Below are positions 1 through 64,000 of a stretch of 64,000 bases of DNA, one piece after another (position 1 is the stretch's first letter; every line of letters starts with the position of its first letter). Both the position numbers and the translations under genes were made by a program. Source of the DNA: Halopiger goleimassiliensis (lineage in GTDB: Archaea > Halobacteriota > Halobacteria > Halobacteriales > Natrialbaceae). The stretch spans positions 2,121,360-2,185,359 of the forward strand of contig NZ_HG315690.1 of NCBI RefSeq assembly GCF_000455345.1, in the 5' to 3' direction. Under the pieces are notes generated by a model, which saw only the letters and a program-made list of their open reading frames with translations, made no database searches and had not been told where the DNA came from.

Positions 1-195
1 GTGTGTTGGGGGATAAAGCCCTGTGAGGATTGAGGCGGCGACTGGACGCGTCCACGTACTCGGGCTGATACACTTCTCGAAACGGATGCCGTTAGCAGCG
101 AGTGTATCTATGTTCGGCGTGGTTCGTCGATCGTATCCGTAGCAGCCAACGTGGTCAGCTCGCAACGCGTCGAATACGTAGAGGAGGACGTTCAT
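1..195 (-). CDS. Sulfatase-like (alkaline phosphatase superfamily) protein, N-terminal part
   Basis: This gene is cut by the window edge; only the first 65 codons are present, read leftwards from ATG at 195. The translation opens with MNVLLYVFDALRADHVGCYG, the standard N-terminal metal-binding strand of sulfatases and related phosphotransferases (D9 as predicted metal ligand). It continues through TPNID to a nucleophile-type motif, TRPVAASILTG. The position normally held by Cys or Ser is Thr (T49). The partner motifs with SDHG or GDHG lie outside the window. It is divergent from the next gene, across a 218-bp spacer. Family membership is clear; whether the substrate is a sulfate or a phosphate ester is not. 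Confidence 0.85.
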   Translation of the reverse strand, partial: MNVLLYVFDALRADHVGCYGYDRRTTPNIDTLAANGIRFEKCISPSTWTRPVAASILTGLYPPTH

Positions 196-380
196 GGCAG
201 TTCTATCCCGTTTCACCGACCCACAAATAGGTATTTGGAACGAGTGATGATTGTACGATAGAGTGAAACCTTACGGGAACGCTAACGAAGACACCGTATG
301 TACAGGGGATTCCATTGACGATCGAAAAGAGACCAATTGGACCAGTCCTCAAGTTGGTAAGTCACCGAGAGCGTAACCAG

Positions 381-390
381 ATTATTTAGA
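381..390 (+). promoter_or_regulatory. TATA box of the gene at 414
   Basis: ATTATTTAGA is centred about 28 nt before the ATG at 414, so transcription would begin at or within 2 nt of the start codon. That spacing is typical of leaderless haloarchaeal mRNAs. Confidence 0.5.
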
Positions 391-413
391 CGACTTCGTC
401 AAACGGCACTGTC

Positions 414-1319
414 ATGGATCAGGTGGTCGAGAAAATCCAGCGTGGCATTCGGAGCCCCTCACTAGTCGCACGAAAATTGAACCAGTTGTACTACTCCCGT
501 GGCGGGTTACGGTCACATTGTCCCGAAGGCATCGACATCGTCGAAGAAGATTGGGATCATCTACTAGTTCTTGATGCTTGTCGATACGACATGTTCCGAG
601 ACGCCATTGGTGCCGATAGGCGACTCCAGAAACGGATCTCGAGGGGTTCGTCGACCGCAGAGTGGCTCCGAACTAATTTTGACGGACGGCAACTAGACGA
701 TACGGTGTACGTGGTTGCCAATCCCCAGTTTGCGAATCACGCTGATCAGATTGACGTGGAATTTCACGCGGTATACGATCTGTGGGATGAGTACTGGAAC
801 GACGACCTCGAGACCGTTCCGGCGGAAACGGTCGCGGCTGTAACGCGCGACATCGCTGAGGAGTATCCTCATAAACGAATCCTCGCACACTTTTTACAGC
901 CTCATCTCCCGTTTCTTGGTCCAAGCGCGGATCAGCTCCCGTCGTCCGAACGGGCACTGTGGTACTCAAAGATGGAGGGAAGCATTTCGGTTGACGAAGA
1001 GACGCTCTGGACATGTTACGTCGAAAACCTCGAACTCGCTCTGGAGGAGGTCTTGCCACTCGTGGACGATCTTGATGGGAAAGTCGTCATTAGTTCCGAT
1101 CACGGAAATATGGCCGGGGAACGCGTCCTCCCGTTCCCTGCCAAACACTACGGGCATCCGGAACGGCTGTATCACCCGAAGTTGGTGGAAGTCCCGTGGA
1201 TGGAGTTCAAGAGCGAGGAACGACGAAGAATTCGCGCTGGAGAATCGGTGACGACGAACCACACGTACGAGTCACAGAAGGTCCGGAACCGACTCGAAGA
1301 ATTGGGCTATCGATCGTAA
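414..1319 (+). CDS. Alkaline-phosphatase-superfamily protein, short sulfatase-like
   Basis: This is a 301-residue cytoplasmic-type protein with no signal peptide. LLVLDACRYD near residue 50 is the first metal-binding strand. GSSTAEW near residue 78 takes the place of the nucleophile motif, with Ser/Thr and no Cys. VISSDHGNMAGER near residue 227 is the second metal site. It is shorter than classic sulfatases (about 450-500 residues) and lacks the C-x-P-S-R signature. The C-terminus ends LEELGYRS, a tail shared with the neighbouring sulfatase-like proteins. The ATG fits the TATA box at 381-390. It probably acts on a glycan ester (sulfate or phosphate) in the polysaccharide pathway encoded around it; substrate and reaction direction are inferred only from context. 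Confidence 0.75.
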   Translation: MDQVVEKIQRGIRSPSLVARKLNQLYYSRGGLRSHCPEGIDIVEEDWDHLLVLDACRYDMFRDAIGADRRLQKRISRGSSTAEWLRTNFDGRQLDDTVYVVANPQFANHADQIDVEFHAVYDLWDEYWNDDLETVPAETVAAVTRDIAEEYPHKRILAHFLQPHLPFLGPSADQLPSSERALWYSKMEGSISVDEETLWTCYVENLELALEEVLPLVDDLDGKVVISSDHGNMAGERVLPFPAKHYGHPERLYHPKLVEVPWMEFKSEERRRIRAGESVTTNHTYESQKVRNRLEELGYRS

Positions 1320-1373
1320 CCAGGAGAAACACCTGTACAAGTCGGGCACCGTTCGGTCATTGTGGGACGATTC

Positions 1374-2783
1374 CTAATCCATGTACCCGAGTTTTTTGAG
1401 GTGTTCTTTGACGGTATCTCGCTCGTCCACAGTGCGTGTCTCCTCCCAATCGAATCCCGTACAGAATTCACGGAGACGAGACTTCACGTGCGGATCGGTG
1501 ATCTGTTCGCCATTGATTTCGAAATCTGGACAACCCCCGTACTCGTACAACTGGGCAGTGCCGTCGTCCGATACGATAAGTTTGTGCTCGTCGTTTAGAA
1601 CGGCGATTTTACGCCGATCGTACTCGCTACCTTCGAATTCAAACGAGTCGTATCGGATCTCGGGCGTGGCTTCCGTCGAAAGGTACTCAGCGACGATCGG
1701 GCCCTCAGATGGAAGCGTCGTCGGAGATGTTTGCGATGGATCGCTGGTGAGCCACTGGTAGAGGTCGCGGAAATCGACGGGATCTGCGACCCGGACTCCT
1801 CGACCATATTCAGGGTGTCGAATGACGAGCGGAACGTGCAGCAAGGTATCGTGCACCGAGAATCGATGGGCCATCAGCCCGTGGTCGCCGATATTTTCCC
1901 CATGATCACCGACGATGACTACGATCGAGTCCGAGAGTTGACCATCGTCACGAACTGCTTCGAACAGTCGTCCTAGCTGGCAGTCGAGATAGTTGAGTTC
2001 ACCATCGTATAGCGATTCCATGATATCGAACTCCGCATCACTAATCTCCGTATCGCCGACGTGATATTCGAGTGACGAACCACTGAGATCTGTGTATCGA
2101 TCGATATTGTCTATCTCCTCTGGAACGAACTTCGATGTGCAATTGTGTTCAATAAACGGCGCGTGCCCCTCCATATAATTCACGAAGAGAAAGAACGGCT
2201 CCGACGCATCATTCACCAACGAGGATAGGTGTCTCGTCGTTCGCTTTCCACCGAAATCATTCCGCCTGTAGAGGAACTTTGCGTACAACCCGTTGGTCAC
2301 GTTGATCAGCGGATTTCCACGGAGGAGCTTTTTGATAAGATCACTCGTCGTTAGATCACGTTCTTTTTCCCTCGAGATATGCCCAATTTCCCGAGTACTG
2401 CGAAACAGTTGCCATTCCTTGTAGAATTCATCGAATCCGTCGTCGAACTCAAAATGATCACTTATCCAAATATTATTGCTAACGCCGTATGTACGGTATC
2501 CTAGGTTCGAAAACGCTTCGGCGAGAGCCTGGTGGTCGGTAGTGAACCCGAGCGAACCCCCGTGGCAGCCGTGTTCAGATGGAAGTTTCCCAGTGAACAG
2601 TGACGCGTGAGCGGGGAGCGTCCACGGAGCGTTCGTATATGCACGTTCGAATACAGTTGCGTCCTCGGAAAATTCAGAGAGGTTTGGCATCGGGTCGATA
2701 TCACGTCCGTATAACCCGAGTTGTTTTGCGCGAACTGTATCGAGAACGACGAGGATGACGTTGTACTCGTTCGCTTCAGTCAT
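1374..2783 (-). CDS. Sulfatase-family protein (Thr nucleophile position)
   Basis: This 469-residue protein is of full sulfatase length. VILVVLDTVRAKQLGLYG supplies the first metal ligand (D15). TLPAHASLFTG at 55-65 aligns with the C/S-x-P-S-R-x-S-L-x-T-G signature but begins with Thr. VGDHGENIGDHG in the second half is the second metal-binding motif. There is no signal peptide, so it is probably cytoplasmic. The start codon overlaps the stop of the upstream gene by 4 bp (2780-2783), so the two are translationally coupled. It ends LKKLGYMD. Annotation pipelines would call it a sulfatase; the Thr leaves a phosphotransferase or phosphodiesterase role open. Confidence 0.85.
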   Translation of the reverse strand: MTEANEYNVILVVLDTVRAKQLGLYGRDIDPMPNLSEFSEDATVFERAYTNAPWTLPAHASLFTGKLPSEHGCHGGSLGFTTDHQALAEAFSNLGYRTYGVSNNIWISDHFEFDDGFDEFYKEWQLFRSTREIGHISREKERDLTTSDLIKKLLRGNPLINVTNGLYAKFLYRRNDFGGKRTTRHLSSLVNDASEPFFLFVNYMEGHAPFIEHNCTSKFVPEEIDNIDRYTDLSGSSLEYHVGDTEISDAEFDIMESLYDGELNYLDCQLGRLFEAVRDDGQLSDSIVVIVGDHGENIGDHGLMAHRFSVHDTLLHVPLVIRHPEYGRGVRVADPVDFRDLYQWLTSDPSQTSPTTLPSEGPIVAEYLSTEATPEIRYDSFEFEGSEYDRRKIAVLNDEHKLIVSDDGTAQLYEYGGCPDFEINGEQITDPHVKSRLREFCTGFDWEETRTVDERDTVKEHLKKLGYMD

Positions 2784-3994
2784 GATAGGTACCCCAAGTC
2801 CTCGAGTTGTTCGCGCTGTGTTTCTGAGAGGGAGATCGACTGACCGCCCGACCCGTTTCGACGGATGGATTCGAGGTGAGTTTTGGCCTCAGTCACCGAC
2901 GTCGACGGTGTTCCGTATGTCCGTTGCCTCTCGAGGTAAGTCCTGATCGCTTTTGGTGCGTTCGCCCGATAATACGCTCGCTTTGGACTTTTGAGCGCCG
3001 TTCCGACGATCGCTACGAGCCGTTCCGGTGTCGGCGTTCGGGCAAAGACGTGACCCCCGTTTGAGTCCCAGACGCCTTCGTAACTCAGTGAGCCAGTACA
3101 GCCAGGGATAGAGCCCGTCGGAAGGGACGAACGATAAAACGATGGGCCGTTCGATGCTAATCCGTCACGTTGTATGCATCGTCCATCTACCGGCGGTGCC
3201 TGGTTATCGAGCGCACCGAGTACAGTGGGGAAAAGATCAACGTGCCGAAATACCCCCTTCGACGGTCGACAGGACGGGAGGTCCGGGTGAATAAACACCG
3301 TCGGGACTTCTACTAGGGCTGGATGCATCGGACCGTTGTGGCCGAGAAGGCCGCGTTCGCCGAGAAGTTCGCCGTGGTCCGAAGTGTATACGACGAGGGT
3401 GTCTTCAAGGACGTCACGGTCGGCTAGTTCCTCGAGTCGACTAGTAAATTGGCTTGCGTCTCGACCGACCGAGGTAGTGTATTCCGCCTGGAAGCGCCGT
3501 GCTGATTGATTACCGCGGCTTTCGAAGTACTCCCACGCGGATCCATCGAAGTCGCCGTACGGTGCGTGCCCACCTGGACCTCGTTCGACTACAAAAAACG
3601 GCTCCTCGACGCCCTCAAACGCATCGTCGATCGAGGGGGGATCAATATCAAGCACCGAAAAAAGTGGATCAGTGCCTGACGTCTGATCCCTGACCGAGTT
3701 GACGAATCGCGTTTGGAACCCACGAAGATCAAACACGCGATCTACGTCGGTCGGAATCTGATTCGTAAATTCGTCGACGCCGTGTTTCGGCGGATGGTGC
3801 CCTGTAACGAGTGACGCGAACGACGTGGGGCTATGGATGGACGCTGCGATCGTCTTACAGGTGAGACCACGGTTGGAGACGACTTCTGGCGTATAATCCC
3901 ATCGAACTGCGTCACCGACGTAGACGAAAACGTTCGATACGTCGATCGACGAAAGGGACGAAAGTGCGGATGGCATCAGTCGTGACGGTGGCAT
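2780..3994 (-). CDS. Sulfatase-family protein (Ser nucleophile position)
   Basis: This 404-residue protein is first in a two-gene leftward operon with the sulfatase-like gene at 1374-2783 (4-bp overlap). VFVYVGDAVRWD contains metal ligand D28. SPTSFASLVTG at 55-65 aligns with the sulfatase signature, with Ser first and no Pro or Arg at positions 3 and 5. YTSDHGELLGERG is the second metal motif. It ends LEDLGYLS. Two ATGs are possible, at 3994 and 3976; TATA-like sequences near 4027 and 4011 (minus strand) would support one each, so the start is uncertain by six codons. Base composition here looks less GC-rich than the later part of the window. Substrate unknown. Confidence 0.8.
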   Translation of the reverse strand: MPPSRLMPSALSSLSSIDVSNVFVYVGDAVRWDYTPEVVSNRGLTCKTIAASIHSPTSFASLVTGHHPPKHGVDEFTNQIPTDVDRVFDLRGFQTRFVNSVRDQTSGTDPLFSVLDIDPPSIDDAFEGVEEPFFVVERGPGGHAPYGDFDGSAWEYFESRGNQSARRFQAEYTTSVGRDASQFTSRLEELADRDVLEDTLVVYTSDHGELLGERGLLGHNGPMHPALVEVPTVFIHPDLPSCRPSKGVFRHVDLFPTVLGALDNQAPPVDGRCIQRDGLASNGPSFYRSSLPTGSIPGCTGSLSYEGVWDSNGGHVFARTPTPERLVAIVGTALKSPKRAYYRANAPKAIRTYLERQRTYGTPSTSVTEAKTHLESIRRNGSGGQSISLSETQREQLEDLGYLS

Positions 3995-4084
3995 CCACGA
4001 CGTCCGTGTTATACCTGTTCATCACTAAACCTGTCATATGCAAAAGTTTACTATTTCCTTCGTCGACACCTCCGATTACTTTCG

Positions 4085-5311
4085 ATGGCCACGATCCTGT
4101 ACTACGGTACGTCGACCCAAATCCACAGCGGAGCCGCCCAGTGGATGTTTCGTCTCGCGGATCGAATGCGAGAGTTCGGTCACGAAACGATCGCGGTCCT
4201 CCCCGATCGAGATGGGATCGCCGAGTGGTACGAGAGCGCCGGAATCACGACGCGAACCTGCTGGGCCGAGCCAGTACAGCGCCAGTCGTTAGCAGCCCAG
4301 GCCCAGTACCCGTTTCAGTCGCTTCGGGCTGTACGCGAGCTCCGGCGACTGATCGACGACGAGGGCGTCGACGTCCTCCACGTTAACGAGATTCGATACC
4401 TGCCGGCCGTCATCGCGGGCGCGACGAGCGACGTGCGGACGCTTACCCATACCCGAATCTGCCTCGAGTCCCCGAAACTCCGGAAGGTGTTCGGGACGAT
4501 CGGGGCGACGCTCTCGGACCGCGTACTCTGTGTGTCGAACCGGACGGCGGACATGATGTTTCGAAGCGTCGGTCACGAGCGTTCCGTGGACGTACTTCAC
4601 GACGGATTGCCGACGCCCGAACGGTTCGATCCACTCCCGGACGGCGAGGTGTTTCGCACGGAGTTCGACGTCGACGAAGACGCGTTTCTCGTCGTTTCGG
4701 TCTCGAAACTCGTCGAGAACAAGGCCCAAGACCGATTGCTCGCGGCAGCCGAACGAATGCGGGACGAACCGATCGAGTTCGCCATCGTCGGCGGGCGAGT
4801 GGATGGACACGAAGCGTACGCCGACGGCCTCGAGCGACGAGTCGAGGATCTCCAAAACGCTCGATTGACCGGCTTTTACGAAGATCTTCCGGAGGTGCTT
4901 GGCGCTGCGGACGTGCTCGTCCACGTTCCGAGGCACGAGGACCCGTTCCCCGGCGTGGTCCTCGAGGGGATGACCGCGGGGGTGCCGGTAATCGGCTCGA
5001 AGAGTGGGGGGATCCCCGAACAGATCGACGACGGTGAGACGGGATACCTCGTCGACAAAACGGGTGACGTCGAGGGGATTACCGACAGGGTTCGACACCT
5101 CGAACGGAATCCGGACGTTCGGCGTCGCCTCGGAGAAACCGGAAAACGGCGCGCTCGAGAACGCTTCGACCCCGACACGTACTTCGGCGAGATCGATGCC
5201 ATCTACCGTGATCTCTCCGGCGAGCGGCGGTCGCAGCGATCCTGTGGCCCGGAGGACGAACGCGAACGGGCCGTCGGATACAGCTCCTCCCAGGAAAACT
5301 ACTCGATGTAG
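4085..5311 (+). CDS. Glycosyltransferase family 4 (GT-B fold)
   Basis: This 408-residue protein has GT4 architecture. The N-terminal acceptor domain starts ATILYYGTSTQIHSGAAQWM, with a glycine/alanine loop typical of group 1 transferases. The C-terminal nucleotide-sugar domain has VVSVSKLVENKAQDRL, LTGFYEDLPEVL and EDPFPGVVLEGMTAGVPVIG, the last being the E-x(7-8)-E donor-binding signature. There are no membrane segments, so it acts at the cytoplasmic face on a lipid-linked glycan. Its last 13 bp overlap the end of the convergent sulfatase-like gene (5299-5311). Donor and acceptor sugars cannot be deduced. Confidence 0.9.
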   Translation: MATILYYGTSTQIHSGAAQWMFRLADRMREFGHETIAVLPDRDGIAEWYESAGITTRTCWAEPVQRQSLAAQAQYPFQSLRAVRELRRLIDDEGVDVLHVNEIRYLPAVIAGATSDVRTLTHTRICLESPKLRKVFGTIGATLSDRVLCVSNRTADMMFRSVGHERSVDVLHDGLPTPERFDPLPDGEVFRTEFDVDEDAFLVVSVSKLVENKAQDRLLAAAERMRDEPIEFAIVGGRVDGHEAYADGLERRVEDLQNARLTGFYEDLPEVLGAADVLVHVPRHEDPFPGVVLEGMTAGVPVIGSKSGGIPEQIDDGETGYLVDKTGDVEGITDRVRHLERNPDVRRRLGETGKRRARERFDPDTYFGEIDAIYRDLSGERRSQRSCGPEDERERAVGYSSSQENYSM

Positions 5312-6702
5312 CCGAGATCACGGAGGTGCGATTCGAGGTCGTCGCTAGAGCGGGTCGGGACCGTACCGTCGTCCACGAGCGGACCGCGCCGCTGACGCAG
5401 ATCGGTGGCCAAATCCCTCGCTTGACGGTCCGGGGCTTCCTGTTCGATCCCCGATCCGCGATAGATAATCTCGTCGTCGCCGTCGTCGAACGTACAGGCG
5501 AATTCGATGTCCGAACCATCGAGGTTTCCACCGAACACTTTGGTACCGTCGGCGTTCCGAACGCCGCGGAAGGTCCGCATCGAACCCCGCTCTTCTTCAC
5601 CCCATTGGGTCACGAAGAACGCACGATCGCGGTACATCTCGTTCGGTCGTGAACAGGCGCGGCCTTCCGTCGACTCCGGAACGTCTACGCCCGTTGCCTC
5701 GAGCACAGTCGGCATGAGGTCGACGAGACTGACCTGGTCGTCGATGACGTCGCGTTGCCAGTCCGGGCGAGCGATCACGAGAGGGACGCGAACGATGTTC
5801 TCCCAGAACGCTGGCGGTACGTGCCCCATCATGTCGTACTGATCCGGACGAAGGCACTCACCGTGGTCGGCAGTGAAGACGAGCACGTCCCGGTCAGGAT
5901 CGTAGAATTCGCGCCGGACGAGATCGTCAACGAATTCGAGGACTTCGTCTCGAAGGTACCGACAACACGCCTCGTACGCGGCGTGAACGTCGCCAACGTC
6001 GTCCGACGAGTAGCCCCGACCGTTTGCCTTCACGGCCTGTCTGGTCACTCGGCCGAGTTCGACTCGGTCCCAGTCTCGGGAGAGCGACACCGACTCGAGA
6101 TACTCCCGTGGGGGTTCATACGGGTGATGCGTGTCCATGTAGTGAATCCAGCAACAAACGGATCTATCGCGGCTCCTGTCGAGCCACTCGAGCGCCTCGT
6201 CGTGTAACCGTTCGGCCGGCTTGTAGAACGTCTCGTCGTCGGTGACGGTAGAGGCGATGCGACTGAAGACGTTAAAGTACGCCCACTCGGCCGCACCGAG
6301 AAGTGGTTCGAGTGGCCCGTCCCGAAATGCTCCGGCGAGTTGCTTCTTCCACGAGGCTTCACCTCTATTTCCGCCAGTGAACCCCGAGCCGTACCCGTAC
6401 TGCTCACCGAACAGGTAGTTATCGCTCCACAGTCCGCAGTCGTATCCGGCTGCCGCGAGCGACTCTGCGAGCGTCGTCGGCGCGTTATCGGACGGAAGTC
6501 CCCAGCCTGGAACGGTATCCGAGTAGACCCCTGCAGCGAGGCCCGGCATCGCGGAATTCGTGTCCGATGCCGTGGCAACTGCGTGCGTGAATTCGACGCC
6601 ATCGACCAGTGAAGCGATCTCGGTGGCAGCGTTCGCGAACGACTGCTGATTCAACGAGTCCGCCGAGAGCAGGAAGACGTTGGGGGAACGGTCTGTAGCC
6701 AT
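5299..6702 (-). CDS. Sulfatase-family protein (Thr nucleophile position)
   Basis: This 467-residue protein starts at the ATG at 6702, where the MATDRSPNVFLLSADS start puts the first metal strand (D15) at the usual distance from the N-terminus. An in-frame upstream ATG at 6732 would add ten atypical residues. TNSAMPGLAAG at 48-58 occupies the nucleophile motif with Thr first. FTADHGECLRPDQYD is the second metal-binding motif. It ends LRDLGYIE. The 3' end overlaps the convergent glycosyltransferase by 13 bp. It is the fifth gene of this superfamily within 6.7 kb. The likely role is ester cleavage or transfer on an acidic glycan; the chemistry is unproven. Confidence 0.83.
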   Translation of the reverse strand: MATDRSPNVFLLSADSLNQQSFANAATEIASLVDGVEFTHAVATASDTNSAMPGLAAGVYSDTVPGWGLPSDNAPTTLAESLAAAGYDCGLWSDNYLFGEQYGYGSGFTGGNRGEASWKKQLAGAFRDGPLEPLLGAAEWAYFNVFSRIASTVTDDETFYKPAERLHDEALEWLDRSRDRSVCCWIHYMDTHHPYEPPREYLESVSLSRDWDRVELGRVTRQAVKANGRGYSSDDVGDVHAAYEACCRYLRDEVLEFVDDLVRREFYDPDRDVLVFTADHGECLRPDQYDMMGHVPPAFWENIVRVPLVIARPDWQRDVIDDQVSLVDLMPTVLEATGVDVPESTEGRACSRPNEMYRDRAFFVTQWGEEERGSMRTFRGVRNADGTKVFGGNLDGSDIEFACTFDDGDDEIIYRGSGIEQEAPDRQARDLATDLRQRRGPLVDDGTVPTRSSDDLESHLRDLGYIE

Positions 6703-7158
6703 GATATTGGTTATCGTTGCCGTCCGGCCCACACGTAAGACGTCTGCAGACGGGCGCTGTCGCTAGGGGGGTATTTGGTCGTTCGAGACGCCGGACTCAG
6801 TGTCGATGTGTCGACCATTCTGGGCGGAGGACCACGCAGAGGGAGTATTCCTTTTCGATCGTTTGCCAGTGACCGACGGGATAAGCAAACGCTACAGACG
6901 ACGACTTCGACTCGTGACGAAGGGGGGGGCCAATCAACCCGGACTCTTTCGGTCACATCCGTGCATTGCGGGACGATCACGCTAGCCTCCGGTCGAACCC
7001 GCTACTACTAGTCAGTTCCCAGCACCCGGATTCGTCCGGTTTTTCACAGTCAATAGATGTACACAGCGACCACCTACAGTACCGGATCCCGGATAAATCG
7101 TCCGTAGAACCTCGAAACGTGCTCTATCCTTATTACAGGACTGGGGGGTAAGCCGCCT
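6703..7158. other. Intergenic region between divergent genes
   Basis: This 456-bp spacer separates the leftward sulfatase-like gene from the rightward sugar-nucleotide operon. It contains a short run of G (near 6921-6928) and the TATA box of the operon (7128-7138). I see no convincing coding sequence or RNA gene in it. Confidence 0.5.
7128..7138 (+). promoter_or_regulatory. TATA box of the nucleotide-sugar operon
   Basis: CCTTATTACAG is centred about 26 nt upstream of the ATG at 7159, predicting a leaderless transcript for the dehydrogenase-epimerase-glycosyltransferase operon. Confidence 0.5.
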
Positions 7159-8424
7159 ATGGACGTAAGTATCATTGGTGGTGCAGGTCACGTCGGGTTG
7201 CCGCTCGGACTCGTCCTGGCAGATTCCGGTCACGACGTCACGCTCGTCGACACCGATTGTGACAAACTCGAGACGATCCGGCAAGGGACGCTCCCCTTCT
7301 ACGAACCCGGGGCCGAAGCGTTGTTGCAGAGCGCCCTCGAGACCGGTCGACTCACCTGTACCGATCGGATGGACGCGGTTCGTGACTCGAGCGCGGTCGT
7401 TTTCGTCCTCGGGACGCCCATCGACGAACATCACAACCCGCAGATGGAGGGACTGCTCGAGGTGGTCGACGAATCCGTTCCACACCTCTCGCCGGGGGAT
7501 CTCCTGGTCTTCCGATCGACCGTCTACCCCGGAATGACTCATCGCGTGCGCGACTTGCTCGCAGACCGCGGCCTGACGGTCGGCGAGGACGTGTATCTCT
7601 CGTTCGCGCCGGAACGGATCGCCCAGCACAAAGCAATCGAGGAGATCAGGTCACTCCCACAACTCGTCGGTGCGTTCGACGACGAGAGCTACGAGCGTAC
7701 CGTCGAACTGTTCGATTCGGTCGTCGACCGCTGTTTACGGTTGACACCGACGGAGGCGGAACTCGGAAAACTCTTTACCAACATGTGGCGGTACCTCACG
7801 TTCGCCGCCGCCAACGAGTTCCACCTGATCGCGGAGTCGTTCGCCAAACAGTACGACGTGAACATCCACCGAATACTGGATACGACGAGCGAGGACTATC
7901 CGCGATTCGACGTTCCCTCGCCCGGTGCGAACGTCGGCGGTCCCTGTCTCACCAAGGACGGCTGGTTCCTGATCGACAACATCCCCTACAACGAACTCGT
8001 TTCGGCGTCGTATCAGATTAACGAAGGAATGCCCGCCCAGATCGTCAATCGAATGCTCGATATGCGACCGGGGCCGGAGAAGATCGCCGTTCTCGGGATG
8101 ACGTTCAAGGCCAACTCGGACGACACCCGCAACTCCGTTTCGTTCAAGATGCGCAAACAGCTCAGGATGCGTGGGTTCGAGCGCGTCGTCGAGGTCGAAC
8201 CGAACGTCGAGGGATACGATTCCCTCGCCGATATCGAAGACAGCGACTGGGTGATCCTGATGACGCCCCACGACGAGTTTCGGGACTTCGACCGGATTAC
8301 GGATCTCGTCGGCAACGACGACTGTCTCTACTGCGACCTGTGGGGTGCCTGGGAACCCATGCGGTACGACTCGGCGAACGGCTACTTCTACGGCTACGAG
8401 TACGAGGAGGTGACGGCCCGATGA
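7159..8424 (+). CDS. Nucleotide-sugar dehydrogenase (UDP-glucose / UDP-ManNAc 6-dehydrogenase family)
   Basis: This 421-residue, three-domain enzyme performs the two-step NAD-dependent oxidation of a UDP-hexose to a UDP-uronic acid. MDVSIIGGAGHVGLPLGLVL is the N-terminal Rossmann motif. The central helix region has GKLFTNMWRYLTFAAANEF, and VGGPCLTKDG carries the catalytic Cys. The C-terminal domain has VLGMTFKANSDDTRNS, typical of the family. It is first in an operon with the epimerase (4-bp overlap at 8421-8424) and the GT at 9427. The exact substrate (glucose or an N-acetyl sugar) is not readable; uronic acids are expected in haloarchaeal glycans. Confidence 0.9.
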   Translation: MDVSIIGGAGHVGLPLGLVLADSGHDVTLVDTDCDKLETIRQGTLPFYEPGAEALLQSALETGRLTCTDRMDAVRDSSAVVFVLGTPIDEHHNPQMEGLLEVVDESVPHLSPGDLLVFRSTVYPGMTHRVRDLLADRGLTVGEDVYLSFAPERIAQHKAIEEIRSLPQLVGAFDDESYERTVELFDSVVDRCLRLTPTEAELGKLFTNMWRYLTFAAANEFHLIAESFAKQYDVNIHRILDTTSEDYPRFDVPSPGANVGGPCLTKDGWFLIDNIPYNELVSASYQINEGMPAQIVNRMLDMRPGPEKIAVLGMTFKANSDDTRNSVSFKMRKQLRMRGFERVVEVEPNVEGYDSLADIEDSDWVILMTPHDEFRDFDRITDLVGNDDCLYCDLWGAWEPMRYDSANGYFYGYEYEEVTAR

Positions 8425-9407
8425 ACGTCCTCGTCGCGGGCAGCGAGGGATCGCTGATGCAGTGGACGATCGACCACCTCCTCGAGGCGGGCCACGACGT
8501 ACTCGGCGTCGACAACCAGTCGCGGTACGAGGATTACGACCTGACCAGGGTCGTCGACCGGGACCGCTACGAGTACGTTCGGGCCGACCTCACGGATCCG
8601 GACGTCGCCGTGGAACTGACTGAGGACGTCGACGGAATCATAAACGCAGCGGCACTGATCTACGGCGTCAAAGGGTTCCACGAGTACCCCGCGGACATCC
8701 TCTCGAACGACCTGACGATCCACCGAAACCTGCTCGAGGGAGCAGTCGAGAACGACGTCCCACGGGTCGTCTACATCTCCTCGTCGATGGTCTACGAACA
8801 GGACGAGACGCCACATCGCGAGGACGACGTCTGGGACAGTCTCGTCCCGTCGACGGATTACGGCCTCTCGAAGGTCGTCGGCGAACGGTACAGTCGAGCG
8901 TTCGCCGACCAGTACGACGTCACTTACACTATCTGGCGACCGTTCAACATCATCACGCCGTACGAGCGCGGCGAGGACGAACCCGGCATGAGTCACGTCT
9001 TCGCCGACTTCATCCGAAAGATCCTGATCGAAGAGCAAAACCCGATGGAAATATTCGGCGACGGCGAACAGGTCCGGTGTTTCACCTGGATCGACGAGGT
9101 CGCCGAGGCTATCGCCACCCAATCGTTCGTCGACGAGACGAAAAACGAGGCGTACAACCTGGCCAACCCCGAACCGGTTACGATGAAGGAACTCGCCCGA
9201 CGCATTCACCGAGCGGGCGTCGAACGCGGCTTGCTCGAGGACGAACCCCTCGAGTTCGAACACGTACCGATCTACGACGACGACGTGAAAGAACGGGTTC
9301 CCGTCGTCGAGAAGGCCGCCGAGGACTTCGGCTGGCAGCCCGAGGTCAAACTCGAGGATTCGCTCGAACGCTGTATCGACGAGGTCGACGAACTGTATCT
9401 CGACTGA
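8421..9407 (+). CDS. NAD-dependent epimerase/dehydratase (extended SDR)
   Basis: This 328-residue protein starts at ATG 8421, coupled by ATGA to the stop of the dehydrogenase. VAGSEGSLMQWTIDHLL is a variant of the G-x-x-G-x-x-G dinucleotide loop. SSSMVYEQDE and DYGLSKVVGERYSRAF supply the Ser and Y-x-x-x-K active-site residues. RPFNIITPYERG and EQVRCFTWIDEVAEAI are family motifs of sugar-nucleotide epimerases and decarboxylases. A longer reading frame upstream overlaps the dehydrogenase and is spurious. It probably modifies the UDP-uronic acid made by its neighbour, by epimerisation or decarboxylation. Confidence 0.87.
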   Translation: MNVLVAGSEGSLMQWTIDHLLEAGHDVLGVDNQSRYEDYDLTRVVDRDRYEYVRADLTDPDVAVELTEDVDGIINAAALIYGVKGFHEYPADILSNDLTIHRNLLEGAVENDVPRVVYISSSMVYEQDETPHREDDVWDSLVPSTDYGLSKVVGERYSRAFADQYDVTYTIWRPFNIITPYERGEDEPGMSHVFADFIRKILIEEQNPMEIFGDGEQVRCFTWIDEVAEAIATQSFVDETKNEAYNLANPEPVTMKELARRIHRAGVERGLLEDEPLEFEHVPIYDDDVKERVPVVEKAAEDFGWQPEVKLEDSLERCIDEVDELYLD

Positions 9408-9426
9408 TGGAGGGATCGATCGTACG

Positions 9427-10719
9427 ATGAGTTCGAACGCTTCCTCCCCGTCGGTCGTGCTCGTGAGCCAGTTTTTCGATCCGGATACCTCCGCGAACTC
9501 TATCCTGTTGTCGGACGTGGCCTACGGCCTCGCGGATCGAGGCGTGGACGTTACCGTCGTGACGACCCAGCCATCCTACACCGACGACGACCGAACGTCG
9601 AAACAGCCGACGTCGGAGGTCGTCGACGGCGTCCAGATTAGACGGCTTCCGGCGACGCGGTTCGACCGGAACGCCGGGCTGGCGAAACGCATGCTAAACG
9701 AACTGTCGTTCTTTCTCGCGGCGTTCGTCTACCTCGCAGTGCGAAAGCGAGGCGACGTCCTCTTGTTACCGACGTCCCCGACGTTCATGCCGATCGCCGG
9801 ATGGCCGCTTCGATACAGAGGGTACCGGCCGGTCCCGATCGTCATGGACCTCTACCCCTCGATGGCGGTCGCACTCGACTATCTCGAGGCGGACAGCCCG
9901 ATCAGACGCGTCTGGGACTGGTTGAACCGTCGGGCGTACCCGAAGGCCGAACTGACGGTCACGATCGGTGAACGCATGGCCGAACGGATCCAGGCGGAGT
10001 ACGGACCCATCCCGGTACGCGTGATCCACAACTGGGAAGACGGTGAGTTCATCGAACCCACCGAAAAAGCCGACAACGAGTTCGCACGCCGACACGGGTT
10101 CGACGCACAGTTGACGGTCCTCTACTCCGGTAACCTCGGTCGCCACCACGAGCTCGAGAGCGTCCTCGAAGCAGCGACCGCGCTCGAAGAGGACGACGAT
10201 GTGACTGGCTTCGAGTTCGTCTTTATCGGTGACGGCGGAACGAAGGAGAAACTACAGCGGATGGCCCGCGAGCGCGACCTCGAGTCGGTACAGTTTTTGC
10301 CGTATCAGCCGGAAGAGGAGCTTCCGAAGTCCCTTACGAGCGGCGACGTCTCGCTGGTGACGATGCGCCGAGCGGTCGAAGGACTCTGCGTCCCGAGCAA
10401 GTTCTACACTGCGCTCGCGAGCGGGCAGGCCGTACTGGCCGTCGCGACGCCGACTTCCGAGATCGCTCGAGTCGTCGAGAGAACCGACTGCGGTCTCGTC
10501 GTGGAACCGGGCGATGCGGAGGGACTCGAAGAGGCCGTTCGGTTCTGGCTCGAGAACCCGGAGCGAGTGATTGAGATGGGGAACGCTGCGAGGAACGCTT
10601 TTGAGAGCGGATATACGAAAAACGCTGCGATCGACGAATACCACGATGTCGTTCGAACGATCGCCTCGGAACCAACGTCGAAGCCGAGTATGCCGGTGCA
10701 GGCCGGTCGATCGGGATGA
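9427..10719 (+). CDS. Glycosyltransferase family 4, WbuB-like
   Basis: This 430-residue GT-B enzyme begins 20 bp after the epimerase, as the third gene of the operon. SVVLVSQFFDPDTSANS is the WbuB-type N-terminal loop. VIHNWEDGEF precedes the C-terminal domain, which has TVLYSGNLGRHHELE, FVFIGDGGTKEKL and VPSKFYTALASGQAVLAV. The last replaces the classic E-x7-E stretch, as is usual in the WbuB/fucosaminyl group. A weakly hydrophobic stretch near residues 95-130 may contact the membrane. Acceptor and donor are unknown; by context it adds a sugar supplied by the two preceding enzymes to a lipid-linked glycan. Confidence 0.88.
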   Translation: MSSNASSPSVVLVSQFFDPDTSANSILLSDVAYGLADRGVDVTVVTTQPSYTDDDRTSKQPTSEVVDGVQIRRLPATRFDRNAGLAKRMLNELSFFLAAFVYLAVRKRGDVLLLPTSPTFMPIAGWPLRYRGYRPVPIVMDLYPSMAVALDYLEADSPIRRVWDWLNRRAYPKAELTVTIGERMAERIQAEYGPIPVRVIHNWEDGEFIEPTEKADNEFARRHGFDAQLTVLYSGNLGRHHELESVLEAATALEEDDDVTGFEFVFIGDGGTKEKLQRMARERDLESVQFLPYQPEEELPKSLTSGDVSLVTMRRAVEGLCVPSKFYTALASGQAVLAVATPTSEIARVVERTDCGLVVEPGDAEGLEEAVRFWLENPERVIEMGNAARNAFESGYTKNAAIDEYHDVVRTIASEPTSKPSMPVQAGRSG

Positions 10720-10964
10720 GTGCAAAGGCGTTTCGGGAGTCGAGAACTAGAACCTGTCCCCGTATTGTCGCTCGGGAACGAACGCACCAATCATATCGGG
10801 TCCTCTGCTAGTACTGGATTTCGTAACCGGTTTTAGGCTCGTCGAACGATAGCGATTCTCGAGCTAGTGAACGTCACCATATCACTTGAACTACGTGTGG
10901 TGGATCACCAACGGTGTGTTAAATCAGGTCGACTCGAGGGGGGACTATGTAACAGTGTCGTAAC

Positions 10965-10970
10965 AATATA
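10965..10970 (+). promoter_or_regulatory. TATA box of the FkbM methyltransferase gene
   Basis: AATATA (within CAATATATCC) is centred 26-27 nt before the ATG at 10994, so that ATG and not the GTG at 10982 is the likely leaderless start. Confidence 0.5.
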
Positions 10971-10993
10971 TCCGTTAGCCGGTGTGTGAGGGT

Positions 10994-11833
10994 ATGGCTA
11001 CAGCATCCAGCGCTATCGACTCGGTTTTACAAGACGGAGTCGCAGAGACGCTTTCTAAAGGTGGGAGCCTGCTTCCGTCACCGGTTGCGATTCCGTACGA
11101 GATGGTCCTTCACGCAATACACCCGGATTACGATTTCGTCACCGTGAAGCCGAATGGCGAGACGTGGATTGCCGTCAATCGAAAGACAGGTGATGCATAT
11201 CACTTTCCTCGCTGTCCTCACGCCGGACAGTACCGTCACGTCGCGACTGGATATACGGGGAACATGGTAGAGAAGTATACGTTAGACGGGTTCGTCGAAC
11301 TGGAATCGGACGACGTCGTGGTCGACGGTGGAGCGTTCGTCGGCGCGTTTACAAGGGCAGCAGCAGCAAAAGCATCCACAGTTCTCGCCGTCGAACCGAG
11401 TCCCGCGACGCTTCACGCGCTCAAACTCAATACGAGCCAACTGGACAACGTAACTGTCGTTCACGGTGCACTGTGGCACGAATCGAACACCCTACAGTTG
11501 CATCTCGGCGTAGACGCAAGCGATCACTCACTAATCGACATCGACGACGAGGCTTTGGGGCATTCCGTGGAGGTCCCTGCCTATCGCCTTGACGAACTCG
11601 CACCCCGGCACGGACTCGAGTCAATCGACTTCCTGAAAATCGATGCGGAGGGGGGAGAACCGGAGGTTCTCCGCGGGGCACGTTCAAGGGAGATCGAAAA
11701 ACTGGCCGTCGATTGTGGGCCGGAACGTCGTGGAACAACGACCGCTGGAGAAGTGACCGATATGTTGCAGGAACGCGGCTATTCGACTGCCACTGAGGAC
11801 GGAATCGTATTCGCTCGACACGAAGACGCGTGA
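10994..11833 (+). CDS. FkbM-family SAM-dependent methyltransferase
   Basis: This 279-residue protein starts at ATG 10994, chosen because the TATA box at 10965-10970 fits it exactly; a GTG four codons upstream is the alternative. The C-terminal half holds the Rossmann SAM-binding core: VVDGGAFVGAFTRAAAAKAS is motif I, VLAVEPSP is motif II, and IDFLKIDAEGGEPEVLRGA is the FkbM hallmark. The N-terminal hundred residues are family-specific. FkbM enzymes O-methylate hydroxyls, often on sugars. It stands alone on the plus strand next to the flippase, and the local base composition appears less GC-rich than in the flanking operons. Probably methylates the polysaccharide. Confidence 0.88.
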   Translation: MATASSAIDSVLQDGVAETLSKGGSLLPSPVAIPYEMVLHAIHPDYDFVTVKPNGETWIAVNRKTGDAYHFPRCPHAGQYRHVATGYTGNMVEKYTLDGFVELESDDVVVDGGAFVGAFTRAAAAKASTVLAVEPSPATLHALKLNTSQLDNVTVVHGALWHESNTLQLHLGVDASDHSLIDIDDEALGHSVEVPAYRLDELAPRHGLESIDFLKIDAEGGEPEVLRGARSREIEKLAVDCGPERRGTTTAGEVTDMLQERGYSTATEDGIVFARHEDA

Positions 11834-11861
11834 GGTGACGAAACGTAGACGAGCAGGGCAA

Positions 11862-13355
11862 TCAGATTTCCTCCTGCTCGATTGCTTCAATGAGCACGCG
11901 ATCCCGATTCTCTAACCCAAGCAAATAGATAATAGCGAGGAACGTGACGCCTCCGATCGTGCCGGACACGACCAGTGCAGCTATCCCCGTGAGCACCTCC
12001 GAAACCAAGAGGAAAACGAGCAGCGGCGGCCAGAGGGCAGCGACCCCCTTCCAGTAATCTAGGGAGTACGGGAGCACCCCCACGTAGTATTTCGCCTCGA
12101 GCAGGCGAGCGATGTTGAGCGTAGCGAGGGAGAAGGTGGTCGCGATAGCCGCTCCGAAAATCCCATACCACTGTATGAGAACGTAATTGAGGGCGGCGTT
12201 CAGCACGAGCATTCCGATCGAATTGTACAACTCCAACCGTTCGAACTCCGTCATCTTGAGCACGAATCCACTCGGGCCGGTGCTCGCGACAATTACCTGG
12301 CCGCCGATGAGGGCGATCAGTGTACTCGATCCGGCCGTGAACTCCGATCCAAATAGCGACAGGATTTCAGACGAGAATACTACCAGAAAGAGGGAAAGAA
12401 AGAGGGTGACGTACGCAGTCCACTTCGTGATTGACGTATACAGGTCCCTCAGATACGTTCGATTACCGTTACTGTATGCATCCGCGATAAGACTGGGAAA
12501 GATCATATTCGCTGCATAGATGATGGTGGTCATCAGCATGGACGTCTGAAACGCTATCTGATAGATGCCCACATTGTCGGGCGAGACAAACGCACTGAGA
12601 AACAGGATATCGATCCACGATGCAGCGGTCGAACTGACACCCGCAAATAATAACGGGAGCGAAAATGTGAGGATCTCACGCGACTGTAGCACCGGGTTCG
12701 CGTACGCGGCGAACGCGCCCAACCGGTAGAGATAGTATACGACGAGAACGACGCCAACCGCTAGCGAAAGGATGTAACTGTAGATCACAAGCCGTAAATC
12801 CGACACTGCGAACGAGACGATCGCAATGAGTGTCACTGCGAGGCCCGATTGAGCGATATCACGCGTATAGACGGAGTACTTCGTCTCTTTGAATCCTCGA
12901 GTCGCGTGCATCCCTACCATCATTAACGCGAGAAGCGGGATACCAACCGAAAAGTGCCGAATGACTGGTCGATACGCTTCGTAGCCGGTTTCGAACAGTT
13001 CGAGTCCGATGTTGAGGACGAGTACCGTCACGATCGCGAATCCGATCGAGAAGAGAAACGTCGAGAACACTGCACCAGTTAGCTTCCGTTCGTCTCCATC
13101 CGATTCGTGTATCGAGACGTACTTCTCTGCTGCAACGTCGAATCCGGCACGAGCAAATGTGGCCCCGATCTGAAGAACGACCAAACCGAAGGCGAAAAAG
13201 CCGACTGCTCCAGCCCCTAACCCGCGGGCGATAAAAAACTGAAGGAAATACCGAAACAGCTTCCCGATCACCGTACCGACCAGCGCGATGCTCATCAGCA
13301 TCACGACCGATTTAGCGAACAGCGGATGACTCGGTACGATCTCTCGTACACGCAC
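11862..13355 (-). CDS. Polysaccharide flippase (MOP superfamily, Wzx-like)
   Basis: This 497-residue membrane protein has about 12-14 hydrophobic helices spread along its length and few charged residues between them. Examples are SVVMLMSIALVGTVIG at the N-terminus, AVGFFAFGLVVLQIGA, and repeated leucine/valine-rich helices in the C-terminal half. GLGAGAVGFFAFG and WYGIFGAAIATTFSL are typical of polysaccharide exporters of the RfbX/MATE-like group. It translocates lipid-linked glycan across the membrane. The start is GTG at 13355. It is convergent with the FkbM gene (28-bp gap). GC content looks lower than in the epimerase downstream. Confidence 0.88.
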   Translation of the reverse strand: MRVREIVPSHPLFAKSVVMLMSIALVGTVIGKLFRYFLQFFIARGLGAGAVGFFAFGLVVLQIGATFARAGFDVAAEKYVSIHESDGDERKLTGAVFSTFLFSIGFAIVTVLVLNIGLELFETGYEAYRPVIRHFSVGIPLLALMMVGMHATRGFKETKYSVYTRDIAQSGLAVTLIAIVSFAVSDLRLVIYSYILSLAVGVVLVVYYLYRLGAFAAYANPVLQSREILTFSLPLLFAGVSSTAASWIDILFLSAFVSPDNVGIYQIAFQTSMLMTTIIYAANMIFPSLIADAYSNGNRTYLRDLYTSITKWTAYVTLFLSLFLVVFSSEILSLFGSEFTAGSSTLIALIGGQVIVASTGPSGFVLKMTEFERLELYNSIGMLVLNAALNYVLIQWYGIFGAAIATTFSLATLNIARLLEAKYYVGVLPYSLDYWKGVAALWPPLLVFLLVSEVLTGIAALVVSGTIGGVTFLAIIYLLGLENRDRVLIEAIEQEEI

Positions 13356-13508
13356 AGTTGTCGTACGGCCTCTATCACCAGGGAAAAACGTTGGTGATTA
13401 GGAAGGCGTTACAGCGGAGAAACGAGCCTCGAACGGTAGTAGCCGACAAATCGCCGACAGAGCGGGAACGATGATCGACGCACCAGTTCACGGTCCGGTT
13501 TCACCCGT

Positions 13509-14471
13509 TTACGTCTGTGACGTTCGGCAATCGGCGTGATTACGATGGGCTTCCAGATAGTCGACGGTCGCAGCAATACCATCGGATAAGGGAATTTCGG
13601 GTTCGTAGCCGAGTTTCGACGTCGCCTTGCTCACGTCCGCGAGGCGACGTTCGATGACGTACGGCCGCGGGTGCTCTACGTGGACGGTTTCGGCGTCGCC
13701 CACGGCGTCGGCGACCGCGTTCGCGAGCGCACGAATTTCCGTCTCGGAGCCCGTGCCGACGTTGAACGTCTCGTTTCGTCCCGCGGGACCAAGCGCTGCG
13801 AGCGTACAGTCGACGGCGTCGTCGATGTAGGTGAAGTCACGGGTCTGCGTGCCGTCGCCGTGGATTTCGATCGGTGCTCCGGAGAGCGCCCGGTCGACGA
13901 ACTTCGGGATGACGAACCCGTACTCGGAGGAGTCCTGTCGCGGTCCGTAGACGTTGAAGTAGCGGAGGATGGTGTGGTCGAGACCGTGCGTCTCCGAGTA
14001 CGCCCGTACGAACCGTTCGCTCGCGCGTTTCGCGACGGCGTAGTTCGTCTCCGGGGATTTGACGTCGTCTTCGGCGTACGGGACGTCCGGCGCGTCGCCG
14101 TAGACCTCCGACGTCGAGGCGAAGAGCACGCGGTCGACGTCCGATTCGACACAGGCCTCTATCACGGTCCGGGTGCCGTCGAGGTTGACGCGCAGCACCT
14201 CGAGCGGTCGCTCGAGGGTTCGCCGAACGCCCATCATCGCGGCCATGTGGACGACCACGTCGTGGTCGGCGACTGCCGACCGGACGACGCTCTCGTCGCG
14301 AACGTCGGCCTCGATAACCCGGTCGGCGGGGAACGACCGGACGTGTGCCTCCTCGCCGCTCGAGAAATCGTCGAGGATCGTGACCGCGTTCTCGTCGGCG
14401 AGTCGTTCGGCGACGTGGCTGCCGATGAATCCGCCACCGCCGGTGACGAGGACGCGTGCGTCGCTAATCAT
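13509..14471 (-). CDS. NAD-dependent epimerase (GalE-like, SDR)
   Basis: This 320-residue extended SDR has TGGGGFIGSHVAERL as its NAD-binding loop, FASTSEVYGDAPDVPYAED as the active-site Ser/Thr region, and NYAVAKRASERFVRAY with the Y-x-x-x-K pair. DFTYIDDAVDCTLAA and FNVGTGSET are C-terminal motifs of UDP-sugar epimerases. The reaction is probably 4-epimerisation of a UDP-hexose or uronate. Its start overlaps the end of the upstream nucleotide-sugar dehydrogenase by 8 bp (14464-14471), forming a two-gene operon. Confidence 0.9.
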   Translation of the reverse strand: MISDARVLVTGGGGFIGSHVAERLADENAVTILDDFSSGEEAHVRSFPADRVIEADVRDESVVRSAVADHDVVVHMAAMMGVRRTLERPLEVLRVNLDGTRTVIEACVESDVDRVLFASTSEVYGDAPDVPYAEDDVKSPETNYAVAKRASERFVRAYSETHGLDHTILRYFNVYGPRQDSSEYGFVIPKFVDRALSGAPIEIHGDGTQTRDFTYIDDAVDCTLAALGPAGRNETFNVGTGSETEIRALANAVADAVGDAETVHVEHPRPYVIERRLADVSKATSKLGYEPEIPLSDGIAATVDYLEAHRNHADCRTSQT

Positions 14472-15885
14472 GGTCTCCCTCCTGTGGCCCGACTTCGGCG
14501 GTCGCTTCTGGCCCGGATCGAGGCTGCGTGGCGGGCCGACCGGGTTCGAGGGAGAGCGCTCGCAACCGGGTCAGGTCGCTCGCTTCGACTGCGTCCGGAT
14601 CGAGCAACCGGGCGAAGTCGACGACGATCGGGTCTTCGGCCATCCACGTCGCCATCGCGTCCGGTTCGAGGTGCTGGAACTCGTCGTGTGCGGCCCCGAA
14701 GACGGCGACGTCGGCGTTCTCGATAGTTGGTGGGAGCGTCGACTCGTTGTACAATCCGGTCGATTCGATCTCCGCGTTCGGTTCGAAGTTGGGATCGAAG
14801 GTGGAGACCTGAACGTCGTTCTCGCGGAGGGTTCGGACCAGCGTCACTGCCGGGCTGTTCCGCGTGTCCTCGACGTTCGGTTTGTACGCCGTACCGAGGA
14901 CGGCGACCTCGGCCATCGAGGGCGATTTCCCGAGGGACTCGAGGGCGCGGACGATCCAGTCACCGTAGTAGGTCGGCATCGACCGGTTGATCTCGCGCGC
15001 GGTCGGCACCAGGTCCAGGTCGGCCTCGTACCCCTCGAGTGCGGCCTCGAAGTAGTGGGGATCGATCGGGAGGCAGTGTCCGCCGACGCCGAGTCTGGGC
15101 TCGTACCGGTGGAAGTTCCACTTCGTATCCGCCCCGTCGATCACCTCCCAGGTGTCGATGCCCAGGGTGTCCAGCGCCCGTGCGATTTCGTTGACGATGG
15201 CGATGTTGACGTCCCGCTGGACGTTTTCGACGAGTTTGATCGCCTCGGCGACCTCGAGCGACGAGACCGGAACGACCGAGTCGGTGACGTCCTCGTAGAG
15301 GGCCAGGGTCTCCCCACGCCACCAGTCGTCGATCGAACCCACGACGCGTGGTGCCGACTTGGACCGATCGTCGCCCGGGCTGTACCGTTCGGGGACGTGT
15401 GAGACGCCGACATCGGTGCCCGCATCGAGGCCCGACGTTTCGAGTACCGGGACGAGTTCGCGGCGGCTACAGCCGGGATAGATCGTACTCTGGATCACCA
15501 CCAGGTCACCCCGCTCGAGGACCGTCCCGACGCTCTGGCAGGCCGACCGGAGGGCCGACAGGTCGGGATCGGACGCCTCGTCGAGCGGCGTCGGCACGCT
15601 GACGACGTAGGTATCACAGTCGGCAGCGTCCGAGATGTCCGTCGTGACGGTACAGTGCCCGTCGGTGACGTGTTCCCGGAACGTATCGGTTTCGAAGGGG
15701 TGGGTCCCGCGTCGGATCGATTCGACCAACGCCTCGTCTTTGTCGACCCCGACTACCCGTCGGCCGGCGGTGCAGAATCCGACCGCCGAGTGGTAGCCGA
15801 CGAACCCCATGCCGACGCACGCGACTCGAGAGCGGTCGCGACTAGGCCGACTAGAAGCTGTCGTGTCACTGCCTCGATCAGGCAT
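14464..15885 (-). CDS. Nucleotide-sugar dehydrogenase (WecC/UDP-ManNAc dehydrogenase-like)
   Basis: This 473-residue protein is the second UDP-sugar dehydrogenase of the locus and distinct from the one at 7159. ACVGMGFVGYHSAVGF is the Rossmann loop. VSVPTPLDEASDPDLS and SHVPERYSPGD are central motifs. LGVGGHCLPIDPHYF carries the catalytic Cys and matches the WecC-type G-G-H-C signature, better than the VGGPCLTKD of the first enzyme. VLGTAYKPNVEDTRNSPA is in the C-terminal domain. An N-terminal extension of about 20 residues and an acidic C-terminal tail are unusual. The ATG fits a TATA box 27 nt upstream. It supplies a UDP-uronic or N-acetyluronic acid to the epimerase it overlaps. Confidence 0.9.
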   Translation of the reverse strand: MPDRGSDTTASSRPSRDRSRVACVGMGFVGYHSAVGFCTAGRRVVGVDKDEALVESIRRGTHPFETDTFREHVTDGHCTVTTDISDAADCDTYVVSVPTPLDEASDPDLSALRSACQSVGTVLERGDLVVIQSTIYPGCSRRELVPVLETSGLDAGTDVGVSHVPERYSPGDDRSKSAPRVVGSIDDWWRGETLALYEDVTDSVVPVSSLEVAEAIKLVENVQRDVNIAIVNEIARALDTLGIDTWEVIDGADTKWNFHRYEPRLGVGGHCLPIDPHYFEAALEGYEADLDLVPTAREINRSMPTYYGDWIVRALESLGKSPSMAEVAVLGTAYKPNVEDTRNSPAVTLVRTLRENDVQVSTFDPNFEPNAEIESTGLYNESTLPPTIENADVAVFGAAHDEFQHLEPDAMATWMAEDPIVVDFARLLDPDAVEASDLTRLRALSLEPGRPATQPRSGPEATAEVGPQEGDHD

Positions 15886-16219
15886 AGCGCTCGAATCAGG
15901 CCAGTTGCTTAAAAAGGGTCGTTACCGTTATGCACGAATTGGAGCGATTACGTGGCGTCGTTACGGGCTAATACGTCGGTGGGGTCGCGGAAGGGTGATC
16001 GAACGAGGTCGAACGAAGACTCGAAGCGCGTTCGTAATCCGACTCGAACCGGGCCGACTCCGACTGACCGCCGATCGGTCGAGCGGTAGGCACCGGTTAG
16101 GATCGATCCGTCGCTCACTGGCGAGGACTCCTCGAGCCCCGAGATCGAGTTCCGATCCCGGCTTCGCGGCGTAGGTGATCGTTCGTTCCGTTCGATCAAC
16201 GACACCACCGCTGCTCGAG
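15886..16219. other. Intergenic region
   Basis: This 334-bp gap lies between two leftward glycan genes. It holds the TATA box of the dehydrogenase gene at 15909-15915. The remainder has open frames without recognisable protein features. I see no RNA gene or repeat. Confidence 0.4.
15909..15915 (-). promoter_or_regulatory. TATA box of the WecC-like gene
   Basis: On the minus strand the sequence reads TTTTTAA, centred 27 nt upstream of the ATG at 15885, which predicts a leaderless mRNA. Confidence 0.5.
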
Positions 16220-17644
16220 TCAGGAGCGGCGGACGAGGTCCGCCAGATCGGCGAACACGTTCCGGAACTGGCCCAGCAGGATGCGCACGTCGAACCAGAA
16301 CGACCGATCACGGACGTACTGCAGGTCGGCCGCCAGTTTCTCGGCCGGTTCCTGGCTCGTCGCGCCGGATATCTGTGCGAGTCCGGTCAGCCCAGGCTTG
16401 ACGAACCATCGGCGTCGCCACTGCGGGGCGCTCGCTTCGAACTCCGGTTCGAGTTTCGTCTGAGCGGGACGGGGACCGACGACGCTCATGCGGCCGACGA
16501 GGATCGACCACAACTGCGGAATTTCGTCGAGGTGAGTCGTTCTGAGAAGTTGGCCCAGCGGCGTCTGGCGATCCTCGTCGATCACGGTTCCGACCTCGCC
16601 TCCTTCCTTCGGTTTGAGCGTTCTGAACTTCCGCAGTTCGAACGTGCGCCCGAGACGGCACGTCCGTTGCTGCGTGAAAAAGACCGGCCCTTCGCCTTCG
16701 ATCGTGATCGCGAGCGCGATGAGCACGACGACCGGCGCGAGGACGACCAACGCCGTCCCCGCGACTGCGACGTCGAACGCCCGTTTCACCAGCGACTCGA
16801 GCGGCCCCCAGGGCTCGAGGTCGATCTCGACGAACTCCCCCGGCCCGTCGCCAGCGACGAGTATCGAATCGGCGTGTCGCCGGTGGCCGAGGGCGTCGAG
16901 GCCGAGTTCTCGACAGAGTCGTAACGTACCGAAAAAGCCCCGTCGGTCGGGGGACGCGAACGCGAGGGCGACCGTATCGATGTCCCGATCGCGAAGCGTC
17001 TCTGCCAGCTGGGACCAGCTCTCCGTTCGACGCTTCGCGATGGAGCGGCCCTCGCGACCCACGCCGATGACCATTGGGGGGTCACCGTCTTCGTCGTCCG
17101 CTATCGCGTGACCCGTCGAACTCGAACCGTTGCCATCCGGGACTGGGGTCGAGGACTGCGATCCGTCGGTGGCGTCACCCGACCCGCCCGCGCCCGAGGA
17201 TCGTGGGGGAGCGAGGATACCGACTGGGTCCCTCGGGAGCGAGCGGATCGCCTCCTCGATCAATGCGGGGTCGTCCCCGACGATAGCGATCCGATCGTTC
17301 CTGGAGGCCCCTCGAGATGAGGATACAAGGGATAGGGCTGCCACGGACGCCCCGGAAGCGGGGTCACTCGTCCCAACAGTTGCCAGGAGCGTGAGGACGA
17401 TTCCGAGTAGAGCGACGGCCAGACAGGTGGCGACGAGAGAGTTCTGCTCGGTGTCTGTCCCACGACGAACCGGGGCATCGTCCGTTTCGAGCCTTCCGAT
17501 CGTACGGGTCGGATCGGCCTGGACGGCCGTTCTCGCGGGTATTCGGTCGTCGGCTGAGATATCACCTGGCGCTCCGAACGTCGCCGAGATAGCGGCGTCG
17601 ACCCGCTTCCTGGTATCGAGCACTGCCGCTCGGTTCGTCGTCAT
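16220..17644 (-). CDS. Polyprenyl-phosphate sugar phosphotransferase (initiating transferase, Bac_transf domain)
   Basis: This 474-residue protein has the initiating glycosyltransferase domain from about residue 285 to the end. KRAFDVAVAGTALVVLAPVV is its membrane re-entrant helix, ELRKFRTLKP the K-F-R-T-L/M motif, GRMSVVGPRP the catalytic-region motif, and KPGLTGLAQISG plus DLQYVRDRSFWFDV the C-terminal motifs. This class transfers a sugar-1-phosphate to a polyprenyl (dolichyl) phosphate and starts repeat-unit assembly. The N-terminal half has a single clear hydrophobic helix (about 50-70) and long polar stretches, where bacterial WcaJ proteins have four helices, so the topology is odd. It is the last gene of the glycan locus. 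Confidence 0.88.
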   Translation of the reverse strand: MTTNRAAVLDTRKRVDAAISATFGAPGDISADDRIPARTAVQADPTRTIGRLETDDAPVRRGTDTEQNSLVATCLAVALLGIVLTLLATVGTSDPASGASVAALSLVSSSRGASRNDRIAIVGDDPALIEEAIRSLPRDPVGILAPPRSSGAGGSGDATDGSQSSTPVPDGNGSSSTGHAIADDEDGDPPMVIGVGREGRSIAKRRTESWSQLAETLRDRDIDTVALAFASPDRRGFFGTLRLCRELGLDALGHRRHADSILVAGDGPGEFVEIDLEPWGPLESLVKRAFDVAVAGTALVVLAPVVVLIALAITIEGEGPVFFTQQRTCRLGRTFELRKFRTLKPKEGGEVGTVIDEDRQTPLGQLLRTTHLDEIPQLWSILVGRMSVVGPRPAQTKLEPEFEASAPQWRRRWFVKPGLTGLAQISGATSQEPAEKLAADLQYVRDRSFWFDVRILLGQFRNVFADLADLVRRS

Positions 17645-17856
17645 CTCGAGGCACGGTTTTCCGCTGGCGCGGATAAGTGTTTTTTAAGTTGACATTTAAT
17701 ATCGGCTGTCGAGAACGTTAGCCGGTCGATAGGTGCCGCGGATGGACGGGGTACAGCGAGATTACGGGACGGCCGTCGCTGACCGATCGACCGTCGATGC
17801 GACGATAAAAACGAAGAAATCAGGGATGCGATTCGGATACTCCGCAGAGACGACCG

Positions 17857-19437
17857 TTAGCCAGCGGCCCAGACGTTCGTCGCCGAGACGGCGCTGAACT
17901 GGACGTTCTCGTTCTCCTGCATGCTCACCTGTGCCGAGTCGGCGCTGTCGCCGTTCTCGGCGATGGCGATGGCAGCCTGCTGCTCGTTGACGTTCTCCTG
18001 GGAGATGAACTGGACCTGCTCGAGTTGCGCACTGGCGTGCTGTTCGGGATCGTTGGTCTGCTGGGCATCGTAGTCGTAGGCGATCCCGTCCATGCCGTCG
18101 ACGTCGTCGCCACCGACGGTGACGTTCGTGATCGAGGTCACCATCGCGTTCTCGTACTGGTGGCTCGGGCCGGCGTAGACGTTCAACGCGTCGGCGAAGC
18201 CGATCTGTGCGTTGAGGTTGCTCTGGTAGGCGAGCTGGACCGACGTCGCGTTGCTCTCGTTGGTCGCGTACGCGAACGCCGTGTTCTGCAGGTTGACGTT
18301 CATCTGTTCGGAGACCTGCTCCTGTCCGACGCCGGCGGTGGCAGACTGCACCTCGTCGCTCGCTTTCTTGTGCTTGCCCTCTTTCTCGTCGGTGCCGAAG
18401 GTTTCGACGGTGGTCTCCATGTCGATGACGCCGTTGCTGTCGCCGATACCGGCGGTCGCGACGTGCATGCCGTCCATCGCGGCGAAGACGTTGGCCGCGT
18501 CGGCCTCGGCGAGCTGTTCGTTGACGTTGGTCTGCTCGGTGATCTGGATCGCCGTCGCGACGCTGTCCTCGCCGACCGCGATGGCCACGGCACCGTCTTG
18601 CTGGTTGATGTTCTCCTGCGAGACCGCCTGGGCCTGCGCGACTTCGGCGGACGCGACCTGATCGGCACCGGGGCTGTTCTCGGATTTCACGTGATCGCCA
18701 GTCTTGTCGGCGAAGTTGCCGTTGCCGACGTAGACGTTCGTCGCGTTAGCGACGCCCTGTTGCAGGTTCTGGTTGGTCTGCTGTGACTGCTGTAGGGCGG
18801 TCGCCTCGCTGGCGTTCTCCGCGATCGCGAACGCGGTGTTTTGCTCGTTGTAGTTCAGCTGACCGACTTCCTGGGCCTGCGTCACGACCGCGTCGGCCTC
18901 CTGATCGCCGTCGACTTCTGCCTTCTCACCTTTCTTGTCGGCGATGCCCCAGCCGTCGAAGGTCTGACCGTCGCCGTTACCCATCAGGATGGTCACTTCA
19001 CCGACATCCTCGAACTGGGTCTGCTCGAGCTGGACGTTCTCGGCGGACGCATCGGCGAGTTGGTCGTTAGAGTTCATCTGCGTGGCCTCCTGGACTGCAG
19101 TGGCCTCGCCGCCGTCGATCGAGATCGACGTCGCGTTCGCCTGTTGGTGGATGTTTACCTGATCGACGTTCTGGTACTGGGTGACTTCCACGTTGGTCGA
19201 GGCGTCACCCGACGCGTGGTCCTCGATGTACTCCTCCAGGGTCGTCTCATCGAGGTCGGCACCGAAGACCAGGTACAGACCCTCGTCGCTCTCGAGCGCG
19301 TACGCGGACTCGTCGTCCGGGTCGGCGTCGTCGCCGGCAACGGCCATCGGAGCCCCGACGGCCAGCATCGCTATCGCGACCATACACGCCATCAAAACCG
19401 TCGTACACTGTGAACGTATCGTCGTCGTATCTGTCAT
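17857..19437 (-). CDS. Secreted curlin-like Q/N-repeat protein, five modules
   Basis: This 526-residue protein has a signal peptide (about 1-35, hydrophobic core LMACMVAIAMLAVGAP) and a short acidic lead-in. Five modules follow at about 83-135, 183-235, 264-317, 367-420 and 469-522. Each has one strand-like segment of the type Q-x-N-x-N-x-Q-x-x-A-x-A-I-A and a second about 22 residues later, then closes with A-x-N-V. The alternating Q/N/A pattern and 22-residue period resemble curlin repeats of CsgA/CsgB, which stack into an amyloid beta-solenoid. Acidic linkers of 28-50 residues separate the modules. It has no cysteine-rich, transmembrane or PGF-CTERM tail. Likely extracellular fibre subunit; this is inference from the repeat pattern, and no homolog search was possible. 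Confidence 0.7.
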   Translation of the reverse strand: MTDTTTIRSQCTTVLMACMVAIAMLAVGAPMAVAGDDADPDDESAYALESDEGLYLVFGADLDETTLEEYIEDHASGDASTNVEVTQYQNVDQVNIHQQANATSISIDGGEATAVQEATQMNSNDQLADASAENVQLEQTQFEDVGEVTILMGNGDGQTFDGWGIADKKGEKAEVDGDQEADAVVTQAQEVGQLNYNEQNTAFAIAENASEATALQQSQQTNQNLQQGVANATNVYVGNGNFADKTGDHVKSENSPGADQVASAEVAQAQAVSQENINQQDGAVAIAVGEDSVATAIQITEQTNVNEQLAEADAANVFAAMDGMHVATAGIGDSNGVIDMETTVETFGTDEKEGKHKKASDEVQSATAGVGQEQVSEQMNVNLQNTAFAYATNESNATSVQLAYQSNLNAQIGFADALNVYAGPSHQYENAMVTSITNVTVGGDDVDGMDGIAYDYDAQQTNDPEQHASAQLEQVQFISQENVNEQQAAIAIAENGDSADSAQVSMQENENVQFSAVSATNVWAAG

Positions 19438-20119
19438 GATTCGTTTGACGGAAACCGTGAGAGTCTTGGTTTCTGCAACTCCACGGCGTGAACCGTCGTA
19501 TCCGGATGACAGACTTTGTTATCTGTCAGTTGATGGCGATATGAACTCGCCTACCGAACGGAAGCCGATTGCTTACGATCGGAAACCGGTTGCTTCGAAC
19601 ACAACTGGCCGACAGTGAGGGAACCGGTGTCACGTTTCGAACTGTCGAAATCGCGATCCTGGACGGGCGTCGGGATCGAAACGGGGCGGTAAGTCTCAGC
19701 ATACGGGATCGTTTCACCGGTCGAAGGGAGCCGTTACTTCGGAACGGTTCTCGATCGAATCCGTTTATCCGCAATTTCGGCCCCTGGAGACGTCGGATCG
19801 GTTGGCAGAACTAGAAGCGAACGCATCGATAGGGAACACGTATCTCTCACCGTCGAAACCGCCACCGATGGAACGGCCGTCTGCAGGCCTCGAAAGGACC
19901 GTTCCAGCGGTTCCAATCCGACTCTTCAGGCTGAAACCGTTTGTCGGCTTCAAGTACCACACCGTGATGAGGTCCGACCGGGCAACGCGTCACAGCGGGG
20001 AGATAGAGGGAGTCGGCAGGTACGCCCGTGACGAGCGACGACCCGACGATAGGGTCGCCGGTCCGTTACGGAGGGTACCCCCTGTGTGATGCGTGCCTCG
20101 TAACCAACACGAGATACAC
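19438..20119. other. Long divergent intergenic region between the two curlin-like genes
   Basis: This 682-bp stretch separates the leftward five-module gene from the rightward small partner. It looks less GC-rich than flanking coding DNA, and the open frames inside it lack protein-like composition. It presumably holds the promoters and control region for the pair. I could not pick out an unambiguous operator. Confidence 0.4.
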
Positions 20120-20551
20120 ATGAAGCGCGCAATCGCACTCACGCTCGCGGTCGTAATGGTCGGCAGCGTCATGTTCATGGCGCTAGCTGGAACAGCAGCG
20201 GCAGGAGGATACGAGGAGCCTGAGCCGGCACAGCCGGTGGAGATCGTCGAGGAACAGGCCCCGAGCGTAGTCCAGGAGTCGGCGACGGTGGTTGACCAGG
20301 CCCAAGACGTGACTCAGACGAACGCGGCCGAGTTCGACGCGACCGTCCAGCAGTCGGCCGACGCGGATAGTAGCCTCGATATCAGTATCGATCTCGGCGA
20401 CGATAGCGGCGCACTGATCAACGGTGGTATCAGCACCGGTGACGCCTCGGTCGACAACGTGACCCAGACCGCGACGGTCGACCAGACCGCCGACCAGAGC
20501 AACTCCAACACCCAGGCTGCTGAAGCCGTCGCTACGAACATCCTCGGCTAA
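20120..20551 (+). CDS. Small secreted Q/N-rich protein, possible partner of the curlin-like protein
   Basis: This 143-residue protein starts at ATG 20120, giving the signal peptide MKRAIALTLAVVMVGSVMFM with cleavage near AGTAAAGG (about 28). Nine extra codons to an upstream ATG would spoil the signal. The mature part is acidic and rich in Q, T, N, A and V, with VVDQAQDVTQTNAAEF and VTQTATVDQTADQSNSN. These are the same Q-x-x-x-x-Q-x-N type strands as in the divergent five-module protein, but fewer. A glycine- and aspartate-rich stretch (about 86-107) separates the two. Its size suggests a minor subunit or nucleator; that role is inference. Confidence 0.65.
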   Translation: MKRAIALTLAVVMVGSVMFMALAGTAAAGGYEEPEPAQPVEIVEEQAPSVVQESATVVDQAQDVTQTNAAEFDATVQQSADADSSLDISIDLGDDSGALINGGISTGDASVDNVTQTATVDQTADQSNSNTQAAEAVATNILG

Positions 20552-20687
20552 CGGCTTCGTACCCTGTCACTGATTTCGACCCTATTTCTTGCGCCGTCGT
20601 TCGATAGCGACCAGCCGATCCCTCTCGACCCCCGGACCGACGGGACCGACCGAGCGACCGCCGACGAGTGGTGGCCCGGGTCCCGAC

Positions 20688-21242
20688 TCAGTCGTCTCCC
20701 CGTTTGCCACGGCGTGAGCGCACCCACTCGAGCAACCGAACCGGCAAGTCGTCCCGCGTTTCCGGTTCGACGACGAACGTCTCCACGTCCGCCCGATTTC
20801 TCACTCGGTCGACGAACGGGAGTCGTGTGTCCGATGCGATCGCCGCGACGACGGGGGTCGCGGACTCGAGCGCGCGCTCGGTCGCCGCGACGAACCGATC
20901 GCTTCGAGCCTGCATCGGCGCGATCTCGTCGAGGATAAGGCAGTCGACCGCTCCGATCGCCGGCTCGAGGACACTCCGGGCGAGTCGATCGATCGCGGCG
21001 ACGTCGACGCCGTATTTCCCGACGCTCGGACCGCCGTCGAACGTGACGTGGGCCATCGTCGCGCATTGGTCGGTCCCGAGGGCGGCGATCTCGAACCCGA
21101 CGCGCTCGCCCCCCTCGCGCAGTTCCGGACAGACCAGCCCCTCGACGTCGTCTCCCGCCGCCCGAAGCCGGGCGACGGTTCGCTCGAGGGCCGTCGTCTT
21201 CCCGCTTCGCGGCGGCCCGGTGACGAGAGCGTTCGCCGGCAC
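20688..21242 (-). CDS. Nucleoside-triphosphatase, THEP1 family
   Basis: This 184-residue protein has GPPRSGKTTALERTVARL as the Walker A P-loop and CLILDEIAPMQARSDRF as Walker B, which match THEP1-type archaeal NTPases (family length about 170-190). Between them lie VEGLVCPELREGGERVGFEI and GKYGVDVAAIDRLA, the conserved core that follows the P-loop. Members hydrolyse ATP, GTP and other nucleotides in vitro; cellular role unclear. Monocistronic, divergent from the amidohydrolase gene. Confidence 0.88.
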   Translation of the reverse strand: MPANALVTGPPRSGKTTALERTVARLRAAGDDVEGLVCPELREGGERVGFEIAALGTDQCATMAHVTFDGGPSVGKYGVDVAAIDRLARSVLEPAIGAVDCLILDEIAPMQARSDRFVAATERALESATPVVAAIASDTRLPFVDRVRNRADVETFVVEPETRDDLPVRLLEWVRSRRGKRGDD

Positions 21243-21451
21243 GGCCGGCGGTACGACGCCCGAGCAAATCAGCCCGTCGCCCCGGGGTAGGGACCGTCTC
21301 CCGGCCGCGGCGACGACGCGGCGGCAGCAACCGAGACCGCACAGCCGACTGTCCGATGCCAGGTCCCGGAGTACTGCGCGCCGACACGAACCGGTCGGGC
21401 TCGAGACAACTCCACCGGGGGATTATCGTCCGCTCTGTAGACGCACTCGCC

Positions 21452-22480
21452 GTGAGCCAGGAACCGACCGAACCGGCACCGTCGTCGATCGACGGCTCGA
21501 GCACTACCACCCGACGACGAACGCTCGCCACATTGGCGGCCACGAGTGGGATTGCGCTTCCGGCGGAGACGACTGTAGCCGCGACCGACGACGCTCGAGA
21601 CGCGGCCACCGAACCGGACGCGTCGACCCGGGACGACGCCGTCGCCGACCTGCCGCTGTTCGACGCGCACACGCACGTCGTGCCGGCGGAAACCCTGGGT
21701 CGTGACCCGCTCTCGGCCGACGAGTTGGTCGAGTGGCTGGACGCGGTCGGGATCGACCGCGCGGTCGTCCACGCGCTCGACTCGCCGGAGGCCTACCCCG
21801 TGCAGGCACCCAGCTGGTGGGTACTCGAGGAACTCGAGGGTCACGACCGCCTCGTTCCGTTCTGTACCGTCGACCCGCGGGTCGACGTCTACGGGGCGGA
21901 CACCGTCCTCGAGCGCCTCGAGTCCCTCGTCGAGCGCGGCGCTCGGGGGATCGGCGAACTCAAGGCCGGCGTGGCGATCGACGACGAGCGCCTTGAGCGG
22001 TTGTACGAACTGTGTGCGGAGTACGATCTCCCCGCCCTCGTTCACGTCGACGACAAGGCGATGCTCGATGCGGTCGGCCTGCCGCGATTCGAGGACGTGC
22101 TGGCGTCGTACCCCGGAGTCGACTTCCTCGCGCACGCCCACGGCTGGTGGGCCCACGTCTCCGCGGACGTGAGCGAGTCCGACCTGGGGCGCTACCCGGA
22201 GAGGCCGGTCGAACCCGGCGGTCGCGTCCCGGAACTGCTCGCCGGGTACGACAACTGCTACGGGGATCTCGCCGGTATGTCGGGCTGGAACGCCCTCACT
22301 CGAGACCCCGAGTTCGGCCAGGCGTTTCTCGAGGATCACCACGAACACCTCGTCTTCGGGACCGACTATCTCTATCCCGGCCACGAGATTCCACACCTCG
22401 AACTGTTCGACCGGTTCGACCTCGAGCGCGAGGCATGGTCGGCTATTCGGTACCGAAACCTCGAGAGCCTCTTGGGGTGA
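21452..22480 (+). CDS. Amidohydrolase-family metal-dependent hydrolase
   Basis: This protein has 342 residues if the GTG at 21452 is used; an ATG at 21356 would add 32 residues that look unlike a protein start. After the GTG comes TTTRRRTLATLAATSGIAL, a twin-arginine-type signal, so the enzyme may be exported folded. LPLFDAHTHVVP is the H-x-H metal site at the start of the TIM barrel, PALVHVDDKAMLDAV, FLAHAHGWW and LVFGTDYLYPG follow as further metal or active-site loops. This layout fits the amidohydrolase_2 group (decarboxylases, hydrolases of cyclic amides and lactones). Substrate unknown. Confidence 0.8.
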   Translation: MSQEPTEPAPSSIDGSSTTTRRRTLATLAATSGIALPAETTVAATDDARDAATEPDASTRDDAVADLPLFDAHTHVVPAETLGRDPLSADELVEWLDAVGIDRAVVHALDSPEAYPVQAPSWWVLEELEGHDRLVPFCTVDPRVDVYGADTVLERLESLVERGARGIGELKAGVAIDDERLERLYELCAEYDLPALVHVDDKAMLDAVGLPRFEDVLASYPGVDFLAHAHGWWAHVSADVSESDLGRYPERPVEPGGRVPELLAGYDNCYGDLAGMSGWNALTRDPEFGQAFLEDHHEHLVFGTDYLYPGHEIPHLELFDRFDLEREAWSAIRYRNLESLLG

Positions 22481-22495
22481 GACGTAGCTTCAGAA

Positions 22496-22702
22496 TCAGC
22501 GAAGTCGTCGATACGCCCGCACGCCGAGCGAGACGGCCGTTCCGAAGCCGGGTACCCGTCTCGAGACGGCCGCCGCGCCGAGCAGCAACAGCCCGGTTTT
22601 GCGTCTCCCCTTCGAGAACTCCATCCCGGCGTCGATGACCGTCGTGACGACGCCGGCGTTCGTCAGCAGGTCCTTCCGATCGCGCGTTCGTGTCGATGTC
22701 AT
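22496..22702 (-). CDS. Small basic membrane-associated protein, unknown function
   Basis: This 68-residue protein starts at ATG 22702. It has a polar N-terminus with DRKDLLTNAGVVTTVIDAG, then one hydrophobic segment KTGLLLLGAAAVSRRVPG and an Arg-rich tail ending RAYRRLR. The composition is unlike the acidic bulk of the genome but is protein-like. It stands between the convergent amidohydrolase and the rhodanese. I do not recognise a named family; the reading frame looks genuine rather than a shadow because no other gene covers it. Confidence 0.6.
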   Translation of the reverse strand: MTSTRTRDRKDLLTNAGVVTTVIDAGMEFSKGRRKTGLLLLGAAAVSRRVPGFGTAVSLGVRAYRRLR

Positions 22703-22805
22703 AGGTGATCGGACGACCGCCGCTCGAGAAATCCATCAGCCTGCAGGTGCCGGCAGGTTGTCGGCGGTGCCTCGTCCGCCGATCGAGTCCAGTCGTGTGC
22801 GGCCG

Positions 22806-23696
22806 TCAATCGCCGCCGTCACCGGTTTCGATGGGCGCGCGCACGATGTTCCCCCACTCGGTCCAGGAGCCGTCGTAGTTCTCGACGTCCTCGTAGCCCA
22901 GCAGTTCGTGGAGCGCGAACCAGGCGATGGCCGAGCGCTCGCCGACGCGGCAGTAGGTGACGATCGACTCGTCGCCGTCGATGCCCTTCTCGGCGTAGAC
23001 GTCCTCGAGGTCGTCGGGCGGGAGGAACCGGCCGTCGTCGCGCAGGTTCGTCTTCACGGGGACGTTCGACGCGCCGGGAATGTGGCCGCCGCGCTGGGCC
23101 GTCTCCTGGAGCCCCTCGGGGGCGAGGATTTCGCCGGAGAACTCCTCGGGTGAGCGCACGTCGACCATCGGGATGCCGGCCTCGCGGGCCATGTCGACGT
23201 CGTCCTTGTAGGCGCGAATGCTCTCGAAGGGACCCCGAGCGCGGTACTCCTGGGCCGGGAAGTCGGGCACCTCCTCGGTCAGCGGGTAGTCGTTCTCGAC
23301 CCAGTAGTCCTTCCCGCCGTCGAGCACGCGAACGTCGTCGTGGCCGTAGTAGGTGAACTCCCAGTAGGCGAAGACGGCGAACCAGTTGGGGATGTGGCCG
23401 TCGCCGTAGAAGACGACCGTCGAGTCCTCGCTGATGCCGTGCTCGCCGACGAGGTCCTCGAAGTCCCCCTTCTTCAGGATGTCGCGTTGGTGATCGTCCG
23501 AGAGGTCTTCCTCCCAGTTGAAGCCGACCGCACCCGGCACGTGGCCCTCCTCGTACAACGACGGGAAGTCGTCGTCCGGCGGATTCGGGCTCTCGATCTC
23601 GACGATGCGATACTCGGGGTCGTCGGACTGGAACTCCTCGAGGCGCTCTTCCACCCAGTCGGCCGAGACCAGTACGTCGCTGTCGTACTCCGTCAT
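22806..23696 (-). CDS. Sulfurtransferase (thiosulfate/3-mercaptopyruvate sulfurtransferase, tandem rhodanese)
   Basis: This 296-residue protein has two rhodanese domains. The N-terminal inactive domain (SADWVEERLEEF to about 150) is followed by a C-terminal domain whose active-site loop is YCRVGERSA, with the catalytic Cys accepting sulfur as a persulfide. The start MTEYDSDVLVSADWVEERL at 23696 is preferred over an upstream in-frame ATG at 23723. VFYGDGHIPNWFAVFAYW and VDVRSPEEFSGEI are typical. It moves sulfur from thiosulfate or mercaptopyruvate to cyanide or thiol acceptors in the cytoplasm. Confidence 0.92.
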   Translation of the reverse strand: MTEYDSDVLVSADWVEERLEEFQSDDPEYRIVEIESPNPPDDDFPSLYEEGHVPGAVGFNWEEDLSDDHQRDILKKGDFEDLVGEHGISEDSTVVFYGDGHIPNWFAVFAYWEFTYYGHDDVRVLDGGKDYWVENDYPLTEEVPDFPAQEYRARGPFESIRAYKDDVDMAREAGIPMVDVRSPEEFSGEILAPEGLQETAQRGGHIPGASNVPVKTNLRDDGRFLPPDDLEDVYAEKGIDGDESIVTYCRVGERSAIAWFALHELLGYEDVENYDGSWTEWGNIVRAPIETGDGGD

Positions 23697-23804
23697 ACGT
23701 GCCGGCCTGCCACGAGGAGCCACAAATAGCTATCAGCACACCCCGTCGGGGGCGAACACTGGCCGTATCGACGATGCTAACACCCTCGATCGAGGACGCG
23801 ACGT

Positions 23805-24527
23805 ATGCGACTCGCACGCCTGTTGACGTCGGACGGACCCGTTACCGGACGCTACGAGGACGGCGTCGTCCACGCCGACGACGGCCGATACGAGGTGGGC
23901 GTCGACGGCCGACTGCTCCCACCCTGTGAACCGACGGCGCTGTACTGCGTCGGCCGCAACTACGCCGAGACGCTCGAGCAGATGGAGTACGAACGCCCCG
24001 AGGAACCGGACTTCTTCATCAAGCCGCCCGCGGCGTTGCTCGGACACGAACGGCCGATTCCCTACCCCGCGTTCACCGACGAACTCACCTACGCCGGCGA
24101 ACTCGCCGCCGTCATCGACGAGCGCTGTCGAAATCTCGAGCCGGAGGACGTCCCGGACGCCGTCCGGGGCTACACCATCATGAACGACGTCGACGCGCTG
24201 GACCAGCAGGGCCGAACCGCCCGCAAGGCGTTCGACGGCTCCGGCCCGCTCGGTCCGTGGATCGAGACCGACCTCGACCCATTCGACGTCGACATGTACA
24301 CGGACGTCGCCGGCGAGCGCCGCCAGGAGGCGTCGACGGAACTGATGCTGTTCGACCCCCACGAGGTCGTCTCCTACCTCTCGCAGCGCTTTACGTTCCG
24401 GCCGGGAGACGTCGTCGCGTTCGGCAGTCCGGCGAACCCGGGCCTGCTCGAGCCCGGCGACACCGTCGAGATCACCTACGAAGGCGTGGGGACGCTCCGG
24501 AACACGGTCGAACCCGCGGAGTCCTAG
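23805..24527 (+). CDS. Fumarylacetoacetate hydrolase family protein
   Basis: This 240-residue enzyme has CVGRNYAETLEQMEYERPEE, then DFFIKPPAALLG and LTYAGELAAVIDERCRNLEP, the conserved metal-binding acidic residues of the FAH fold. VRGYTIMNDVDALDQQGR and FDGSGPLGPWIETD continue the barrel, and PGDVVAFGSPANPGLLEPGD is the usual C-terminal signature. Related enzymes hydrolyse acylpyruvates, decarboxylate oxaloacetate or hydrate dienoates, so the reaction cannot be fixed. It is followed after 49 bp by a cysteine-cluster protein on the same strand. Confidence 0.9.
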   Translation: MRLARLLTSDGPVTGRYEDGVVHADDGRYEVGVDGRLLPPCEPTALYCVGRNYAETLEQMEYERPEEPDFFIKPPAALLGHERPIPYPAFTDELTYAGELAAVIDERCRNLEPEDVPDAVRGYTIMNDVDALDQQGRTARKAFDGSGPLGPWIETDLDPFDVDMYTDVAGERRQEASTELMLFDPHEVVSYLSQRFTFRPGDVVAFGSPANPGLLEPGDTVEITYEGVGTLRNTVEPAES

Positions 24528-24576
24528 CTCGTCGGGAACAGCAACACACTTCCGCAGCCGCCCCCTCCACGCCTAC

Positions 24577-25089
24577 GTGAGCACGGAGACCCCGCGTCGC
24601 GTCGAAGTCTACCCCGACCGGGAGGTCGTCGTCGAGTTCGACCCTGACCTCACGTTCGAGTGCGTCGACGACTGCACGTGGTGTTGTCACCACGGCGTCC
24701 TCCTCTACGACCGGGACTTGCTCGAGCTGGCCCAGCGGGCGAACCTCGCCGAGACGACGACCGACTTCCGCGGCGAGAAGTTCGTCACCCGCGAGGAGAA
24801 AGACCGCGACGCTCACGTCGACGACGACGGCCGTGCCTGTGCCTTCCTGCGCGAGGACGGCCTCTGTGCGCTGCACCTCGAGGAGGACTGGAAGCCGACC
24901 CGGTGTTCGGTCTTCCCGCTCGGCGTCTGGCGGGAGGACGGCGACCTCCACGTCGACATCCGCGACTCGGCCCACGACCACTGCGACGGGCTGGGCGTCA
25001 GCGAGCGCCGCGTCGTCGACAACCTCGAGGCGTTCCTCCCGGAGTTGCTGTGGGAACTCGAGAACCCCGATTCGGAGCGAGTCCTCTGA
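24577..25089 (+). CDS. YkgJ-family cysteine-cluster protein
   Basis: This 170-residue protein starts at GTG 24577. The spaced cysteines (FECVDDCTWCCHHG, then GRACAFLREDGLCALH, TRCSVFPLG and HDHCDG) are the pattern of the YkgJ/Fe-S or zinc cysteine-cluster family (UPF0153). The rest is acidic and soluble. The molecular role of the family is not settled, with metal-ion or Fe-S binding proposed. A longer frame overlapping this gene leads into the phosphoesterase downstream and is not a fusion, because the two are in different frames. Confidence 0.88.
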   Translation: MSTETPRRVEVYPDREVVVEFDPDLTFECVDDCTWCCHHGVLLYDRDLLELAQRANLAETTTDFRGEKFVTREEKDRDAHVDDDGRACAFLREDGLCALHLEEDWKPTRCSVFPLGVWREDGDLHVDIRDSAHDHCDGLGVSERRVVDNLEAFLPELLWELENPDSERVL

Positions 25090-25156
25090 TCGCCCGTTGT
25101 ACCACGATCGGGTTCCCACCACGGACGCTATCCCGCTCGAGCCCGTAGCGACGCCG

Positions 25157-25792
25157 ATGCTCGTACTCGGTGACGCCCACGCGAGCGATCCGGACAACGA
25201 GGCGGCGCTGCGGGCCGCCTACGACGACGCGAACGAGGACCTCGCCCTGCAGGTCGGCGACCTCGAGCGATACGACCTCCCGATCGAGACCTGGTTCGTC
25301 GCCGGCAACAACGAGGACTTCGACGTGATCGAGGCGCTCCGGGCGGGCGAGTCGCCGCCCGAAGTCGACGACGCCCACCTGCTGGCGAGTACGGCGGTCG
25401 ACCTCGAGGGCGTCCGCGTCGCCGGCCTGTCGGGCAACTACGCGCCGACGAAGTACGACCTCTCGCGCGAGGAACTCGCGGACGACCGCCGACGCCACTT
25501 CGTCCGGGACGACGTCGACCGGCTCGCAGCGCTCGAGGGCGTCGACGTGCTCCTGACCCACGAAGCGCCGACGGGCCTGCTCTCGTACGGCTACGACCCC
25601 GGCTGTGAACGCGTCGACCGACTGCTCGCGGTGCTCGAGCCCGATCTGTGTCTCGTCGGTCACCACGAGCGACACGCCTCGAGCGAGATCGAGGGCTGTC
25701 GGGTCGTGAGCCTCGCGCCCGTCTGGGAACGTTACTACACGCTCGATCCGGCGGCTCTGACGCTGGCGTCCCACGATACGCCGGTCGACTGA
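25157..25792 (+). CDS. Calcineurin-like metallophosphoesterase
   Basis: This 211-residue protein starts at ATG 25157 (MLVLGDAHASDPDNEAAL). The five metallophosphatase motifs are in order: GDAH, QVGDLERYD, AGNNEDFD, LLTHEAPTG and LVGHHERH. This matches the compact archaeal MPE group that binds two metals and cleaves phosphomono- or diesters. It is 67 bp downstream of the cysteine-cluster gene on the same strand and may be co-transcribed. Substrate unknown. A much longer in-frame reading frame upstream is non-coding in that part. Confidence 0.88.
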   Translation: MLVLGDAHASDPDNEAALRAAYDDANEDLALQVGDLERYDLPIETWFVAGNNEDFDVIEALRAGESPPEVDDAHLLASTAVDLEGVRVAGLSGNYAPTKYDLSREELADDRRRHFVRDDVDRLAALEGVDVLLTHEAPTGLLSYGYDPGCERVDRLLAVLEPDLCLVGHHERHASSEIEGCRVVSLAPVWERYYTLDPAALTLASHDTPVD

Positions 25793-25947
25793 CCGACGAC
25801 GTCCTCCCGCTGATCCCGACGCGGACTCGAACGTCACACTGAACGGCGGTAGCAGACTCGAGCGGGTTCGTCGACGAGAGCGTCCCGAAACGCGCAGGCG
25901 GGACGACCGCACAAAGTATATGTCGCCGCGTCGAAACCGTTCGGAGT

Positions 25948-26721
25948 ATGCAAGCTGTCGTCCTGGCCGCAGGCAAGGGCACCCGCCTCCGGCCGCTGAC
26001 CGAAGACAAACCGAAGGTCCTCGTGGAGGTCGACGGCAAACCCCTCATCGAGGACGTCTTCGACAACTTGCTGGAGGTCGGTGCGACGGAGTTCATCGTC
26101 GTCGTCGGCTACCAGAAAGAGCAGATCATCGAACGCTACGGCGACGAGTACGAGGGCGTCCCGATCACCTACGCCCACCAGCGCGAACAGCTGGGACTGG
26201 CCCACGCCATCCTCCAGGCCGAACCCCACGTCGACGACGACTTCATGCTGATGCTCGGAGACAACGTCTTCCGGGCGAACCTCGGCGACGTCATCAACCG
26301 CCAGCAGGAGGACCGTGCCGACGCCGCCTTCCTCGTCGAGGAGGTCCCCTACGAGGAGGCCTCCCGCTACGGCGTCCTCGACACCAACGAGTACGGCGAG
26401 ATCGTCGAGGTGATGGAGAAACCCGACGACCCGCCGTCGAACCTCGTGATGACCGGCTTCTACACCTTCACGCCCGCGATCTTCCACGCCTGTCACCTCG
26501 TCCAGCCCTCCGACCGCGGCGAGTACGAACTCCCCGACGCGATCGACCTGCTCATCCAGTCCGGCCGCACTATCGACGCCATCCGCATGGACGGCTGGCG
26601 CATCGACGTCGGCTACCCCGACGACCGGGACCGAGCCGAAGAACGGCTCGCGGACGACACTAGCACCGAGAGCGACGCCGATTCCGGGGCCGATAGCGAA
26701 CCGCCGGCGACCGCCGAATAA
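25948..26721 (+). CDS. Sugar-1-phosphate nucleotidyltransferase (AglF/RmlA-like)
   Basis: This 257-residue enzyme starts with QAVVLAAGKGTRLRPLTEDK, the nucleotide-binding signature of glucose-1-phosphate uridylyl/thymidylyltransferases. PKVLVEVDGKPLIEDVF, LGLAHAILQAEPHV and FMLMLGDNVFRANL are the remaining core motifs. It makes NDP-sugars from a sugar-1-phosphate and UTP or dTTP. No carbamate or acyltransferase C-terminal domain is present. The last 25 residues are an acidic Ser/Asp-rich tail. In haloarchaea such enzymes (AglF group) feed N-glycosylation. Here it lies 8 kb from the glycan locus and appears monocistronic. Confidence 0.9.
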   Translation: MQAVVLAAGKGTRLRPLTEDKPKVLVEVDGKPLIEDVFDNLLEVGATEFIVVVGYQKEQIIERYGDEYEGVPITYAHQREQLGLAHAILQAEPHVDDDFMLMLGDNVFRANLGDVINRQQEDRADAAFLVEEVPYEEASRYGVLDTNEYGEIVEVMEKPDDPPSNLVMTGFYTFTPAIFHACHLVQPSDRGEYELPDAIDLLIQSGRTIDAIRMDGWRIDVGYPDDRDRAEERLADDTSTESDADSGADSEPPATAE

Positions 26722-26751
26722 GACCGCGGGCCGTGTTCCAGCGACGACACG

Positions 26752-29616
26752 CTACCCGGTTTCGACTCCATCCCGCCCTACGAACGACAGCGACTGCAGC
26801 CTATCGACCGCCCGGGTAGCCTCGGTCCGCGTCTCGTACGTCCGAGTGCTCTCGAGAACCGTCGTCTCGCCCGCGTCGACGAGCCGCCAGCGCCAGCCGT
26901 CATCGGCCACGAACAGTTCGAACGCCGGCCCGTCACGTTCGAGAACGCTCGCGTCCTCGAGCGAGGAACGAACGGTAGTGACCGCCTGGTGTGCGTCCTC
27001 GACCGATTCCCACGCCTCGCTGGCGGTCGCGACGACGCGACCGTCGCCGTCGAGTAACCGCCAGCGCCAGCCGTCGTCGGTCTCTACGACGTCGAACGAC
27101 GCGTCGGTGCGGTCGATCCGTGCGGCCGACGAAGCGAGGCGTCTGACCCTCTCGATGGCCGACCGCACCGCCGACTCGGTCCCGACGCCTTCGACGCCAC
27201 CACCCAGTCGGTCACCGTCGCTCGAGACGAGCGACCACTGCCAGTCGTCGCCGGATCGCTCGAGGCGAATCGCCGCGGCGTCGGCAGCGAATATCGGCGC
27301 ATCGGGGGCGTGACGCTGGAGCCGCTCGACGGCTTCCCGGGTCGTCTCTCGATCGGCGTCCGAGCGGGTCCCGTCGGCGACCACCTCGCGGTTCCGATCG
27401 AGCAGGCACCAGTCCCAGTCGCCGCGGTCAGTGAGTTCGACGCAGTAGGCACCAACGTCGTGACTCGAGGCATCGGCTGCGATCTCGCGCACCGTCTCGA
27501 GGCGGTCGACGAGTTCGTCGTTGGTCGCGTACGCGTCTCCGGCGACGGCGATCGGTTCGCCCCCGGGCAGGACGAACCGCCAGCGCCACCCATCCGAAGG
27601 GGAGGACTGGAAGAGCGGCCGGTCGAGCCGGTGGACGGCCGCGTCGAGGTGCTCGAGCAGCCGCGTCATCGCCTCGCGAGCGCCCTCTCTGGTCGGATGG
27701 CTGGTCGGATCGAGGGCGACGAGGTTGCCGGCGCTGTCGACCAGTCGCCAGCGCCAGCCGTCCCCGGCCGCGAACAGTTCGAACGCCGCGGTTTCGATCT
27801 CGAGGACGTCGGCGTCGGGGGCCTGTTCCTTCAGCGTCATCATTGCTTCGGCAGCTTCCGTCCGGGAGTCGTGTTCCGTGCCGCTGTCGGCCAGCACGCC
27901 GCCGTTCTCGTCGATCAGTCGCCAGCGCCACTCGCCCGCGTCGGTCTCGTAGACGCGAAACGCCGCGTCGTCGAACTCGATGAGGTCGGCCTCGCGGGCC
28001 CCCTCGCGAACGCGTTCGATCGCGTCGGTCGCGGCCTCGGGATCTGGTGTCGGCTCCGGGCCGACGGCGAGAACCTCCCGCTCCGCGGTGACGAGCCGCC
28101 AGTACCAGCCGTCCGCGTCGACCGTCGCAGCGTCCGCGGGTGCGGGATTCGACTCCCTCGCCTGGCCGTCGGCCGACCCGTCCTCGCTCGAACCGTCGAT
28201 CGACTCGTCCGCCGGTTTCGAGACCGCTTCACCGGCTTCGGAACTCGCAGTCGACGTCGATACGCCGGCGGGAACGGCCGAATCCCCGTTCAGTTGGGCC
28301 GACGGCGGCGACGCCCCGTCGGTCCGAACCTCGGTGCCACCATCGGACGACCCTGGTCCCTCGAACGTCGCGGGATCGGTCGTCGGAACGACCTCGTACG
28401 CCGCGTCGTCGAACTCGAGGTGGTCGGCATCGGGCGCGTGCGCTGCGAACAGGTCGACCGCTCGCGTGAGTTCCTCGTGGGTCGAGGCCTCCCCGGCCGA
28501 GCGGGCGACCGTCCGACCGCTGCCGTCGACCAGTCGCCAGCACCAGCGGTCGTCCTCCCGGTACCGCTCGTAGGTCGGTTCGCCGGCGACCGTCACCGCG
28601 GCCGACTCGAGTCCCGAACGCACCGCGGCGGCGGCGTTCTCGGCGGTCCGCCGACTCTCGAACCGCTCGGTCGCGTCGGCGAGCACGTGGCTCGTCCCCT
28701 CGACCAGCCGCCACGACCACGCGTCGCCGTCCGCGTACAGTTCGAAGCCGACCCCATCGAGGGCGATCACGCGTGCGTCCGCGATGGTCTCGACGAACGG
28801 ATCGATCGCCGCGTCGGCACCGTCCGGATCGCGGTACCCGTCCGCGCTCTCGGCCAGCGCCGTTCGGTCCCCGTCGAGTAGCTGCCAGTACCAGCGGCCG
28901 TCGCGCCGGGTAACAGCGAACGCGGCCGTTCCGGGGTCGAGGACCTCGGCGTCGGGACCGCGCTCGTTCAGGACGGCGACCGCATCCCGGGCCTCGGCCC
29001 GGCATTCGTACCCTCGAGTCGCGGTCGCCAGGGTCGTTCCGTCCGAGCGAACCAGCGACCAGCGCCAGGTTTCGTCGTCTTCGTAGACGTAGAGCGCTGG
29101 GTCTCGCATCTCCCGCAAGGTCGCTCCTTCGATCGTCTCACGAAGCGTCTCGAGGTCGTCCCCGGACGCGGCAGGGGGAATCGCCTCCGGATCCCCCTCG
29201 GCGACGGTCTCGACTCGATGGACGCGAAGGGCCTCCTCCCCGTCGTTCGCGTCGTACCGGACGGCGACGTGACCATCGGCGTCGGTCTTCGTGGTGGGAA
29301 TCGCCACAGCGTCCGGATCGTCGCTCACCGCGGTCTCGTGCTGGCGGTCGAGAAAGCGAACGAGGGCGAGGACACAGCCCAGCGCCACCAGCCCCAGGCC
29401 GACGGCGACCCCGGTGCTTAGCTCGAGCCCTCGATCCGTCCACTGCACCGCGGCGATCGATCCCGAGGACGCCAGTCCCGCGACGGGGAGAGCGAGGCCG
29501 ACGAGAGCGGCCGGACCACCGTCCCGCGGAACGCTCGAGCCGTGACGGTTCGTTGTGGCTCGTTGCAGCCAGTCGACGGCCGACGGATCGGAACGACCGG
29601 GGCTCGAGACAGCCAT
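26752..29616 (-). CDS. Membrane protein with about twelve DUF1508/YegP-like W-x-W repeats
   Basis: The protein has 954 residues from ATG 29616; upstream frame lacks a protein-like start. Two hydrophobic helices near the N-terminus (about 35-60 and 70-90: PAALVGLALPVAGLASSG, TGVAVGLGLVALGCVLAL) anchor it. About twelve modules of 65-80 residues follow, each with a core such as DGWRWRLVD followed by G/A-x-x-V/L-A. The fifth module is interrupted by a long Ser/Pro/Gly-rich linker (about 430-500). The pattern matches the YegP/DUF1508 family, which normally has one or two copies. Twelve copies on a membrane stalk is unusual; a structural or binding role in the envelope or cytoplasm is possible. Function unknown. 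Confidence 0.78.
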   Translation of the reverse strand: MAVSSPGRSDPSAVDWLQRATTNRHGSSVPRDGGPAALVGLALPVAGLASSGSIAAVQWTDRGLELSTGVAVGLGLVALGCVLALVRFLDRQHETAVSDDPDAVAIPTTKTDADGHVAVRYDANDGEEALRVHRVETVAEGDPEAIPPAASGDDLETLRETIEGATLREMRDPALYVYEDDETWRWSLVRSDGTTLATATRGYECRAEARDAVAVLNERGPDAEVLDPGTAAFAVTRRDGRWYWQLLDGDRTALAESADGYRDPDGADAAIDPFVETIADARVIALDGVGFELYADGDAWSWRLVEGTSHVLADATERFESRRTAENAAAAVRSGLESAAVTVAGEPTYERYREDDRWCWRLVDGSGRTVARSAGEASTHEELTRAVDLFAAHAPDADHLEFDDAAYEVVPTTDPATFEGPGSSDGGTEVRTDGASPPSAQLNGDSAVPAGVSTSTASSEAGEAVSKPADESIDGSSEDGSADGQARESNPAPADAATVDADGWYWRLVTAEREVLAVGPEPTPDPEAATDAIERVREGAREADLIEFDDAAFRVYETDAGEWRWRLIDENGGVLADSGTEHDSRTEAAEAMMTLKEQAPDADVLEIETAAFELFAAGDGWRWRLVDSAGNLVALDPTSHPTREGAREAMTRLLEHLDAAVHRLDRPLFQSSPSDGWRWRFVLPGGEPIAVAGDAYATNDELVDRLETVREIAADASSHDVGAYCVELTDRGDWDWCLLDRNREVVADGTRSDADRETTREAVERLQRHAPDAPIFAADAAAIRLERSGDDWQWSLVSSDGDRLGGGVEGVGTESAVRSAIERVRRLASSAARIDRTDASFDVVETDDGWRWRLLDGDGRVVATASEAWESVEDAHQAVTTVRSSLEDASVLERDGPAFELFVADDGWRWRLVDAGETTVLESTRTYETRTEATRAVDRLQSLSFVGRDGVETG

Positions 29617-29826
29617 GCGTACCCGTCCCGTGCGCCGGACGGGCCATAATAATAGACTCCTTACGAACCGCAGGACGGCCGCCGGATCGTTCGGCGGCCG
29701 CTCGTGAGACGGCCCGGATCGGGTCGGAATCGGTCCTCGCGCCCCCGCCGGCGGAGAGTCAGAGTACGTGAAGGTGTACCGGTACATCGACCGGTCGACG
29801 AGCCTCCCGAGAAAGCGATGGGACGA

Positions 29827-31728
29827 CTACCGGCCGAACAGACGCTGGAACAGACTGCGCTCGCTCGGGCGTTCGGCGAGCACCACCGAACAATCGACCT
29901 CGTTGATCACGTCGAGGTGGAGCGAACTGGTGACGAGTCTCGAGAGCAGGCCGCGCTCGGTCGCGCCGATCAGGAGCAACGTCTGGTCGTCGGCTGCGCG
30001 ACAGATCGCCTCCTCGACGTCGCCCGAGTCGTCGACGATGATCTCGGCGTCCTCGAGGTCGTGGTTGACGGCCCACTCCGAGAGGAACTCCTTGCCCTCG
30101 GAGCGCTCCTCCGGCCCGTCGACGACGTGCAACAGGGAGGTTTCGGCGGCGGCACACTCCTCGAGGGTCCGGGCGACCTCCGCGCTCAGGTCCGAATCGG
30201 GACCGCCAGCCGTCGGCAGCAGGATTCGCGAGGCGTCCATTCCGCGGTCCTTGATGACGAGGAAATCACAGGGCAACTGGACCGTCAACTCGCTGAGCGG
30301 GCGCTCGGCGCGGGCGGCCCCCCACAGCGCGTCGTCGCTCCAGCCCATCACGACGAGGTCGGCGTTCTCGCGCTCTGCGGTGTCGAAGATCTCCTCGAAC
30401 GAGCGGTGGGTGACGACCGTCGACGTCTCGAAGTCGACGTCGAAGTCGGCGATCGAGTCGGTCAGATCGTCGAGTCGGCGCTCGGATTCGTTGACGACTC
30501 GAGCGCGGGGGCCGTCGGTTCCGGCCGCGGACGCCCCGCCGGGAGTCTGGACGATGTGCTCGATGTGGAGGATCGCGGACTCCTGACGGCTGGCGAGCAT
30601 GGCGGCGAATCGCACGAGTTTCGACTCGGTTCGCGGGTTCGCGATCGGCACGACGATCCGGTAGGTGTCCTCGTCGTCCGACCCGAGCGTCTCGGCGGTG
30701 TCGATGATCGGGACGTAAGACCGCCCGACGAGGGTCCCGAACAGCCACTCGCGGATGGAGAGCCGTCGTTCGATGCCCTCGAACCGGGCTGACTCGAGGC
30801 GCTCCTCGCTGGTCTGGTAGTAGTTGACGACGGTCACGAGGAGGATGCCCCCGAGCGTGTTCCCGAGCAGGACCGGTAGAATGAACTCCGTCATGCCGAC
30901 GAAGAGGCTGAAGTCGGTCGAGAAGACCAGAAAGAGCATCTCCGTGAAGGAGACGACGACGTGGAACAGGTTCCCGAGCGGGATCGCGAGGAACGCCAGG
31001 TAGACGACGACCAGTCGGGAGATCGTATCGCGCGAGGCGAAGGTAACCCAGACGACGCCGGCGACGATCAGGCCTGCGAACGCGGCCTTGGAAAACAGGC
31101 TCCACCAGGACGTCTCGACGCCGTGTTCGGCGATGCTGAGCGCCGCGGCGGTGGTCGAGTCGTCGAAGACGCCGCCCCAGGTGAGCGCCACCGCACCGAT
31201 CGCACCGCCCGCGAAGTTCCCCGCGAGGACGATCATCCAGTGGCGAAACAGCGCGGGGACGCTGGCCAGTCGCTCGAGGGTCAGCGCGACGGGCGGGAGC
31301 GTGTTCTCGGTGTAGAGCTGGTAGCCGCCGATGATGATGTAGATAAAGCCCAGCGGGTACAGCAACGAACTCATCACGGGGTCGCCGCCGGTCGCGTCGT
31401 ACATCGACGCGTACAGCAGGAAGGTGATCGTGATCGCGAACCCGGCGGCGAGACCGCTGAAGAACAGTTCGCGGTTGCCCGAGGTGACCTCCTCGTCGGC
31501 GGCCGCGATGATTCGCTGGAAGACCTCGTCCGAGGAAAAGCGGTCGCGAACGACCGAGCCGACCGCAGGCGCGCCGCTTCTGGAGCGTTCGATCGCCTCC
31601 CGGACCGCGTCCCGCTGGTCGTCGCGCCGCTCGGCCGGTCCCGGCTCCGCTCGCCCGGACGCGTCGGAATCGGCGACCTCCTCCCCGCCTCCGGACGGTC
31701 GGGACTGTTGGGGCTCGGAATCAGTCAT
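29827..31728 (-). CDS. Formate/nitrite-type channel fused to two UspA domains
   Basis: This 633-residue protein has an acidic disordered N-terminus (about 1-60). An FNT-type six-helix core (about 85-310) follows, including GFIYIIIGGYQLYTENTLP, FAGGAIGAVALTWGG and LLGNTLGGILLVTVVNYYQT. Two C-terminal universal-stress-protein domains come next (about 340-490 and 495-633), with RIVVPIANPRTESKL and RILLPTAGGPDSDL as the strand-one motifs and LLIGATERGLLSRL in the last domain. FNT proteins move small monovalent anions such as formate, nitrite or hydrosulfide. The UspA part may bind nucleotides and gate the channel. Divergent from crtD. Confidence 0.9.
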   Translation of the reverse strand: MTDSEPQQSRPSGGGEEVADSDASGRAEPGPAERRDDQRDAVREAIERSRSGAPAVGSVVRDRFSSDEVFQRIIAAADEEVTSGNRELFFSGLAAGFAITITFLLYASMYDATGGDPVMSSLLYPLGFIYIIIGGYQLYTENTLPPVALTLERLASVPALFRHWMIVLAGNFAGGAIGAVALTWGGVFDDSTTAAALSIAEHGVETSWWSLFSKAAFAGLIVAGVVWVTFASRDTISRLVVVYLAFLAIPLGNLFHVVVSFTEMLFLVFSTDFSLFVGMTEFILPVLLGNTLGGILLVTVVNYYQTSEERLESARFEGIERRLSIREWLFGTLVGRSYVPIIDTAETLGSDDEDTYRIVVPIANPRTESKLVRFAAMLASRQESAILHIEHIVQTPGGASAAGTDGPRARVVNESERRLDDLTDSIADFDVDFETSTVVTHRSFEEIFDTAERENADLVVMGWSDDALWGAARAERPLSELTVQLPCDFLVIKDRGMDASRILLPTAGGPDSDLSAEVARTLEECAAAETSLLHVVDGPEERSEGKEFLSEWAVNHDLEDAEIIVDDSGDVEEAICRAADDQTLLLIGATERGLLSRLVTSSLHLDVINEVDCSVVLAERPSERSLFQRLFGR

Positions 31729-31912
31729 TGTCGGATCGAATCCCTAGAAAGACTAAGCGTTTGGCATCTCGATCGACGACGCGGCAACGAGGGTGATTAA
31801 TCGGCCGGATAGTCGGTGCCGAACGACGATCGGTCACTGCTCCCGCGAGCAGTCCGTCGAGAAGACCGCGTTGGGCGTACGTTTTTCAGTCGTCGGCCAC
31901 GCACAGTGGGGC

Positions 31913-33451
31913 ATGCAATCGCTGTCCGGCGAGTCGGTCGTCGTGATCGGGAGCGGCTTCGGGGGGCTCTCGACGGCCTGTTACCTCGCCGACGCGGGCG
32001 CGGACGTCCGCGTGCTCGAGCAGAACGAACAGCTCGGCGGTCGTGCGAGTCGCCTCGAGCGTGAGGGGTTCCGGTTCGACATGGGGCCGTCGTGGTACCT
32101 GATGCCCGACGTCTTCGAACGCTTCTTCGGGGCGTTCGACCGGAGGCCGGGCGACTACTACGAACTCACGCACCTCGACCCCCACTACCGGATCTTCTTC
32201 AAAGATAGCGCGGAACGGCGTTCCGCTGACGATGCGAGCGGAGGGACCCCGCGAGCACGCGGCGACAGAGTCGACGTGACGCCCGATCTCGAGCGAACGA
32301 AGGCCATCTTCGAGGAGTACGAGTCGGGGGCGGGCGAGGCACTCGAGCGCTACCTCGAGAAATCCCGCGAGAACTACGAGGTGGGGATGCAACACTTCGT
32401 CTACGAGGACCGCCCGCGACTGCGGGATTACGTCGATCCGGACGTCGCTCGTCAGGCGCGGGGGCTGTCGCTGCTGGGGTCGATGCAGGATCACGTGGAG
32501 GACTACTTCGACCATCCGAAACTCCAGCAGATCGTGCAGTACACGCTGGTGTTCCTGGGTGGCTCGCCGCGGAACACCCCGGCGCTGTACAACCTGATGA
32601 GCCACGTCGACTTCAACCTCGGCGTCTGGTACCCCGAGGGCGGCATCGGCAGCGTCGTCGACGCCGTCGCGGACCTCGGGCGCGAACTCGGCGTCACCTT
32701 CGAGACGGATCGGCCCGTCGAACGGATCAAGGGCCGTGAGGGGGCGTTCCTGCTCGAGACGTCCGACGGACCCGTCACGGCCGATCTGGTCGTCAGCAAC
32801 GCCGACTACGCCCACACGGAACAGGATCTGCTCCCGCCCGAAAAACGAGGGTACGACGCCGACTACTGGGAGTCGCGTACCTACGCGCCATCGGCGTTCC
32901 TGCTGTACCTCGGCGTCGAGGGCGACGTCCCCGAACTGACCCACCACACGCTCGTCCTGCCGACCGAGTGGGACGACCACTTCGAGCAGATCTTCGACGA
33001 CCCGCAGTGGCCCGACGATCCGGCGTACTACGTCTGCGTCCCGTCGAAGACGGACGACGACGTCGCTCCCGTGGGCCACAGCACCCTGTTCGTCCTCGTT
33101 CCGATCGCCCCGGGCCTCGAGGATACCCCCGCGATGCGCAACCGGTACCGCGATCGGATCCTCGCGGATCTGGCCGCACACACCGGCGCGGAGCTGCGCG
33201 ACCGGATCGTCCTCGAGGAGCGCTTTTGCGTCTCCGACTTCGCGAGCCGGTACAACAGTTACGAGGGGACGGCGCTGGGGTTGGCCCACACGCTGCGCCA
33301 GACGGCCCTGTTTCGCCCGCCCCACCGCTCGAAGGAGGTCGACGGACTCTACTTCGTGGGCGGTGACACGACGCCCGGGATCGGGATGCCGATGTGTCTG
33401 ATCAGCGGCGAGTTGACCGCCGAGGCGGTACTGGCCGATTACGGCGACTGA
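31913..33451 (+). CDS. crtD: Carotenoid 3,4-desaturase-type phytoene desaturase family protein
   Basis: This 512-residue FAD enzyme starts at ATG 31913, just before the dinucleotide motif VVVIGSGFGGLSTACYLADA. FDMGPSWYLMPDVFERFF and GLYFVGGDTTPGIGMPM (C-terminal FAD signature) are phytoene-desaturase-family motifs. CrtI and CrtD are close relatives. I chose CrtD because lyeJ and cruF follow, the order known from bacterioruberin clusters. CrtD introduces 3,4 double bases in the bonds of the bacterioruberin backbone precursors. Residues about 99-117 look like an in-frame insertion (32207-32263) containing perfect 7-bp inverted repeats, reported as a finding. CrtI (phytoene desaturation) is the alternative. 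Confidence 0.85.
   Translation: MQSLSGESVVVIGSGFGGLSTACYLADAGADVRVLEQNEQLGGRASRLEREGFRFDMGPSWYLMPDVFERFFGAFDRRPGDYYELTHLDPHYRIFFKDSAERRSADDASGGTPRARGDRVDVTPDLERTKAIFEEYESGAGEALERYLEKSRENYEVGMQHFVYEDRPRLRDYVDPDVARQARGLSLLGSMQDHVEDYFDHPKLQQIVQYTLVFLGGSPRNTPALYNLMSHVDFNLGVWYPEGGIGSVVDAVADLGRELGVTFETDRPVERIKGREGAFLLETSDGPVTADLVVSNADYAHTEQDLLPPEKRGYDADYWESRTYAPSAFLLYLGVEGDVPELTHHTLVLPTEWDDHFEQIFDDPQWPDDPAYYVCVPSKTDDDVAPVGHSTLFVLVPIAPGLEDTPAMRNRYRDRILADLAAHTGAELRDRIVLEERFCVSDFASRYNSYEGTALGLAHTLRQTALFRPPHRSKEVDGLYFVGGDTTPGIGMPMCLISGELTAEAVLADYGD
32207..32263 (+). repeat. Hairpin-bearing in-frame insertion-like segment within crtD
   Basis: A 57-bp stretch codes SAERRSADDASGGTPRARG between KD and DRVDVTP. 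It contains a perfect 7-bp inverted repeat with 3-nt loop (32210-32226, GCGGAAC-GGC-GTTCCGC) and a second 5-bp stem with 4-nt loop (32249-32262). The coded residues are low-complexity and polar, unlike the conserved enzyme on both sides. Confidence 0.55.
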
Positions 33452-33511
33452 CCGCGACGCAGTGACCGGTTCACCCCGCCGTGTCGCGTCCTCCCCGAAC
33501 CAGCACACGAG

Positions 33512-34390
33512 ATGACGGACACGACGCGCGCCACCGACCGCGAGCGGGTTCGCGACCGCCTCGCGTACCTGCTGGTCCTCTCGCGGCCACGGTTCTGGTT
33601 CTATCTCGCGGGGCCGGTGGTCGTCGGCGTCGCGTACGCGGCTGAGACACGGCCCGAGCTGTTCTCGCCGGCCGCCATCGCCCTGTTCGCGTACTTCCTC
33701 GTGCCCGCGAACGTCTTCCTCTACGGCGTCAACGACGTCTTCGACCGCGAAATCGACGCGAGGAACCCCAAGAAGGACGAGAGCGGGAAGGAACGACGAT
33801 ATCGCGGCCAGCGATACGTTCCCGCGGCTGTGATCGTCGCCGCACTCTTGCCGGTAACGTTCGTCCTGCTGCTCCCGACCGCATCGTTGCTGTGGATCGC
33901 GCTCTTCCTCGCGCTAGGAACCGCCTACAGCGCGCCGCCGTTCCGGTTCAAGACGACGCCGCTCCTCGACTCGCTCTCGAACGGGCTGTACGTCGTCCCA
34001 GGGATCGCGGCCTACGTCGCCGTCGCCGGCACCCACCCACCGCTCGAGGCGGTCGTCGGCGGCTGGCTGTGGGCGATGGGGATGCACACGTTCTCGGCGA
34101 TTCCCGACATCGACCCCGACAGGCGCGCGGGGATCCGGACGACGGCCACGGTCCTCGGCGAGCGCCGGACCTACGCCTACTGCGGCGCGTGCTGGCTCGC
34201 TGCCGCCGTCGCTTTCGGCCTCCTGGATTACCGGTTCGGCCTCGTTCTGGCCGTCTACCCGCTGCTCGTCGCCGCTATCGCCACCACGTCGGTCAGCGTC
34301 GACCGGGCCTACTGGTGGTTCCCGGCGATCAACACCGCCGTCGGCACGCTCCTGACGCTGGGTGCCTTGTGGGTGATCGTCTATGGATAA
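33512..34390 (+). CDS. lyeJ: Lycopene elongase / UbiA-type prenyltransferase
   Basis: This 292-residue integral-membrane prenyltransferase has the two Asp-rich motifs of the UbiA family, NDVFDREIDARNPKKDES and DIDPDRRAGIRTTATVLG. These bind the magnesium-diphosphate of the prenyl donor. Nine or so hydrophobic helices surround them. In haloarchaea LyeJ adds C5 units to both ends of lycopene and hydrates C-1, giving the C50 bacterioruberin backbone. It is second in the cluster, 60 bp after crtD and 26 bp before cruF, so the three are likely one transcript. Function rests on family and context. Confidence 0.88.
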   Translation: MTDTTRATDRERVRDRLAYLLVLSRPRFWFYLAGPVVVGVAYAAETRPELFSPAAIALFAYFLVPANVFLYGVNDVFDREIDARNPKKDESGKERRYRGQRYVPAAVIVAALLPVTFVLLLPTASLLWIALFLALGTAYSAPPFRFKTTPLLDSLSNGLYVVPGIAAYVAVAGTHPPLEAVVGGWLWAMGMHTFSAIPDIDPDRRAGIRTTATVLGERRTYAYCGACWLAAAVAFGLLDYRFGLVLAVYPLLVAAIATTSVSVDRAYWWFPAINTAVGTLLTLGALWVIVYG

Positions 34391-34416
34391 GGACGCCGGC
34401 TCGAGGGTGATCGTAC

Positions 34417-35298
34417 GTGGACAGTGACGCAGGGCCGGACTCGAGCGCCGAACCCGTCCGGGAGTCCCCCGCAGGGACGCGCGTCCGAATGCAGCGTCGC
34501 CTCGAGCGGATCGTCCGCGAGAACCGCTTTACCATCGCCGTACTGTTCCCCGTCGTCGGCGCGGTGACGCTGGTCGCCAGCGCCGAGGGACTGTTGCCGC
34601 CGGCGCTCGCGTACAACCCGCTGTTGCTCCTGTTCGGAACGCTCGTGATGCGCTCGCCGCTTTTGGTCGGGCTACTCCCGCGGATCGACCGGTGGGCCGC
34701 GGGCTGGCTGGCCGTCCTGACGGCCTACACCTATGCCATCGAGATCCTCGGCGTCCGGACCGACTGGCCCTACGGGGCGTTCGAGTACGGTGTCTCGCTG
34801 GGGCCGATGGCCTTCGGCGAGGTGCCCCTGGCGCTGCCGCTGTTTTTCCTCCCACTCGTGCTCAACGCCGTCCTGCTCACGGTTCTCGTCCTCGGTCCGC
34901 TCGGCGATCGAGCCCTCGTTCGGATCCCGGTCGCCATCGCCGCCGTCGTCGCCGTCGACCTCGTGCTCGATCCCGGTGCCGTCGCCATCGGGTTCTGGAC
35001 GTTCGAGGCGGGCGGCTACTACGGCGTCCCCCGCTCGAACTACGTCGGCTGGGTCCTCTCGGGTACCGTCGCCGTTTCCCTCGTCGACCTGGCGTTCGAT
35101 CGGGCCGCCTTGCTCGAGCGTGCCCGCGACTGCGAGTTCATCCTCGACGATCTGGTGAGTTTCGTGTTGCTCTGGGGGTCGATCAACCTCCTATACACGA
35201 ACTGGCTCGCAGCCGGCGTCGCCGGCGTCTTCTGTCTCGGCCTGTTCGCGACGGGCCGGTACGACCTCGAGATGGTCCGGACGGCGCTACCGGGCTGA
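34417..35298 (+). CDS. cruF: Bisanhydrobacterioruberin hydratase (CruF-type)
   Basis: This 293-residue multi-span membrane protein starts at GTG 34417. Hydrophobic helices include FTIAVLFPVVGAVTLVASA and GPMAFGEVPLALPLFFLPLV, and the conserved polar segment DWPYGAFEYGVSLGP lies between helices. FWTFEAGGYYGVPRSNYVGW is the signature of the CruF/DUF422 carotenoid hydratase group. CruF adds water across the C3'',4'' bonds of bisanhydrobacterioruberin to give bacterioruberin. It is last in the crtD-lyeJ-cruF operon and convergent with a small membrane-protein gene. Confidence 0.88.
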   Translation: MDSDAGPDSSAEPVRESPAGTRVRMQRRLERIVRENRFTIAVLFPVVGAVTLVASAEGLLPPALAYNPLLLLFGTLVMRSPLLVGLLPRIDRWAAGWLAVLTAYTYAIEILGVRTDWPYGAFEYGVSLGPMAFGEVPLALPLFFLPLVLNAVLLTVLVLGPLGDRALVRIPVAIAAVVAVDLVLDPGAVAIGFWTFEAGGYYGVPRSNYVGWVLSGTVAVSLVDLAFDRAALLERARDCEFILDDLVSFVLLWGSINLLYTNWLAAGVAGVFCLGLFATGRYDLEMVRTALPG

Positions 35299-35383
35299 GG
35301 GCGACGGCGAACGTCCCGACATCTCGGAGTCAAGGCGGTCACGGGGCTACCGGTTCGTCCGTTCGAAAATCGCTCGAGACCGA

Positions 35384-35587
35384 TCAGACGAACAGGCCGC
35401 TGATCGAGTCGCCGAACAGCAACAGCAAAGCGACGGCCGTGAACGTCAGCGTGAGCCAGATGCCCAGCGCCATCGCAGCGGTGCGGGCCCGTTCGCGGTC
35501 GATCGTGACGGCGTCGTGGTCATCGGTCGCCGTCGCGGCGGCGTCGTCGCTGTCGGTTCCGACGGCGTGTCCTGATTCCGTGCTCAT
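35384..35587 (-). CDS. Small single-span membrane protein
   Basis: This 67-residue protein starts at ATG 35587 (MSTESGHAVGTDSDD). The first 45 residues are acidic and polar, with no cysteine, followed by one long hydrophobic helix, ALGIWLTLTFTAVALLLLFG, close to the C-terminus. The topology is likely N-in with a short outer tail. It sits 101 bp downstream of crtB on the same strand and convergent with cruF, so it may be co-transcribed with crtB. I do not recognise a family; a link to the carotenoid genes is inference from location. Confidence 0.65.
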   Translation of the reverse strand: MSTESGHAVGTDSDDAAATATDDHDAVTIDRERARTAAMALGIWLTLTFTAVALLLLFGDSISGLFV

Positions 35588-35688
35588 ACGTGGAGGGACG
35601 AACCGGTAGCCTACAACGACCCGACCTCGATTTCGAGGGTCTTGAAATACCCCGCCGTCGACCAGTCGGCGAACCGATCGGTCGAGGA

Positions 35689-36645
35689 TCAGCGGGTCGG
35701 GACCCGGTCGCCGTAGTCGGGACCGCGATTGCCGCGCTCCGGTTCGACCGTGGGCACGGCGGAGACGCGCCGGAAGACGGCCTCGGGGTCGCGGTTCCAG
35801 TGCCAGTGCCAGCGCGTCCTGGCGAGACACCACAGCTTTCGCCCGGTCGACAGCGACGGTCGTGCGGAGAGGACGTCGTAGTCGCGATTCCTGATGATGG
35901 CGTGGTGTTCGGCGTACAGCACCGCCGCGAGCAACACCGGCAGCTGACAGTCGGCGGGCAGGTATCGGATGCCGGCGACGCCCTCCCGGTACAGCGCTTC
36001 GGCGCGGTTCATCTCCTCGGCCATCGCGGCCGCGAACGAGTCGGAGTACTCCAGGCGCTCGATCCGGTCGTTCGAGACGTCGTGGCGGCGCAGCGTCTCC
36101 TGGGGCAGGTAGATCCGGTCGCGTTCGACGACGTCCTCGCGGACGTCACGCAGGAAGTTCGTCAACTGGAACGCCACACCGAGTTTCCGGGCGTGCGGGA
36201 GCGCCTCCGATTCCATCGTCGGGTCCATGATCGCAGTCATCATCACCCCCACGGCCGCCGCCGAGCCGCGCATGTACGCCTCGAGGTCGTCGTAGGTCTC
36301 GTACCGGTTCGTCGTGATGTCGGTCGCCATCGCGTCGACGAACGCGTCGACCTCCTCGTCGGGAATGTCGTACTCCGTTTTGAGTTCCTGGAACGCCTCG
36401 AGGACCGGTTCCTCGGGGTCGGCCTCGCCGAGCGCCTGCGCGCGAAGCGACTCGAGTTCGGCCCGCTGGGTCTCGGGGGAAACGTCGGCCGCGTCGTCGA
36501 CGACTTCGTCGGCGATCCGAAAGAACGCGTAGAGGACGTGCGTGGCGTGGCGAACGCGACGTGGCAGGAACTTCGTTGCGAGGTAGAACGTCTTTCCCGT
36601 CCGCCGCTGGATCGCTTTGCCGGCGTCGATGTGTTCACGTTGCAT
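35689..36645 (-). CDS. crtB: Phytoene synthase
   Basis: This 318-residue squalene/phytoene synthase family enzyme has FFRIADEVVDDAADVS and NFLRDVREDVVERDRIYLP as the two D-x-x-x-D magnesium-diphosphate motifs. Between them, AMATDITTNRYETYDDLEAY is typical. It condenses two geranylgeranyl diphosphates to phytoene, the first carotenoid step. Substrate is C20, inferred from the carotenoid context; squalene synthase would be the alternative. The upstream region has a TATA box at 36699-36706 preceded by a site matching the Bat upstream activator (36715-36729), so light or oxygen control through a Bat-type protein is predicted. Confidence 0.9.
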   Translation of the reverse strand: MQREHIDAGKAIQRRTGKTFYLATKFLPRRVRHATHVLYAFFRIADEVVDDAADVSPETQRAELESLRAQALGEADPEEPVLEAFQELKTEYDIPDEEVDAFVDAMATDITTNRYETYDDLEAYMRGSAAAVGVMMTAIMDPTMESEALPHARKLGVAFQLTNFLRDVREDVVERDRIYLPQETLRRHDVSNDRIERLEYSDSFAAAMAEEMNRAEALYREGVAGIRYLPADCQLPVLLAAVLYAEHHAIIRNRDYDVLSARPSLSTGRKLWCLARTRWHWHWNRDPEAVFRRVSAVPTVEPERGNRGPDYGDRVPTR

Positions 36646-36698
36646 TGGTGGCTCCGATCAACCCGCCGATAACTGGGTTTTGATAGTACCACGGATGC

Positions 36699-36706
36699 GT
36701 ATAAAA
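36699..36706 (-). promoter_or_regulatory. TATA box of crtB
   Basis: On the minus strand the sequence is TTTTATAC, centred about 58 nt from the crtB ATG. The transcription start would fall near 36676, leaving a leader of about 30 nt. Confidence 0.55.
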
Positions 36707-36714
36707 TGCCATTC

Positions 36715-36729
36715 CCTCACTAGTAGGGT
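36715..36729 (-). promoter_or_regulatory. Bat-type upstream activator sequence of crtB
   Basis: Minus strand reads ACCCTACTAGTGAGG, an imperfect palindrome. It agrees with the bop-promoter UAS consensus as I recall it (ACC-c-n-actag-TT-n-GG) at all defined positions but one (G for the second T). It starts 8 nt upstream of the TATA box, the arrangement known at bop. Confidence 0.6.
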
Positions 36730-36822
36730 TCGACAGGTCTCGTTCACGAGAAAAGGCCGGTCGCCCGAGAAACGAAGCGAGGAGCGGAATCCGGGATGAG
36801 GCCGTTCCCCGAACGAAGACGA

Positions 36823-38454
36823 TCAGTCGGAACTCCGACCGATCGCCGTCTCCCCTTCGTACAGTTCCTCGAGCAGTTTGCGCTGGGCCGATCGGAGGTG
36901 CTGGTGGAACGTCGACCGGGAGATGCCCATCGACTCGGCGAGTTCCTCGCCGGAGACGTTCCGGGGCCACTCGAAGTAGTCCGCGACGAAGGCCTTCTGC
37001 AGCGCCATCGCCTGGCGGTCGGTCAGCTTTCGCTCGAGCGTGCCGGCCAGGTCCTGTGGCGTCCGGGACGGCTGTTCGGTCTCGTGGTAGCTGAGCAGTT
37101 CGACCCGGTCGTAGCGGTCCTCGAGCAGGTCGTACACCGACCGCGCCGACTGACCGTCGGGGAGTTCCAGCGAGAGGTCGGCGAGGCCGTCGGCCGCGTC
37201 GAACGACTCGATCACGGCACCGTGTTCCGCCAGGGTGGTCACGAGGCCGTCCTCGAGGGTCAACTCGAGGAGGACGCCGTCCTCGTAGGTCGCGAGGACG
37301 GTCGCTTCGCGGACGGCCTCGAGGTCGGTCGCCGCCGTCTCCGCGCCGTCAACGCGATCGACGTGAAAGAACGCGAGCGGCCGTCCGTCGTCGAAACCCA
37401 GTCCGCGGAACGTGACGGTCGCGTCGAGGGAGTCCGCAAGACGCGTCGCGAACAGCGACGGGTCCTCGACGGTCAACTCGAGTTCGACGACCGCGTCCGA
37501 GGAGAGCATCCGTCGGCTCTCGATGGCGTTCATCGCCGTCGCGATGGTTCCCGTAAGCGACTCGAGCACGAGCAGTTCGCGGTCGGAGAAGGCGTCTGCT
37601 TCCTCGGCGAACACGACGAGGACGCCGTAGGTGACGTCGCCGTACGTGATCGGCAACGCGGCGACGGCCTCGTAGTACGTGCCGGTCCCGACGGGCCACC
37701 AGCGATCCGCGTCGTCGAACGAGGAGAGGGCTTCGACGACGTAGTGTTCGTCGCCGTCGATGGCTCGCACGGCCGGGTGGGTCTCGTCCGACTCCAGCAC
37801 CAGATCGCCGTCTTCGAGGGGCACGTCGCCGTCACTGGCCCACTCGCGCGGCGAGATGCGTCGGTCGGTGACGTCCACGCGGCCGATCCACGCCAGGACG
37901 TACGGTTCCGTCTCCACGATCCGGTTGCAGACGCGGCGTTCGATCTCGTCGCGAGACCCTGCACCGACCGCCGCGTCGGTGACGTCCCTGACGAGGCCGT
38001 CGATGCGATCGAGGACGTGCTCGAGCGCCCGGCGTTCCTCCCGAACTCGTTCGGCGGTCTCCTCCGCGGCGATTTCGGCGAGTTTCCGGTCGGTGATCTC
38101 GAGGTGAGCGACCGAGACCCGGGTCCGGCCGTCGACGGTGAACCGTCGAGCCCGCATCATGAACCACTGTTTCTGCTCCGGCGAGTGACACGGATACTCC
38201 ATCGCGAACGTCTCCCGGTCACCCGCCAGCACGGCCTCGAGACCCTCGACGGCGCGGCGCGCGTGTTCGTCGTCGTCCTCGTGCATCCGCGCCGTCGCGA
38301 CGTAGTTGACGCCGACGTGGTCGTCGCCCTCGTCCGACCCGAACTCGCGCCAGGACCGGTTCGTCAGCAGGATCTTCCCGTCCTCGTCGATGACGGCGAC
38401 CGTAATCGGCAACGTCTCGAGGGTCGCCGTCGCGAGGTCGCTCCCAAACTCCAT
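36823..38454 (-). CDS. Bat-like PAS/GAF/HTH_10 transcription regulator (bacterio-opsin activator family)
   Basis: This 543-residue protein has a PAS domain (about 10-115, with VAVIDEDGKILLTNRSW and HLEITDRKLAEIAAEE), a coiled-coil linker, a GAF-like domain (about 150-300) and a bacterio-opsin-activator core. The C-terminal HTH_10 domain ends it (LTDRQAMALQKAFVADYFEW, GISRSTFHQHLRSAQRKLLE). This is the Bat architecture; Bat senses light or oxygen state and activates bop, brp and crtB in Halobacterium. It lies 177 bp upstream of crtB on the same strand. No bacteriorhodopsin gene is visible here. Many paralogs exist, so bat is not certain, but the UAS at crtB supports it. Confidence 0.82.
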   Translation of the reverse strand: MEFGSDLATATLETLPITVAVIDEDGKILLTNRSWREFGSDEGDDHVGVNYVATARMHEDDDEHARRAVEGLEAVLAGDRETFAMEYPCHSPEQKQWFMMRARRFTVDGRTRVSVAHLEITDRKLAEIAAEETAERVREERRALEHVLDRIDGLVRDVTDAAVGAGSRDEIERRVCNRIVETEPYVLAWIGRVDVTDRRISPREWASDGDVPLEDGDLVLESDETHPAVRAIDGDEHYVVEALSSFDDADRWWPVGTGTYYEAVAALPITYGDVTYGVLVVFAEEADAFSDRELLVLESLTGTIATAMNAIESRRMLSSDAVVELELTVEDPSLFATRLADSLDATVTFRGLGFDDGRPLAFFHVDRVDGAETAATDLEAVREATVLATYEDGVLLELTLEDGLVTTLAEHGAVIESFDAADGLADLSLELPDGQSARSVYDLLEDRYDRVELLSYHETEQPSRTPQDLAGTLERKLTDRQAMALQKAFVADYFEWPRNVSGEELAESMGISRSTFHQHLRSAQRKLLEELYEGETAIGRSSD

Positions 38455-38556
38455 TTGGCGCTTCTATGGGTGGGATCGACATAACGGGCACGGGCCGTCG
38501 CCAGCCCGTCGATCGATCGACGCGACGGTCGAGTTCCCCACGTCCGTGCAGGGTTT

Positions 38557-38696
38557 CGGACCGAGCGAACCGGTCCGTTTCGGACCGTTCGTCGGATCGA
38601 GATCGGTCCGTTCACCGGCGGTCGTATCTGTTGTATTACAACACAGTTTCGTGGCGTATACACTAACTGAGCCCATACATTGAAGAGTTCGGACCG
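38557..38696. promoter_or_regulatory. Array of five CGGWCCG motifs
   Basis: The palindromic heptamer CGGACCG/CGGTCCG occurs at 38557-38563, 38571-38577, 38581-38587, 38604-38610 and 38690-38696, between the divergent Bat-like and subtilase genes. Copies two and three form a 7-bp hairpin with a TTT loop. Candidate binding sites of a dimeric regulator. Confidence 0.45.
38629..38643. promoter_or_regulatory. Perfect 15-bp palindrome upstream of the subtilase gene
   Basis: TGTTGTATTACAACA has perfect 7-bp arms around one base. It sits 13 nt upstream of a TATA-like CGTATACACT (about 38655-38664) and 77 bp before the subtilase ATG. The position and symmetry suggest an operator. Confidence 0.5.
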
Positions 38697-38719
38697 GTCT
38701 CTGTAAGAGACAGTAGGTA

Positions 38720-41700
38720 ATGATTCATCGTCAGATTCGCTCTCTTCTCTACGTGCTCGGTATCGGTTGTCTGATTCTTGGCGTGGCCGGCACCGCCGTC
38801 GTAGCGGCCGCCGACGCCGGTGGGACCGACGGAACCGACGTCTCGATCGACGCCGGACTGGAGGACGACGGGACGACCACCGTCGTCGTCAGATTCCAGG
38901 GCCAGTCAGCGGACGCGATCCGTCCGTTGAGTGAGGACCAGCGCCTCGAGTCGCTACGAACGCACGCGGCCGACGCGCAGGCCCCGTTGGAGGAGTTCGC
39001 CGCCCGCACCCCCGGCGTGGAGATCGACCGCCAGTTCTGGATCGCGAACGCCGTCGCCGTGACCGTCGACACCGACCGCGTCGGCCTCGAGCGACTCGCC
39101 GCTGTCGACGGCGTGACCGCCCTCCACGAGAACCACGAGATCGAGCCACACGGCGCGGCGGCGACCGGGGGGTCGGCGGCGGACGCCGGACCGACACCGG
39201 CTATCACGTCCGCGGCGAGCGATCCCAGCACTACCGCGGGCCTCGAGGAGATCGACGTCCCGACCGCGTGGTCGACGTTCGACACCCGCGGCGAGGGCGT
39301 ACGGGTCGCCGTCCTCGATACCGGGATCGATCCCGACCACGAGGACGTCGCGTTCGACGCGGACAACTGGGCGGAGTTCGACGCGAACGGTGACCGGGTC
39401 TCCTCCGACCCGCACGACCACGACGGCCACGGGACTCACGTCAGCGGCACCATCGCCGGCGGGAGCGCCAGCGGAACCGCCATCGGCGTCGCCCCGGACG
39501 CCGAACTGCTGCACGGCAAAGTCCTCGGGGACGGCAGCAGCACCTTCACCGCGGTCGCCGCCGGGATGGAGTGGGCCGTCGAGAACGACGCCGACGTCCT
39601 GTCGCTGAGCCTCGGTGGCGGGAGCAGGGTCGACTCGATGGTCGAACCGGTCCGTAACGCCCAGCAGGCGGGAACGATCGTCGTCACGTCCGTCGGCAAC
39701 GACGGTGCTGGAACGAGCACGTCCCCCGGCGACGTCTACGACGCGTTCGCGATCGGCGCGAGCGACGGGACGGGCATCGCGGCGTTCTCGAGCAGCGAAA
39801 CCGTCGTCGCCGACGAGTGGAGCGATCCGCCGGCCGAGTGGCCCGACGAGTACCGCGTCCCCGACGTCGTCGCGCCGGGCGTCGACGTCCTCAGCGCCTA
39901 TCCCGGAAACCGGTACGCCGAACTCGACGGGACGAGCATGGCCGCCCCGCACGTCTCGGGTGCCATCGCGCTCCTCTACGCGAACGCCGCCGGCGACCTC
40001 TCGCCGGCGGAGACCCGCGACCTGTTCGCCTCGACCGCGGAGGACCTCGGTGCCGACGCCACCAGGCAGGGTGCCGGCCGGATCAACGTCACGGCGGCAC
40101 TGCTCGAGCAGTCCCGGGACGCTCTCGATCCGACGATCGGCCCGGAGACGGCCAACGTCTCGACGCCGACGACGCTGACCGTCGACGCCGACCACCCCAT
40201 CGCGGAGTATCGGTGGACGTTCGAGGACGGCCGGACCGCGACGACGACCGACCCCTCGATCGAGCACACGTTCGACGAACTCGGCCCGAGCGAGGTGACG
40301 GTCACGCTCGAGGACGTCGAAGGCTACGAGACCACCGTCTCGTCGACGGTGACGGTCGATGACCGGCTGCCACCGACGCCCGACCTCGCGGCGAACCGGA
40401 CCGACGGCGTCGAGGTCGGCCTCGAGACGGTGACGCTGGACGCCAGCGGGTCGACCGACAACGATGCGATCGATCGCTACGAGTGGACGTTCGGCGACGA
40501 CGTGGTGACGACGACCCAGCCGACGCTCGAGCACGCGTTCGCCGATACCGGAACCGCGACCGTCGGGGTGACCGTCGTCGACGCGTCCGGCAACGAGAAC
40601 GGGACCACGCTCGACGTCGAGGTCGTCGATACGACGTCGCCGACCGCGGCCCTCGAGGCACCCGCTGAAGCCGTCGCCTTCACCGACACGTCGTTCGACG
40701 CGGGCGAGTCGACGGACAACGGCGCGATCGATCGCTACGAGTGGACGTTCGGCGACGGGATCACGGCGACGACCGACGACCGCGTCGCGACCCACTCCTA
40801 CGACGCGACCGGCACCCGGACCGTCACGACGACGGTCGTCGACGACGCCGGGAACAGCGGGGAAACGACGGCCGATCTCACCGTCGTCGATCCGCCCACG
40901 GTCACGATCGACTCGCCAGTCGAGGACGCCGCGGTCGCCGACGGCGCAGTCGACGTCGACTACGTCCTCGAGCACACCGACCTCGAGGGTGCGGCCGGGG
41001 TGGAGTATCGGGTGACCGACGACGGCGGCGACCCGGTCGGCGACTGGACGTCGGCCGCGTTCGAGTCGACCCGCGACGAGGCGTCGTTCTCGCTGACGAC
41101 GACCGACCTCGCGGACGGGACGTACGCGATCGACCTCCGCCTCGTCGACGACGCCGGCGAGCCGCTCCCCTTCGACTCAGCGACCGACGAGGTGACCGTC
41201 ACGGTCGACGCGAGTCCGCCCGCGGTGACGCTGGGCGTGAGCCCCGCCGACGACGCCTACGGCTCGATCGGGGAGTTCAACCCGGCGGTCGTCGACCTCT
41301 CCGTGGCCGATCCCCACCACGAGTCGGCGACCATCGCGGTACTCGCGCCCGACGGCCAGGGGATTCGCGAGTGGGACCGCTCCGGCGAAACCGGTGACGG
41401 CGGGGCGACGTCCCTCGAGTGGGACGCGACCGACGACGACGGCCGGGCGGCCGACAGCGGCGAGTACGAGGTCGTGGTGACCGCGACGGACGCGCTCGGG
41501 AACGACGCCCGGGAGACGATGGCGGTAGCTGTCGACACGGCCACGCCCTCACTCGCGTTCGAGTCGATCGAGGGCGGTACCGTCGCGGATGCGACCGCCT
41601 ACGCGAACGACACCGACACCCTCTCCGTCCCGATACGGGCGGACGACGGACTCGGCGACCCCGACCGCGTGGAATCGCTCGCTGTCACCCTCGACGCAGT

Positions 41701-43360
41701 GGGGACGAACTACCGACAATCCGTCCCCGTCGAACGCGGCGCGGGCGACGACTGGACCGCGACCGTCGACGGTGAGTCCCTGCCCGACGAGGGGACGTAC
41801 GACGTCGTCGCGACGGTCACGGACGCGGCGAACAACACGATCGAGTCGACGGCCGACGAACGAATCCGGCTCGATCGAACGGAGCCCCGCCTGAGCACGA
41901 CCGTGACGGACCTGGAGGACGAGACGGGGACGGCGACGGTTCGCGTCCGGTCGACCGAACCGCTCGTCGAGGTTCCGACCGTCACGGTCACCGACCCCTC
42001 CGGCGAGGAGACGACGGTCGCCGACCTGACCAGCGGGTCGGAAACCACGTGGACTGGGACCATCGACGCGACCGAAACGGGCCAGTACGACCTGACGGCG
42101 ACCGGCGAGGACCGCGCCGGGAATCGCGGGAGCGACGATACCGGGACGACGATCGAGACGGTGAGCACGACGAACCGGACCGTGACGGTGTACGACGAGC
42201 GGACGGGGACGTTCCTCGAGTTCAACACGACCGCGGACGTCGAAGAGACGTTCGTCACGATCTCCGAGACGGAGTCGGCCCCGTATCCGCTCGCTCGAGG
42301 TTCGGCGGGGGTCGACTTCCTGACGACGAAACTGGCCGCCGAACTCGAGACGACCCTCTCGAACGCGACGATCGCCGTTCCGGTCGACGAGGGGCGGCTT
42401 CCGGAGGGCGTGGCCCCCGATTCGTCCGCCGTCGGCCTCCGGTGGTACAACGAGACCGCGAGCGAGTGGGAAGACCGCCCGCTCGAGACGACGGAGATCG
42501 ACACGGAGCGGGACGGACGGGTGATCGAGGGGACCTACTGGACCGCGACGGTCGATCACTTCTCGACCTACGGCGTAGTGGTCGAGGACGAGACGCCCCC
42601 GGAACTCGCGTCCGTCGATCCGGCGGACGGCGAGACGCTCGACTCGAGTACGACCCAGCGGACGATCGAACTCGAGTACGACGACGACGTTTCCGGCGTC
42701 GACACCTCCTCGATCGTGCTCTCGATCGACGGCCAGGACGTCACCGACGACGACGCGACGCGGACCACCGCGACCCGCACGACCCACGAGGGGTTCGACG
42801 TCTCGGCGGGCGACTCCTATTCGATCGTCCTCGAGATAGCGGACGAAGCCGGGAACGGAGCCGTCTACGAGACCTCGTTCGAGGTCGCCGCCGCGGACGA
42901 CGGCAGTGACGACGGAAGCGGCGACGGGAGCGATGCCGATGACGACGACGGAGAAGCAGGCGGTGGCACGGCCGGCGGTGGCGGCAGTAGCAGTGGCGGA
43001 GGCGGTACCGGTGGCGGGTCCGTGGACGACGGCGGTGATGACGACGGGGACGACGAAATGGAGCCGGAGGACCCCGAGGAGGCCGACGACGCCGAAGCGG
43101 ACGAGTCCGCGAAAACCGGGGGAGACCCCGAAGCCGATCCGACGAGCGAGGACGACGCAGGGGGCGACGACGCGTCCGAGACCGACGATGGGTCGCTGAC
43201 GAACGACGAAAACGATGCGGGTGCCGGCGACGACAGTTCCGCAGAACCGGACGCCGAGGACGAACCGGAGGACGCGGACGGGACTCCAGGATTCGGCATC
43301 CTCGGCGCGATCGGTGCCGTGCTATCGGTCGTCTTCCTCCGCAGACGGCACACTGGGTAA
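38720..43360 (+). CDS. Large surface subtilisin-like serine protease (S8) with PKD repeats and PGF-CTERM anchor
   Basis: This 1546-residue precursor has a signal peptide (about 1-35) and an inhibitor-I9-type propeptide (about 45-145). An S8 catalytic domain follows with AVLDTGID (Asp), HDGHGTHVSGTIAGG (His) and DGTSMAAPHVSGAIALLYA (Ser). Three or more PKD/Ig-like modules come next (each with YRWTFEDG or YEWTFGD cores), then bacterial-Ig-type domains. A long Asp/Gly/Ser/Glu-rich linker (about 1390-1520) precedes the tail PGFGILGAIGAVLSVVFLRR, the PGF-CTERM signal cleaved and lipid-anchored by archaeosortase A. The enzyme is predicted at the cell surface. It may process proteins or feed on peptides. 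A 6-bp hairpin (38697-38711) lies in the 5' leader. Confidence 0.92.
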   Translation: MIHRQIRSLLYVLGIGCLILGVAGTAVVAAADAGGTDGTDVSIDAGLEDDGTTTVVVRFQGQSADAIRPLSEDQRLESLRTHAADAQAPLEEFAARTPGVEIDRQFWIANAVAVTVDTDRVGLERLAAVDGVTALHENHEIEPHGAAATGGSAADAGPTPAITSAASDPSTTAGLEEIDVPTAWSTFDTRGEGVRVAVLDTGIDPDHEDVAFDADNWAEFDANGDRVSSDPHDHDGHGTHVSGTIAGGSASGTAIGVAPDAELLHGKVLGDGSSTFTAVAAGMEWAVENDADVLSLSLGGGSRVDSMVEPVRNAQQAGTIVVTSVGNDGAGTSTSPGDVYDAFAIGASDGTGIAAFSSSETVVADEWSDPPAEWPDEYRVPDVVAPGVDVLSAYPGNRYAELDGTSMAAPHVSGAIALLYANAAGDLSPAETRDLFASTAEDLGADATRQGAGRINVTAALLEQSRDALDPTIGPETANVSTPTTLTVDADHPIAEYRWTFEDGRTATTTDPSIEHTFDELGPSEVTVTLEDVEGYETTVSSTVTVDDRLPPTPDLAANRTDGVEVGLETVTLDASGSTDNDAIDRYEWTFGDDVVTTTQPTLEHAFADTGTATVGVTVVDASGNENGTTLDVEVVDTTSPTAALEAPAEAVAFTDTSFDAGESTDNGAIDRYEWTFGDGITATTDDRVATHSYDATGTRTVTTTVVDDAGNSGETTADLTVVDPPTVTIDSPVEDAAVADGAVDVDYVLEHTDLEGAAGVEYRVTDDGGDPVGDWTSAAFESTRDEASFSLTTTDLADGTYAIDLRLVDDAGEPLPFDSATDEVTVTVDASPPAVTLGVSPADDAYGSIGEFNPAVVDLSVADPHHESATIAVLAPDGQGIREWDRSGETGDGGATSLEWDATDDDGRAADSGEYEVVVTATDALGNDARETMAVAVDTATPSLAFESIEGGTVADATAYANDTDTLSVPIRADDGLGDPDRVESLAVTLDAVGTNYRQSVPVERGAGDDWTATVDGESLPDEGTYDVVATVTDAANNTIESTADERIRLDRTEPRLSTTVTDLEDETGTATVRVRSTEPLVEVPTVTVTDPSGEETTVADLTSGSETTWTGTIDATETGQYDLTATGEDRAGNRGSDDTGTTIETVSTTNRTVTVYDERTGTFLEFNTTADVEETFVTISETESAPYPLARGSAGVDFLTTKLAAELETTLSNATIAVPVDEGRLPEGVAPDSSAVGLRWYNETASEWEDRPLETTEIDTERDGRVIEGTYWTATVDHFSTYGVVVEDETPPELASVDPADGETLDSSTTQRTIELEYDDDVSGVDTSSIVLSIDGQDVTDDDATRTTATRTTHEGFDVSAGDSYSIVLEIADEAGNGAVYETSFEVAAADDGSDDGSGDGSDADDDDGEAGGGTAGGGGSSSGGGGTGGGSVDDGGDDDGDDEMEPEDPEEADDAEADESAKTGGDPEADPTSEDDAGGDDASETDDGSLTNDENDAGAGDDSSAEPDAEDEPEDADGTPGFGILGAIGAVLSVVFLRRRHTG

Positions 43361-43423
43361 CCTCCCCACACTCGACCGCGAACGGCCCGACCAGGGCGGG
43401 AAAGGAACGGAAGGCGGGTTCGA

Positions 43424-44653
43424 CTACTCCAGCAGTTCGTCACGAAGCATCGGGATGAACGTCCCGATGTCGGTGACCATCCCGATAGCCTGCGCACTTC
43501 CCCGATCCAGTAGCTGGGTGACGGTGGCGGGGTTGATGTCGACGCAGACGGTCTTCGTGGTGGAGGGCAGACAGTTCCCGACGGCGACCGAGTGTAACAA
43601 CGTCGAGAGCATGAGCACGAGGTCGGCCTCGTGGGCCTGCTCGCGGATCGCGTTCTGGGCCTCGATCGCGTCGGTGATCGTGTCGGGAAGCGGCCCGTCG
43701 TCGCGGATCGATCCCGCCAGGACGTAGGGGACGTCGTTTTCGACGCACTCGTACATCACGCCCTCGTCGACGACGTCCTCCTCGACGGCCTCGGGAATGC
43801 CGCCGAGGCGGACGATCTCGCTGATCGTGTAGATGTGGTGTTTGTGTCCCTTCCGCGGGTGCTCGAGGCTCTCCGTGTCGACGCCCAGCGAAGTGCCGTA
43901 GAGGTCCCGCTCGAGGTCGTGAACGGCGAAGCCGTTGCCAGCCGACAGCGCGTCGACGTACCCCGCTCGAACGAGGTCGGCCAGCGCGTCCCGGCCGCCG
44001 GAGTGGACGATCGCCGGCCCACAGACGGCGAGGACGTTCCCGTCGTTCTCCCGAACCTCGCGCATCTCGTCGGCGATCTCCTCGATCAGCGACGCCGAGG
44101 GGCGCTCGCTCGAGACGCCCCCCTGCATGAAGCCGAACGACCCGCCGCCGTTGCGGGGCCGTTCCGGCGGTTCGACCCGGATGCCGCTCTCGCCCGTCAC
44201 GACGAGGTCGCCCTCCTCGACGGCGTTCAACACTTTGGTCCGAACGCGGGGGTCGCCGTCCTCGCTCTCCTCCACGACGAGCGCACAGTCCATCTCGACG
44301 TCCTCGACCTCGAGCCACTGGCCGTCGACGCGGACGAACGTCGGGTGGTTGGTCGTCGAGTAGAAGTCCACGGGCACGACGCCGTCCTCGGGCGCGGCGA
44401 CGAGTCTCGCGTCGCGCGGATCGGCCACGGTCGCGCCCTGCTGGTTGAGCTCGTGGACGATCGCCCGGAGTTCCTCCTCCGTGTCGGCCATCACGCGCAT
44501 CCGGCAGTAGGTCTCGGCGTGTTTGTGCCGTCCGACCTCGAACTCCTCGACCTCGAACTCGCCGCCCATGTCCATGACGACGCCGAAACAGTTGCCCATC
44601 ATCCCCGAATCGATGATGTGGCCCTCGAGTTCGACGGTTCGCGAAACTGTCAT
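43424..44653 (-). CDS. TIGR00300 family protein (LOR/SDH; archaeal ornithine-cyclodeaminase-like)
   Basis: This 409-residue protein begins TVSRTVELEGHIIDSGMMG, the N-terminal LOR/SDH fold of the family. GGGSFGFMQGGVSSERP and VLAVCGPAIVHSGGRDALA follow, and YVDALSAGNGFAVHDLERDL and INPATVTQLLDRGS are conserved. Methanogen members act as ornithine cyclodeaminase; related domains occur in plant LKR/SDH and cyanobacterial arginine-degrading enzymes. Ornithine to proline conversion is the likely reaction here, with NAD as cofactor. Convergent with the subtilase gene (63-bp gap). Confidence 0.88.
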   Translation of the reverse strand: MTVSRTVELEGHIIDSGMMGNCFGVVMDMGGEFEVEEFEVGRHKHAETYCRMRVMADTEEELRAIVHELNQQGATVADPRDARLVAAPEDGVVPVDFYSTTNHPTFVRVDGQWLEVEDVEMDCALVVEESEDGDPRVRTKVLNAVEEGDLVVTGESGIRVEPPERPRNGGGSFGFMQGGVSSERPSASLIEEIADEMREVRENDGNVLAVCGPAIVHSGGRDALADLVRAGYVDALSAGNGFAVHDLERDLYGTSLGVDTESLEHPRKGHKHHIYTISEIVRLGGIPEAVEEDVVDEGVMYECVENDVPYVLAGSIRDDGPLPDTITDAIEAQNAIREQAHEADLVLMLSTLLHSVAVGNCLPSTTKTVCVDINPATVTQLLDRGSAQAIGMVTDIGTFIPMLRDELLE

Positions 44654-44927
44654 CGGGCAGTCTTCGAGGCGCGGGACCGTGAATGTGATCGTCTTTCACT
44701 CACCGCTGCCGCAATACTTGCCACAGTGATGGGTCACTCGAGGCTACCGACCCGACCGCTGGCGCGCCAGGGACGGCCCGACGACCGACTCCGGTAGACT
44801 TTGCCGGGGTCGTGGCCGTCCGCGGACGCCCTCACGGCTTCTGTCGGCGAATTCGTCACTCACGTCCGTTGCAGCGACGGGTAACGCTTTTATACAGTCG
44901 TGTGGACACCTCCCACGGAGATCACCC

Positions 44928-45503
44928 GTGCCGGACGACCACTCAGCCTCGCGAACGATCGAACTGTGGGTGCGATCGTTCTCCCCGACGACGACGGGGC
45001 CGAGCCGACGACGTGCGCTCGAGCGAGCGACGCGCCTCGAGTCGAGCGAGCGCGTCGACGCCGTCGAGATCGACGTCTGGGGGTCGGAAGTCGAGTGCGG
45101 AACCCTGTCACCGTACGTCCCCCGGCTAGAACGGATCGAAAGTCGGCTCGAGACGTTCGAGAAGTGGGCCGCACGGACCGGACGCAGACTCGAGCCGTTC
45201 TTCCGTCGTCGGCGACTCGAGTCGACGATCACGGGCGAGCGTCGCGAGGTCTGGCAGCTACCGACGGTCGCGCTCGCCGAGTTCGACGGGGACCGACTCG
45301 TTCACGTCGCACCCTGTCGGGACGGCGACCGAACGATCGACGTCTTCGATCGACTCGAGGCGCTCGCGGACGACGGGTCGGACGGCTCGGTAGTACGGTA
45401 CGACGGCGACCGATGGGACGACGAGGTGATCTCCGAGACCGAGACGGACCAGCGCGCGGCCGATCACACGCACCGCGTCGGGCCGTCGTCCGGACCGAAC
45501 TGA
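44928..45503 (+). CDS. Haloarchaeal conserved protein of unknown function
   Basis: This 191-residue protein starts at GTG 44928. A TATA box (TTTTATAC, about 44888-44895) would give a leader of about 10 nt. RTIELWVRSFSPTTTGPS opens a strand-turn domain, followed by an amphipathic helix (LERIESRLETFEKWAARTGR) and WQLPTVALAEFDGDRLVHVAP. This resembles a family seen near HTH proteins in haloarchaea, which I cannot name with certainty. No membrane segment, cysteine cluster or catalytic motif is visible. The C-terminal 40 residues are polar and probably disordered. Confidence 0.75.
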   Translation: MPDDHSASRTIELWVRSFSPTTTGPSRRRALERATRLESSERVDAVEIDVWGSEVECGTLSPYVPRLERIESRLETFEKWAARTGRRLEPFFRRRRLESTITGERREVWQLPTVALAEFDGDRLVHVAPCRDGDRTIDVFDRLEALADDGSDGSVVRYDGDRWDDEVISETETDQRAADHTHRVGPSSGPN

Positions 45504-45555
45504 CGCAGTGTCACACGGTCCAGTATTCCCCCTTCAACCGGATCGGCGGACACCC

Positions 45556-45562
45556 TTTATGG
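45556..45562 (+). promoter_or_regulatory. TATA box of the zinc-ribbon gene
   Basis: TTTATGG is centred 27 nt upstream of the ATG at 45586. It includes an in-frame upstream ATG at 45559, which therefore cannot be the start. Confidence 0.5.
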
Positions 45563-45585
45563 TACTCAATGACGTACCATCAGGT

Positions 45586-45747
45586 ATGGCCAGAGACCCA
45601 GCCACAGCCCACGAGTCGCGGTGTCGCAACTGCGGGTTTGAAGCGCCGGGCGGCGACGCGGAGTGGACCCGCATCGAGGTCCCGAAACTGGGACGCATGA
45701 CCCAGTGTCCGAACTGCGAGAGTACGGACGTGATCACGCGTCGGTGA
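45586..45747 (+). CDS. Small zinc-ribbon protein
   Basis: This 53-residue protein is predicted from the ATG at 45586, exactly one TATA spacing from 45556-45562. CRNCGFEAPGG and CPNCES are the two C-x-x-C knuckles of a zinc ribbon, separated by about 27 residues with WTRIEVPKLGRMTQ. It is the type of very small haloarchaeal zinc protein with unproven roles. It is downstream of the conserved protein on the same strand with its own promoter. A longer start upstream would overlap the TATA box. Confidence 0.8.
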   Translation: MARDPATAHESRCRNCGFEAPGGDAEWTRIEVPKLGRMTQCPNCESTDVITRR

Positions 45748-45870
45748 GTGGCCGCCTCGCCGGCGGGTAGCGAGTCCCCGTCGTCTACTCGAGGAACCGT
45801 CGCCCATCCGACGGGCGGGGCGGCGCTCGACGCGGACAGACTCTTGGTGCCGACGCTCTTACGTGCGGGT

Positions 45871-46293
45871 ATGACACAACAGCCTGACGAGGAGAACACG
45901 GCCCCGAAGGACCTCCCCAGTTCCGAGGACGAGTGGCGCGAGCGACTCGACGACGAGGAGTACCAGATTCTCCGGGAGGCCGGCACCGAACCGCCGTTCA
46001 GTGGCGAATACGTCGATCACGACGAGGACGGCAACTACTGCTGTGCGGGCTGTGGGGCCGTCCTGTTCGACGCCGACACGAAGTTCGAATCCGGCTGTGG
46101 GTGGCCCAGTTTCTACGACGTCGACGACGACCGCATCGAAACGCGACTGGACACGAGCCACGGGATGCGCCGCACCGAGGTCGTCTGTGGTACCTGCGGC
46201 GGCCACCTCGGACACGTCTTCGACGACGGCCCCGAACCCACCGGGAAACGCTACTGCATCAATAGCGTCGCCCTCGAGTTCGACGACGAGTAG
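45871..46293 (+). CDS. msrB: Peptide-methionine (R)-S-oxide reductase
   Basis: This 140-residue MsrB starts at ATG 45871. EYQILREAGTEPPFSGEYVD opens the fold. CAGCGAVLFD and VCGTCGGHLGHVFDDGP supply the four zinc-binding cysteines and the conserved HLGHVF. GKRYCINSVALEF holds the catalytic Cys. It reduces the R-epimer of oxidised methionine in proteins with thioredoxin as electron donor. A longer upstream reading frame has no protein-like sequence. Monocistronic. Confidence 0.95.
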   Translation: MTQQPDEENTAPKDLPSSEDEWRERLDDEEYQILREAGTEPPFSGEYVDHDEDGNYCCAGCGAVLFDADTKFESGCGWPSFYDVDDDRIETRLDTSHGMRRTEVVCGTCGGHLGHVFDDGPEPTGKRYCINSVALEFDDE

Positions 46294-46751
46294 TCGTCGT
46301 TCGTTCGGCAAGCCGAGTGTATCTGGATTGTCTCTCCGGCCGTCGACGAACGATACGTAGAGAGTATGTAGTTATCGCTCTACCTGAGATCAATCGTCGT
46401 ACGGTGGCGCGCGCTGTCGGTCAGCCGAGCGAAGCGAGGTGTGACTGGAAGGAACACCTCGAAATGCGAATAGCGAGGGACGCGAAGCGTCCCTCGAACC
46501 ATGCGAGCGGGCCGTAGGCCCGCGAGCAGACGGGGAACGAAGTGACCCGTGAGCGACTGTGAGGCTGACCGACGAAGCCGTGCGAGGGATGAGCGGAGTG
46601 TAACGGAGCGAATCGGTTGGGGGAGGGCGTGGCTACTCCTCGAGTCCACGATAGCAGGACGCTTCGTTTCACTGTCTTCCCCACTCGAGAACGATTCGAC
46701 GACTCGCCGCGAACGGAAAGAACGACGGGGAAGCCGCCCCCAATAGCAGGC
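46294..46751. other. Intergenic region with a structured repeat element
   Basis: This 458-bp gap between msrB and the aminotransferase gene contains the multi-hairpin element described at 46416-46573. The downstream part (46574-46750) has related GC-rich motifs (GCGGAGTG, GGAGCGAA). Open frames here are shadows of the repeat, not genes. Confidence 0.5.
46416..46573. repeat. Structured multi-hairpin element (closing stem plus four hairpins)
   Basis: GTCGGTCAGCC (46416-46426) is perfectly complementary to GGCTGACCGAC (46563-46573), an 11-bp closing stem. Inside lie a 7-bp stem at 46436-46460, a perfect 10-bp stem with GAA loop at 46474-46496, a 7-bp stem with GTA loop at 46507-46523 and a weaker 5-bp stem at 46530-46550. 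This is either a palindromic repeat element of haloarchaeal genomes or a structured RNA. Confidence 0.65.
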
Positions 46752-47852
46752 ATGGAGTACGAGACGCCGCTGTTCTTCCGCGTGATGCAGTACGCGGCCG
46801 ACGCTGACCGCGACGTGATCGACATGGTCAGCGGCAACCCCGACTGGGAGCCCCCGAGCGCGCTCCGCGAGGGCCTCCGGGAGTACGCCGACCTCGAGCC
46901 GGACGCGTTCCAGTATCCCGCCAGCGAGGGACTGGCGGACCTCCGCGAGGAGATCGCCGCCCGCCGGGGCGTCGACGCCGAGCAGGTCGTCGTCACCAAC
47001 GGCGCGGGCGAGGCGAACTACCTCGCGATGGCCCGTGCGTTAGAGCGCGACCGCGGCGACGAGATCCTGCTGACCGATCCCGTCTACCCGTACTATCCGG
47101 GGAAGACGGCCATGCTCGGCGGCCGCCAAACGTACGTCTCCGCCCGGGAGAACGGCCAACTCGAGCCCGGGGTGGTCCGGGAGGCCGCGAGCGAAGAGAC
47201 GGGGGCGATCCTGATCAACACGCCGAACAACCCGACCGGCGCGGTCTATCCGGAGGAAACGATGCGGGAACTCGTCGCCATCGCCGAGGACAACGACGCC
47301 GTCCTGATCAGCGACGAGGTCTACGACCACTTCGACCTCTCGGGGCAGTTCGCCAGCGCGCTCGGCGTCGACTCCGACCACCGGATCGTCACCAACGCCT
47401 TCTCGAAGTCGATGGCGATCACGGGCGTCCGCGTCGGCTACGCCGTCTTCCCCGAGACGCTGGTCGAAAACGCCAAGAGCCGCCACATGCTGGTCAACGT
47501 CGCGACGACCAGGCCCGGCCAGTACGCCGTCCTCCAGGCGTTGCGCGAGACCGACCCCGACTACTACGAACGCAACCGCGACCTGCTCCGCGAGCGCGTC
47601 GATACCTTCACGAACGCGCTCGAGGCCGCCGGCGCGGAGTACACCACGCCGCAGGGCTCGTTCTACGTGATGGCCCGCTTCGAGGGCCTGTCGGGCACGC
47701 TCGAGAACACGTTCGAACTGATCGACGAGGCCGGCGTCGCGGGGATGCCCGGCGAAACGTTCGGCGAGTCGCGGCGCGACTGGTTCCGGTTCGCGCTGGT
47801 CACGCCCCGCGTCGAGGAGGCCGCCGAGCGACTTGCGGCGTACTTCGAGTGA
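46752..47852 (+). CDS. PLP-dependent aminotransferase, class I/II
   Basis: This 366-residue enzyme starts at ATG 46752 (MEYETPLFFRVMQYAADADR). INTPNNPTGAVYP and LISDEVYDHFDLSG are the fold-type I motifs (PNNPTG loop and the Asp of the pyridine ring). TNAFSKSMAITGVRVGYAVF holds the Schiff-base Lys. The family transfers amino groups between amino and keto acids; specificity (aromatic, aspartate, alanine) is not readable. A short downstream spacer leads to a small conserved protein gene. Confidence 0.93.
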   Translation: MEYETPLFFRVMQYAADADRDVIDMVSGNPDWEPPSALREGLREYADLEPDAFQYPASEGLADLREEIAARRGVDAEQVVVTNGAGEANYLAMARALERDRGDEILLTDPVYPYYPGKTAMLGGRQTYVSARENGQLEPGVVREAASEETGAILINTPNNPTGAVYPEETMRELVAIAEDNDAVLISDEVYDHFDLSGQFASALGVDSDHRIVTNAFSKSMAITGVRVGYAVFPETLVENAKSRHMLVNVATTRPGQYAVLQALRETDPDYYERNRDLLRERVDTFTNALEAAGAEYTTPQGSFYVMARFEGLSGTLENTFELIDEAGVAGMPGETFGESRRDWFRFALVTPRVEEAAERLAAYFE

Positions 47853-47935
47853 CCGGCGTCGGGGACCCGGCCGTCAAAAGCACCCGTCACCTGACGCGTC
47901 CGCCGTTATCCCCGTGGCCCTCTACTCCTCCGACG

Positions 47936-48190
47936 ATGACCGAACTCACCATCCCGCCCGAGGCCGACGAACAGCGCGCCGCCGAACTGATCTCGGATCA
48001 CGTCGACGTGGGGGACGACGTCGAGGTACGAGAGGCCGAACGGACCGGCAGCGACGACCACGCCGTGACGGGCGAGGTGACCGACGTCTCCCCCGGCTAC
48101 CTCGAGCTCGACGGCGAACCCCTAGACGGCAAGAGCGTCCGCTACGACGAGATCGAGACGCTGACGTTGCTCGATACGAACCACCCGTAA
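47936..48190 (+). CDS. Small acidic conserved protein
   Basis: This 84-residue protein starts at ATG 47936, within a short spacer after the aminotransferase. It is strongly acidic. The sequence runs EADEQRAAELISDHVDVGDD, TGEVTDVSPGYLELDGEPL and VRYDEIETLTLLD. It looks like a small beta-barrel or SH3-like fold (V-x-G-x-V-x-x-V-S-x-G-Y), similar in pattern to haloarchaeal proteins of unknown function. No name or reaction can be given. Confidence 0.75.
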   Translation: MTELTIPPEADEQRAAELISDHVDVGDDVEVREAERTGSDDHAVTGEVTDVSPGYLELDGEPLDGKSVRYDEIETLTLLDTNHP

Positions 48191-48266
48191 ATCGAGCGTT
48201 TCCCGCCGCTAGTTCCCATCATCGTCCTCCAGAACGAACTTGCGGTTCCGTACTCGAGACATACTC

Positions 48267-48948
48267 GATTCAATCCCACAAGGGTTCGTCTGAAACGCGA
48301 CGATCCGTAGCTTCGCCTCGGGGGACAGCAGCCGCTTCAACCCCACAAGGGTTCGTCTGAAACCGGTTGACGATCTGGATGTCCGCGGACCTGAAAACGC
48401 TTCAACCCCACAAGGGTTCGTCTGAAACGATCGTCCCGAGCCTCATCCGCGGGCACCGTCCCCGGCTTCAACCCCACAAGGGTTCGTCTGAAACTTCCCG
48501 ACGCGTTGCTCGAGAACTCGTCGCCGATGCTTCAACCCCACAAGGGTTCGTCTGAAACTCTGCCGCCTCCCGATCACCGACCAGACCCGGATGGGCTTCA
48601 ACCCCACAAGGGTTCGTCTGAAACGAGTCGTCAAACACCCGGTATGGAGACTCTCCACCGAGCTTCAACCCCACAAGGGTTCGTCTGAAACAGGGGTTCA
48701 TGGCCGGTGAGACGGCCACCACGGTCGCTTCAACCCCACAAGGGTTCGTCTGAAACTGCTGTTGTGATTGACTCATGAGTGTGGCTTGGAGCTTCAACCC
48801 CACAAGGGTTCGTCTGAAACCGTCTGGGTCAAAGCAATTGGAGGGAGAGCATGCTTCAACCCCACAAGGGTTCGTCTGAAACAATCCCGCTGGCAACGTC
48901 CGGTCGGCCGCGGTAAACGCTTCAACCCCACAAGGGTTCGTCTGAAAC
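48267..48948 (-). CRISPR. CRISPR array, 11 repeats and 10 spacers, haloarchaeal type I-B repeat
   Basis: A 30-bp repeat (plus strand begins GCTTCAACCCCAC and ends TTCGTCTGAAAC) occurs at 48267, 48334, 48399, 48465, 48529, 48595, 48662, 48727, 48791, 48853 and 48919. The ten spacers are 32-37 bp. The reverse complement is the usual haloarchaeal orientation with a 3' tail GTTGAAGC that forms the crRNA 5' handle. The first repeat on the plus strand (48267-48296) differs at two positions close to its outer end. Decay at that terminus marks the trailer, so the leader is at 48949-49142 and transcription is leftward. No cas genes occur in the window. Confidence 0.97.
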
Positions 48949-49142
48949 CATGCCGGATATCCGGCGCTGAGCGTCCATAGGCATTACTCGCACATATCCA
49001 TTTCCGTCGACCGACAATACCCAGGAAACCCTGGGGGGTCGATGGAGCGAGGCCACGACCGATCGATGAACGCGACTGACGAATTACGTCGAATCTATTG
49101 CAATGCCGATCCGGACCCGTCGAAATCGGCCTCAGTCCGCGC
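48949..49142 (-). promoter_or_regulatory. Probable CRISPR leader region
   Basis: This is the stretch between the intact end of the array and the oxidoreductase gene, on the leader side as inferred from repeat decay at the other end. I see no coding sequence in it. An exact TATA box cannot be assigned with confidence. Confidence 0.45.
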
Positions 49143-50300
49143 TTACTCGAGGGTCACCCACTCGCCGCGCTCGTCGCTCTCCTCGATGGCGGCGAGGACC
49201 CGCTGGGCCGCCAGCCCGTCCTCGAAACTGGGCGCGAACCCCCCGTCGTCGGCGGTTTCACTGCCTCCGGTTCGAGACGCCTCGCTCGCCACCGTCGAGA
49301 GGAACTCGTAGTTCTCGTGGACGAAGGTGTGCTCCCAGCCCAGCACGTGGCCCGGGGGCCACCAGTGGTCGACGTAGGGATCGTCCTCGTCGGTGACCAG
49401 GATCGTCTCGTAGCCCCGATCACCCTCCCGGTGGACCTCGAGTTCGTTCAGCCGCTCGAGTGAGAACCGCAGGCTCCCCGTCGAGCCGTGGATCTCGATG
49501 GTGTGGTCGTTCTTGTGGCCGGTCGCGTACCGCGAGGCCTCGAGGGTCCCCATCGCGCCGTTTTCGAACGCGACCTGCGCGGAGTAGGCGTCGTCGACGG
49601 TGACGGGTCGCGTCTCTCCACGCTTTCCTTCGACCGGTCGTTCGTCGACGAACGTCTGCAGATGCCCGCTCACCCGCTCCATCTCACCGGCGAGGTCGTC
49701 GTCGCCGACCAGGAACCGGAGGAGGTCGACCGTGTGAGCGCCGAGGTCGCCGAGCGCGCCCGACCCGGCCATCTCCTCGTCGAGTCGCCACGCCCACGGT
49801 GCCTCGGGGTCGACCAGCCAGTCCTGGAGGTAGCGTCCGCGGACGTGGCGGATCTCGCCGAGTTCGCCGTCCTCGAGCAGGCCCTTCGCATACCGGATGG
49901 CGGGGACGAACCGGTAGTTGAACGCACAGCCATTGGGCACGCCGGCCTCGCGGGCTGCCGCGGCCATCCGTTCGGCCTCGGCGAGCGTCGGCGCGAGCGG
50001 CTTCTCGCAGAAGACCGGCGTGCCGGCCTCGAGCGCGGCGATGGAGGGTTCGGGGTGGACGTGGTTCGGCCCGAGGTTGTAGAAGACATCGACCTCGTCG
50101 ACGACCTCGGCCCAGTCGGTCGCGGTCGACTCGAAGCCCAACTGGTCGGCCGCCTCGGCGAGGGCGTCCTCGTCGCGGCCGACGAGGACGCTGCGTTCGA
50201 CGTCCGGTGCGTCCGGGAAGAACATCGGGAGCCGGGAGAGCGCGTTCGCGTGGGCCTTTCCCATGAACCGATAGCCGAGAATACCGACCTGGAGCGTCAT
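49143..50300 (-). CDS. Gfo/Idh/MocA-family oxidoreductase
   Basis: This 385-residue enzyme has the NAD-binding Rossmann start VGILGYRFMGKAHANAL and the substrate-domain hallmark VFCEKPLAPTLAEAERM (the E-K-P motif). NYRFVPAIRYAKGLLEDGEL and DLGAHTVDLLRFLVGD (catalytic Asp and His helix) follow. Members oxidise sugars such as inositol, glucose or deoxy-sugars with NAD(P). It is the most distal gene of a leftward set with the sugar isomerase and BMP-type ABC transporter, with its own TATA-like sequence before the ATG. The substrate is presumably the sugar imported or released upstream. Confidence 0.92.
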   Translation of the reverse strand: MTLQVGILGYRFMGKAHANALSRLPMFFPDAPDVERSVLVGRDEDALAEAADQLGFESTATDWAEVVDEVDVFYNLGPNHVHPEPSIAALEAGTPVFCEKPLAPTLAEAERMAAAAREAGVPNGCAFNYRFVPAIRYAKGLLEDGELGEIRHVRGRYLQDWLVDPEAPWAWRLDEEMAGSGALGDLGAHTVDLLRFLVGDDDLAGEMERVSGHLQTFVDERPVEGKRGETRPVTVDDAYSAQVAFENGAMGTLEASRYATGHKNDHTIEIHGSTGSLRFSLERLNELEVHREGDRGYETILVTDEDDPYVDHWWPPGHVLGWEHTFVHENYEFLSTVASEASRTGGSETADDGGFAPSFEDGLAAQRVLAAIEESDERGEWVTLE

Positions 50301-50393
50301 GGGGATATCTTTACAATACGCGTAGTTAGAGGTTTCCTCTTCGAGGATCAGAGTGGACCGAACCGTCTGCCGGAAGCGTCGGTTCCCGCGGAA

Positions 50394-51362
50394 CTACTCC
50401 GCCCAGTAGGCCTCGCCGGGTTCGGTCGTGAACACCGCCCGGTGCAGCAGTTCGATGGCCTTCTCGAGTCCCTCCCGGCCGCTGGTCAGCGAGTCCTCGT
50501 GCTCGATGCTCAACGCGCCGTCGTAGCCGACCAACCGGAGCGTCGAGACGACGTCCTTCCAGTGGGCCTCGTCGTGGCCGTAGCCGACGGATCGGAAGAG
50601 CCACGACCGGTTCGGTTCGTCGTCGTAGGCGGTCGTATCGAGGACGCCCTTCTCGCGGGCCTGCTCCTCGTAGACGCGCGTGTCCTTGGCGTGGACGTGG
50701 TGGATGGCGTCGCGCTCGCCCAGGTACCGGATCGCGTCCGTGATCGAGATGCCCTGCCAGTAGAGGTGCGAGGGATCGAAGTTCGCCCCGACGCGCTCGT
50801 TGGTCTCCTCGCGGAGCCGAGCCATGCCGTGGGGCTCGTAGACGAGCATGTTCGGGTGCATCTCGATCGCGATGTCGACACCGTGGTCGTCGGCGAACGC
50901 GGCGAGATCCGACCAGTACTCCGTGGCGACCTCCCACTGGTACTCGTGGGCCTCGGCGTGTTCGGGTGGCCACGGCGCGGTGATCCAGTTGGGCACCTCG
51001 TCTTCGGGTCCGCCCGCGGGGAGCCCGGAGAAGCAGGTCACCGTGTTCACCTCGAGCTGGCTCGCCAGGCGGATCGCCTCCCGCAGTTCCGTATCGGCCT
51101 CGTCGGCGCGTTTCTCGTCGGGGTGCAGCGGGTTGTTGTGGGTCGCGAGGGCGCTGATCTCCATCCCGTACTCGTCGAGGGTTTCGGCGAGTTCGGCCTG
51201 GGCGTCCTCGTCGTCCAGGTACTCCGCCCGAGGGAGATGATCCTGCCCCGGATAGCCGCCGACGCCGGGCTCGATCGTCGCAACGTCCCGTTCGGAGAGG
51301 TACGCGAGAGCCCCCTCGAGCGATTCGTCGGCCAGCGGTGGCGTGTGAACTCCGACGTGCAT
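50394..51362 (-). CDS. Sugar phosphate isomerase/epimerase-like TIM barrel protein
   Basis: This 322-residue protein starts at ATG 51362 (MHVGVHTPPLADESLEGAL). It is a xylose-isomerase-like (AP endonuclease 2) TIM barrel. EPGVGGYPGQ, ALATHNNPLHP, IAIEMHPNMLVYEP, ANFDPSHLYWQG and HVHAKDTRVYEE are the barrel strands with metal-binding Glu, His and Asp. The C-terminal half has YDGALSIEHEDS. Many family members isomerise or epimerise keto-sugars. It is between the ABC operon and the Gfo/Idh enzyme on the same strand. A longer frame to 51512 adds non-conserved residues. Confidence 0.9.
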   Translation of the reverse strand: MHVGVHTPPLADESLEGALAYLSERDVATIEPGVGGYPGQDHLPRAEYLDDEDAQAELAETLDEYGMEISALATHNNPLHPDEKRADEADTELREAIRLASQLEVNTVTCFSGLPAGGPEDEVPNWITAPWPPEHAEAHEYQWEVATEYWSDLAAFADDHGVDIAIEMHPNMLVYEPHGMARLREETNERVGANFDPSHLYWQGISITDAIRYLGERDAIHHVHAKDTRVYEEQAREKGVLDTTAYDDEPNRSWLFRSVGYGHDEAHWKDVVSTLRLVGYDGALSIEHEDSLTSGREGLEKAIELLHRAVFTTEPGEAYWAE

Positions 51363-51454
51363 ACGCGTCCGTACCACCGCGACCGGTAAATCGATTACCA
51401 CTATTCGAAATAAGATTCTCCCTGGAGCCGCGTAAACGCCCTCGAAACGCGGTC

Positions 51455-52468
51455 TTACTCCTCGCTCTCGTAGGGCTCGCCGACCGAATCCGGCATCCGG
51501 GTCTTGCCCCACGCCGTGAGGACCACGATCACGGCGACGTACGGCAGGAGGTTGACGAGCCGGGCCGGGAGGTCGATCCCGACCGTCTGGAACTGGACGT
51601 TCAGCATGTCCAGCGCGCCGAACAGCAGGGCCGCCCCGGCGGCACCGATCGGGTTATAGTTGCCGAAGAGGTAGGCGACGATGCCGATCCAGCCGCGGCC
51701 GTCGACCATCGTCTCGCCGGTGCCGACGAAGTTGCCGGCGTGGGCGAGCAACACGGCCCCGCCGAGGCCGGCCATCGCGCCCGAGAAGATCACCGTCGCG
51801 TACCGAACGCGGTTGACGTCGACGCCGGCGGTATCGAGCGCCTCGGGGTTCTCGCCGGCGGCCTGGATCCAGTAGCCGTACCGGGTCCGATAGAGGAACG
51901 CCCACGACGCGAGGACGATCAGGATCGTCAGCAGGATCAGCGGCGACTGGCCGAACGCGAGCGAATCGATGCTCGCGAGTCCGGGACTGGAGCGGCTCCC
52001 CCAGATGATCGCCGCGGTAAACGGGGCGAATCCGAGCCCGAGGAACCAGACGGCCAGTCCGGCGACGATCTGATCGGCCTTGTACCGGATCAGTAAAACG
52101 GCAAAGATAGTCGTCAGTGCGACCGATATCAGGACCGACGCGACGAGCGCGGCCCAGACGTGTCCCTGCGTCGGTGCGGTCCCCCCGAGGGCGTACATCG
52201 TCGCCGCCGCCGAGAACGCCCCGAAGATCATGAATCCCTCGAGACCGATGTTGAAGACGCCGCTTTTCTCGGCGTAGAGGCCGCCGATGGCCGCGAGCGC
52301 GATCGGCGTCGCCATCTCGAGCGATCGCGAGAGGAATCCGAAGGTGAACACCCGATCGAGAGCGATCTCGTCGGTGAAGGTGACCGCGGCCCCGAACGCG
52401 ACTGCGACGAGGAGTACGAGTCCACCGAGGCGAACGCTCGTCCGGGACGTGTAGTCGGCGACGCTCAC
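51455..52468 (-). CDS. ABC transporter permease (BMP/nucleoside-type, second subunit)
   Basis: This 337-residue permease has eight or more hydrophobic helices. LEMATPIALAAIGGLYAEKS and GVFNIGLEGFMIFGAFSAA are the signature of the RbsC/NupQ-like branched-type permeases. WIQAAGENPEALDTAGVDVN and FSGAMAGLGGAVLLAHAGN are the loops and coupling-helix regions of this family. The start overlaps the upstream permease by 4 bp (52465-52468). It forms the membrane channel together with that permease. Confidence 0.93.
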   Translation of the reverse strand: MSVADYTSRTSVRLGGLVLLVAVAFGAAVTFTDEIALDRVFTFGFLSRSLEMATPIALAAIGGLYAEKSGVFNIGLEGFMIFGAFSAAATMYALGGTAPTQGHVWAALVASVLISVALTTIFAVLLIRYKADQIVAGLAVWFLGLGFAPFTAAIIWGSRSSPGLASIDSLAFGQSPLILLTILIVLASWAFLYRTRYGYWIQAAGENPEALDTAGVDVNRVRYATVIFSGAMAGLGGAVLLAHAGNFVGTGETMVDGRGWIGIVAYLFGNYNPIGAAGAALLFGALDMLNVQFQTVGIDLPARLVNLLPYVAVIVVLTAWGKTRMPDSVGEPYESEE

Positions 52469-53598
52469 CGCTGCTCACCCCCCAGTCCGGTCCGTTTCGC
52501 GAGCATCCGGAACAGTTCCGGAACGGCGACGAACAGGACGACCAGCCCGACGATCCCGTCGATCAACTGAACCGGGACATCGCTGTTGATCTGGATGTGC
52601 GAGCCGGCCGACTCGAGGCCGCCGAACAGCAACCCGGCGGGAACGACGCCGACGGGGTGGTTCGCCGCCAGCAGGCTGACCGCGATCGCGTCGAACCCGT
52701 AGTTCCCGACGCCCGAGGGGTCGGTGTAGTAGCCCTGGATCATGATCGCGAAGACGGCACCCGCGAGGCCGGCGACGACGCCGGAGAAGGTCATCGTCGA
52801 GACGATCATCCGTTTGGCGTCGACCCCCGAGTAGCGCGCGGCCGACTCCTGGTAGCCGCTGGTCACCATGTCGTAACCGAAACTGGTCCGGGAGATGACG
52901 AGGGAAACGGCGACGACGACCGCGACCGTCACGAGCAGGCCGACGATCGAGAGGTTCGGATCGTCGAACAGCGGCGAGGGGAGCGTGACGGTGTCGGGGA
53001 GTCGTTCCGTCCGGGTGGCCGTCGCCTCCGGGTCGCCGAACCGGCCGGCGACGAGCCAGCCGACGAACCCGATGGCGATGAAGTTGAGCATGATCGTCGT
53101 GATGATCTCGTTGGCACCGCCGTAGGCCTTCAAGACCCCTGGCAGTGCGGCGTAGAGTCCGCCGGCGACGACGGCCGCGAGCGTCCCGAGCAACAGTAAC
53201 GCGAGGCCGCCGAGCGCGTTCTCGGGGAAATATGGTGAGAGTTCGACGATCGCCACGACGGTCGTAAATCCGCCGACGACGAACTGTCCCTGAACGCCGA
53301 TGTTGAACACGCCGGCCCGGAACGCGACGGCGACGGCGACGCCTGTAAGCACGAACAACGTCGAGTACCGGAGCGTCCGAGCGATCGCCCGTCCGCTGCC
53401 GAACGAGCCGACGACGAGCTGGTTGGCGAACCGAAGCGGATTGTGGCCGGCAGCGGCGACGATCACGAGTCCGATGGCGAGCGCGAGTACCGTCGAGGCG
53501 AACGCGATCCCGATCCGCTCGAGCACCGTCGCCTCCAGGAGTTTCGCGGCGGCGGCGTCGAGCGCGCCGCGAGCGCGTCCCGGTCCGTCGTCCGTCAC
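52465..53598 (-). CDS. ABC transporter permease (BMP/nucleoside-type, first subunit)
   Basis: This 377-residue permease pairs with the one at 51455-52468. GVFNIGVQGQFVVGGFTTVV and PGVLKAYGGANEIITTIMLN are the NupP-type motifs (E-I-I-T-T-I-M-L-N is highly characteristic). SARYSGVDAKRMIVSTMTFS and FSGVVAGLAGAVFAIMIQGY are further helices. Starts overlap the ATPase gene by 4 bp (53595-53598), so the three transporter genes are translationally coupled. Confidence 0.93.
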   Translation of the reverse strand: MTDDGPGRARGALDAAAAKLLEATVLERIGIAFASTVLALAIGLVIVAAAGHNPLRFANQLVVGSFGSGRAIARTLRYSTLFVLTGVAVAVAFRAGVFNIGVQGQFVVGGFTTVVAIVELSPYFPENALGGLALLLLGTLAAVVAGGLYAALPGVLKAYGGANEIITTIMLNFIAIGFVGWLVAGRFGDPEATATRTERLPDTVTLPSPLFDDPNLSIVGLLVTVAVVVAVSLVISRTSFGYDMVTSGYQESAARYSGVDAKRMIVSTMTFSGVVAGLAGAVFAIMIQGYYTDPSGVGNYGFDAIAVSLLAANHPVGVVPAGLLFGGLESAGSHIQINSDVPVQLIDGIVGLVVLFVAVPELFRMLAKRTGLGGEQR

Positions 53599-55184
53599 GT
53601 CGGGACACCTCCGTCAGTGTCGTCCAGTTCGGGCCGTTCCTCGGGATCGGCGTCCTCGGGACGCGTACCCGCCATCAGCAGCCCGAGTTTTTCCTCCGTG
53701 ACCGTCTCCGGATCGACGACGTCGATGAACTCACCTTCGTACATGACCGCGATCCGGTCCGAGAGCTTTTGAATCTCCTCGAGTTTCGAGGAGACGACGA
53801 GAATCGCCAATCCTTCGTCGCGAAGTTCGATCAGGCGATTGTGGATGAACTCGATCGAGCCGATGTCGACACCCCGGGTCGGGTGGGCCGCGACCATCAC
53901 GTCCGGATCGTGCCCGATCTCGCGGCCGACGATGAACTTCTGTTGGTTCCCGCCGGAGAGCGACCCCGCCGTCGTCTCGGGGTTCGGCGGATTGACGTCG
54001 AACTCCTCGATGATCTCCTCGGCGTGTTCCGTGACCGCCGCCCAGTCGACGACCCCACCGTTTGCGTACGGTTCGATCGTCTGGTTTCCAAGCAGCGCGT
54101 TCCGAGCGAGGGAGTACTCCTGAACGAGCCCCTCTGCTTGGCGGTCCTCCGGAATGTACGCGATCCCGTCCTCGATGCGCCGACGACGGCTCCGTCCGGT
54201 GATGTCGTCACCGTGGAGTCGCACTGTCCCGTCGTCGACGGACCGCAATCCGGTGATGCTCTCGACGAGTTCCGTCTGGCCGTTACCCTGCACGCCGGCG
54301 ATGCCGAGGATCTCCCCCTCTCGAAGCGTAAACTCGACGTCGCTGACCTGTTCGCGACCGCGATCCCCGTCCACGCGAAGGTTCTCGACTTCGAGCACGG
54401 GATTGCCGGTCGTCGGCTCGCGCTCGATCCGGTCGAACAGCACCTCGCGTCCGACCATCAGTCGGGCTAGCTCCTGTTCGGTCGTCTCGGCGGCGTCGAC
54501 GGTGCTGACCGCCGTCCCGTCGCGCAGGACGGTGATCCGGTCGGCGATCTCGAGGGCCTCGTCGAGTTTGTGTGAGATGAAGATCAGCGATCGGCCGTCG
54601 TCGCGGAGGTCCGCCATCACGTCCATCAAACTCTCGACTTCCTGGGGCGTCAGCACTGCCGTCGGCTCGTCGAGGATGAGTACCTCCGCGCCACGGTAGA
54701 GGCTCTTGACGATCTCGACGCGCTGTTGGGCACCGAGATCGAGTTCCTCGATCGGGGTGTCCAGATGCTGGTCGGTGTCGAACCCGTAGCGCGAGCAGAT
54801 AGCTTCGATCTCCTCGCGGGCGGCCGACTCGTCGACGACCCCGTTGGTCGTGGGTTCGTGGCCGAGGATGACGTTCTGGAGTACCGTCATCGGTTCGACC
54901 AACTGGAAGTGCTGGTGGATCATGCCGATCCCGGCGTCCATCGCGTCCCGCGGCGAGTCGAACGCGCGCTCCTCGCCGTCGACGTAGATCGAGCCCCTGT
55001 CCTGATCGTACAGACCGTACAGGACGCTCATCAGGGTCGTCTTTCCGGACCCGTTCTCGCCGAGCAACGCGTGAATCGAGCCGCGCTCGAGCGTGAAATC
55101 GACGTCGTCGTTCGCAACGACGTCGCCGAACCGTTTCGTGATTCCCTCGAGACGGACGGCGGGTTGCGCGTCACGTGTTGTCAT
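53595..55184 (-). CDS. ABC transporter ATP-binding protein, two ATPase domains
   Basis: This 529-residue double ATPase is of the RbsA/NupO type. First domain: GENGSGKTTLMSVLYGLYDQ (Walker A), LDLGAQQRVEIVKSLYRGAE (signature variant) and VLILDEPTAVLTP (Walker B). Second domain: GVQGNGQTELVESI, a degenerate Walker A typical of the C-terminal half, with GSLSGGNQQKFIVGREIGHD and MVAAHPTRGVDIGS. It powers the two permeases. The order binding protein-ATPase-permease-permease matches BMP/nucleoside systems. Confidence 0.94.
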   Translation of the reverse strand: MTTRDAQPAVRLEGITKRFGDVVANDDVDFTLERGSIHALLGENGSGKTTLMSVLYGLYDQDRGSIYVDGEERAFDSPRDAMDAGIGMIHQHFQLVEPMTVLQNVILGHEPTTNGVVDESAAREEIEAICSRYGFDTDQHLDTPIEELDLGAQQRVEIVKSLYRGAEVLILDEPTAVLTPQEVESLMDVMADLRDDGRSLIFISHKLDEALEIADRITVLRDGTAVSTVDAAETTEQELARLMVGREVLFDRIEREPTTGNPVLEVENLRVDGDRGREQVSDVEFTLREGEILGIAGVQGNGQTELVESITGLRSVDDGTVRLHGDDITGRSRRRRIEDGIAYIPEDRQAEGLVQEYSLARNALLGNQTIEPYANGGVVDWAAVTEHAEEIIEEFDVNPPNPETTAGSLSGGNQQKFIVGREIGHDPDVMVAAHPTRGVDIGSIEFIHNRLIELRDEGLAILVVSSKLEEIQKLSDRIAVMYEGEFIDVVDPETVTEEKLGLLMAGTRPEDADPEERPELDDTDGGVPT

Positions 55185-55237
55185 AGTGGTGTGAAATAAC
55201 CGTTCTCATACATATCACCGAAGAAACGAGCGATCGC

Positions 55238-56335
55238 TCAGCAGCTGGTCGGGCCGCAGCTGAGTTCGATTTCGTCGTTCTCGAACGCCAACTTCGCCTC
55301 GTCGAGGCTCTCGTGGACCGCGTCGGGGAGTTCGTCTTCGAACGCCTGCCCGACCACGAAGTCGATACTGCCTTGCTCGATGCTGAGGTTCTGTTCGCCG
55401 ACTACGCGCTCGAAGTCGTCGTCAACGACGGCCTCGGAGACCTCGTAGGTCGCTTCGTTGAGCGCTTTGACGGCCGATCCGAGGATGACGTCCTGGTACT
55501 GGTCCTCGGTGAGCGACTGGTCGACGTCGACGCCGAGGGCGAACCGGTCGTGGTCCTGTGCTGCGGAGAACACCCCTGCACCGGCAGCGGACGCAGCGTG
55601 CCAGACGACGTCGGCACCGTCGTCGATCTGTGATTCGGCGACGTCGTTTGCAGCACCCGTATCCGAGAAGCTCCCGCCGTATCCGGTTAGCACCTCCACG
55701 TCCTCGTTTACCCACTCGACACCCTCGATATACGACTCCTCAAAAGCCTTGATCAGCGGGATCTGTTCGCCGCCGACGAAGCCGACAGTGGACTCGCCGG
55801 GGTCGGTGCTGCTTCCCTCGTGCTCGAACTCCTCGTTCGTCATCACGCCGGCGACGACGCCCGCGAGGAACGACATCTCGTTGTTCATCTCGATCCAGCC
55901 GGAGACGTTGTCGGCACCGTCGATCATGTTGTTGATGAGCATCCAGTTCTGGTCCGGATACTGGTCGGCGTTCGTCTCCAGCGCGTCGGTGTGGTTGTCC
56001 CCGACGCAGACGATGAGATCGTAGCCGCTCTCGGCGGCGTCGGCCTGGGTCGACTCGTACTGGGCCTCCTCGGTCTCCTCGATGGTCGTGTAGGAGAGAT
56101 CGAAGTCGTTCGAGGCCTCCTCCAGCCCCTCGACCGCGTTGTCGTTGAACGCGTTGTCGTCGAAGCCGGCCGGACTCGAGATGATCGCGACTTCCGTCCC
56201 GGCGCTTTCGCCGTCGTCACCGAGACACCCGGCGACGGCACCCGTGACGATCGCAGCTCCCGACGCGAGTACCGTTCGTCGGTCGATGGTCGCCCGTCCC
56301 CCGTACGTTCGTGCATCCGTGCGGTTTCCAGCCAT
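55238..56335 (-). CDS. BMP-family (PnrA/BmpA-like) substrate-binding lipoprotein
   Basis: The protein has 365 residues from ATG 56335, chosen because a TATA box at 56361-56370 places the transcript start 4 nt before it, which excludes an ATG at 56356. The N-terminus holds a Tat lipoprotein signal, IDRRTVLASGAAIVTGAVAGC, with the lipobox Cys anchoring the mature protein outside the cell. AIISSPAGFDDNAFNDNAVE and SFLAGVVAGVMTNEEF are BMP/PnrA motifs; this family binds purine nucleosides in bacteria. Ligand inferred; the isomerase and oxidoreductase neighbours hint at a sugar moiety. Confidence 0.9.
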   Translation of the reverse strand: MAGNRTDARTYGGRATIDRRTVLASGAAIVTGAVAGCLGDDGESAGTEVAIISSPAGFDDNAFNDNAVEGLEEASNDFDLSYTTIEETEEAQYESTQADAAESGYDLIVCVGDNHTDALETNADQYPDQNWMLINNMIDGADNVSGWIEMNNEMSFLAGVVAGVMTNEEFEHEGSSTDPGESTVGFVGGEQIPLIKAFEESYIEGVEWVNEDVEVLTGYGGSFSDTGAANDVAESQIDDGADVVWHAASAAGAGVFSAAQDHDRFALGVDVDQSLTEDQYQDVILGSAVKALNEATYEVSEAVVDDDFERVVGEQNLSIEQGSIDFVVGQAFEDELPDAVHESLDEAKLAFENDEIELSCGPTSC

Positions 56336-56693
56336 GTGTCTATACAGGACGGTCATCCACCATATATTTACTCATATTATTAGTACTATTTTTCTTTGAG
56401 TATATTTAGGGTATCTATCACTAATCGGGATCGGATCGGCCAGAGGAGGACGCGTCCGATCACACAAACGGGTATCAACGTAGGTAACTACTTTCCGAGG
56501 TGAGTCGGCGAGTTCCGCATTATATGTAAGATATATTTTCCCAACCCCAGACAATAAATAAAACAACATACCGTACCCACCGCCGAAAGACAGAAACTGG
56601 AACAGGAACCGCAGACGAACTGCCGGAACGACGTCTCGGTGCGACTCCCGTTCAGGTCCCGGATCCACCGGAAATGACCCACGGGTAACCGTC
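56336..56693. other. AT-rich intergenic region
   Basis: This 358-bp spacer separates the BMP gene start from the end of a transporter gene. It is much richer in A/T than the surroundings (56360-56600), with the TATA box of the BMP operon at 56361-56370 and other TATA-like blocks (ATATATTT, near 56530). I see no protein or RNA gene. Confidence 0.45.
56361..56370 (-). promoter_or_regulatory. TATA box of the BMP-ABC operon
   Basis: Minus strand reads TAAATATATG, centred about 30 nt upstream of the BMP ATG at 56335, predicting a near-leaderless transcript. Confidence 0.5.
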
Positions 56694-58061
56694 TCAGACG
56701 ACGACCAACAGCCCCACCACCACGACTGTCACGTAGACGGTGACGACGGCGGCGTACCGGACGAACTCGCGCCAGTCGAAGCCGCGAAGCGAGAGGACGC
56801 TCGCGAAGAGGAACGCGAGCCAGAGGTTCGAAACGCCGGCACCGTACATCGTCGCGATTAGCGAGGGGACCAGATCGACCTCCGCGGCGGCGACGGCCGG
56901 CCCCTGGAGCACCCACAGCGAGCCCGGATCGGGGACGAACAGGCCGAGGACGAACGCGACGACGTACGAGACCACCGCGGGAAGCCCGGTGCCGGCGATC
57001 GCGTCGCCGATCGTCCCGTACAGGTTCGCCTCCCCGAGCAGCGCCCAGACGGCCGCGTACAGCAGGAACGGGATTGCAACGTGGGTGGCCCACCGGGTCG
57101 ACTCCTCGGTCTTCTGGCGGAAGGCCATCGGCGGCCCCTGGGTCAACAGCCCGAGAATCATCAGCGTAAACAGCAGCCACGGCAGGGTCAGATCGCCGCC
57201 CGTGGCGTAGTACCAGCCGAACGAGATCACGCCGATGACGACGGCGATCATCGTGATGACCTCTGAGTTTTCGAGGCGGTCGCCGAGTTCCCAGTCGGCA
57301 CGCGGAACCGCGGGCGCGTAGTGATCGAACGTCTCCGCGATCGATCCCTCGAGGACGCTGTCCCGCCGCTCGAGCGGCCTGACGTCGTCGGACGACGGCG
57401 CGAGCAGGACGAGCACCAGCGGGAGCGTCACGAGCAACAGGGCGCTCGAGAGCAGGTTGACGGGGTGGAGGACGAACTCCCCCATCGCGATCGAGCCGAC
57501 GTCGTCGACCAAGACGTTCGCCAGGCCGCTCTCGTCGGCCATCATCAGCCCGCCCGGGCTCGAGAGCCCCTGGTTCATCACCACGAGCGCGAGCAAGCCG
57601 CCCATCAGGACGGCGGGGTAGTGGACGGCCGTCCCGTTCTCGCCGGCGCGACGACAGAGCCGCTGGCCGATCAACACGCCGCCGATCAGGCCCAGCGCCC
57701 AGTTGAACCAGCCGAACAGCAACGAGACGAAGGCGGTCGTATAGACGATCCCCGCCTGGCTCGTCGGGACGAGGGCGGCGATCCGGTCGAAGATGACCCC
57801 GACGCGGGGCGATTCGACGACAGACGCGCCGAGCACCCAGTAGAGGATCAACAGCATCTGGACGGAAAAGAGGTCGAAGAAGCCGGTGCTCAGCAACTCG
57901 AGTTGGGTCATCGGCTCGAGGAACGGAATCGTGACGAGCAACGCGACGATCGCGAGCAGCAATGCGTTGACCAGCGACTCGGGGAAGTACCGGCCGAGCG
58001 CGGGGACGAACGACTCCTCGTCGCGGCGGGCGTCGGTCGGGGATGCGGGTTCGCCGGCCAT
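56694..58061 (-). CDS. AtoE-like short-chain fatty acid transporter, second copy
   Basis: This 455-residue membrane protein has about ten helices and belongs to the TIGR00366 group (AtoE), with FVPALGRYFPESLVNALLLA at the start, MGGLLALVVMNQGLSSPGG in the middle and LGLFVPDPGSLWVLQGPAVA toward the end, where the homologous NFFVPSGGGQWVVMGE occurs in the partner. AtoE proteins import short-chain fatty acids such as acetoacetate or butyrate. The gene starts 4 bp after the stop of the first copy (58061/58066), so the pair is one operon. The two differ considerably, suggesting non-identical substrates or a heteromer. Confidence 0.82.
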   Translation of the reverse strand: MAGEPASPTDARRDEESFVPALGRYFPESLVNALLLAIVALLVTIPFLEPMTQLELLSTGFFDLFSVQMLLILYWVLGASVVESPRVGVIFDRIAALVPTSQAGIVYTTAFVSLLFGWFNWALGLIGGVLIGQRLCRRAGENGTAVHYPAVLMGGLLALVVMNQGLSSPGGLMMADESGLANVLVDDVGSIAMGEFVLHPVNLLSSALLLVTLPLVLVLLAPSSDDVRPLERRDSVLEGSIAETFDHYAPAVPRADWELGDRLENSEVITMIAVVIGVISFGWYYATGGDLTLPWLLFTLMILGLLTQGPPMAFRQKTEESTRWATHVAIPFLLYAAVWALLGEANLYGTIGDAIAGTGLPAVVSYVVAFVLGLFVPDPGSLWVLQGPAVAAAEVDLVPSLIATMYGAGVSNLWLAFLFASVLSLRGFDWREFVRYAAVVTVYVTVVVVGLLVVV

Positions 58062-58065
58062 GGGA

Positions 58066-59586
58066 TCACCCCAGCACCCCGATCAGGAGCGCGCCGGTTC
58101 CGAGCACGATCCCGCTGAAGACGAACAGGACGCCGACGTAGCCCATCATGTCGCGGATCGAGAGGCCGGCGATGCCCAGCACCGGCAGCGCCCAGAACGG
58201 CTGGATCATGTTCGTCCACTGATCGCCCATCGCGAACGCGATGAGCATGTGGTTCATCTCCGTGCCGGCGATCTGCTGGGTCGCCGTCGCGTAGATCTCG
58301 CCCATGACGACCCACTGGCCGCCGCCGGAGGGGACGAAGAAGTTGACGATGCCGCCGGAGACGAACACGAACACGTACCACGTCGTGTCGGTCGCGTAGG
58401 CCGCGGCCGTCTGGGCGATCAGCTCGACCAGCCCGGAGAAGACCATGATCCCCATGATTCCGCCGTAGAACTGGAACTGGACGATGATCTGGCTGGCCCC
58501 CTCGATCGCGTCGTAGAACACCTCGGCGTAGCTCCGCAGCGTCGTGTGCGCCAGGAAGCCGAGACCGAACATCACCGTGATGAAGACGTTGATGTCGAAG
58601 ACCTCCATGAACGGCTCCGTCGCGAACAGGTAGGCCAGGTAGATCCAGATGAGCAGTCCCGCGCCGATACAGACGAGCCGGCTGTCCAGCAGGAACTCCT
58701 TGTACAGCGACTCTCGAGCGCGGTGGGGATGGGCGACCTCACCGCCGTCGGAGCGAGGTTCCGACGAGTCTCGCGAACCCGCGGTTCGCTCACCGCCGTC
58801 GGAGCGAGGTTCCGACGAGTCTCGCGAACCCGCGGTTCGCTCACCGCCGTCGGTGGCCATCTCCGTGACGCCGGCCGAGCGGAGTTTCTCCTCGGGCACC
58901 GTCGTGATGTTCTCGGATTTCGGCGACATCAGCGGCATGATGATCACCGTGACGAGGACGACGCCCGCGACGATAACGAGGTTGTACGGGTGGAAGATCG
59001 TCTCGGAGACGGGGATGGTCCCCATCGTCTCCTCGGCGAAGTGACCCTCGGTCGCCGAGAGCAACAGCGACGCCCCGGACAGCCCCTGGTGCCAGGGCAA
59101 CAATCCGGCGTAGGCGGCCGCGACCAGCAGCGGGTAGTGGACCTCGACGTCCTTCTCGGCCATCGCGATCCCCACCTCGCGGGCGAGGATCGCGCCGGCG
59201 ATCAACACGACGCCCCAGTGGAACAACCCCAGCAGTTGCCCACAGAGCGCGACGACGAAAATCGCCTGGAGCTGGCTGGTCGGCACGTCGGCGATCCGCC
59301 GGAGGACCCGCTTCACCGGCGGCGAATCGGCGAGCGCCCAGCCGGTGAGCAACGCCAGCGACGCCTGCATCGAGAACTCGATGACCTCCCAGAAACCGGC
59401 ACCCCAGTGGGTCGCGACGTCGGCCGGCCCCTCCGGTGTGACCGCCACGGCGATGATCATCGTCAGGAACGTCAACAGCAGGGCGAAGATGAACGCATCC
59501 GGAAGGTACCGCCGTACCAGTCGGCTCGAGAGGTCCCCCAGTGCCGTAAAGAAGGCGCGTAACGTTCCCGGATCGCTAGCGCTCAT
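58066..59586 (-). CDS. AtoE-like short-chain fatty acid transporter, first copy
   Basis: This 506-residue protein has FFTALGDLSSRLVRRYLPDA, LPWHQGLSGASLLLSATEGH, NFFVPSGGGQWVVMGEIY and LGIAGLSIRDMMGYVGVLF, as in TIGR00366 short-chain fatty acid transporters. Ten or more helices. A loop between helices (about residues 248-282) contains an exact 51-bp tandem duplication coding DGGERTAGSRDSSEPRS twice, not part of the conserved protein. It is co-transcribed with the second copy downstream. Substrate is inferred from the family. Confidence 0.85.
   Translation of the reverse strand: MSASDPGTLRAFFTALGDLSSRLVRRYLPDAFIFALLLTFLTMIIAVAVTPEGPADVATHWGAGFWEVIEFSMQASLALLTGWALADSPPVKRVLRRIADVPTSQLQAIFVVALCGQLLGLFHWGVVLIAGAILAREVGIAMAEKDVEVHYPLLVAAAYAGLLPWHQGLSGASLLLSATEGHFAEETMGTIPVSETIFHPYNLVIVAGVVLVTVIIMPLMSPKSENITTVPEEKLRSAGVTEMATDGGERTAGSRDSSEPRSDGGERTAGSRDSSEPRSDGGEVAHPHRARESLYKEFLLDSRLVCIGAGLLIWIYLAYLFATEPFMEVFDINVFITVMFGLGFLAHTTLRSYAEVFYDAIEGASQIIVQFQFYGGIMGIMVFSGLVELIAQTAAAYATDTTWYVFVFVSGGIVNFFVPSGGGQWVVMGEIYATATQQIAGTEMNHMLIAFAMGDQWTNMIQPFWALPVLGIAGLSIRDMMGYVGVLFVFSGIVLGTGALLIGVLG
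58741..58853. repeat. Tandem 51-bp repeat with hairpins inside a transporter gene
   Basis: Two exact copies (58741-58791, 58792-58842) and 11 bp of a third (58843-58853). Each carries GCGAACC-CGC-GGTTCGC, a perfect 7-bp stem with 3-nt loop (58773-58789 in the first). The reading frame stays open, adding 34 polar residues to a cytoplasmic or outer loop. Confidence 0.8.
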
Positions 59587-59826
59587 CGTACGTGTCGGTG
59601 CCGACGACGGACCCAGTCGTACGGCGAGTCTACGATCTGACGACTCCTGATACCCTCAGTCATTGTATTCGTACACGATAGTTCCATCCAGACAGAACGA
59701 AAAGGGCGGCCTTGTTGCACATTCAGGCCGTTTACACTGTCGGCGATCGCGCGATCGCTCGTTCGCTACTCCGAATTCGATCGACTCCGCGTCGAAGGTC
59801 GCGAGAAAGGAGGGGTGACGGCCCGA

Positions 59827-60900
59827 TCAGTCGTCGGCCGGCGCGGGCGTCTCGCGTTCGACGTCGATGGTGCCCTCGTCCAGTTGCTCCTCGACGTTTC
59901 GGGCGGCCTCGACCATGTTGGCCATCTTGCCGTAGGCGACCTCGCGGGGCAACAGCTTCACGCCACAGTCCGGCGAGAGGACCAGTTGCTCGGGCGGAAC
60001 GACCTCGAGTCCCCGCTTGATGTTCTCCTCGATCTGTTCGACCGATTCGGCCTCGGCGACGTGGACGTCCGTCACGCCCAGCGCGAGGTCCTTCGTAAAC
60101 GCCGGATCCTTGAAGACGTCCAGCTGGTCGTAGTCGCCGTTGGCGAGTTCGAGGTCGAACTCGTCGACGGGGAACTCGAGGATCTCGGGATAGATGCGGG
60201 AGTAGTCGCCGTAACAGACGTGGAGGCCGATGCGGACGTCCTCCGGAATGTCGTCGACGATGTGCTCGAGCGCTTCGCCGACGATGGCGTGGTCGTCGGG
60301 CGTCGTCGCGAGGGCGGGTTCGTCGATCTGGATGTAGCGCGCGCCGGCCTCGACGAGCTTCTCGATCTCCTCGTTGACCAGATCGGCGAGGTCGTACGCC
60401 AACTGTTCGTCGTCCTCGTAGGCCTCGTTGAACGACCAGCTCGCCAGGGTGTACGGCCCGGTGATCGGCACCTTCACGGGACGGTCGGTCGCCGCGGCGG
60501 TGAACTCGTACTCGTCGACCAGCCAGGAGTCGGTGTACTCGACGTCGTCGACGACCGACGGCTTGTCGAAGTAGTTGTGTCCCCAGACCTTGACGGGCCC
60601 GTTGAACTCGTAGCCCTCGATGCGGTGGGCAAAGAACTCGACCATCTCGTTGCGCCGCATCTCGCCGTCGACGACGACGTCCAGGCCGGCGCGTTCGTGT
60701 TCCTGGGCGATCAGCCGCGCGGCGTCGTCTTTGGCTTCCCGCCAGTCGTCCTCGTCGAAGTCGTGGTCGGGGTCCTCGTAGAGTTCCTTCGCACGGTTGA
60801 GCCACTTGGGCTTGGGGTAGCTGCCGACGACGGTCGTCAGCAGGAAGTGGTCGTTCTCGTGGTCGTCCGGTCGGAACTGGTCTTTGTTCGCGTTCGTCAT
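59827..60900 (-). CDS. Methionine synthase, cobalamin-independent type, catalytic part
   Basis: This 357-residue protein corresponds to the C-terminal catalytic barrel of MetE. TTVVGSYPKPKWLNRAKELY opens it, and ITGPYTLASWSFNEAY, RYIQIDEPALATTPDD, IGLHVCYGDYSRIYPE (His and Cys zinc ligands) and LVLSPDCGVKLLPREVAYGK (third zinc Cys) follow. It transfers a methyl group to homocysteine. In archaea the donor may be a corrinoid protein or a methylated pterin rather than the polyglutamate folate of bacteria. It overlaps its upstream partner by 4 bp (60897-60900). Confidence 0.92.
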   Translation of the reverse strand: MTNANKDQFRPDDHENDHFLLTTVVGSYPKPKWLNRAKELYEDPDHDFDEDDWREAKDDAARLIAQEHERAGLDVVVDGEMRRNEMVEFFAHRIEGYEFNGPVKVWGHNYFDKPSVVDDVEYTDSWLVDEYEFTAAATDRPVKVPITGPYTLASWSFNEAYEDDEQLAYDLADLVNEEIEKLVEAGARYIQIDEPALATTPDDHAIVGEALEHIVDDIPEDVRIGLHVCYGDYSRIYPEILEFPVDEFDLELANGDYDQLDVFKDPAFTKDLALGVTDVHVAEAESVEQIEENIKRGLEVVPPEQLVLSPDCGVKLLPREVAYGKMANMVEAARNVEEQLDEGTIDVERETPAPADD

Positions 60901-61898
60901 GCTGGAGTCACCTCCGCGAGTTCCGCGGCCTCGGCAAGGACCGCGAGTTTCTCCTCGAACTTGCTCGAGGGCAGGTAGAACGTCTCCGTGTTCGTGGTCA
61001 GGTAGACCGTCTCGAACTCGGTGACCTGTAGTTTGTCCTCGACCCAGTCGACGCGGTCGCGAATCGCCTCGGGGTCCTCGACGAGCGTGCTCTGGCCGTC
61101 CGCGAGCCCCAGCGCCACGTCGTCAGTCGTTCCGTACTCCTGGATGTTGTAGACGTTGTCGTCCTGCTCGGCGACGAAGTCGAAGCCGACGGCATCGACG
61201 TCAGCGTCGAGTAGGTGCGCGTAGACCTTCTCCTCGAGCGCGCCCCAGTAGGGCTGAACGACGACGTCCGCGTCCGTGGCGTTCGCGACGGTGTCGATCG
61301 CCTCGCTGGCGCGTTCGTCCGCGCCGTCCTCGGGAGCCGACTCGACCAGCGACGGTTCGAGCAGGAACAGCGTCTCGTGCTCGGGGAACGCCTCGAGTTC
61401 GCCGGCGAGGAACTCCGCGATCGCGCCGAGGAAGTCGGCCTCGTCGTCGTAGTACTCGTCGGTCGCGAGGTCGGCGAGCGAGTACGGACCCGGGAGGACG
61501 GCCTGCAGGTCGCCGTCTGTCAGTTCGGCCGCGGCCTCGAGTTCGTTCGCGACGTCGCCGGAGAAGTTCAGTTCGTCCTGGACGACGGGTTCGCGGTAGA
61601 AGTTGTTGTTGTCGTAGTAGCGGACGATGCCGCGGGTCTCGACGGCGTCGTGGACGGCGAGCGGGTGCGCGAGCATGTCGTCCCAGCGCAGTTGTCCCTC
61701 GACGATCCGGTCGAGGCCCGCCTCCCGTTGCAGGTCGATCACTTCCTCGCGAGCCTCGTCGTAGGCCGCCGCGATCTCCTCGCCCTCGTCGCCGCTGATG
61801 AGATCGTGTTTCTGGTGACCTTTGAGGTCCGACAACTCGTCTTTCGCCCAGTCCGGGAGCGGATACAGCCCCGGCGTGGTCGATACGTACTCGGTCAT
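60897..61898 (-). CDS. MetE-like protein (partner of methionine synthase)
   Basis: This 333-residue protein starts at ATG 61898 (TEYVSTTPGLYPLPDWAKDE). A longer frame to 61940 is excluded by the TATA box at 61927-61936. It has the UROD/MetE-like barrel, with QREAGLDRIVEGQLRWDDM, LPGPYSLADLATDEYYDD and VYLTTNTETFYLPSSKFEEK. The H-x-C and C zinc ligands of the catalytic MetE barrel are absent, so it probably acts as an accessory or substrate-binding half rather than an independent enzyme. It is translationally coupled to the catalytic gene downstream. Its exact role is inferred. Confidence 0.85.
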   Translation of the reverse strand: MTEYVSTTPGLYPLPDWAKDELSDLKGHQKHDLISGDEGEEIAAAYDEAREEVIDLQREAGLDRIVEGQLRWDDMLAHPLAVHDAVETRGIVRYYDNNNFYREPVVQDELNFSGDVANELEAAAELTDGDLQAVLPGPYSLADLATDEYYDDEADFLGAIAEFLAGELEAFPEHETLFLLEPSLVESAPEDGADERASEAIDTVANATDADVVVQPYWGALEEKVYAHLLDADVDAVGFDFVAEQDDNVYNIQEYGTTDDVALGLADGQSTLVEDPEAIRDRVDWVEDKLQVTEFETVYLTTNTETFYLPSSKFEEKLAVLAEAAELAEVTPA

Positions 61899-61926
61899 CG
61901 TAGCACTGGCTAGGCTATACCGACGC

Positions 61927-61936
61927 TTAATATTTT
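61927..61936 (-). promoter_or_regulatory. TATA box of the MetE operon
   Basis: Minus strand AAAATATTAA is centred about 33 nt upstream of ATG 61898, so the transcript would start some 6 nt before it. Confidence 0.5.
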
Positions 61937-62048
61937 CCATACGGACAAATGCCCTGTAGTAATCCTAGCTAGTTTCCACCGGTGACGGCGAACGCGAGAC
62001 GGTCGCCGTGAGTCCGCCATCCCTGCGGACGGGCCGCTGATCGATCGC

Positions 62049-62324
62049 TCAGGACGAATCCGACAGCCGTTCCGACAGCCGATCGTACCGTTCCCGGACC
62101 GCCTCCCGCCGCCGTTCGGTCTCCGCGGCCAGATATTCCGCGTCGACGTACGCCCCGTCCTCAAGGGTCACCCGCAGGACGCCACCGTCTTCGCGGGCCG
62201 GTTCCGGAAGCGCCGCCGCCTCGACCTCGAGTTGCTCGGCGACCTCACCGTCTTCCTCGAGCAGGAGGACCGCCGTCTCGCCGTCGACGATCCGATCGAC
62301 CGTCGCCGTGTAGGTCTCGGTCAT
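62049..62324 (-). CDS. DUF3006 domain protein
   Basis: This 91-residue acidic protein starts at ATG 62324 (MTETYTATVDRIVDGETAVL). The opening V-D-R-I-V-D-G-E-T-A-V-L-L-L-E-E-D-G pattern is the DUF3006 signature. A charged helix follows (YLAAETERRREAVRERYDRL). The domain often accompanies MBL-fold hydrolases of the ComEC/Rec2-like group, and here it sits 26 bp after one. Function unknown; the pairing suggests a shared role. Confidence 0.85.
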   Translation of the reverse strand: MTETYTATVDRIVDGETAVLLLEEDGEVAEQLEVEAAALPEPAREDGGVLRVTLEDGAYVDAEYLAAETERRREAVRERYDRLSERLSDSS

Positions 62325-62350
62325 CGCGGGGACGTAGGCGGTCCAGCTAC

Positions 62351-63421
62351 TTAGCCTGCCGCCGCGCCCGTCGCCACGGGGACGATCGACTGCGAGCCGA
62401 CGACCGTGCTCGAGGGAGCGGCCGTCGGGACGTGCGGTGACGCGTCCGTATCGGGGTTCGCCTCGAGCAAGTCTTCGGGATCGCTCGAGTACGATTCGGC
62501 GGTTTCGACCTCGATCGTCTCGCCGTCGGTGACCAGTACCACGTCGCCGTGGACGGCCGTCCAGTAGGTCTCGATCCCGCGGTCGGCGAAGCGCTCGAGG
62601 ACCTCCTCGTGGGGGTGGCCGTACTGGCTGTCCAGGGCGCTCGAGATCACCGCGAGGTCCGGATCGACGGCCTCGAGGAACGGCTTGCTCGAGGACGTCG
62701 AGGAGCCGTGGTGGCCGGCCTGCACGGCGTCGGCCGCAAGGTCCGCGCCGTGGTCGTCCACGAGACGGGATTCGACGTCGGTTTCGGCGTCGCCGGTCGT
62801 CAGGTAGCGAACGTCGCCGTACTCGATCGCGAGCGCGACGCTGGCCTCGTTCAGGTCCGTTGCGGATTCCCCCTCGGTTGGATTGAGTACCGTCGCCGAG
62901 ACGGCGTCGTCGGCGAGCAGGAGTTCGTCCCCCGCGCGCACCTCGAAGAGGTCGACGTCGTGGGCCTCGATCGCGTCGAGGTAGTTCTCGAAGGTCGCCG
63001 AGTCGTGAACTACGCCGGGGTCGTAGGCTACACCGACGCCCTCGCCGTCGGTCTCGAAGTGCTCGATGACGGCCGCGTGGCCGCCGATGTGGTCCGCGTG
63101 GGGGTGGGTCGCGACCAGGTGGTCGATCCGGTCGATTCCCCGCTCCTCGAGGGAATCGATGACCCCCGCACCGTCCGCTCGCCAGTCGCCGGTGTCGATC
63201 AGGATGGACTCGCCCGCGGGCGTCACGATCAGCGTCGAATCCGCCTGTCCGACGTCGAGGTGGTGGATCTCGAGGTCGCCATCGGGGGCTAGCCCGGTGG
63301 ATTCGTCCCCGCTCCCGTCGCCATCGCCGCCATCGATCGAATCGGTGAACCCGTTTCCCCCAACGCAACCCGCGAAAACGAGCATCGCGACGACCGCAAC
63401 GACGAGCGTCGTGCGTCGCAT
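62351..63421 (-). CDS. MBL-fold metallo-hydrolase lipoprotein (ComEC/Rec2 C-terminal-like)
   Basis: This 356-residue protein starts RRTTLVVAVVAMLVFAGC, a lipoprotein signal with the lipobox Cys near residue 19, and an acidic Gly/Ser linker. HHLDVGQADSTLIVTPAGES is the first strand of the ComEC-type metallo-beta-lactamase domain, VATHPHADHIGGHA the H-x-H-x-D-H metal motif, and TTGDAETDVESRL and QAGHHGSSTSSSKPFL the remaining metal-binding segments. Such domains hydrolyse nucleic-acid phosphodiesters in DNA-uptake proteins. Anchored outside the cell, it might act on extracellular DNA. It precedes a DUF3006 gene in one operon. Confidence 0.9.
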   Translation of the reverse strand: MRRTTLVVAVVAMLVFAGCVGGNGFTDSIDGGDGDGSGDESTGLAPDGDLEIHHLDVGQADSTLIVTPAGESILIDTGDWRADGAGVIDSLEERGIDRIDHLVATHPHADHIGGHAAVIEHFETDGEGVGVAYDPGVVHDSATFENYLDAIEAHDVDLFEVRAGDELLLADDAVSATVLNPTEGESATDLNEASVALAIEYGDVRYLTTGDAETDVESRLVDDHGADLAADAVQAGHHGSSTSSSKPFLEAVDPDLAVISSALDSQYGHPHEEVLERFADRGIETYWTAVHGDVVLVTDGETIEVETAESYSSDPEDLLEANPDTDASPHVPTAAPSSTVVGSQSIVPVATGAAAG

Positions 63422-63517
63422 AGAACCGACGTACGACGTCGCGCTGTATCAGGTTGTGGGCCACGACGGAAGGCAGTGTTCGGAGTGCAATCCTACACTA
63501 TCGAAAGGAGTGTAACT

Positions 63518-63607
63518 ACCACGAAAGCGCCACCCCCTTTCATTCCCACCCTTCGGTAGCTTGACCGGTCAGCCGATACGGGTGGGAATGAAAGGGGCTT
63601 TCGTGGT
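63518..63607. mobile_element. Imperfect long hairpin, possible MITE or IS605-type remnant
   Basis: The left arm (63518-63551) and right arm (63580-63607) are complementary over 28 bp with one 6-nt bulge, around a 28-nt loop. Right arm reads GGGTGGGAATGAAAGGGGC then TTTCGTGGT. No transposase gene is next to it. A strong terminator is a second explanation. Confidence 0.5.
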
Positions 63608-63658
63608 GTTTCGAACCACCGCAGAAAACTCACAGTAGCCTCTCCCGACGAAGACCAC

Positions 63659-64000
63659 CTATCGGAACAACTCGAGGACGGAAAGCGTCTCGAACGGGAA
63701 CGACTCGTCGGCGACGGCGACGGCACTGAAGCCGTGTTCGCCGGCCTCTTCGACCACGTCGTCGACGCCCGTGAGACTGCTGACCAGCAGGTAGACGGCA
63801 CCGTCGGGTGCCAGCACCCGGCCGACGGCCGCGAGGAACGGATCGATCACGGCCCGACCGTCCTCGCCGCCCGAGAGGGCCCGTTCCATCCAGTCGTCCC
63901 ACTCGTTCTCCGGATCGGTCGGGAGGTACGGCGGGTTGAAGACCACGGCGTCGAAGACGTCGTCCGCGAAGGGGGATACCAGATCGGCGCGGACGGTCTC
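63659..64000 (-). CDS. HemK2/MTQ2-like class I methyltransferase, C-terminal part
   Basis: This gene runs off the right edge; only its C-terminal 113 codons are seen. NPPYLPTDPENEWDDWMERA is the N-P-P-Y catalytic motif for methylation of the glutamine or lysine amide nitrogen. APDGAVYLLVSSLTGVDDVV is the later core strand. The archaeal HemK2 homologs modify release factors or ribosomal proteins. The N-terminal SAM-binding motif I lies outside the window. Confidence 0.88.
   Translation of the reverse strand, partial: ETVRADLVSPFADDVFDAVVFNPPYLPTDPENEWDDWMERALSGGEDGRAVIDPFLAAVGRVLAPDGAVYLLVSSLTGVDDVVEEAGEHGFSAVAVADESFPFETLSVLELFR

Follow-up and report, generated by a model that had tools for sequence, protein, structure and literature searches.

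A conserved haloarchaeal gene pair for secreted proteins with predicted beta-arch repeats

The window, a stretch of 64,000 nucleotides of the Halopiger goleimassiliensis genome (contig NZ_HG315690.1), contains two open reading frames of 526 and 143 residues on opposite strands with a 682 bp gap between them, and a check of the open reading frames agrees with the arrangement given in an earlier note on this DNA. Hydrophobic signal peptides are present at both N-termini, in line with the claim of that note that both proteins are secreted. The features of the two proteins, P0001 and P0002, and of the region between them are as follows.

17857-19437, minus strand: large secreted five-module protein P0001, 526 amino acids (ORF; relatives)
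19333-19437, minus strand: Sec-type signal peptide of P0001, about residues 1-35 (hydrophobic stretch ending in AVAG, conserved in the alignment; putative cleavage site)
19210-19299, minus strand: conserved N-terminal segment ALE..E.LYLVFGADL....LEEYIE.HA, residues 47-76 of P0001, outside the repeats
19033-19194, minus strand: module 1 of P0001 (module profile A4, E 2.8e-18)
18730-18897, minus strand: module 2 (A4, E 6.2e-20)
18487-18654, minus strand: module 3 (A4, E 3.0e-19)
18175-18342, minus strand: module 4 (A4, E 1.1e-19)
17869-18036, minus strand: module 5 (A4, E 1.4e-19)
19438-20119, no strand: divergent intergenic region, 682 bp
19514-19523, minus strand: conserved element GATAACAAAG ahead of the large gene (intergenic alignment)
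20120-20551, plus strand: small secreted partner P0002, 143 amino acids (ORF; relatives lie divergently beside the large gene)
within 20120-20551, plus strand: Sec-type signal peptide of P0002, residues 1 to about 28
20285-20347, plus strand: first half-module of P0002, residues 56-76 (profile h1, 12.8 bits; shuffle maximum 9.2)
20468-20542, plus strand: second half-module of P0002, residues 117-141 (profile h2, 18.4 bits; shuffle maximum 6.7)

The start codon of P0001 is backed by an alignment of 29 relatives, in which Phe57 and Gly58 of the N-terminal segment are invariant (29/29). P0001 has no sequence match in Pfam, NCBIfam or the PDB, and a PHROGs search gave nothing convincing. Profiles matched PhoQ (PDB entry 3bqa, E 0.016 to 0.2), which we take as chance arising from a short Q/N stretch.

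The five modules of P0001 are 55-57 (about 56) residues long and are joined by low-complexity linkers of 26-47 residues. Each module contains two strands spaced 27-28 residues apart; the 22-residue period proposed earlier is not found and is instead the curli value. The other elements of the repeat described in the earlier note are present: there are five modules in the 526-residue protein, A-x-N-V closes all five, and the strand pattern Q-x-N-x-N-x-Q is genuine, with nine copies against 0.04 in composition-preserving shuffles. The longer form Q-x3-Q-x-N-x-N-x-Q likewise has nine copies in the mature protein, against a mean of 0.01 in 3000 such shuffles. Both counts are far beyond chance. The module consensus is A.A.V.Q.Q.V.Q.N.NEQ..A.AIA..GS.ATA.Q...Q.N.N.Q.G.A.A.NV. 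When 145 modules are compared, each conserved column tends to be followed by a variable one in strand-like alternation. Charged residues make up 1.3% of the 27 columns that are conserved (A, V, Q, N, G and T) compared with 25% of the 29 variable ones, a hallmark of strands that bury one face and expose the other.

Using 55 sequences as input, AlphaFold gave one confident model of P0001 out of five (68.7 versus 33-49). This best model contains ten strands, a pair in each module and each about 20-30 residues long, with pLDDT values above 90 inside the modules and below 50 in the linkers; the N-terminal segment is of low to middling confidence. P0001 may be read as a stack of two sheets in which every module supplies one rung. 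A Foldseek search against 350,542 PDB chains returned four matches, of which the top three are FapC, CsgA and FapC (E 0.31, 3.1 and 6.1), none of them significant. VIA-align places residues drawn from all five modules of the model (between 49 and 479) on 114 successive residues of a curli subunit, 93 of them at 2.5 Å, but the Z-score of 2.9 for CsgA is below any safe level. It is the names FapC and CsgA rather than the scores that are telling, and they point, without significance, to the class of functional amyloids. A search of a viral structure library gave 32 weak matches with unrelated names and was set aside. In the AlphaFold check for a beta-solenoid, which had been proposed with the original description, five confident arches are predicted, but in a single model of the five and with no significant structural match.

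The half-module profiles h1 and h2 were built from the large proteins, and both match P0002 above all shuffles, so P0002 amounts to one module cut into two halves. The second half was also picked up by profile A4 in a whole-genome search. The small protein had been described as carrying the same strand types as the large one, and this is correct, but it does not hold several repeats; it holds the halves of one module, about 40 residues apart. Its AlphaFold model is poor (pLDDT 51.7, pTM 0.17), as expected if a single rung cannot fold alone and equally as expected if the idea is wrong. In most relatives, comparable secreted proteins of 90-290 residues are encoded divergently to the large gene, singly or as two or three in tandem. 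The small proteins were also checked for a fixed order of their half-modules and do not have one, the two orders occurring 24 and 21 times. The role of nucleator given to P0002 earlier is at best conjectural.

Some Natrinema partners (L046:11280-12095 and related loci) have an extra globular-looking domain between the half-modules. Elsewhere in the window's genome (C1, about 812030-812410, minus strand; L179:9028-9408) a third secreted protein, of 126 amino acids with two weak modules, lies downstream of archaellum-like flaJ, flaCE, flaH and flaI genes; it is related to the small divergent partners found in other genomes.

A gap similar to the intergenic region, of about 500-900 bp, separates both genes in the relatives. 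In 31 of 35 aligned intergenic regions the element GATAACAAAG is found ahead of the large gene, at a distance of either 85-87 or 98-99 bp from its start codon, and in the window it has a single match where 0.03 are expected. This copy is inside a perfect palindrome, GACAGA-TAACAAAG-TCTGTC (N8 spacer), that is kept in the closest relatives only. GATAACAAAG is a candidate promoter or regulator site. A scan for promoters of the sigma-70 type was set aside because the host is an archaeon.

Full-length relatives of P0001 are found in 28 of 61 related genomes. Of a wider set of 391 Halobacteria genomes, 85 have them; 79 of these genomes belong to the window's own family and six lie elsewhere in the order, one of the six being marginal. 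Among named organisms they are present at 64 loci, in Natrialba, Natrinema, Halobiforma, Natronococcus, Natronorubrum, Halostagnicola, Haladaptatus and others, and the loci from the own family are mostly labelled Natrialbaceae. P0001 belongs to a real, conserved and previously undescribed haloarchaeal family of secreted, predicted beta-arch proteins that have a small partner. The number of modules is exactly five in 54 of 55 relatives and six in the remaining one, and every module (145/145) has its nearest counterpart under the same index in a different genome. The modules are therefore old and distinct, and selection maintains the stack as a whole.

Three export routes are seen among the relatives: plain Sec, Sec with a PGF-CTERM anchor, and Tat with a basic tail. 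P0001 itself has a Sec-type signal and no anchor, the PGF-CTERM signal being absent from its C-terminus. This signal is present at the C-terminus of five of 29 relatives, and archaeosortase A is encoded in the genome of the window; the anchor fits a cell-surface role for these relatives. The Tat-type relatives have twin-arginine signals of the RRGYLKG type and lysine-rich tails. Different types can coexist in one genome: a free and an anchored copy, for example, are found in one of the genomes (G001), and Sec and Tat copies occur together, for instance, in Natrinema gelatinilyticum, Haloterrigena salina and Natronococcus pandeyae. The divergent small partner is present at 36 of 41 Sec-type loci compared with one of 15 Tat-type loci, counting loci with enough upstream sequence and with types that we assigned from the signal sequences; the 36 include two near-identical copies in one organism. 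That export would differ from the bacterial system, as had been expected, is borne out by Sec here and by Sec with an archaeosortase signal or Tat in the relatives. Tat normally carries folded proteins. The Tat-type relatives therefore suggest that the stack of modules can be a folded soluble unit, which weakens a strict analogy with curli.

At lower positions in the window, 4085-17644 hold an exopolysaccharide or glycan cluster with glycosyltransferases, a flippase-like protein, two UDP-sugar dehydrogenases and a sulfatase. Its bacterial-type sugar transferase (PF02397) adjoins the large gene, and most relatives do not keep this neighbourhood. There the neighbours are housekeeping genes for a CdcH-type AAA ATPase and for LarC-like, RadB-like and CBS-domain proteins, so a general link between the P0001 gene and the cluster was rejected. 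On the other side of the gene pair, the window further encodes a 1011-residue protein in which an N-terminal hydrophobic segment is followed by many DUF1508 (PF07411) repeats in tandem, of the type DDGWRWRLVD (26752-29787), a fusion of a formate/nitrite transporter (PF01226) with two universal stress protein domains (PF00582; 29827-31728), and carotenoid (bacterioruberin) synthesis-like genes for a desaturase, a prenyltransferase, a membrane protein and a phytoene synthase (31913-36645).

The family probably works as a functional amyloid or as a rigid surface rod. The explanation that we favour, and to which we give about an even chance, is a system of extracellular beta-arch repeats that acts in the manner of curli or Fap and is identical to neither. 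P0001 would leave the cell by Sec and then fold outside, its five beta-arches stacked on one another. Each module would form one rung of two long strands, with the conserved Gln, Asn, Ala and Val residues pointing inwards as ladders in a dry interior and acidic residues facing the brine. The end rungs would present open sheet edges at both ends of the stack, so subunits could add end to end and build a fibre, or become part of the cell-surface matrix. P0002, as one rung in two halves, would probably join, start or cap the stack. The divergent partner at Sec-type loci (36/41) and the fixed number of five modules (54/55) speak for this reading, as do the alternation of uncharged and charged columns, the predicted arches, the names FapC and CsgA among the structural matches, the two half-modules of P0002 and the anchored relatives. 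Against it count the low Foldseek and VIA-align scores, the single confident model of P0001, the poor model of P0002, the Tat-type relatives and the varying order of the half-modules. A more specific version is put forward tentatively: an archaeal functional-amyloid system, complete in itself and separate in origin from curli and Fap, with a five-rung Sec-exported main subunit, a one-rung starter or cap, and paralogues that are anchored by archaeosortase or folded for Tat.

The strongest competitor is a folded, non-polymerising beta-solenoid at or near the cell surface, such as an adhesin or an S-layer-associated or polysaccharide-binding protein. Each molecule would be a rigid rod and the small proteins would be independent minor surface proteins. 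The fixed module number and the module-specific sequences suit such a rod, as do the PGF-CTERM-anchored relatives and the Tat-type relatives with basic tails, which would be exported folded; folding before export is a better fit to a soluble folded solenoid than to an unfolded curli-like subunit. The conserved N-terminal segment, which is not part of the repeats, could cap one end and halt end-to-end growth. In the window the gene also lies beside the exopolysaccharide-type cluster, but these surroundings are not kept in the relatives. Most Sec-type members lack an anchor, and the single-module partners would not form a stable solenoid alone and yet show the same buried pattern. We regard the rod as a serious possibility that is nonetheless somewhat unlikely. 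It is improbable that P0001 is an acidic secreted protein of disordered or low-complexity type and that its Q/N pattern says nothing about structure: the linkers are indeed of low complexity and the AlphaFold models are mostly not confident, but the strict alternation and the invariant Gln and Asn columns hold across 29 to 55 relatives.

That the pair is true curli, a diverged CsgA and CsgB acquired from bacteria, can be practically discarded: the beta-arch plan, the N/Q ladders, the five repeats and the side-by-side genes for a main and a minor subunit would agree with it, but the curlin motifs are at chance level, the family and its secretion pore are missing, the strands are 27-28 residues apart where curli has 22-23 residues per two strands, and the genes are divergent rather than in tandem. 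Three motifs describe curlin repeats (PMC10192328, PMC3521004). In P0001, Q-X10-Q occurs five times against 5.6 in shuffles, N-$-Psi-$-Psi-$-Q not at all against 1.0, and X6-Q-X-G-X2-N-X10 once against 0.35. The Pfam curlin search that had been proposed gave no PF07012 match to P0001 or P0002 at E values up to 10; none was found in the whole genome or in 145 Halobacteria genomes, while a positive control in E. coli matched. Csg transport genes had been noted as not nearby, and CsgG (PF03783) is in fact absent from the entire genome. With the motifs at chance, PF07012 and CsgG absent and a different period, the pair is not curli. Of the original likeness to CsgA and CsgB, the beta-arch repeats, the N/Q interior and the small divergent partner are supported, and membership of the curlin family is not.

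If the more specific, tentative version is true, this would be the first named protein for a haloarchaeal amyloid-like matrix. Haloarchaeal biofilms bind amyloid dyes, and a simple conserved two-gene family without a dedicated export machine would make the question testable and would show the N/Q-lined stacked-arch design to have been reached again in archaea. The Sec, anchored and Tat versions side by side allow one to ask whether rungs must leave the cell unfolded.

Among archaea, the biofilm matrix of Haloferax volcanii binds Congo red and thioflavin T, with no protein named for it (PMC4180959). The haloarchaeal matrix setting is shared, whereas the P0001 family is almost restricted to the window's own family of Halobacteria. 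In the literature searched, no haloarchaeal protein is named as an amyloid and no paper ties haloarchaea to functional amyloid; a single archaeal protein that has curli-like repeats is mentioned, without a name, by Dueholm et al. (PMC3521004). Amyloid of archaea is known from the sheaths of methanogens: MspA of the Methanospirillum/Methanosaeta sheath is secreted and has amyloid-prone segments at regular intervals (PMC6242892). By description it resembles P0001 in being secreted and in its regular spacing, but it forms a tubular sheath in methanogens, another class of archaea.

CsgA and FapC are built from imperfect repeats whose buried Asn and Gln residues form ladders (PMC12392863, PMC12822426), and the same plan is predicted for P0001. 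In Fap of Pseudomonas (FapC, FapB) the interior is lined by conserved Asn and Gln (PMC12392863), and the long rungs, the variable linkers and the one rung per repeat are as predicted for P0001. FapC is also the best Foldseek name, at its non-significant E of 0.31; P0001 and profiles A1, A3 and A4 gave no match to PDB sequences, FapC included. FapC has three Greek-key rungs and P0001 five modules of two long strands. With curli, P0001 has in common secreted imperfect repeats that are each predicted to form a strand-arc-strand rung, predicted buried N/Q ladders with Ala and Val between them and polar residues exposed, five repeats as in E. coli CsgA, and adjacent genes for a small and a large subunit. 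It differs in the repeat motif, in rung strands of about 27 residues compared with about seven each in curli, in the linkers of 26-47 residues, the N-terminal segment and the divergent genes, and in having no CsgG/E/F route; as the archaeal cell has a single membrane, no outer-membrane pore is needed.
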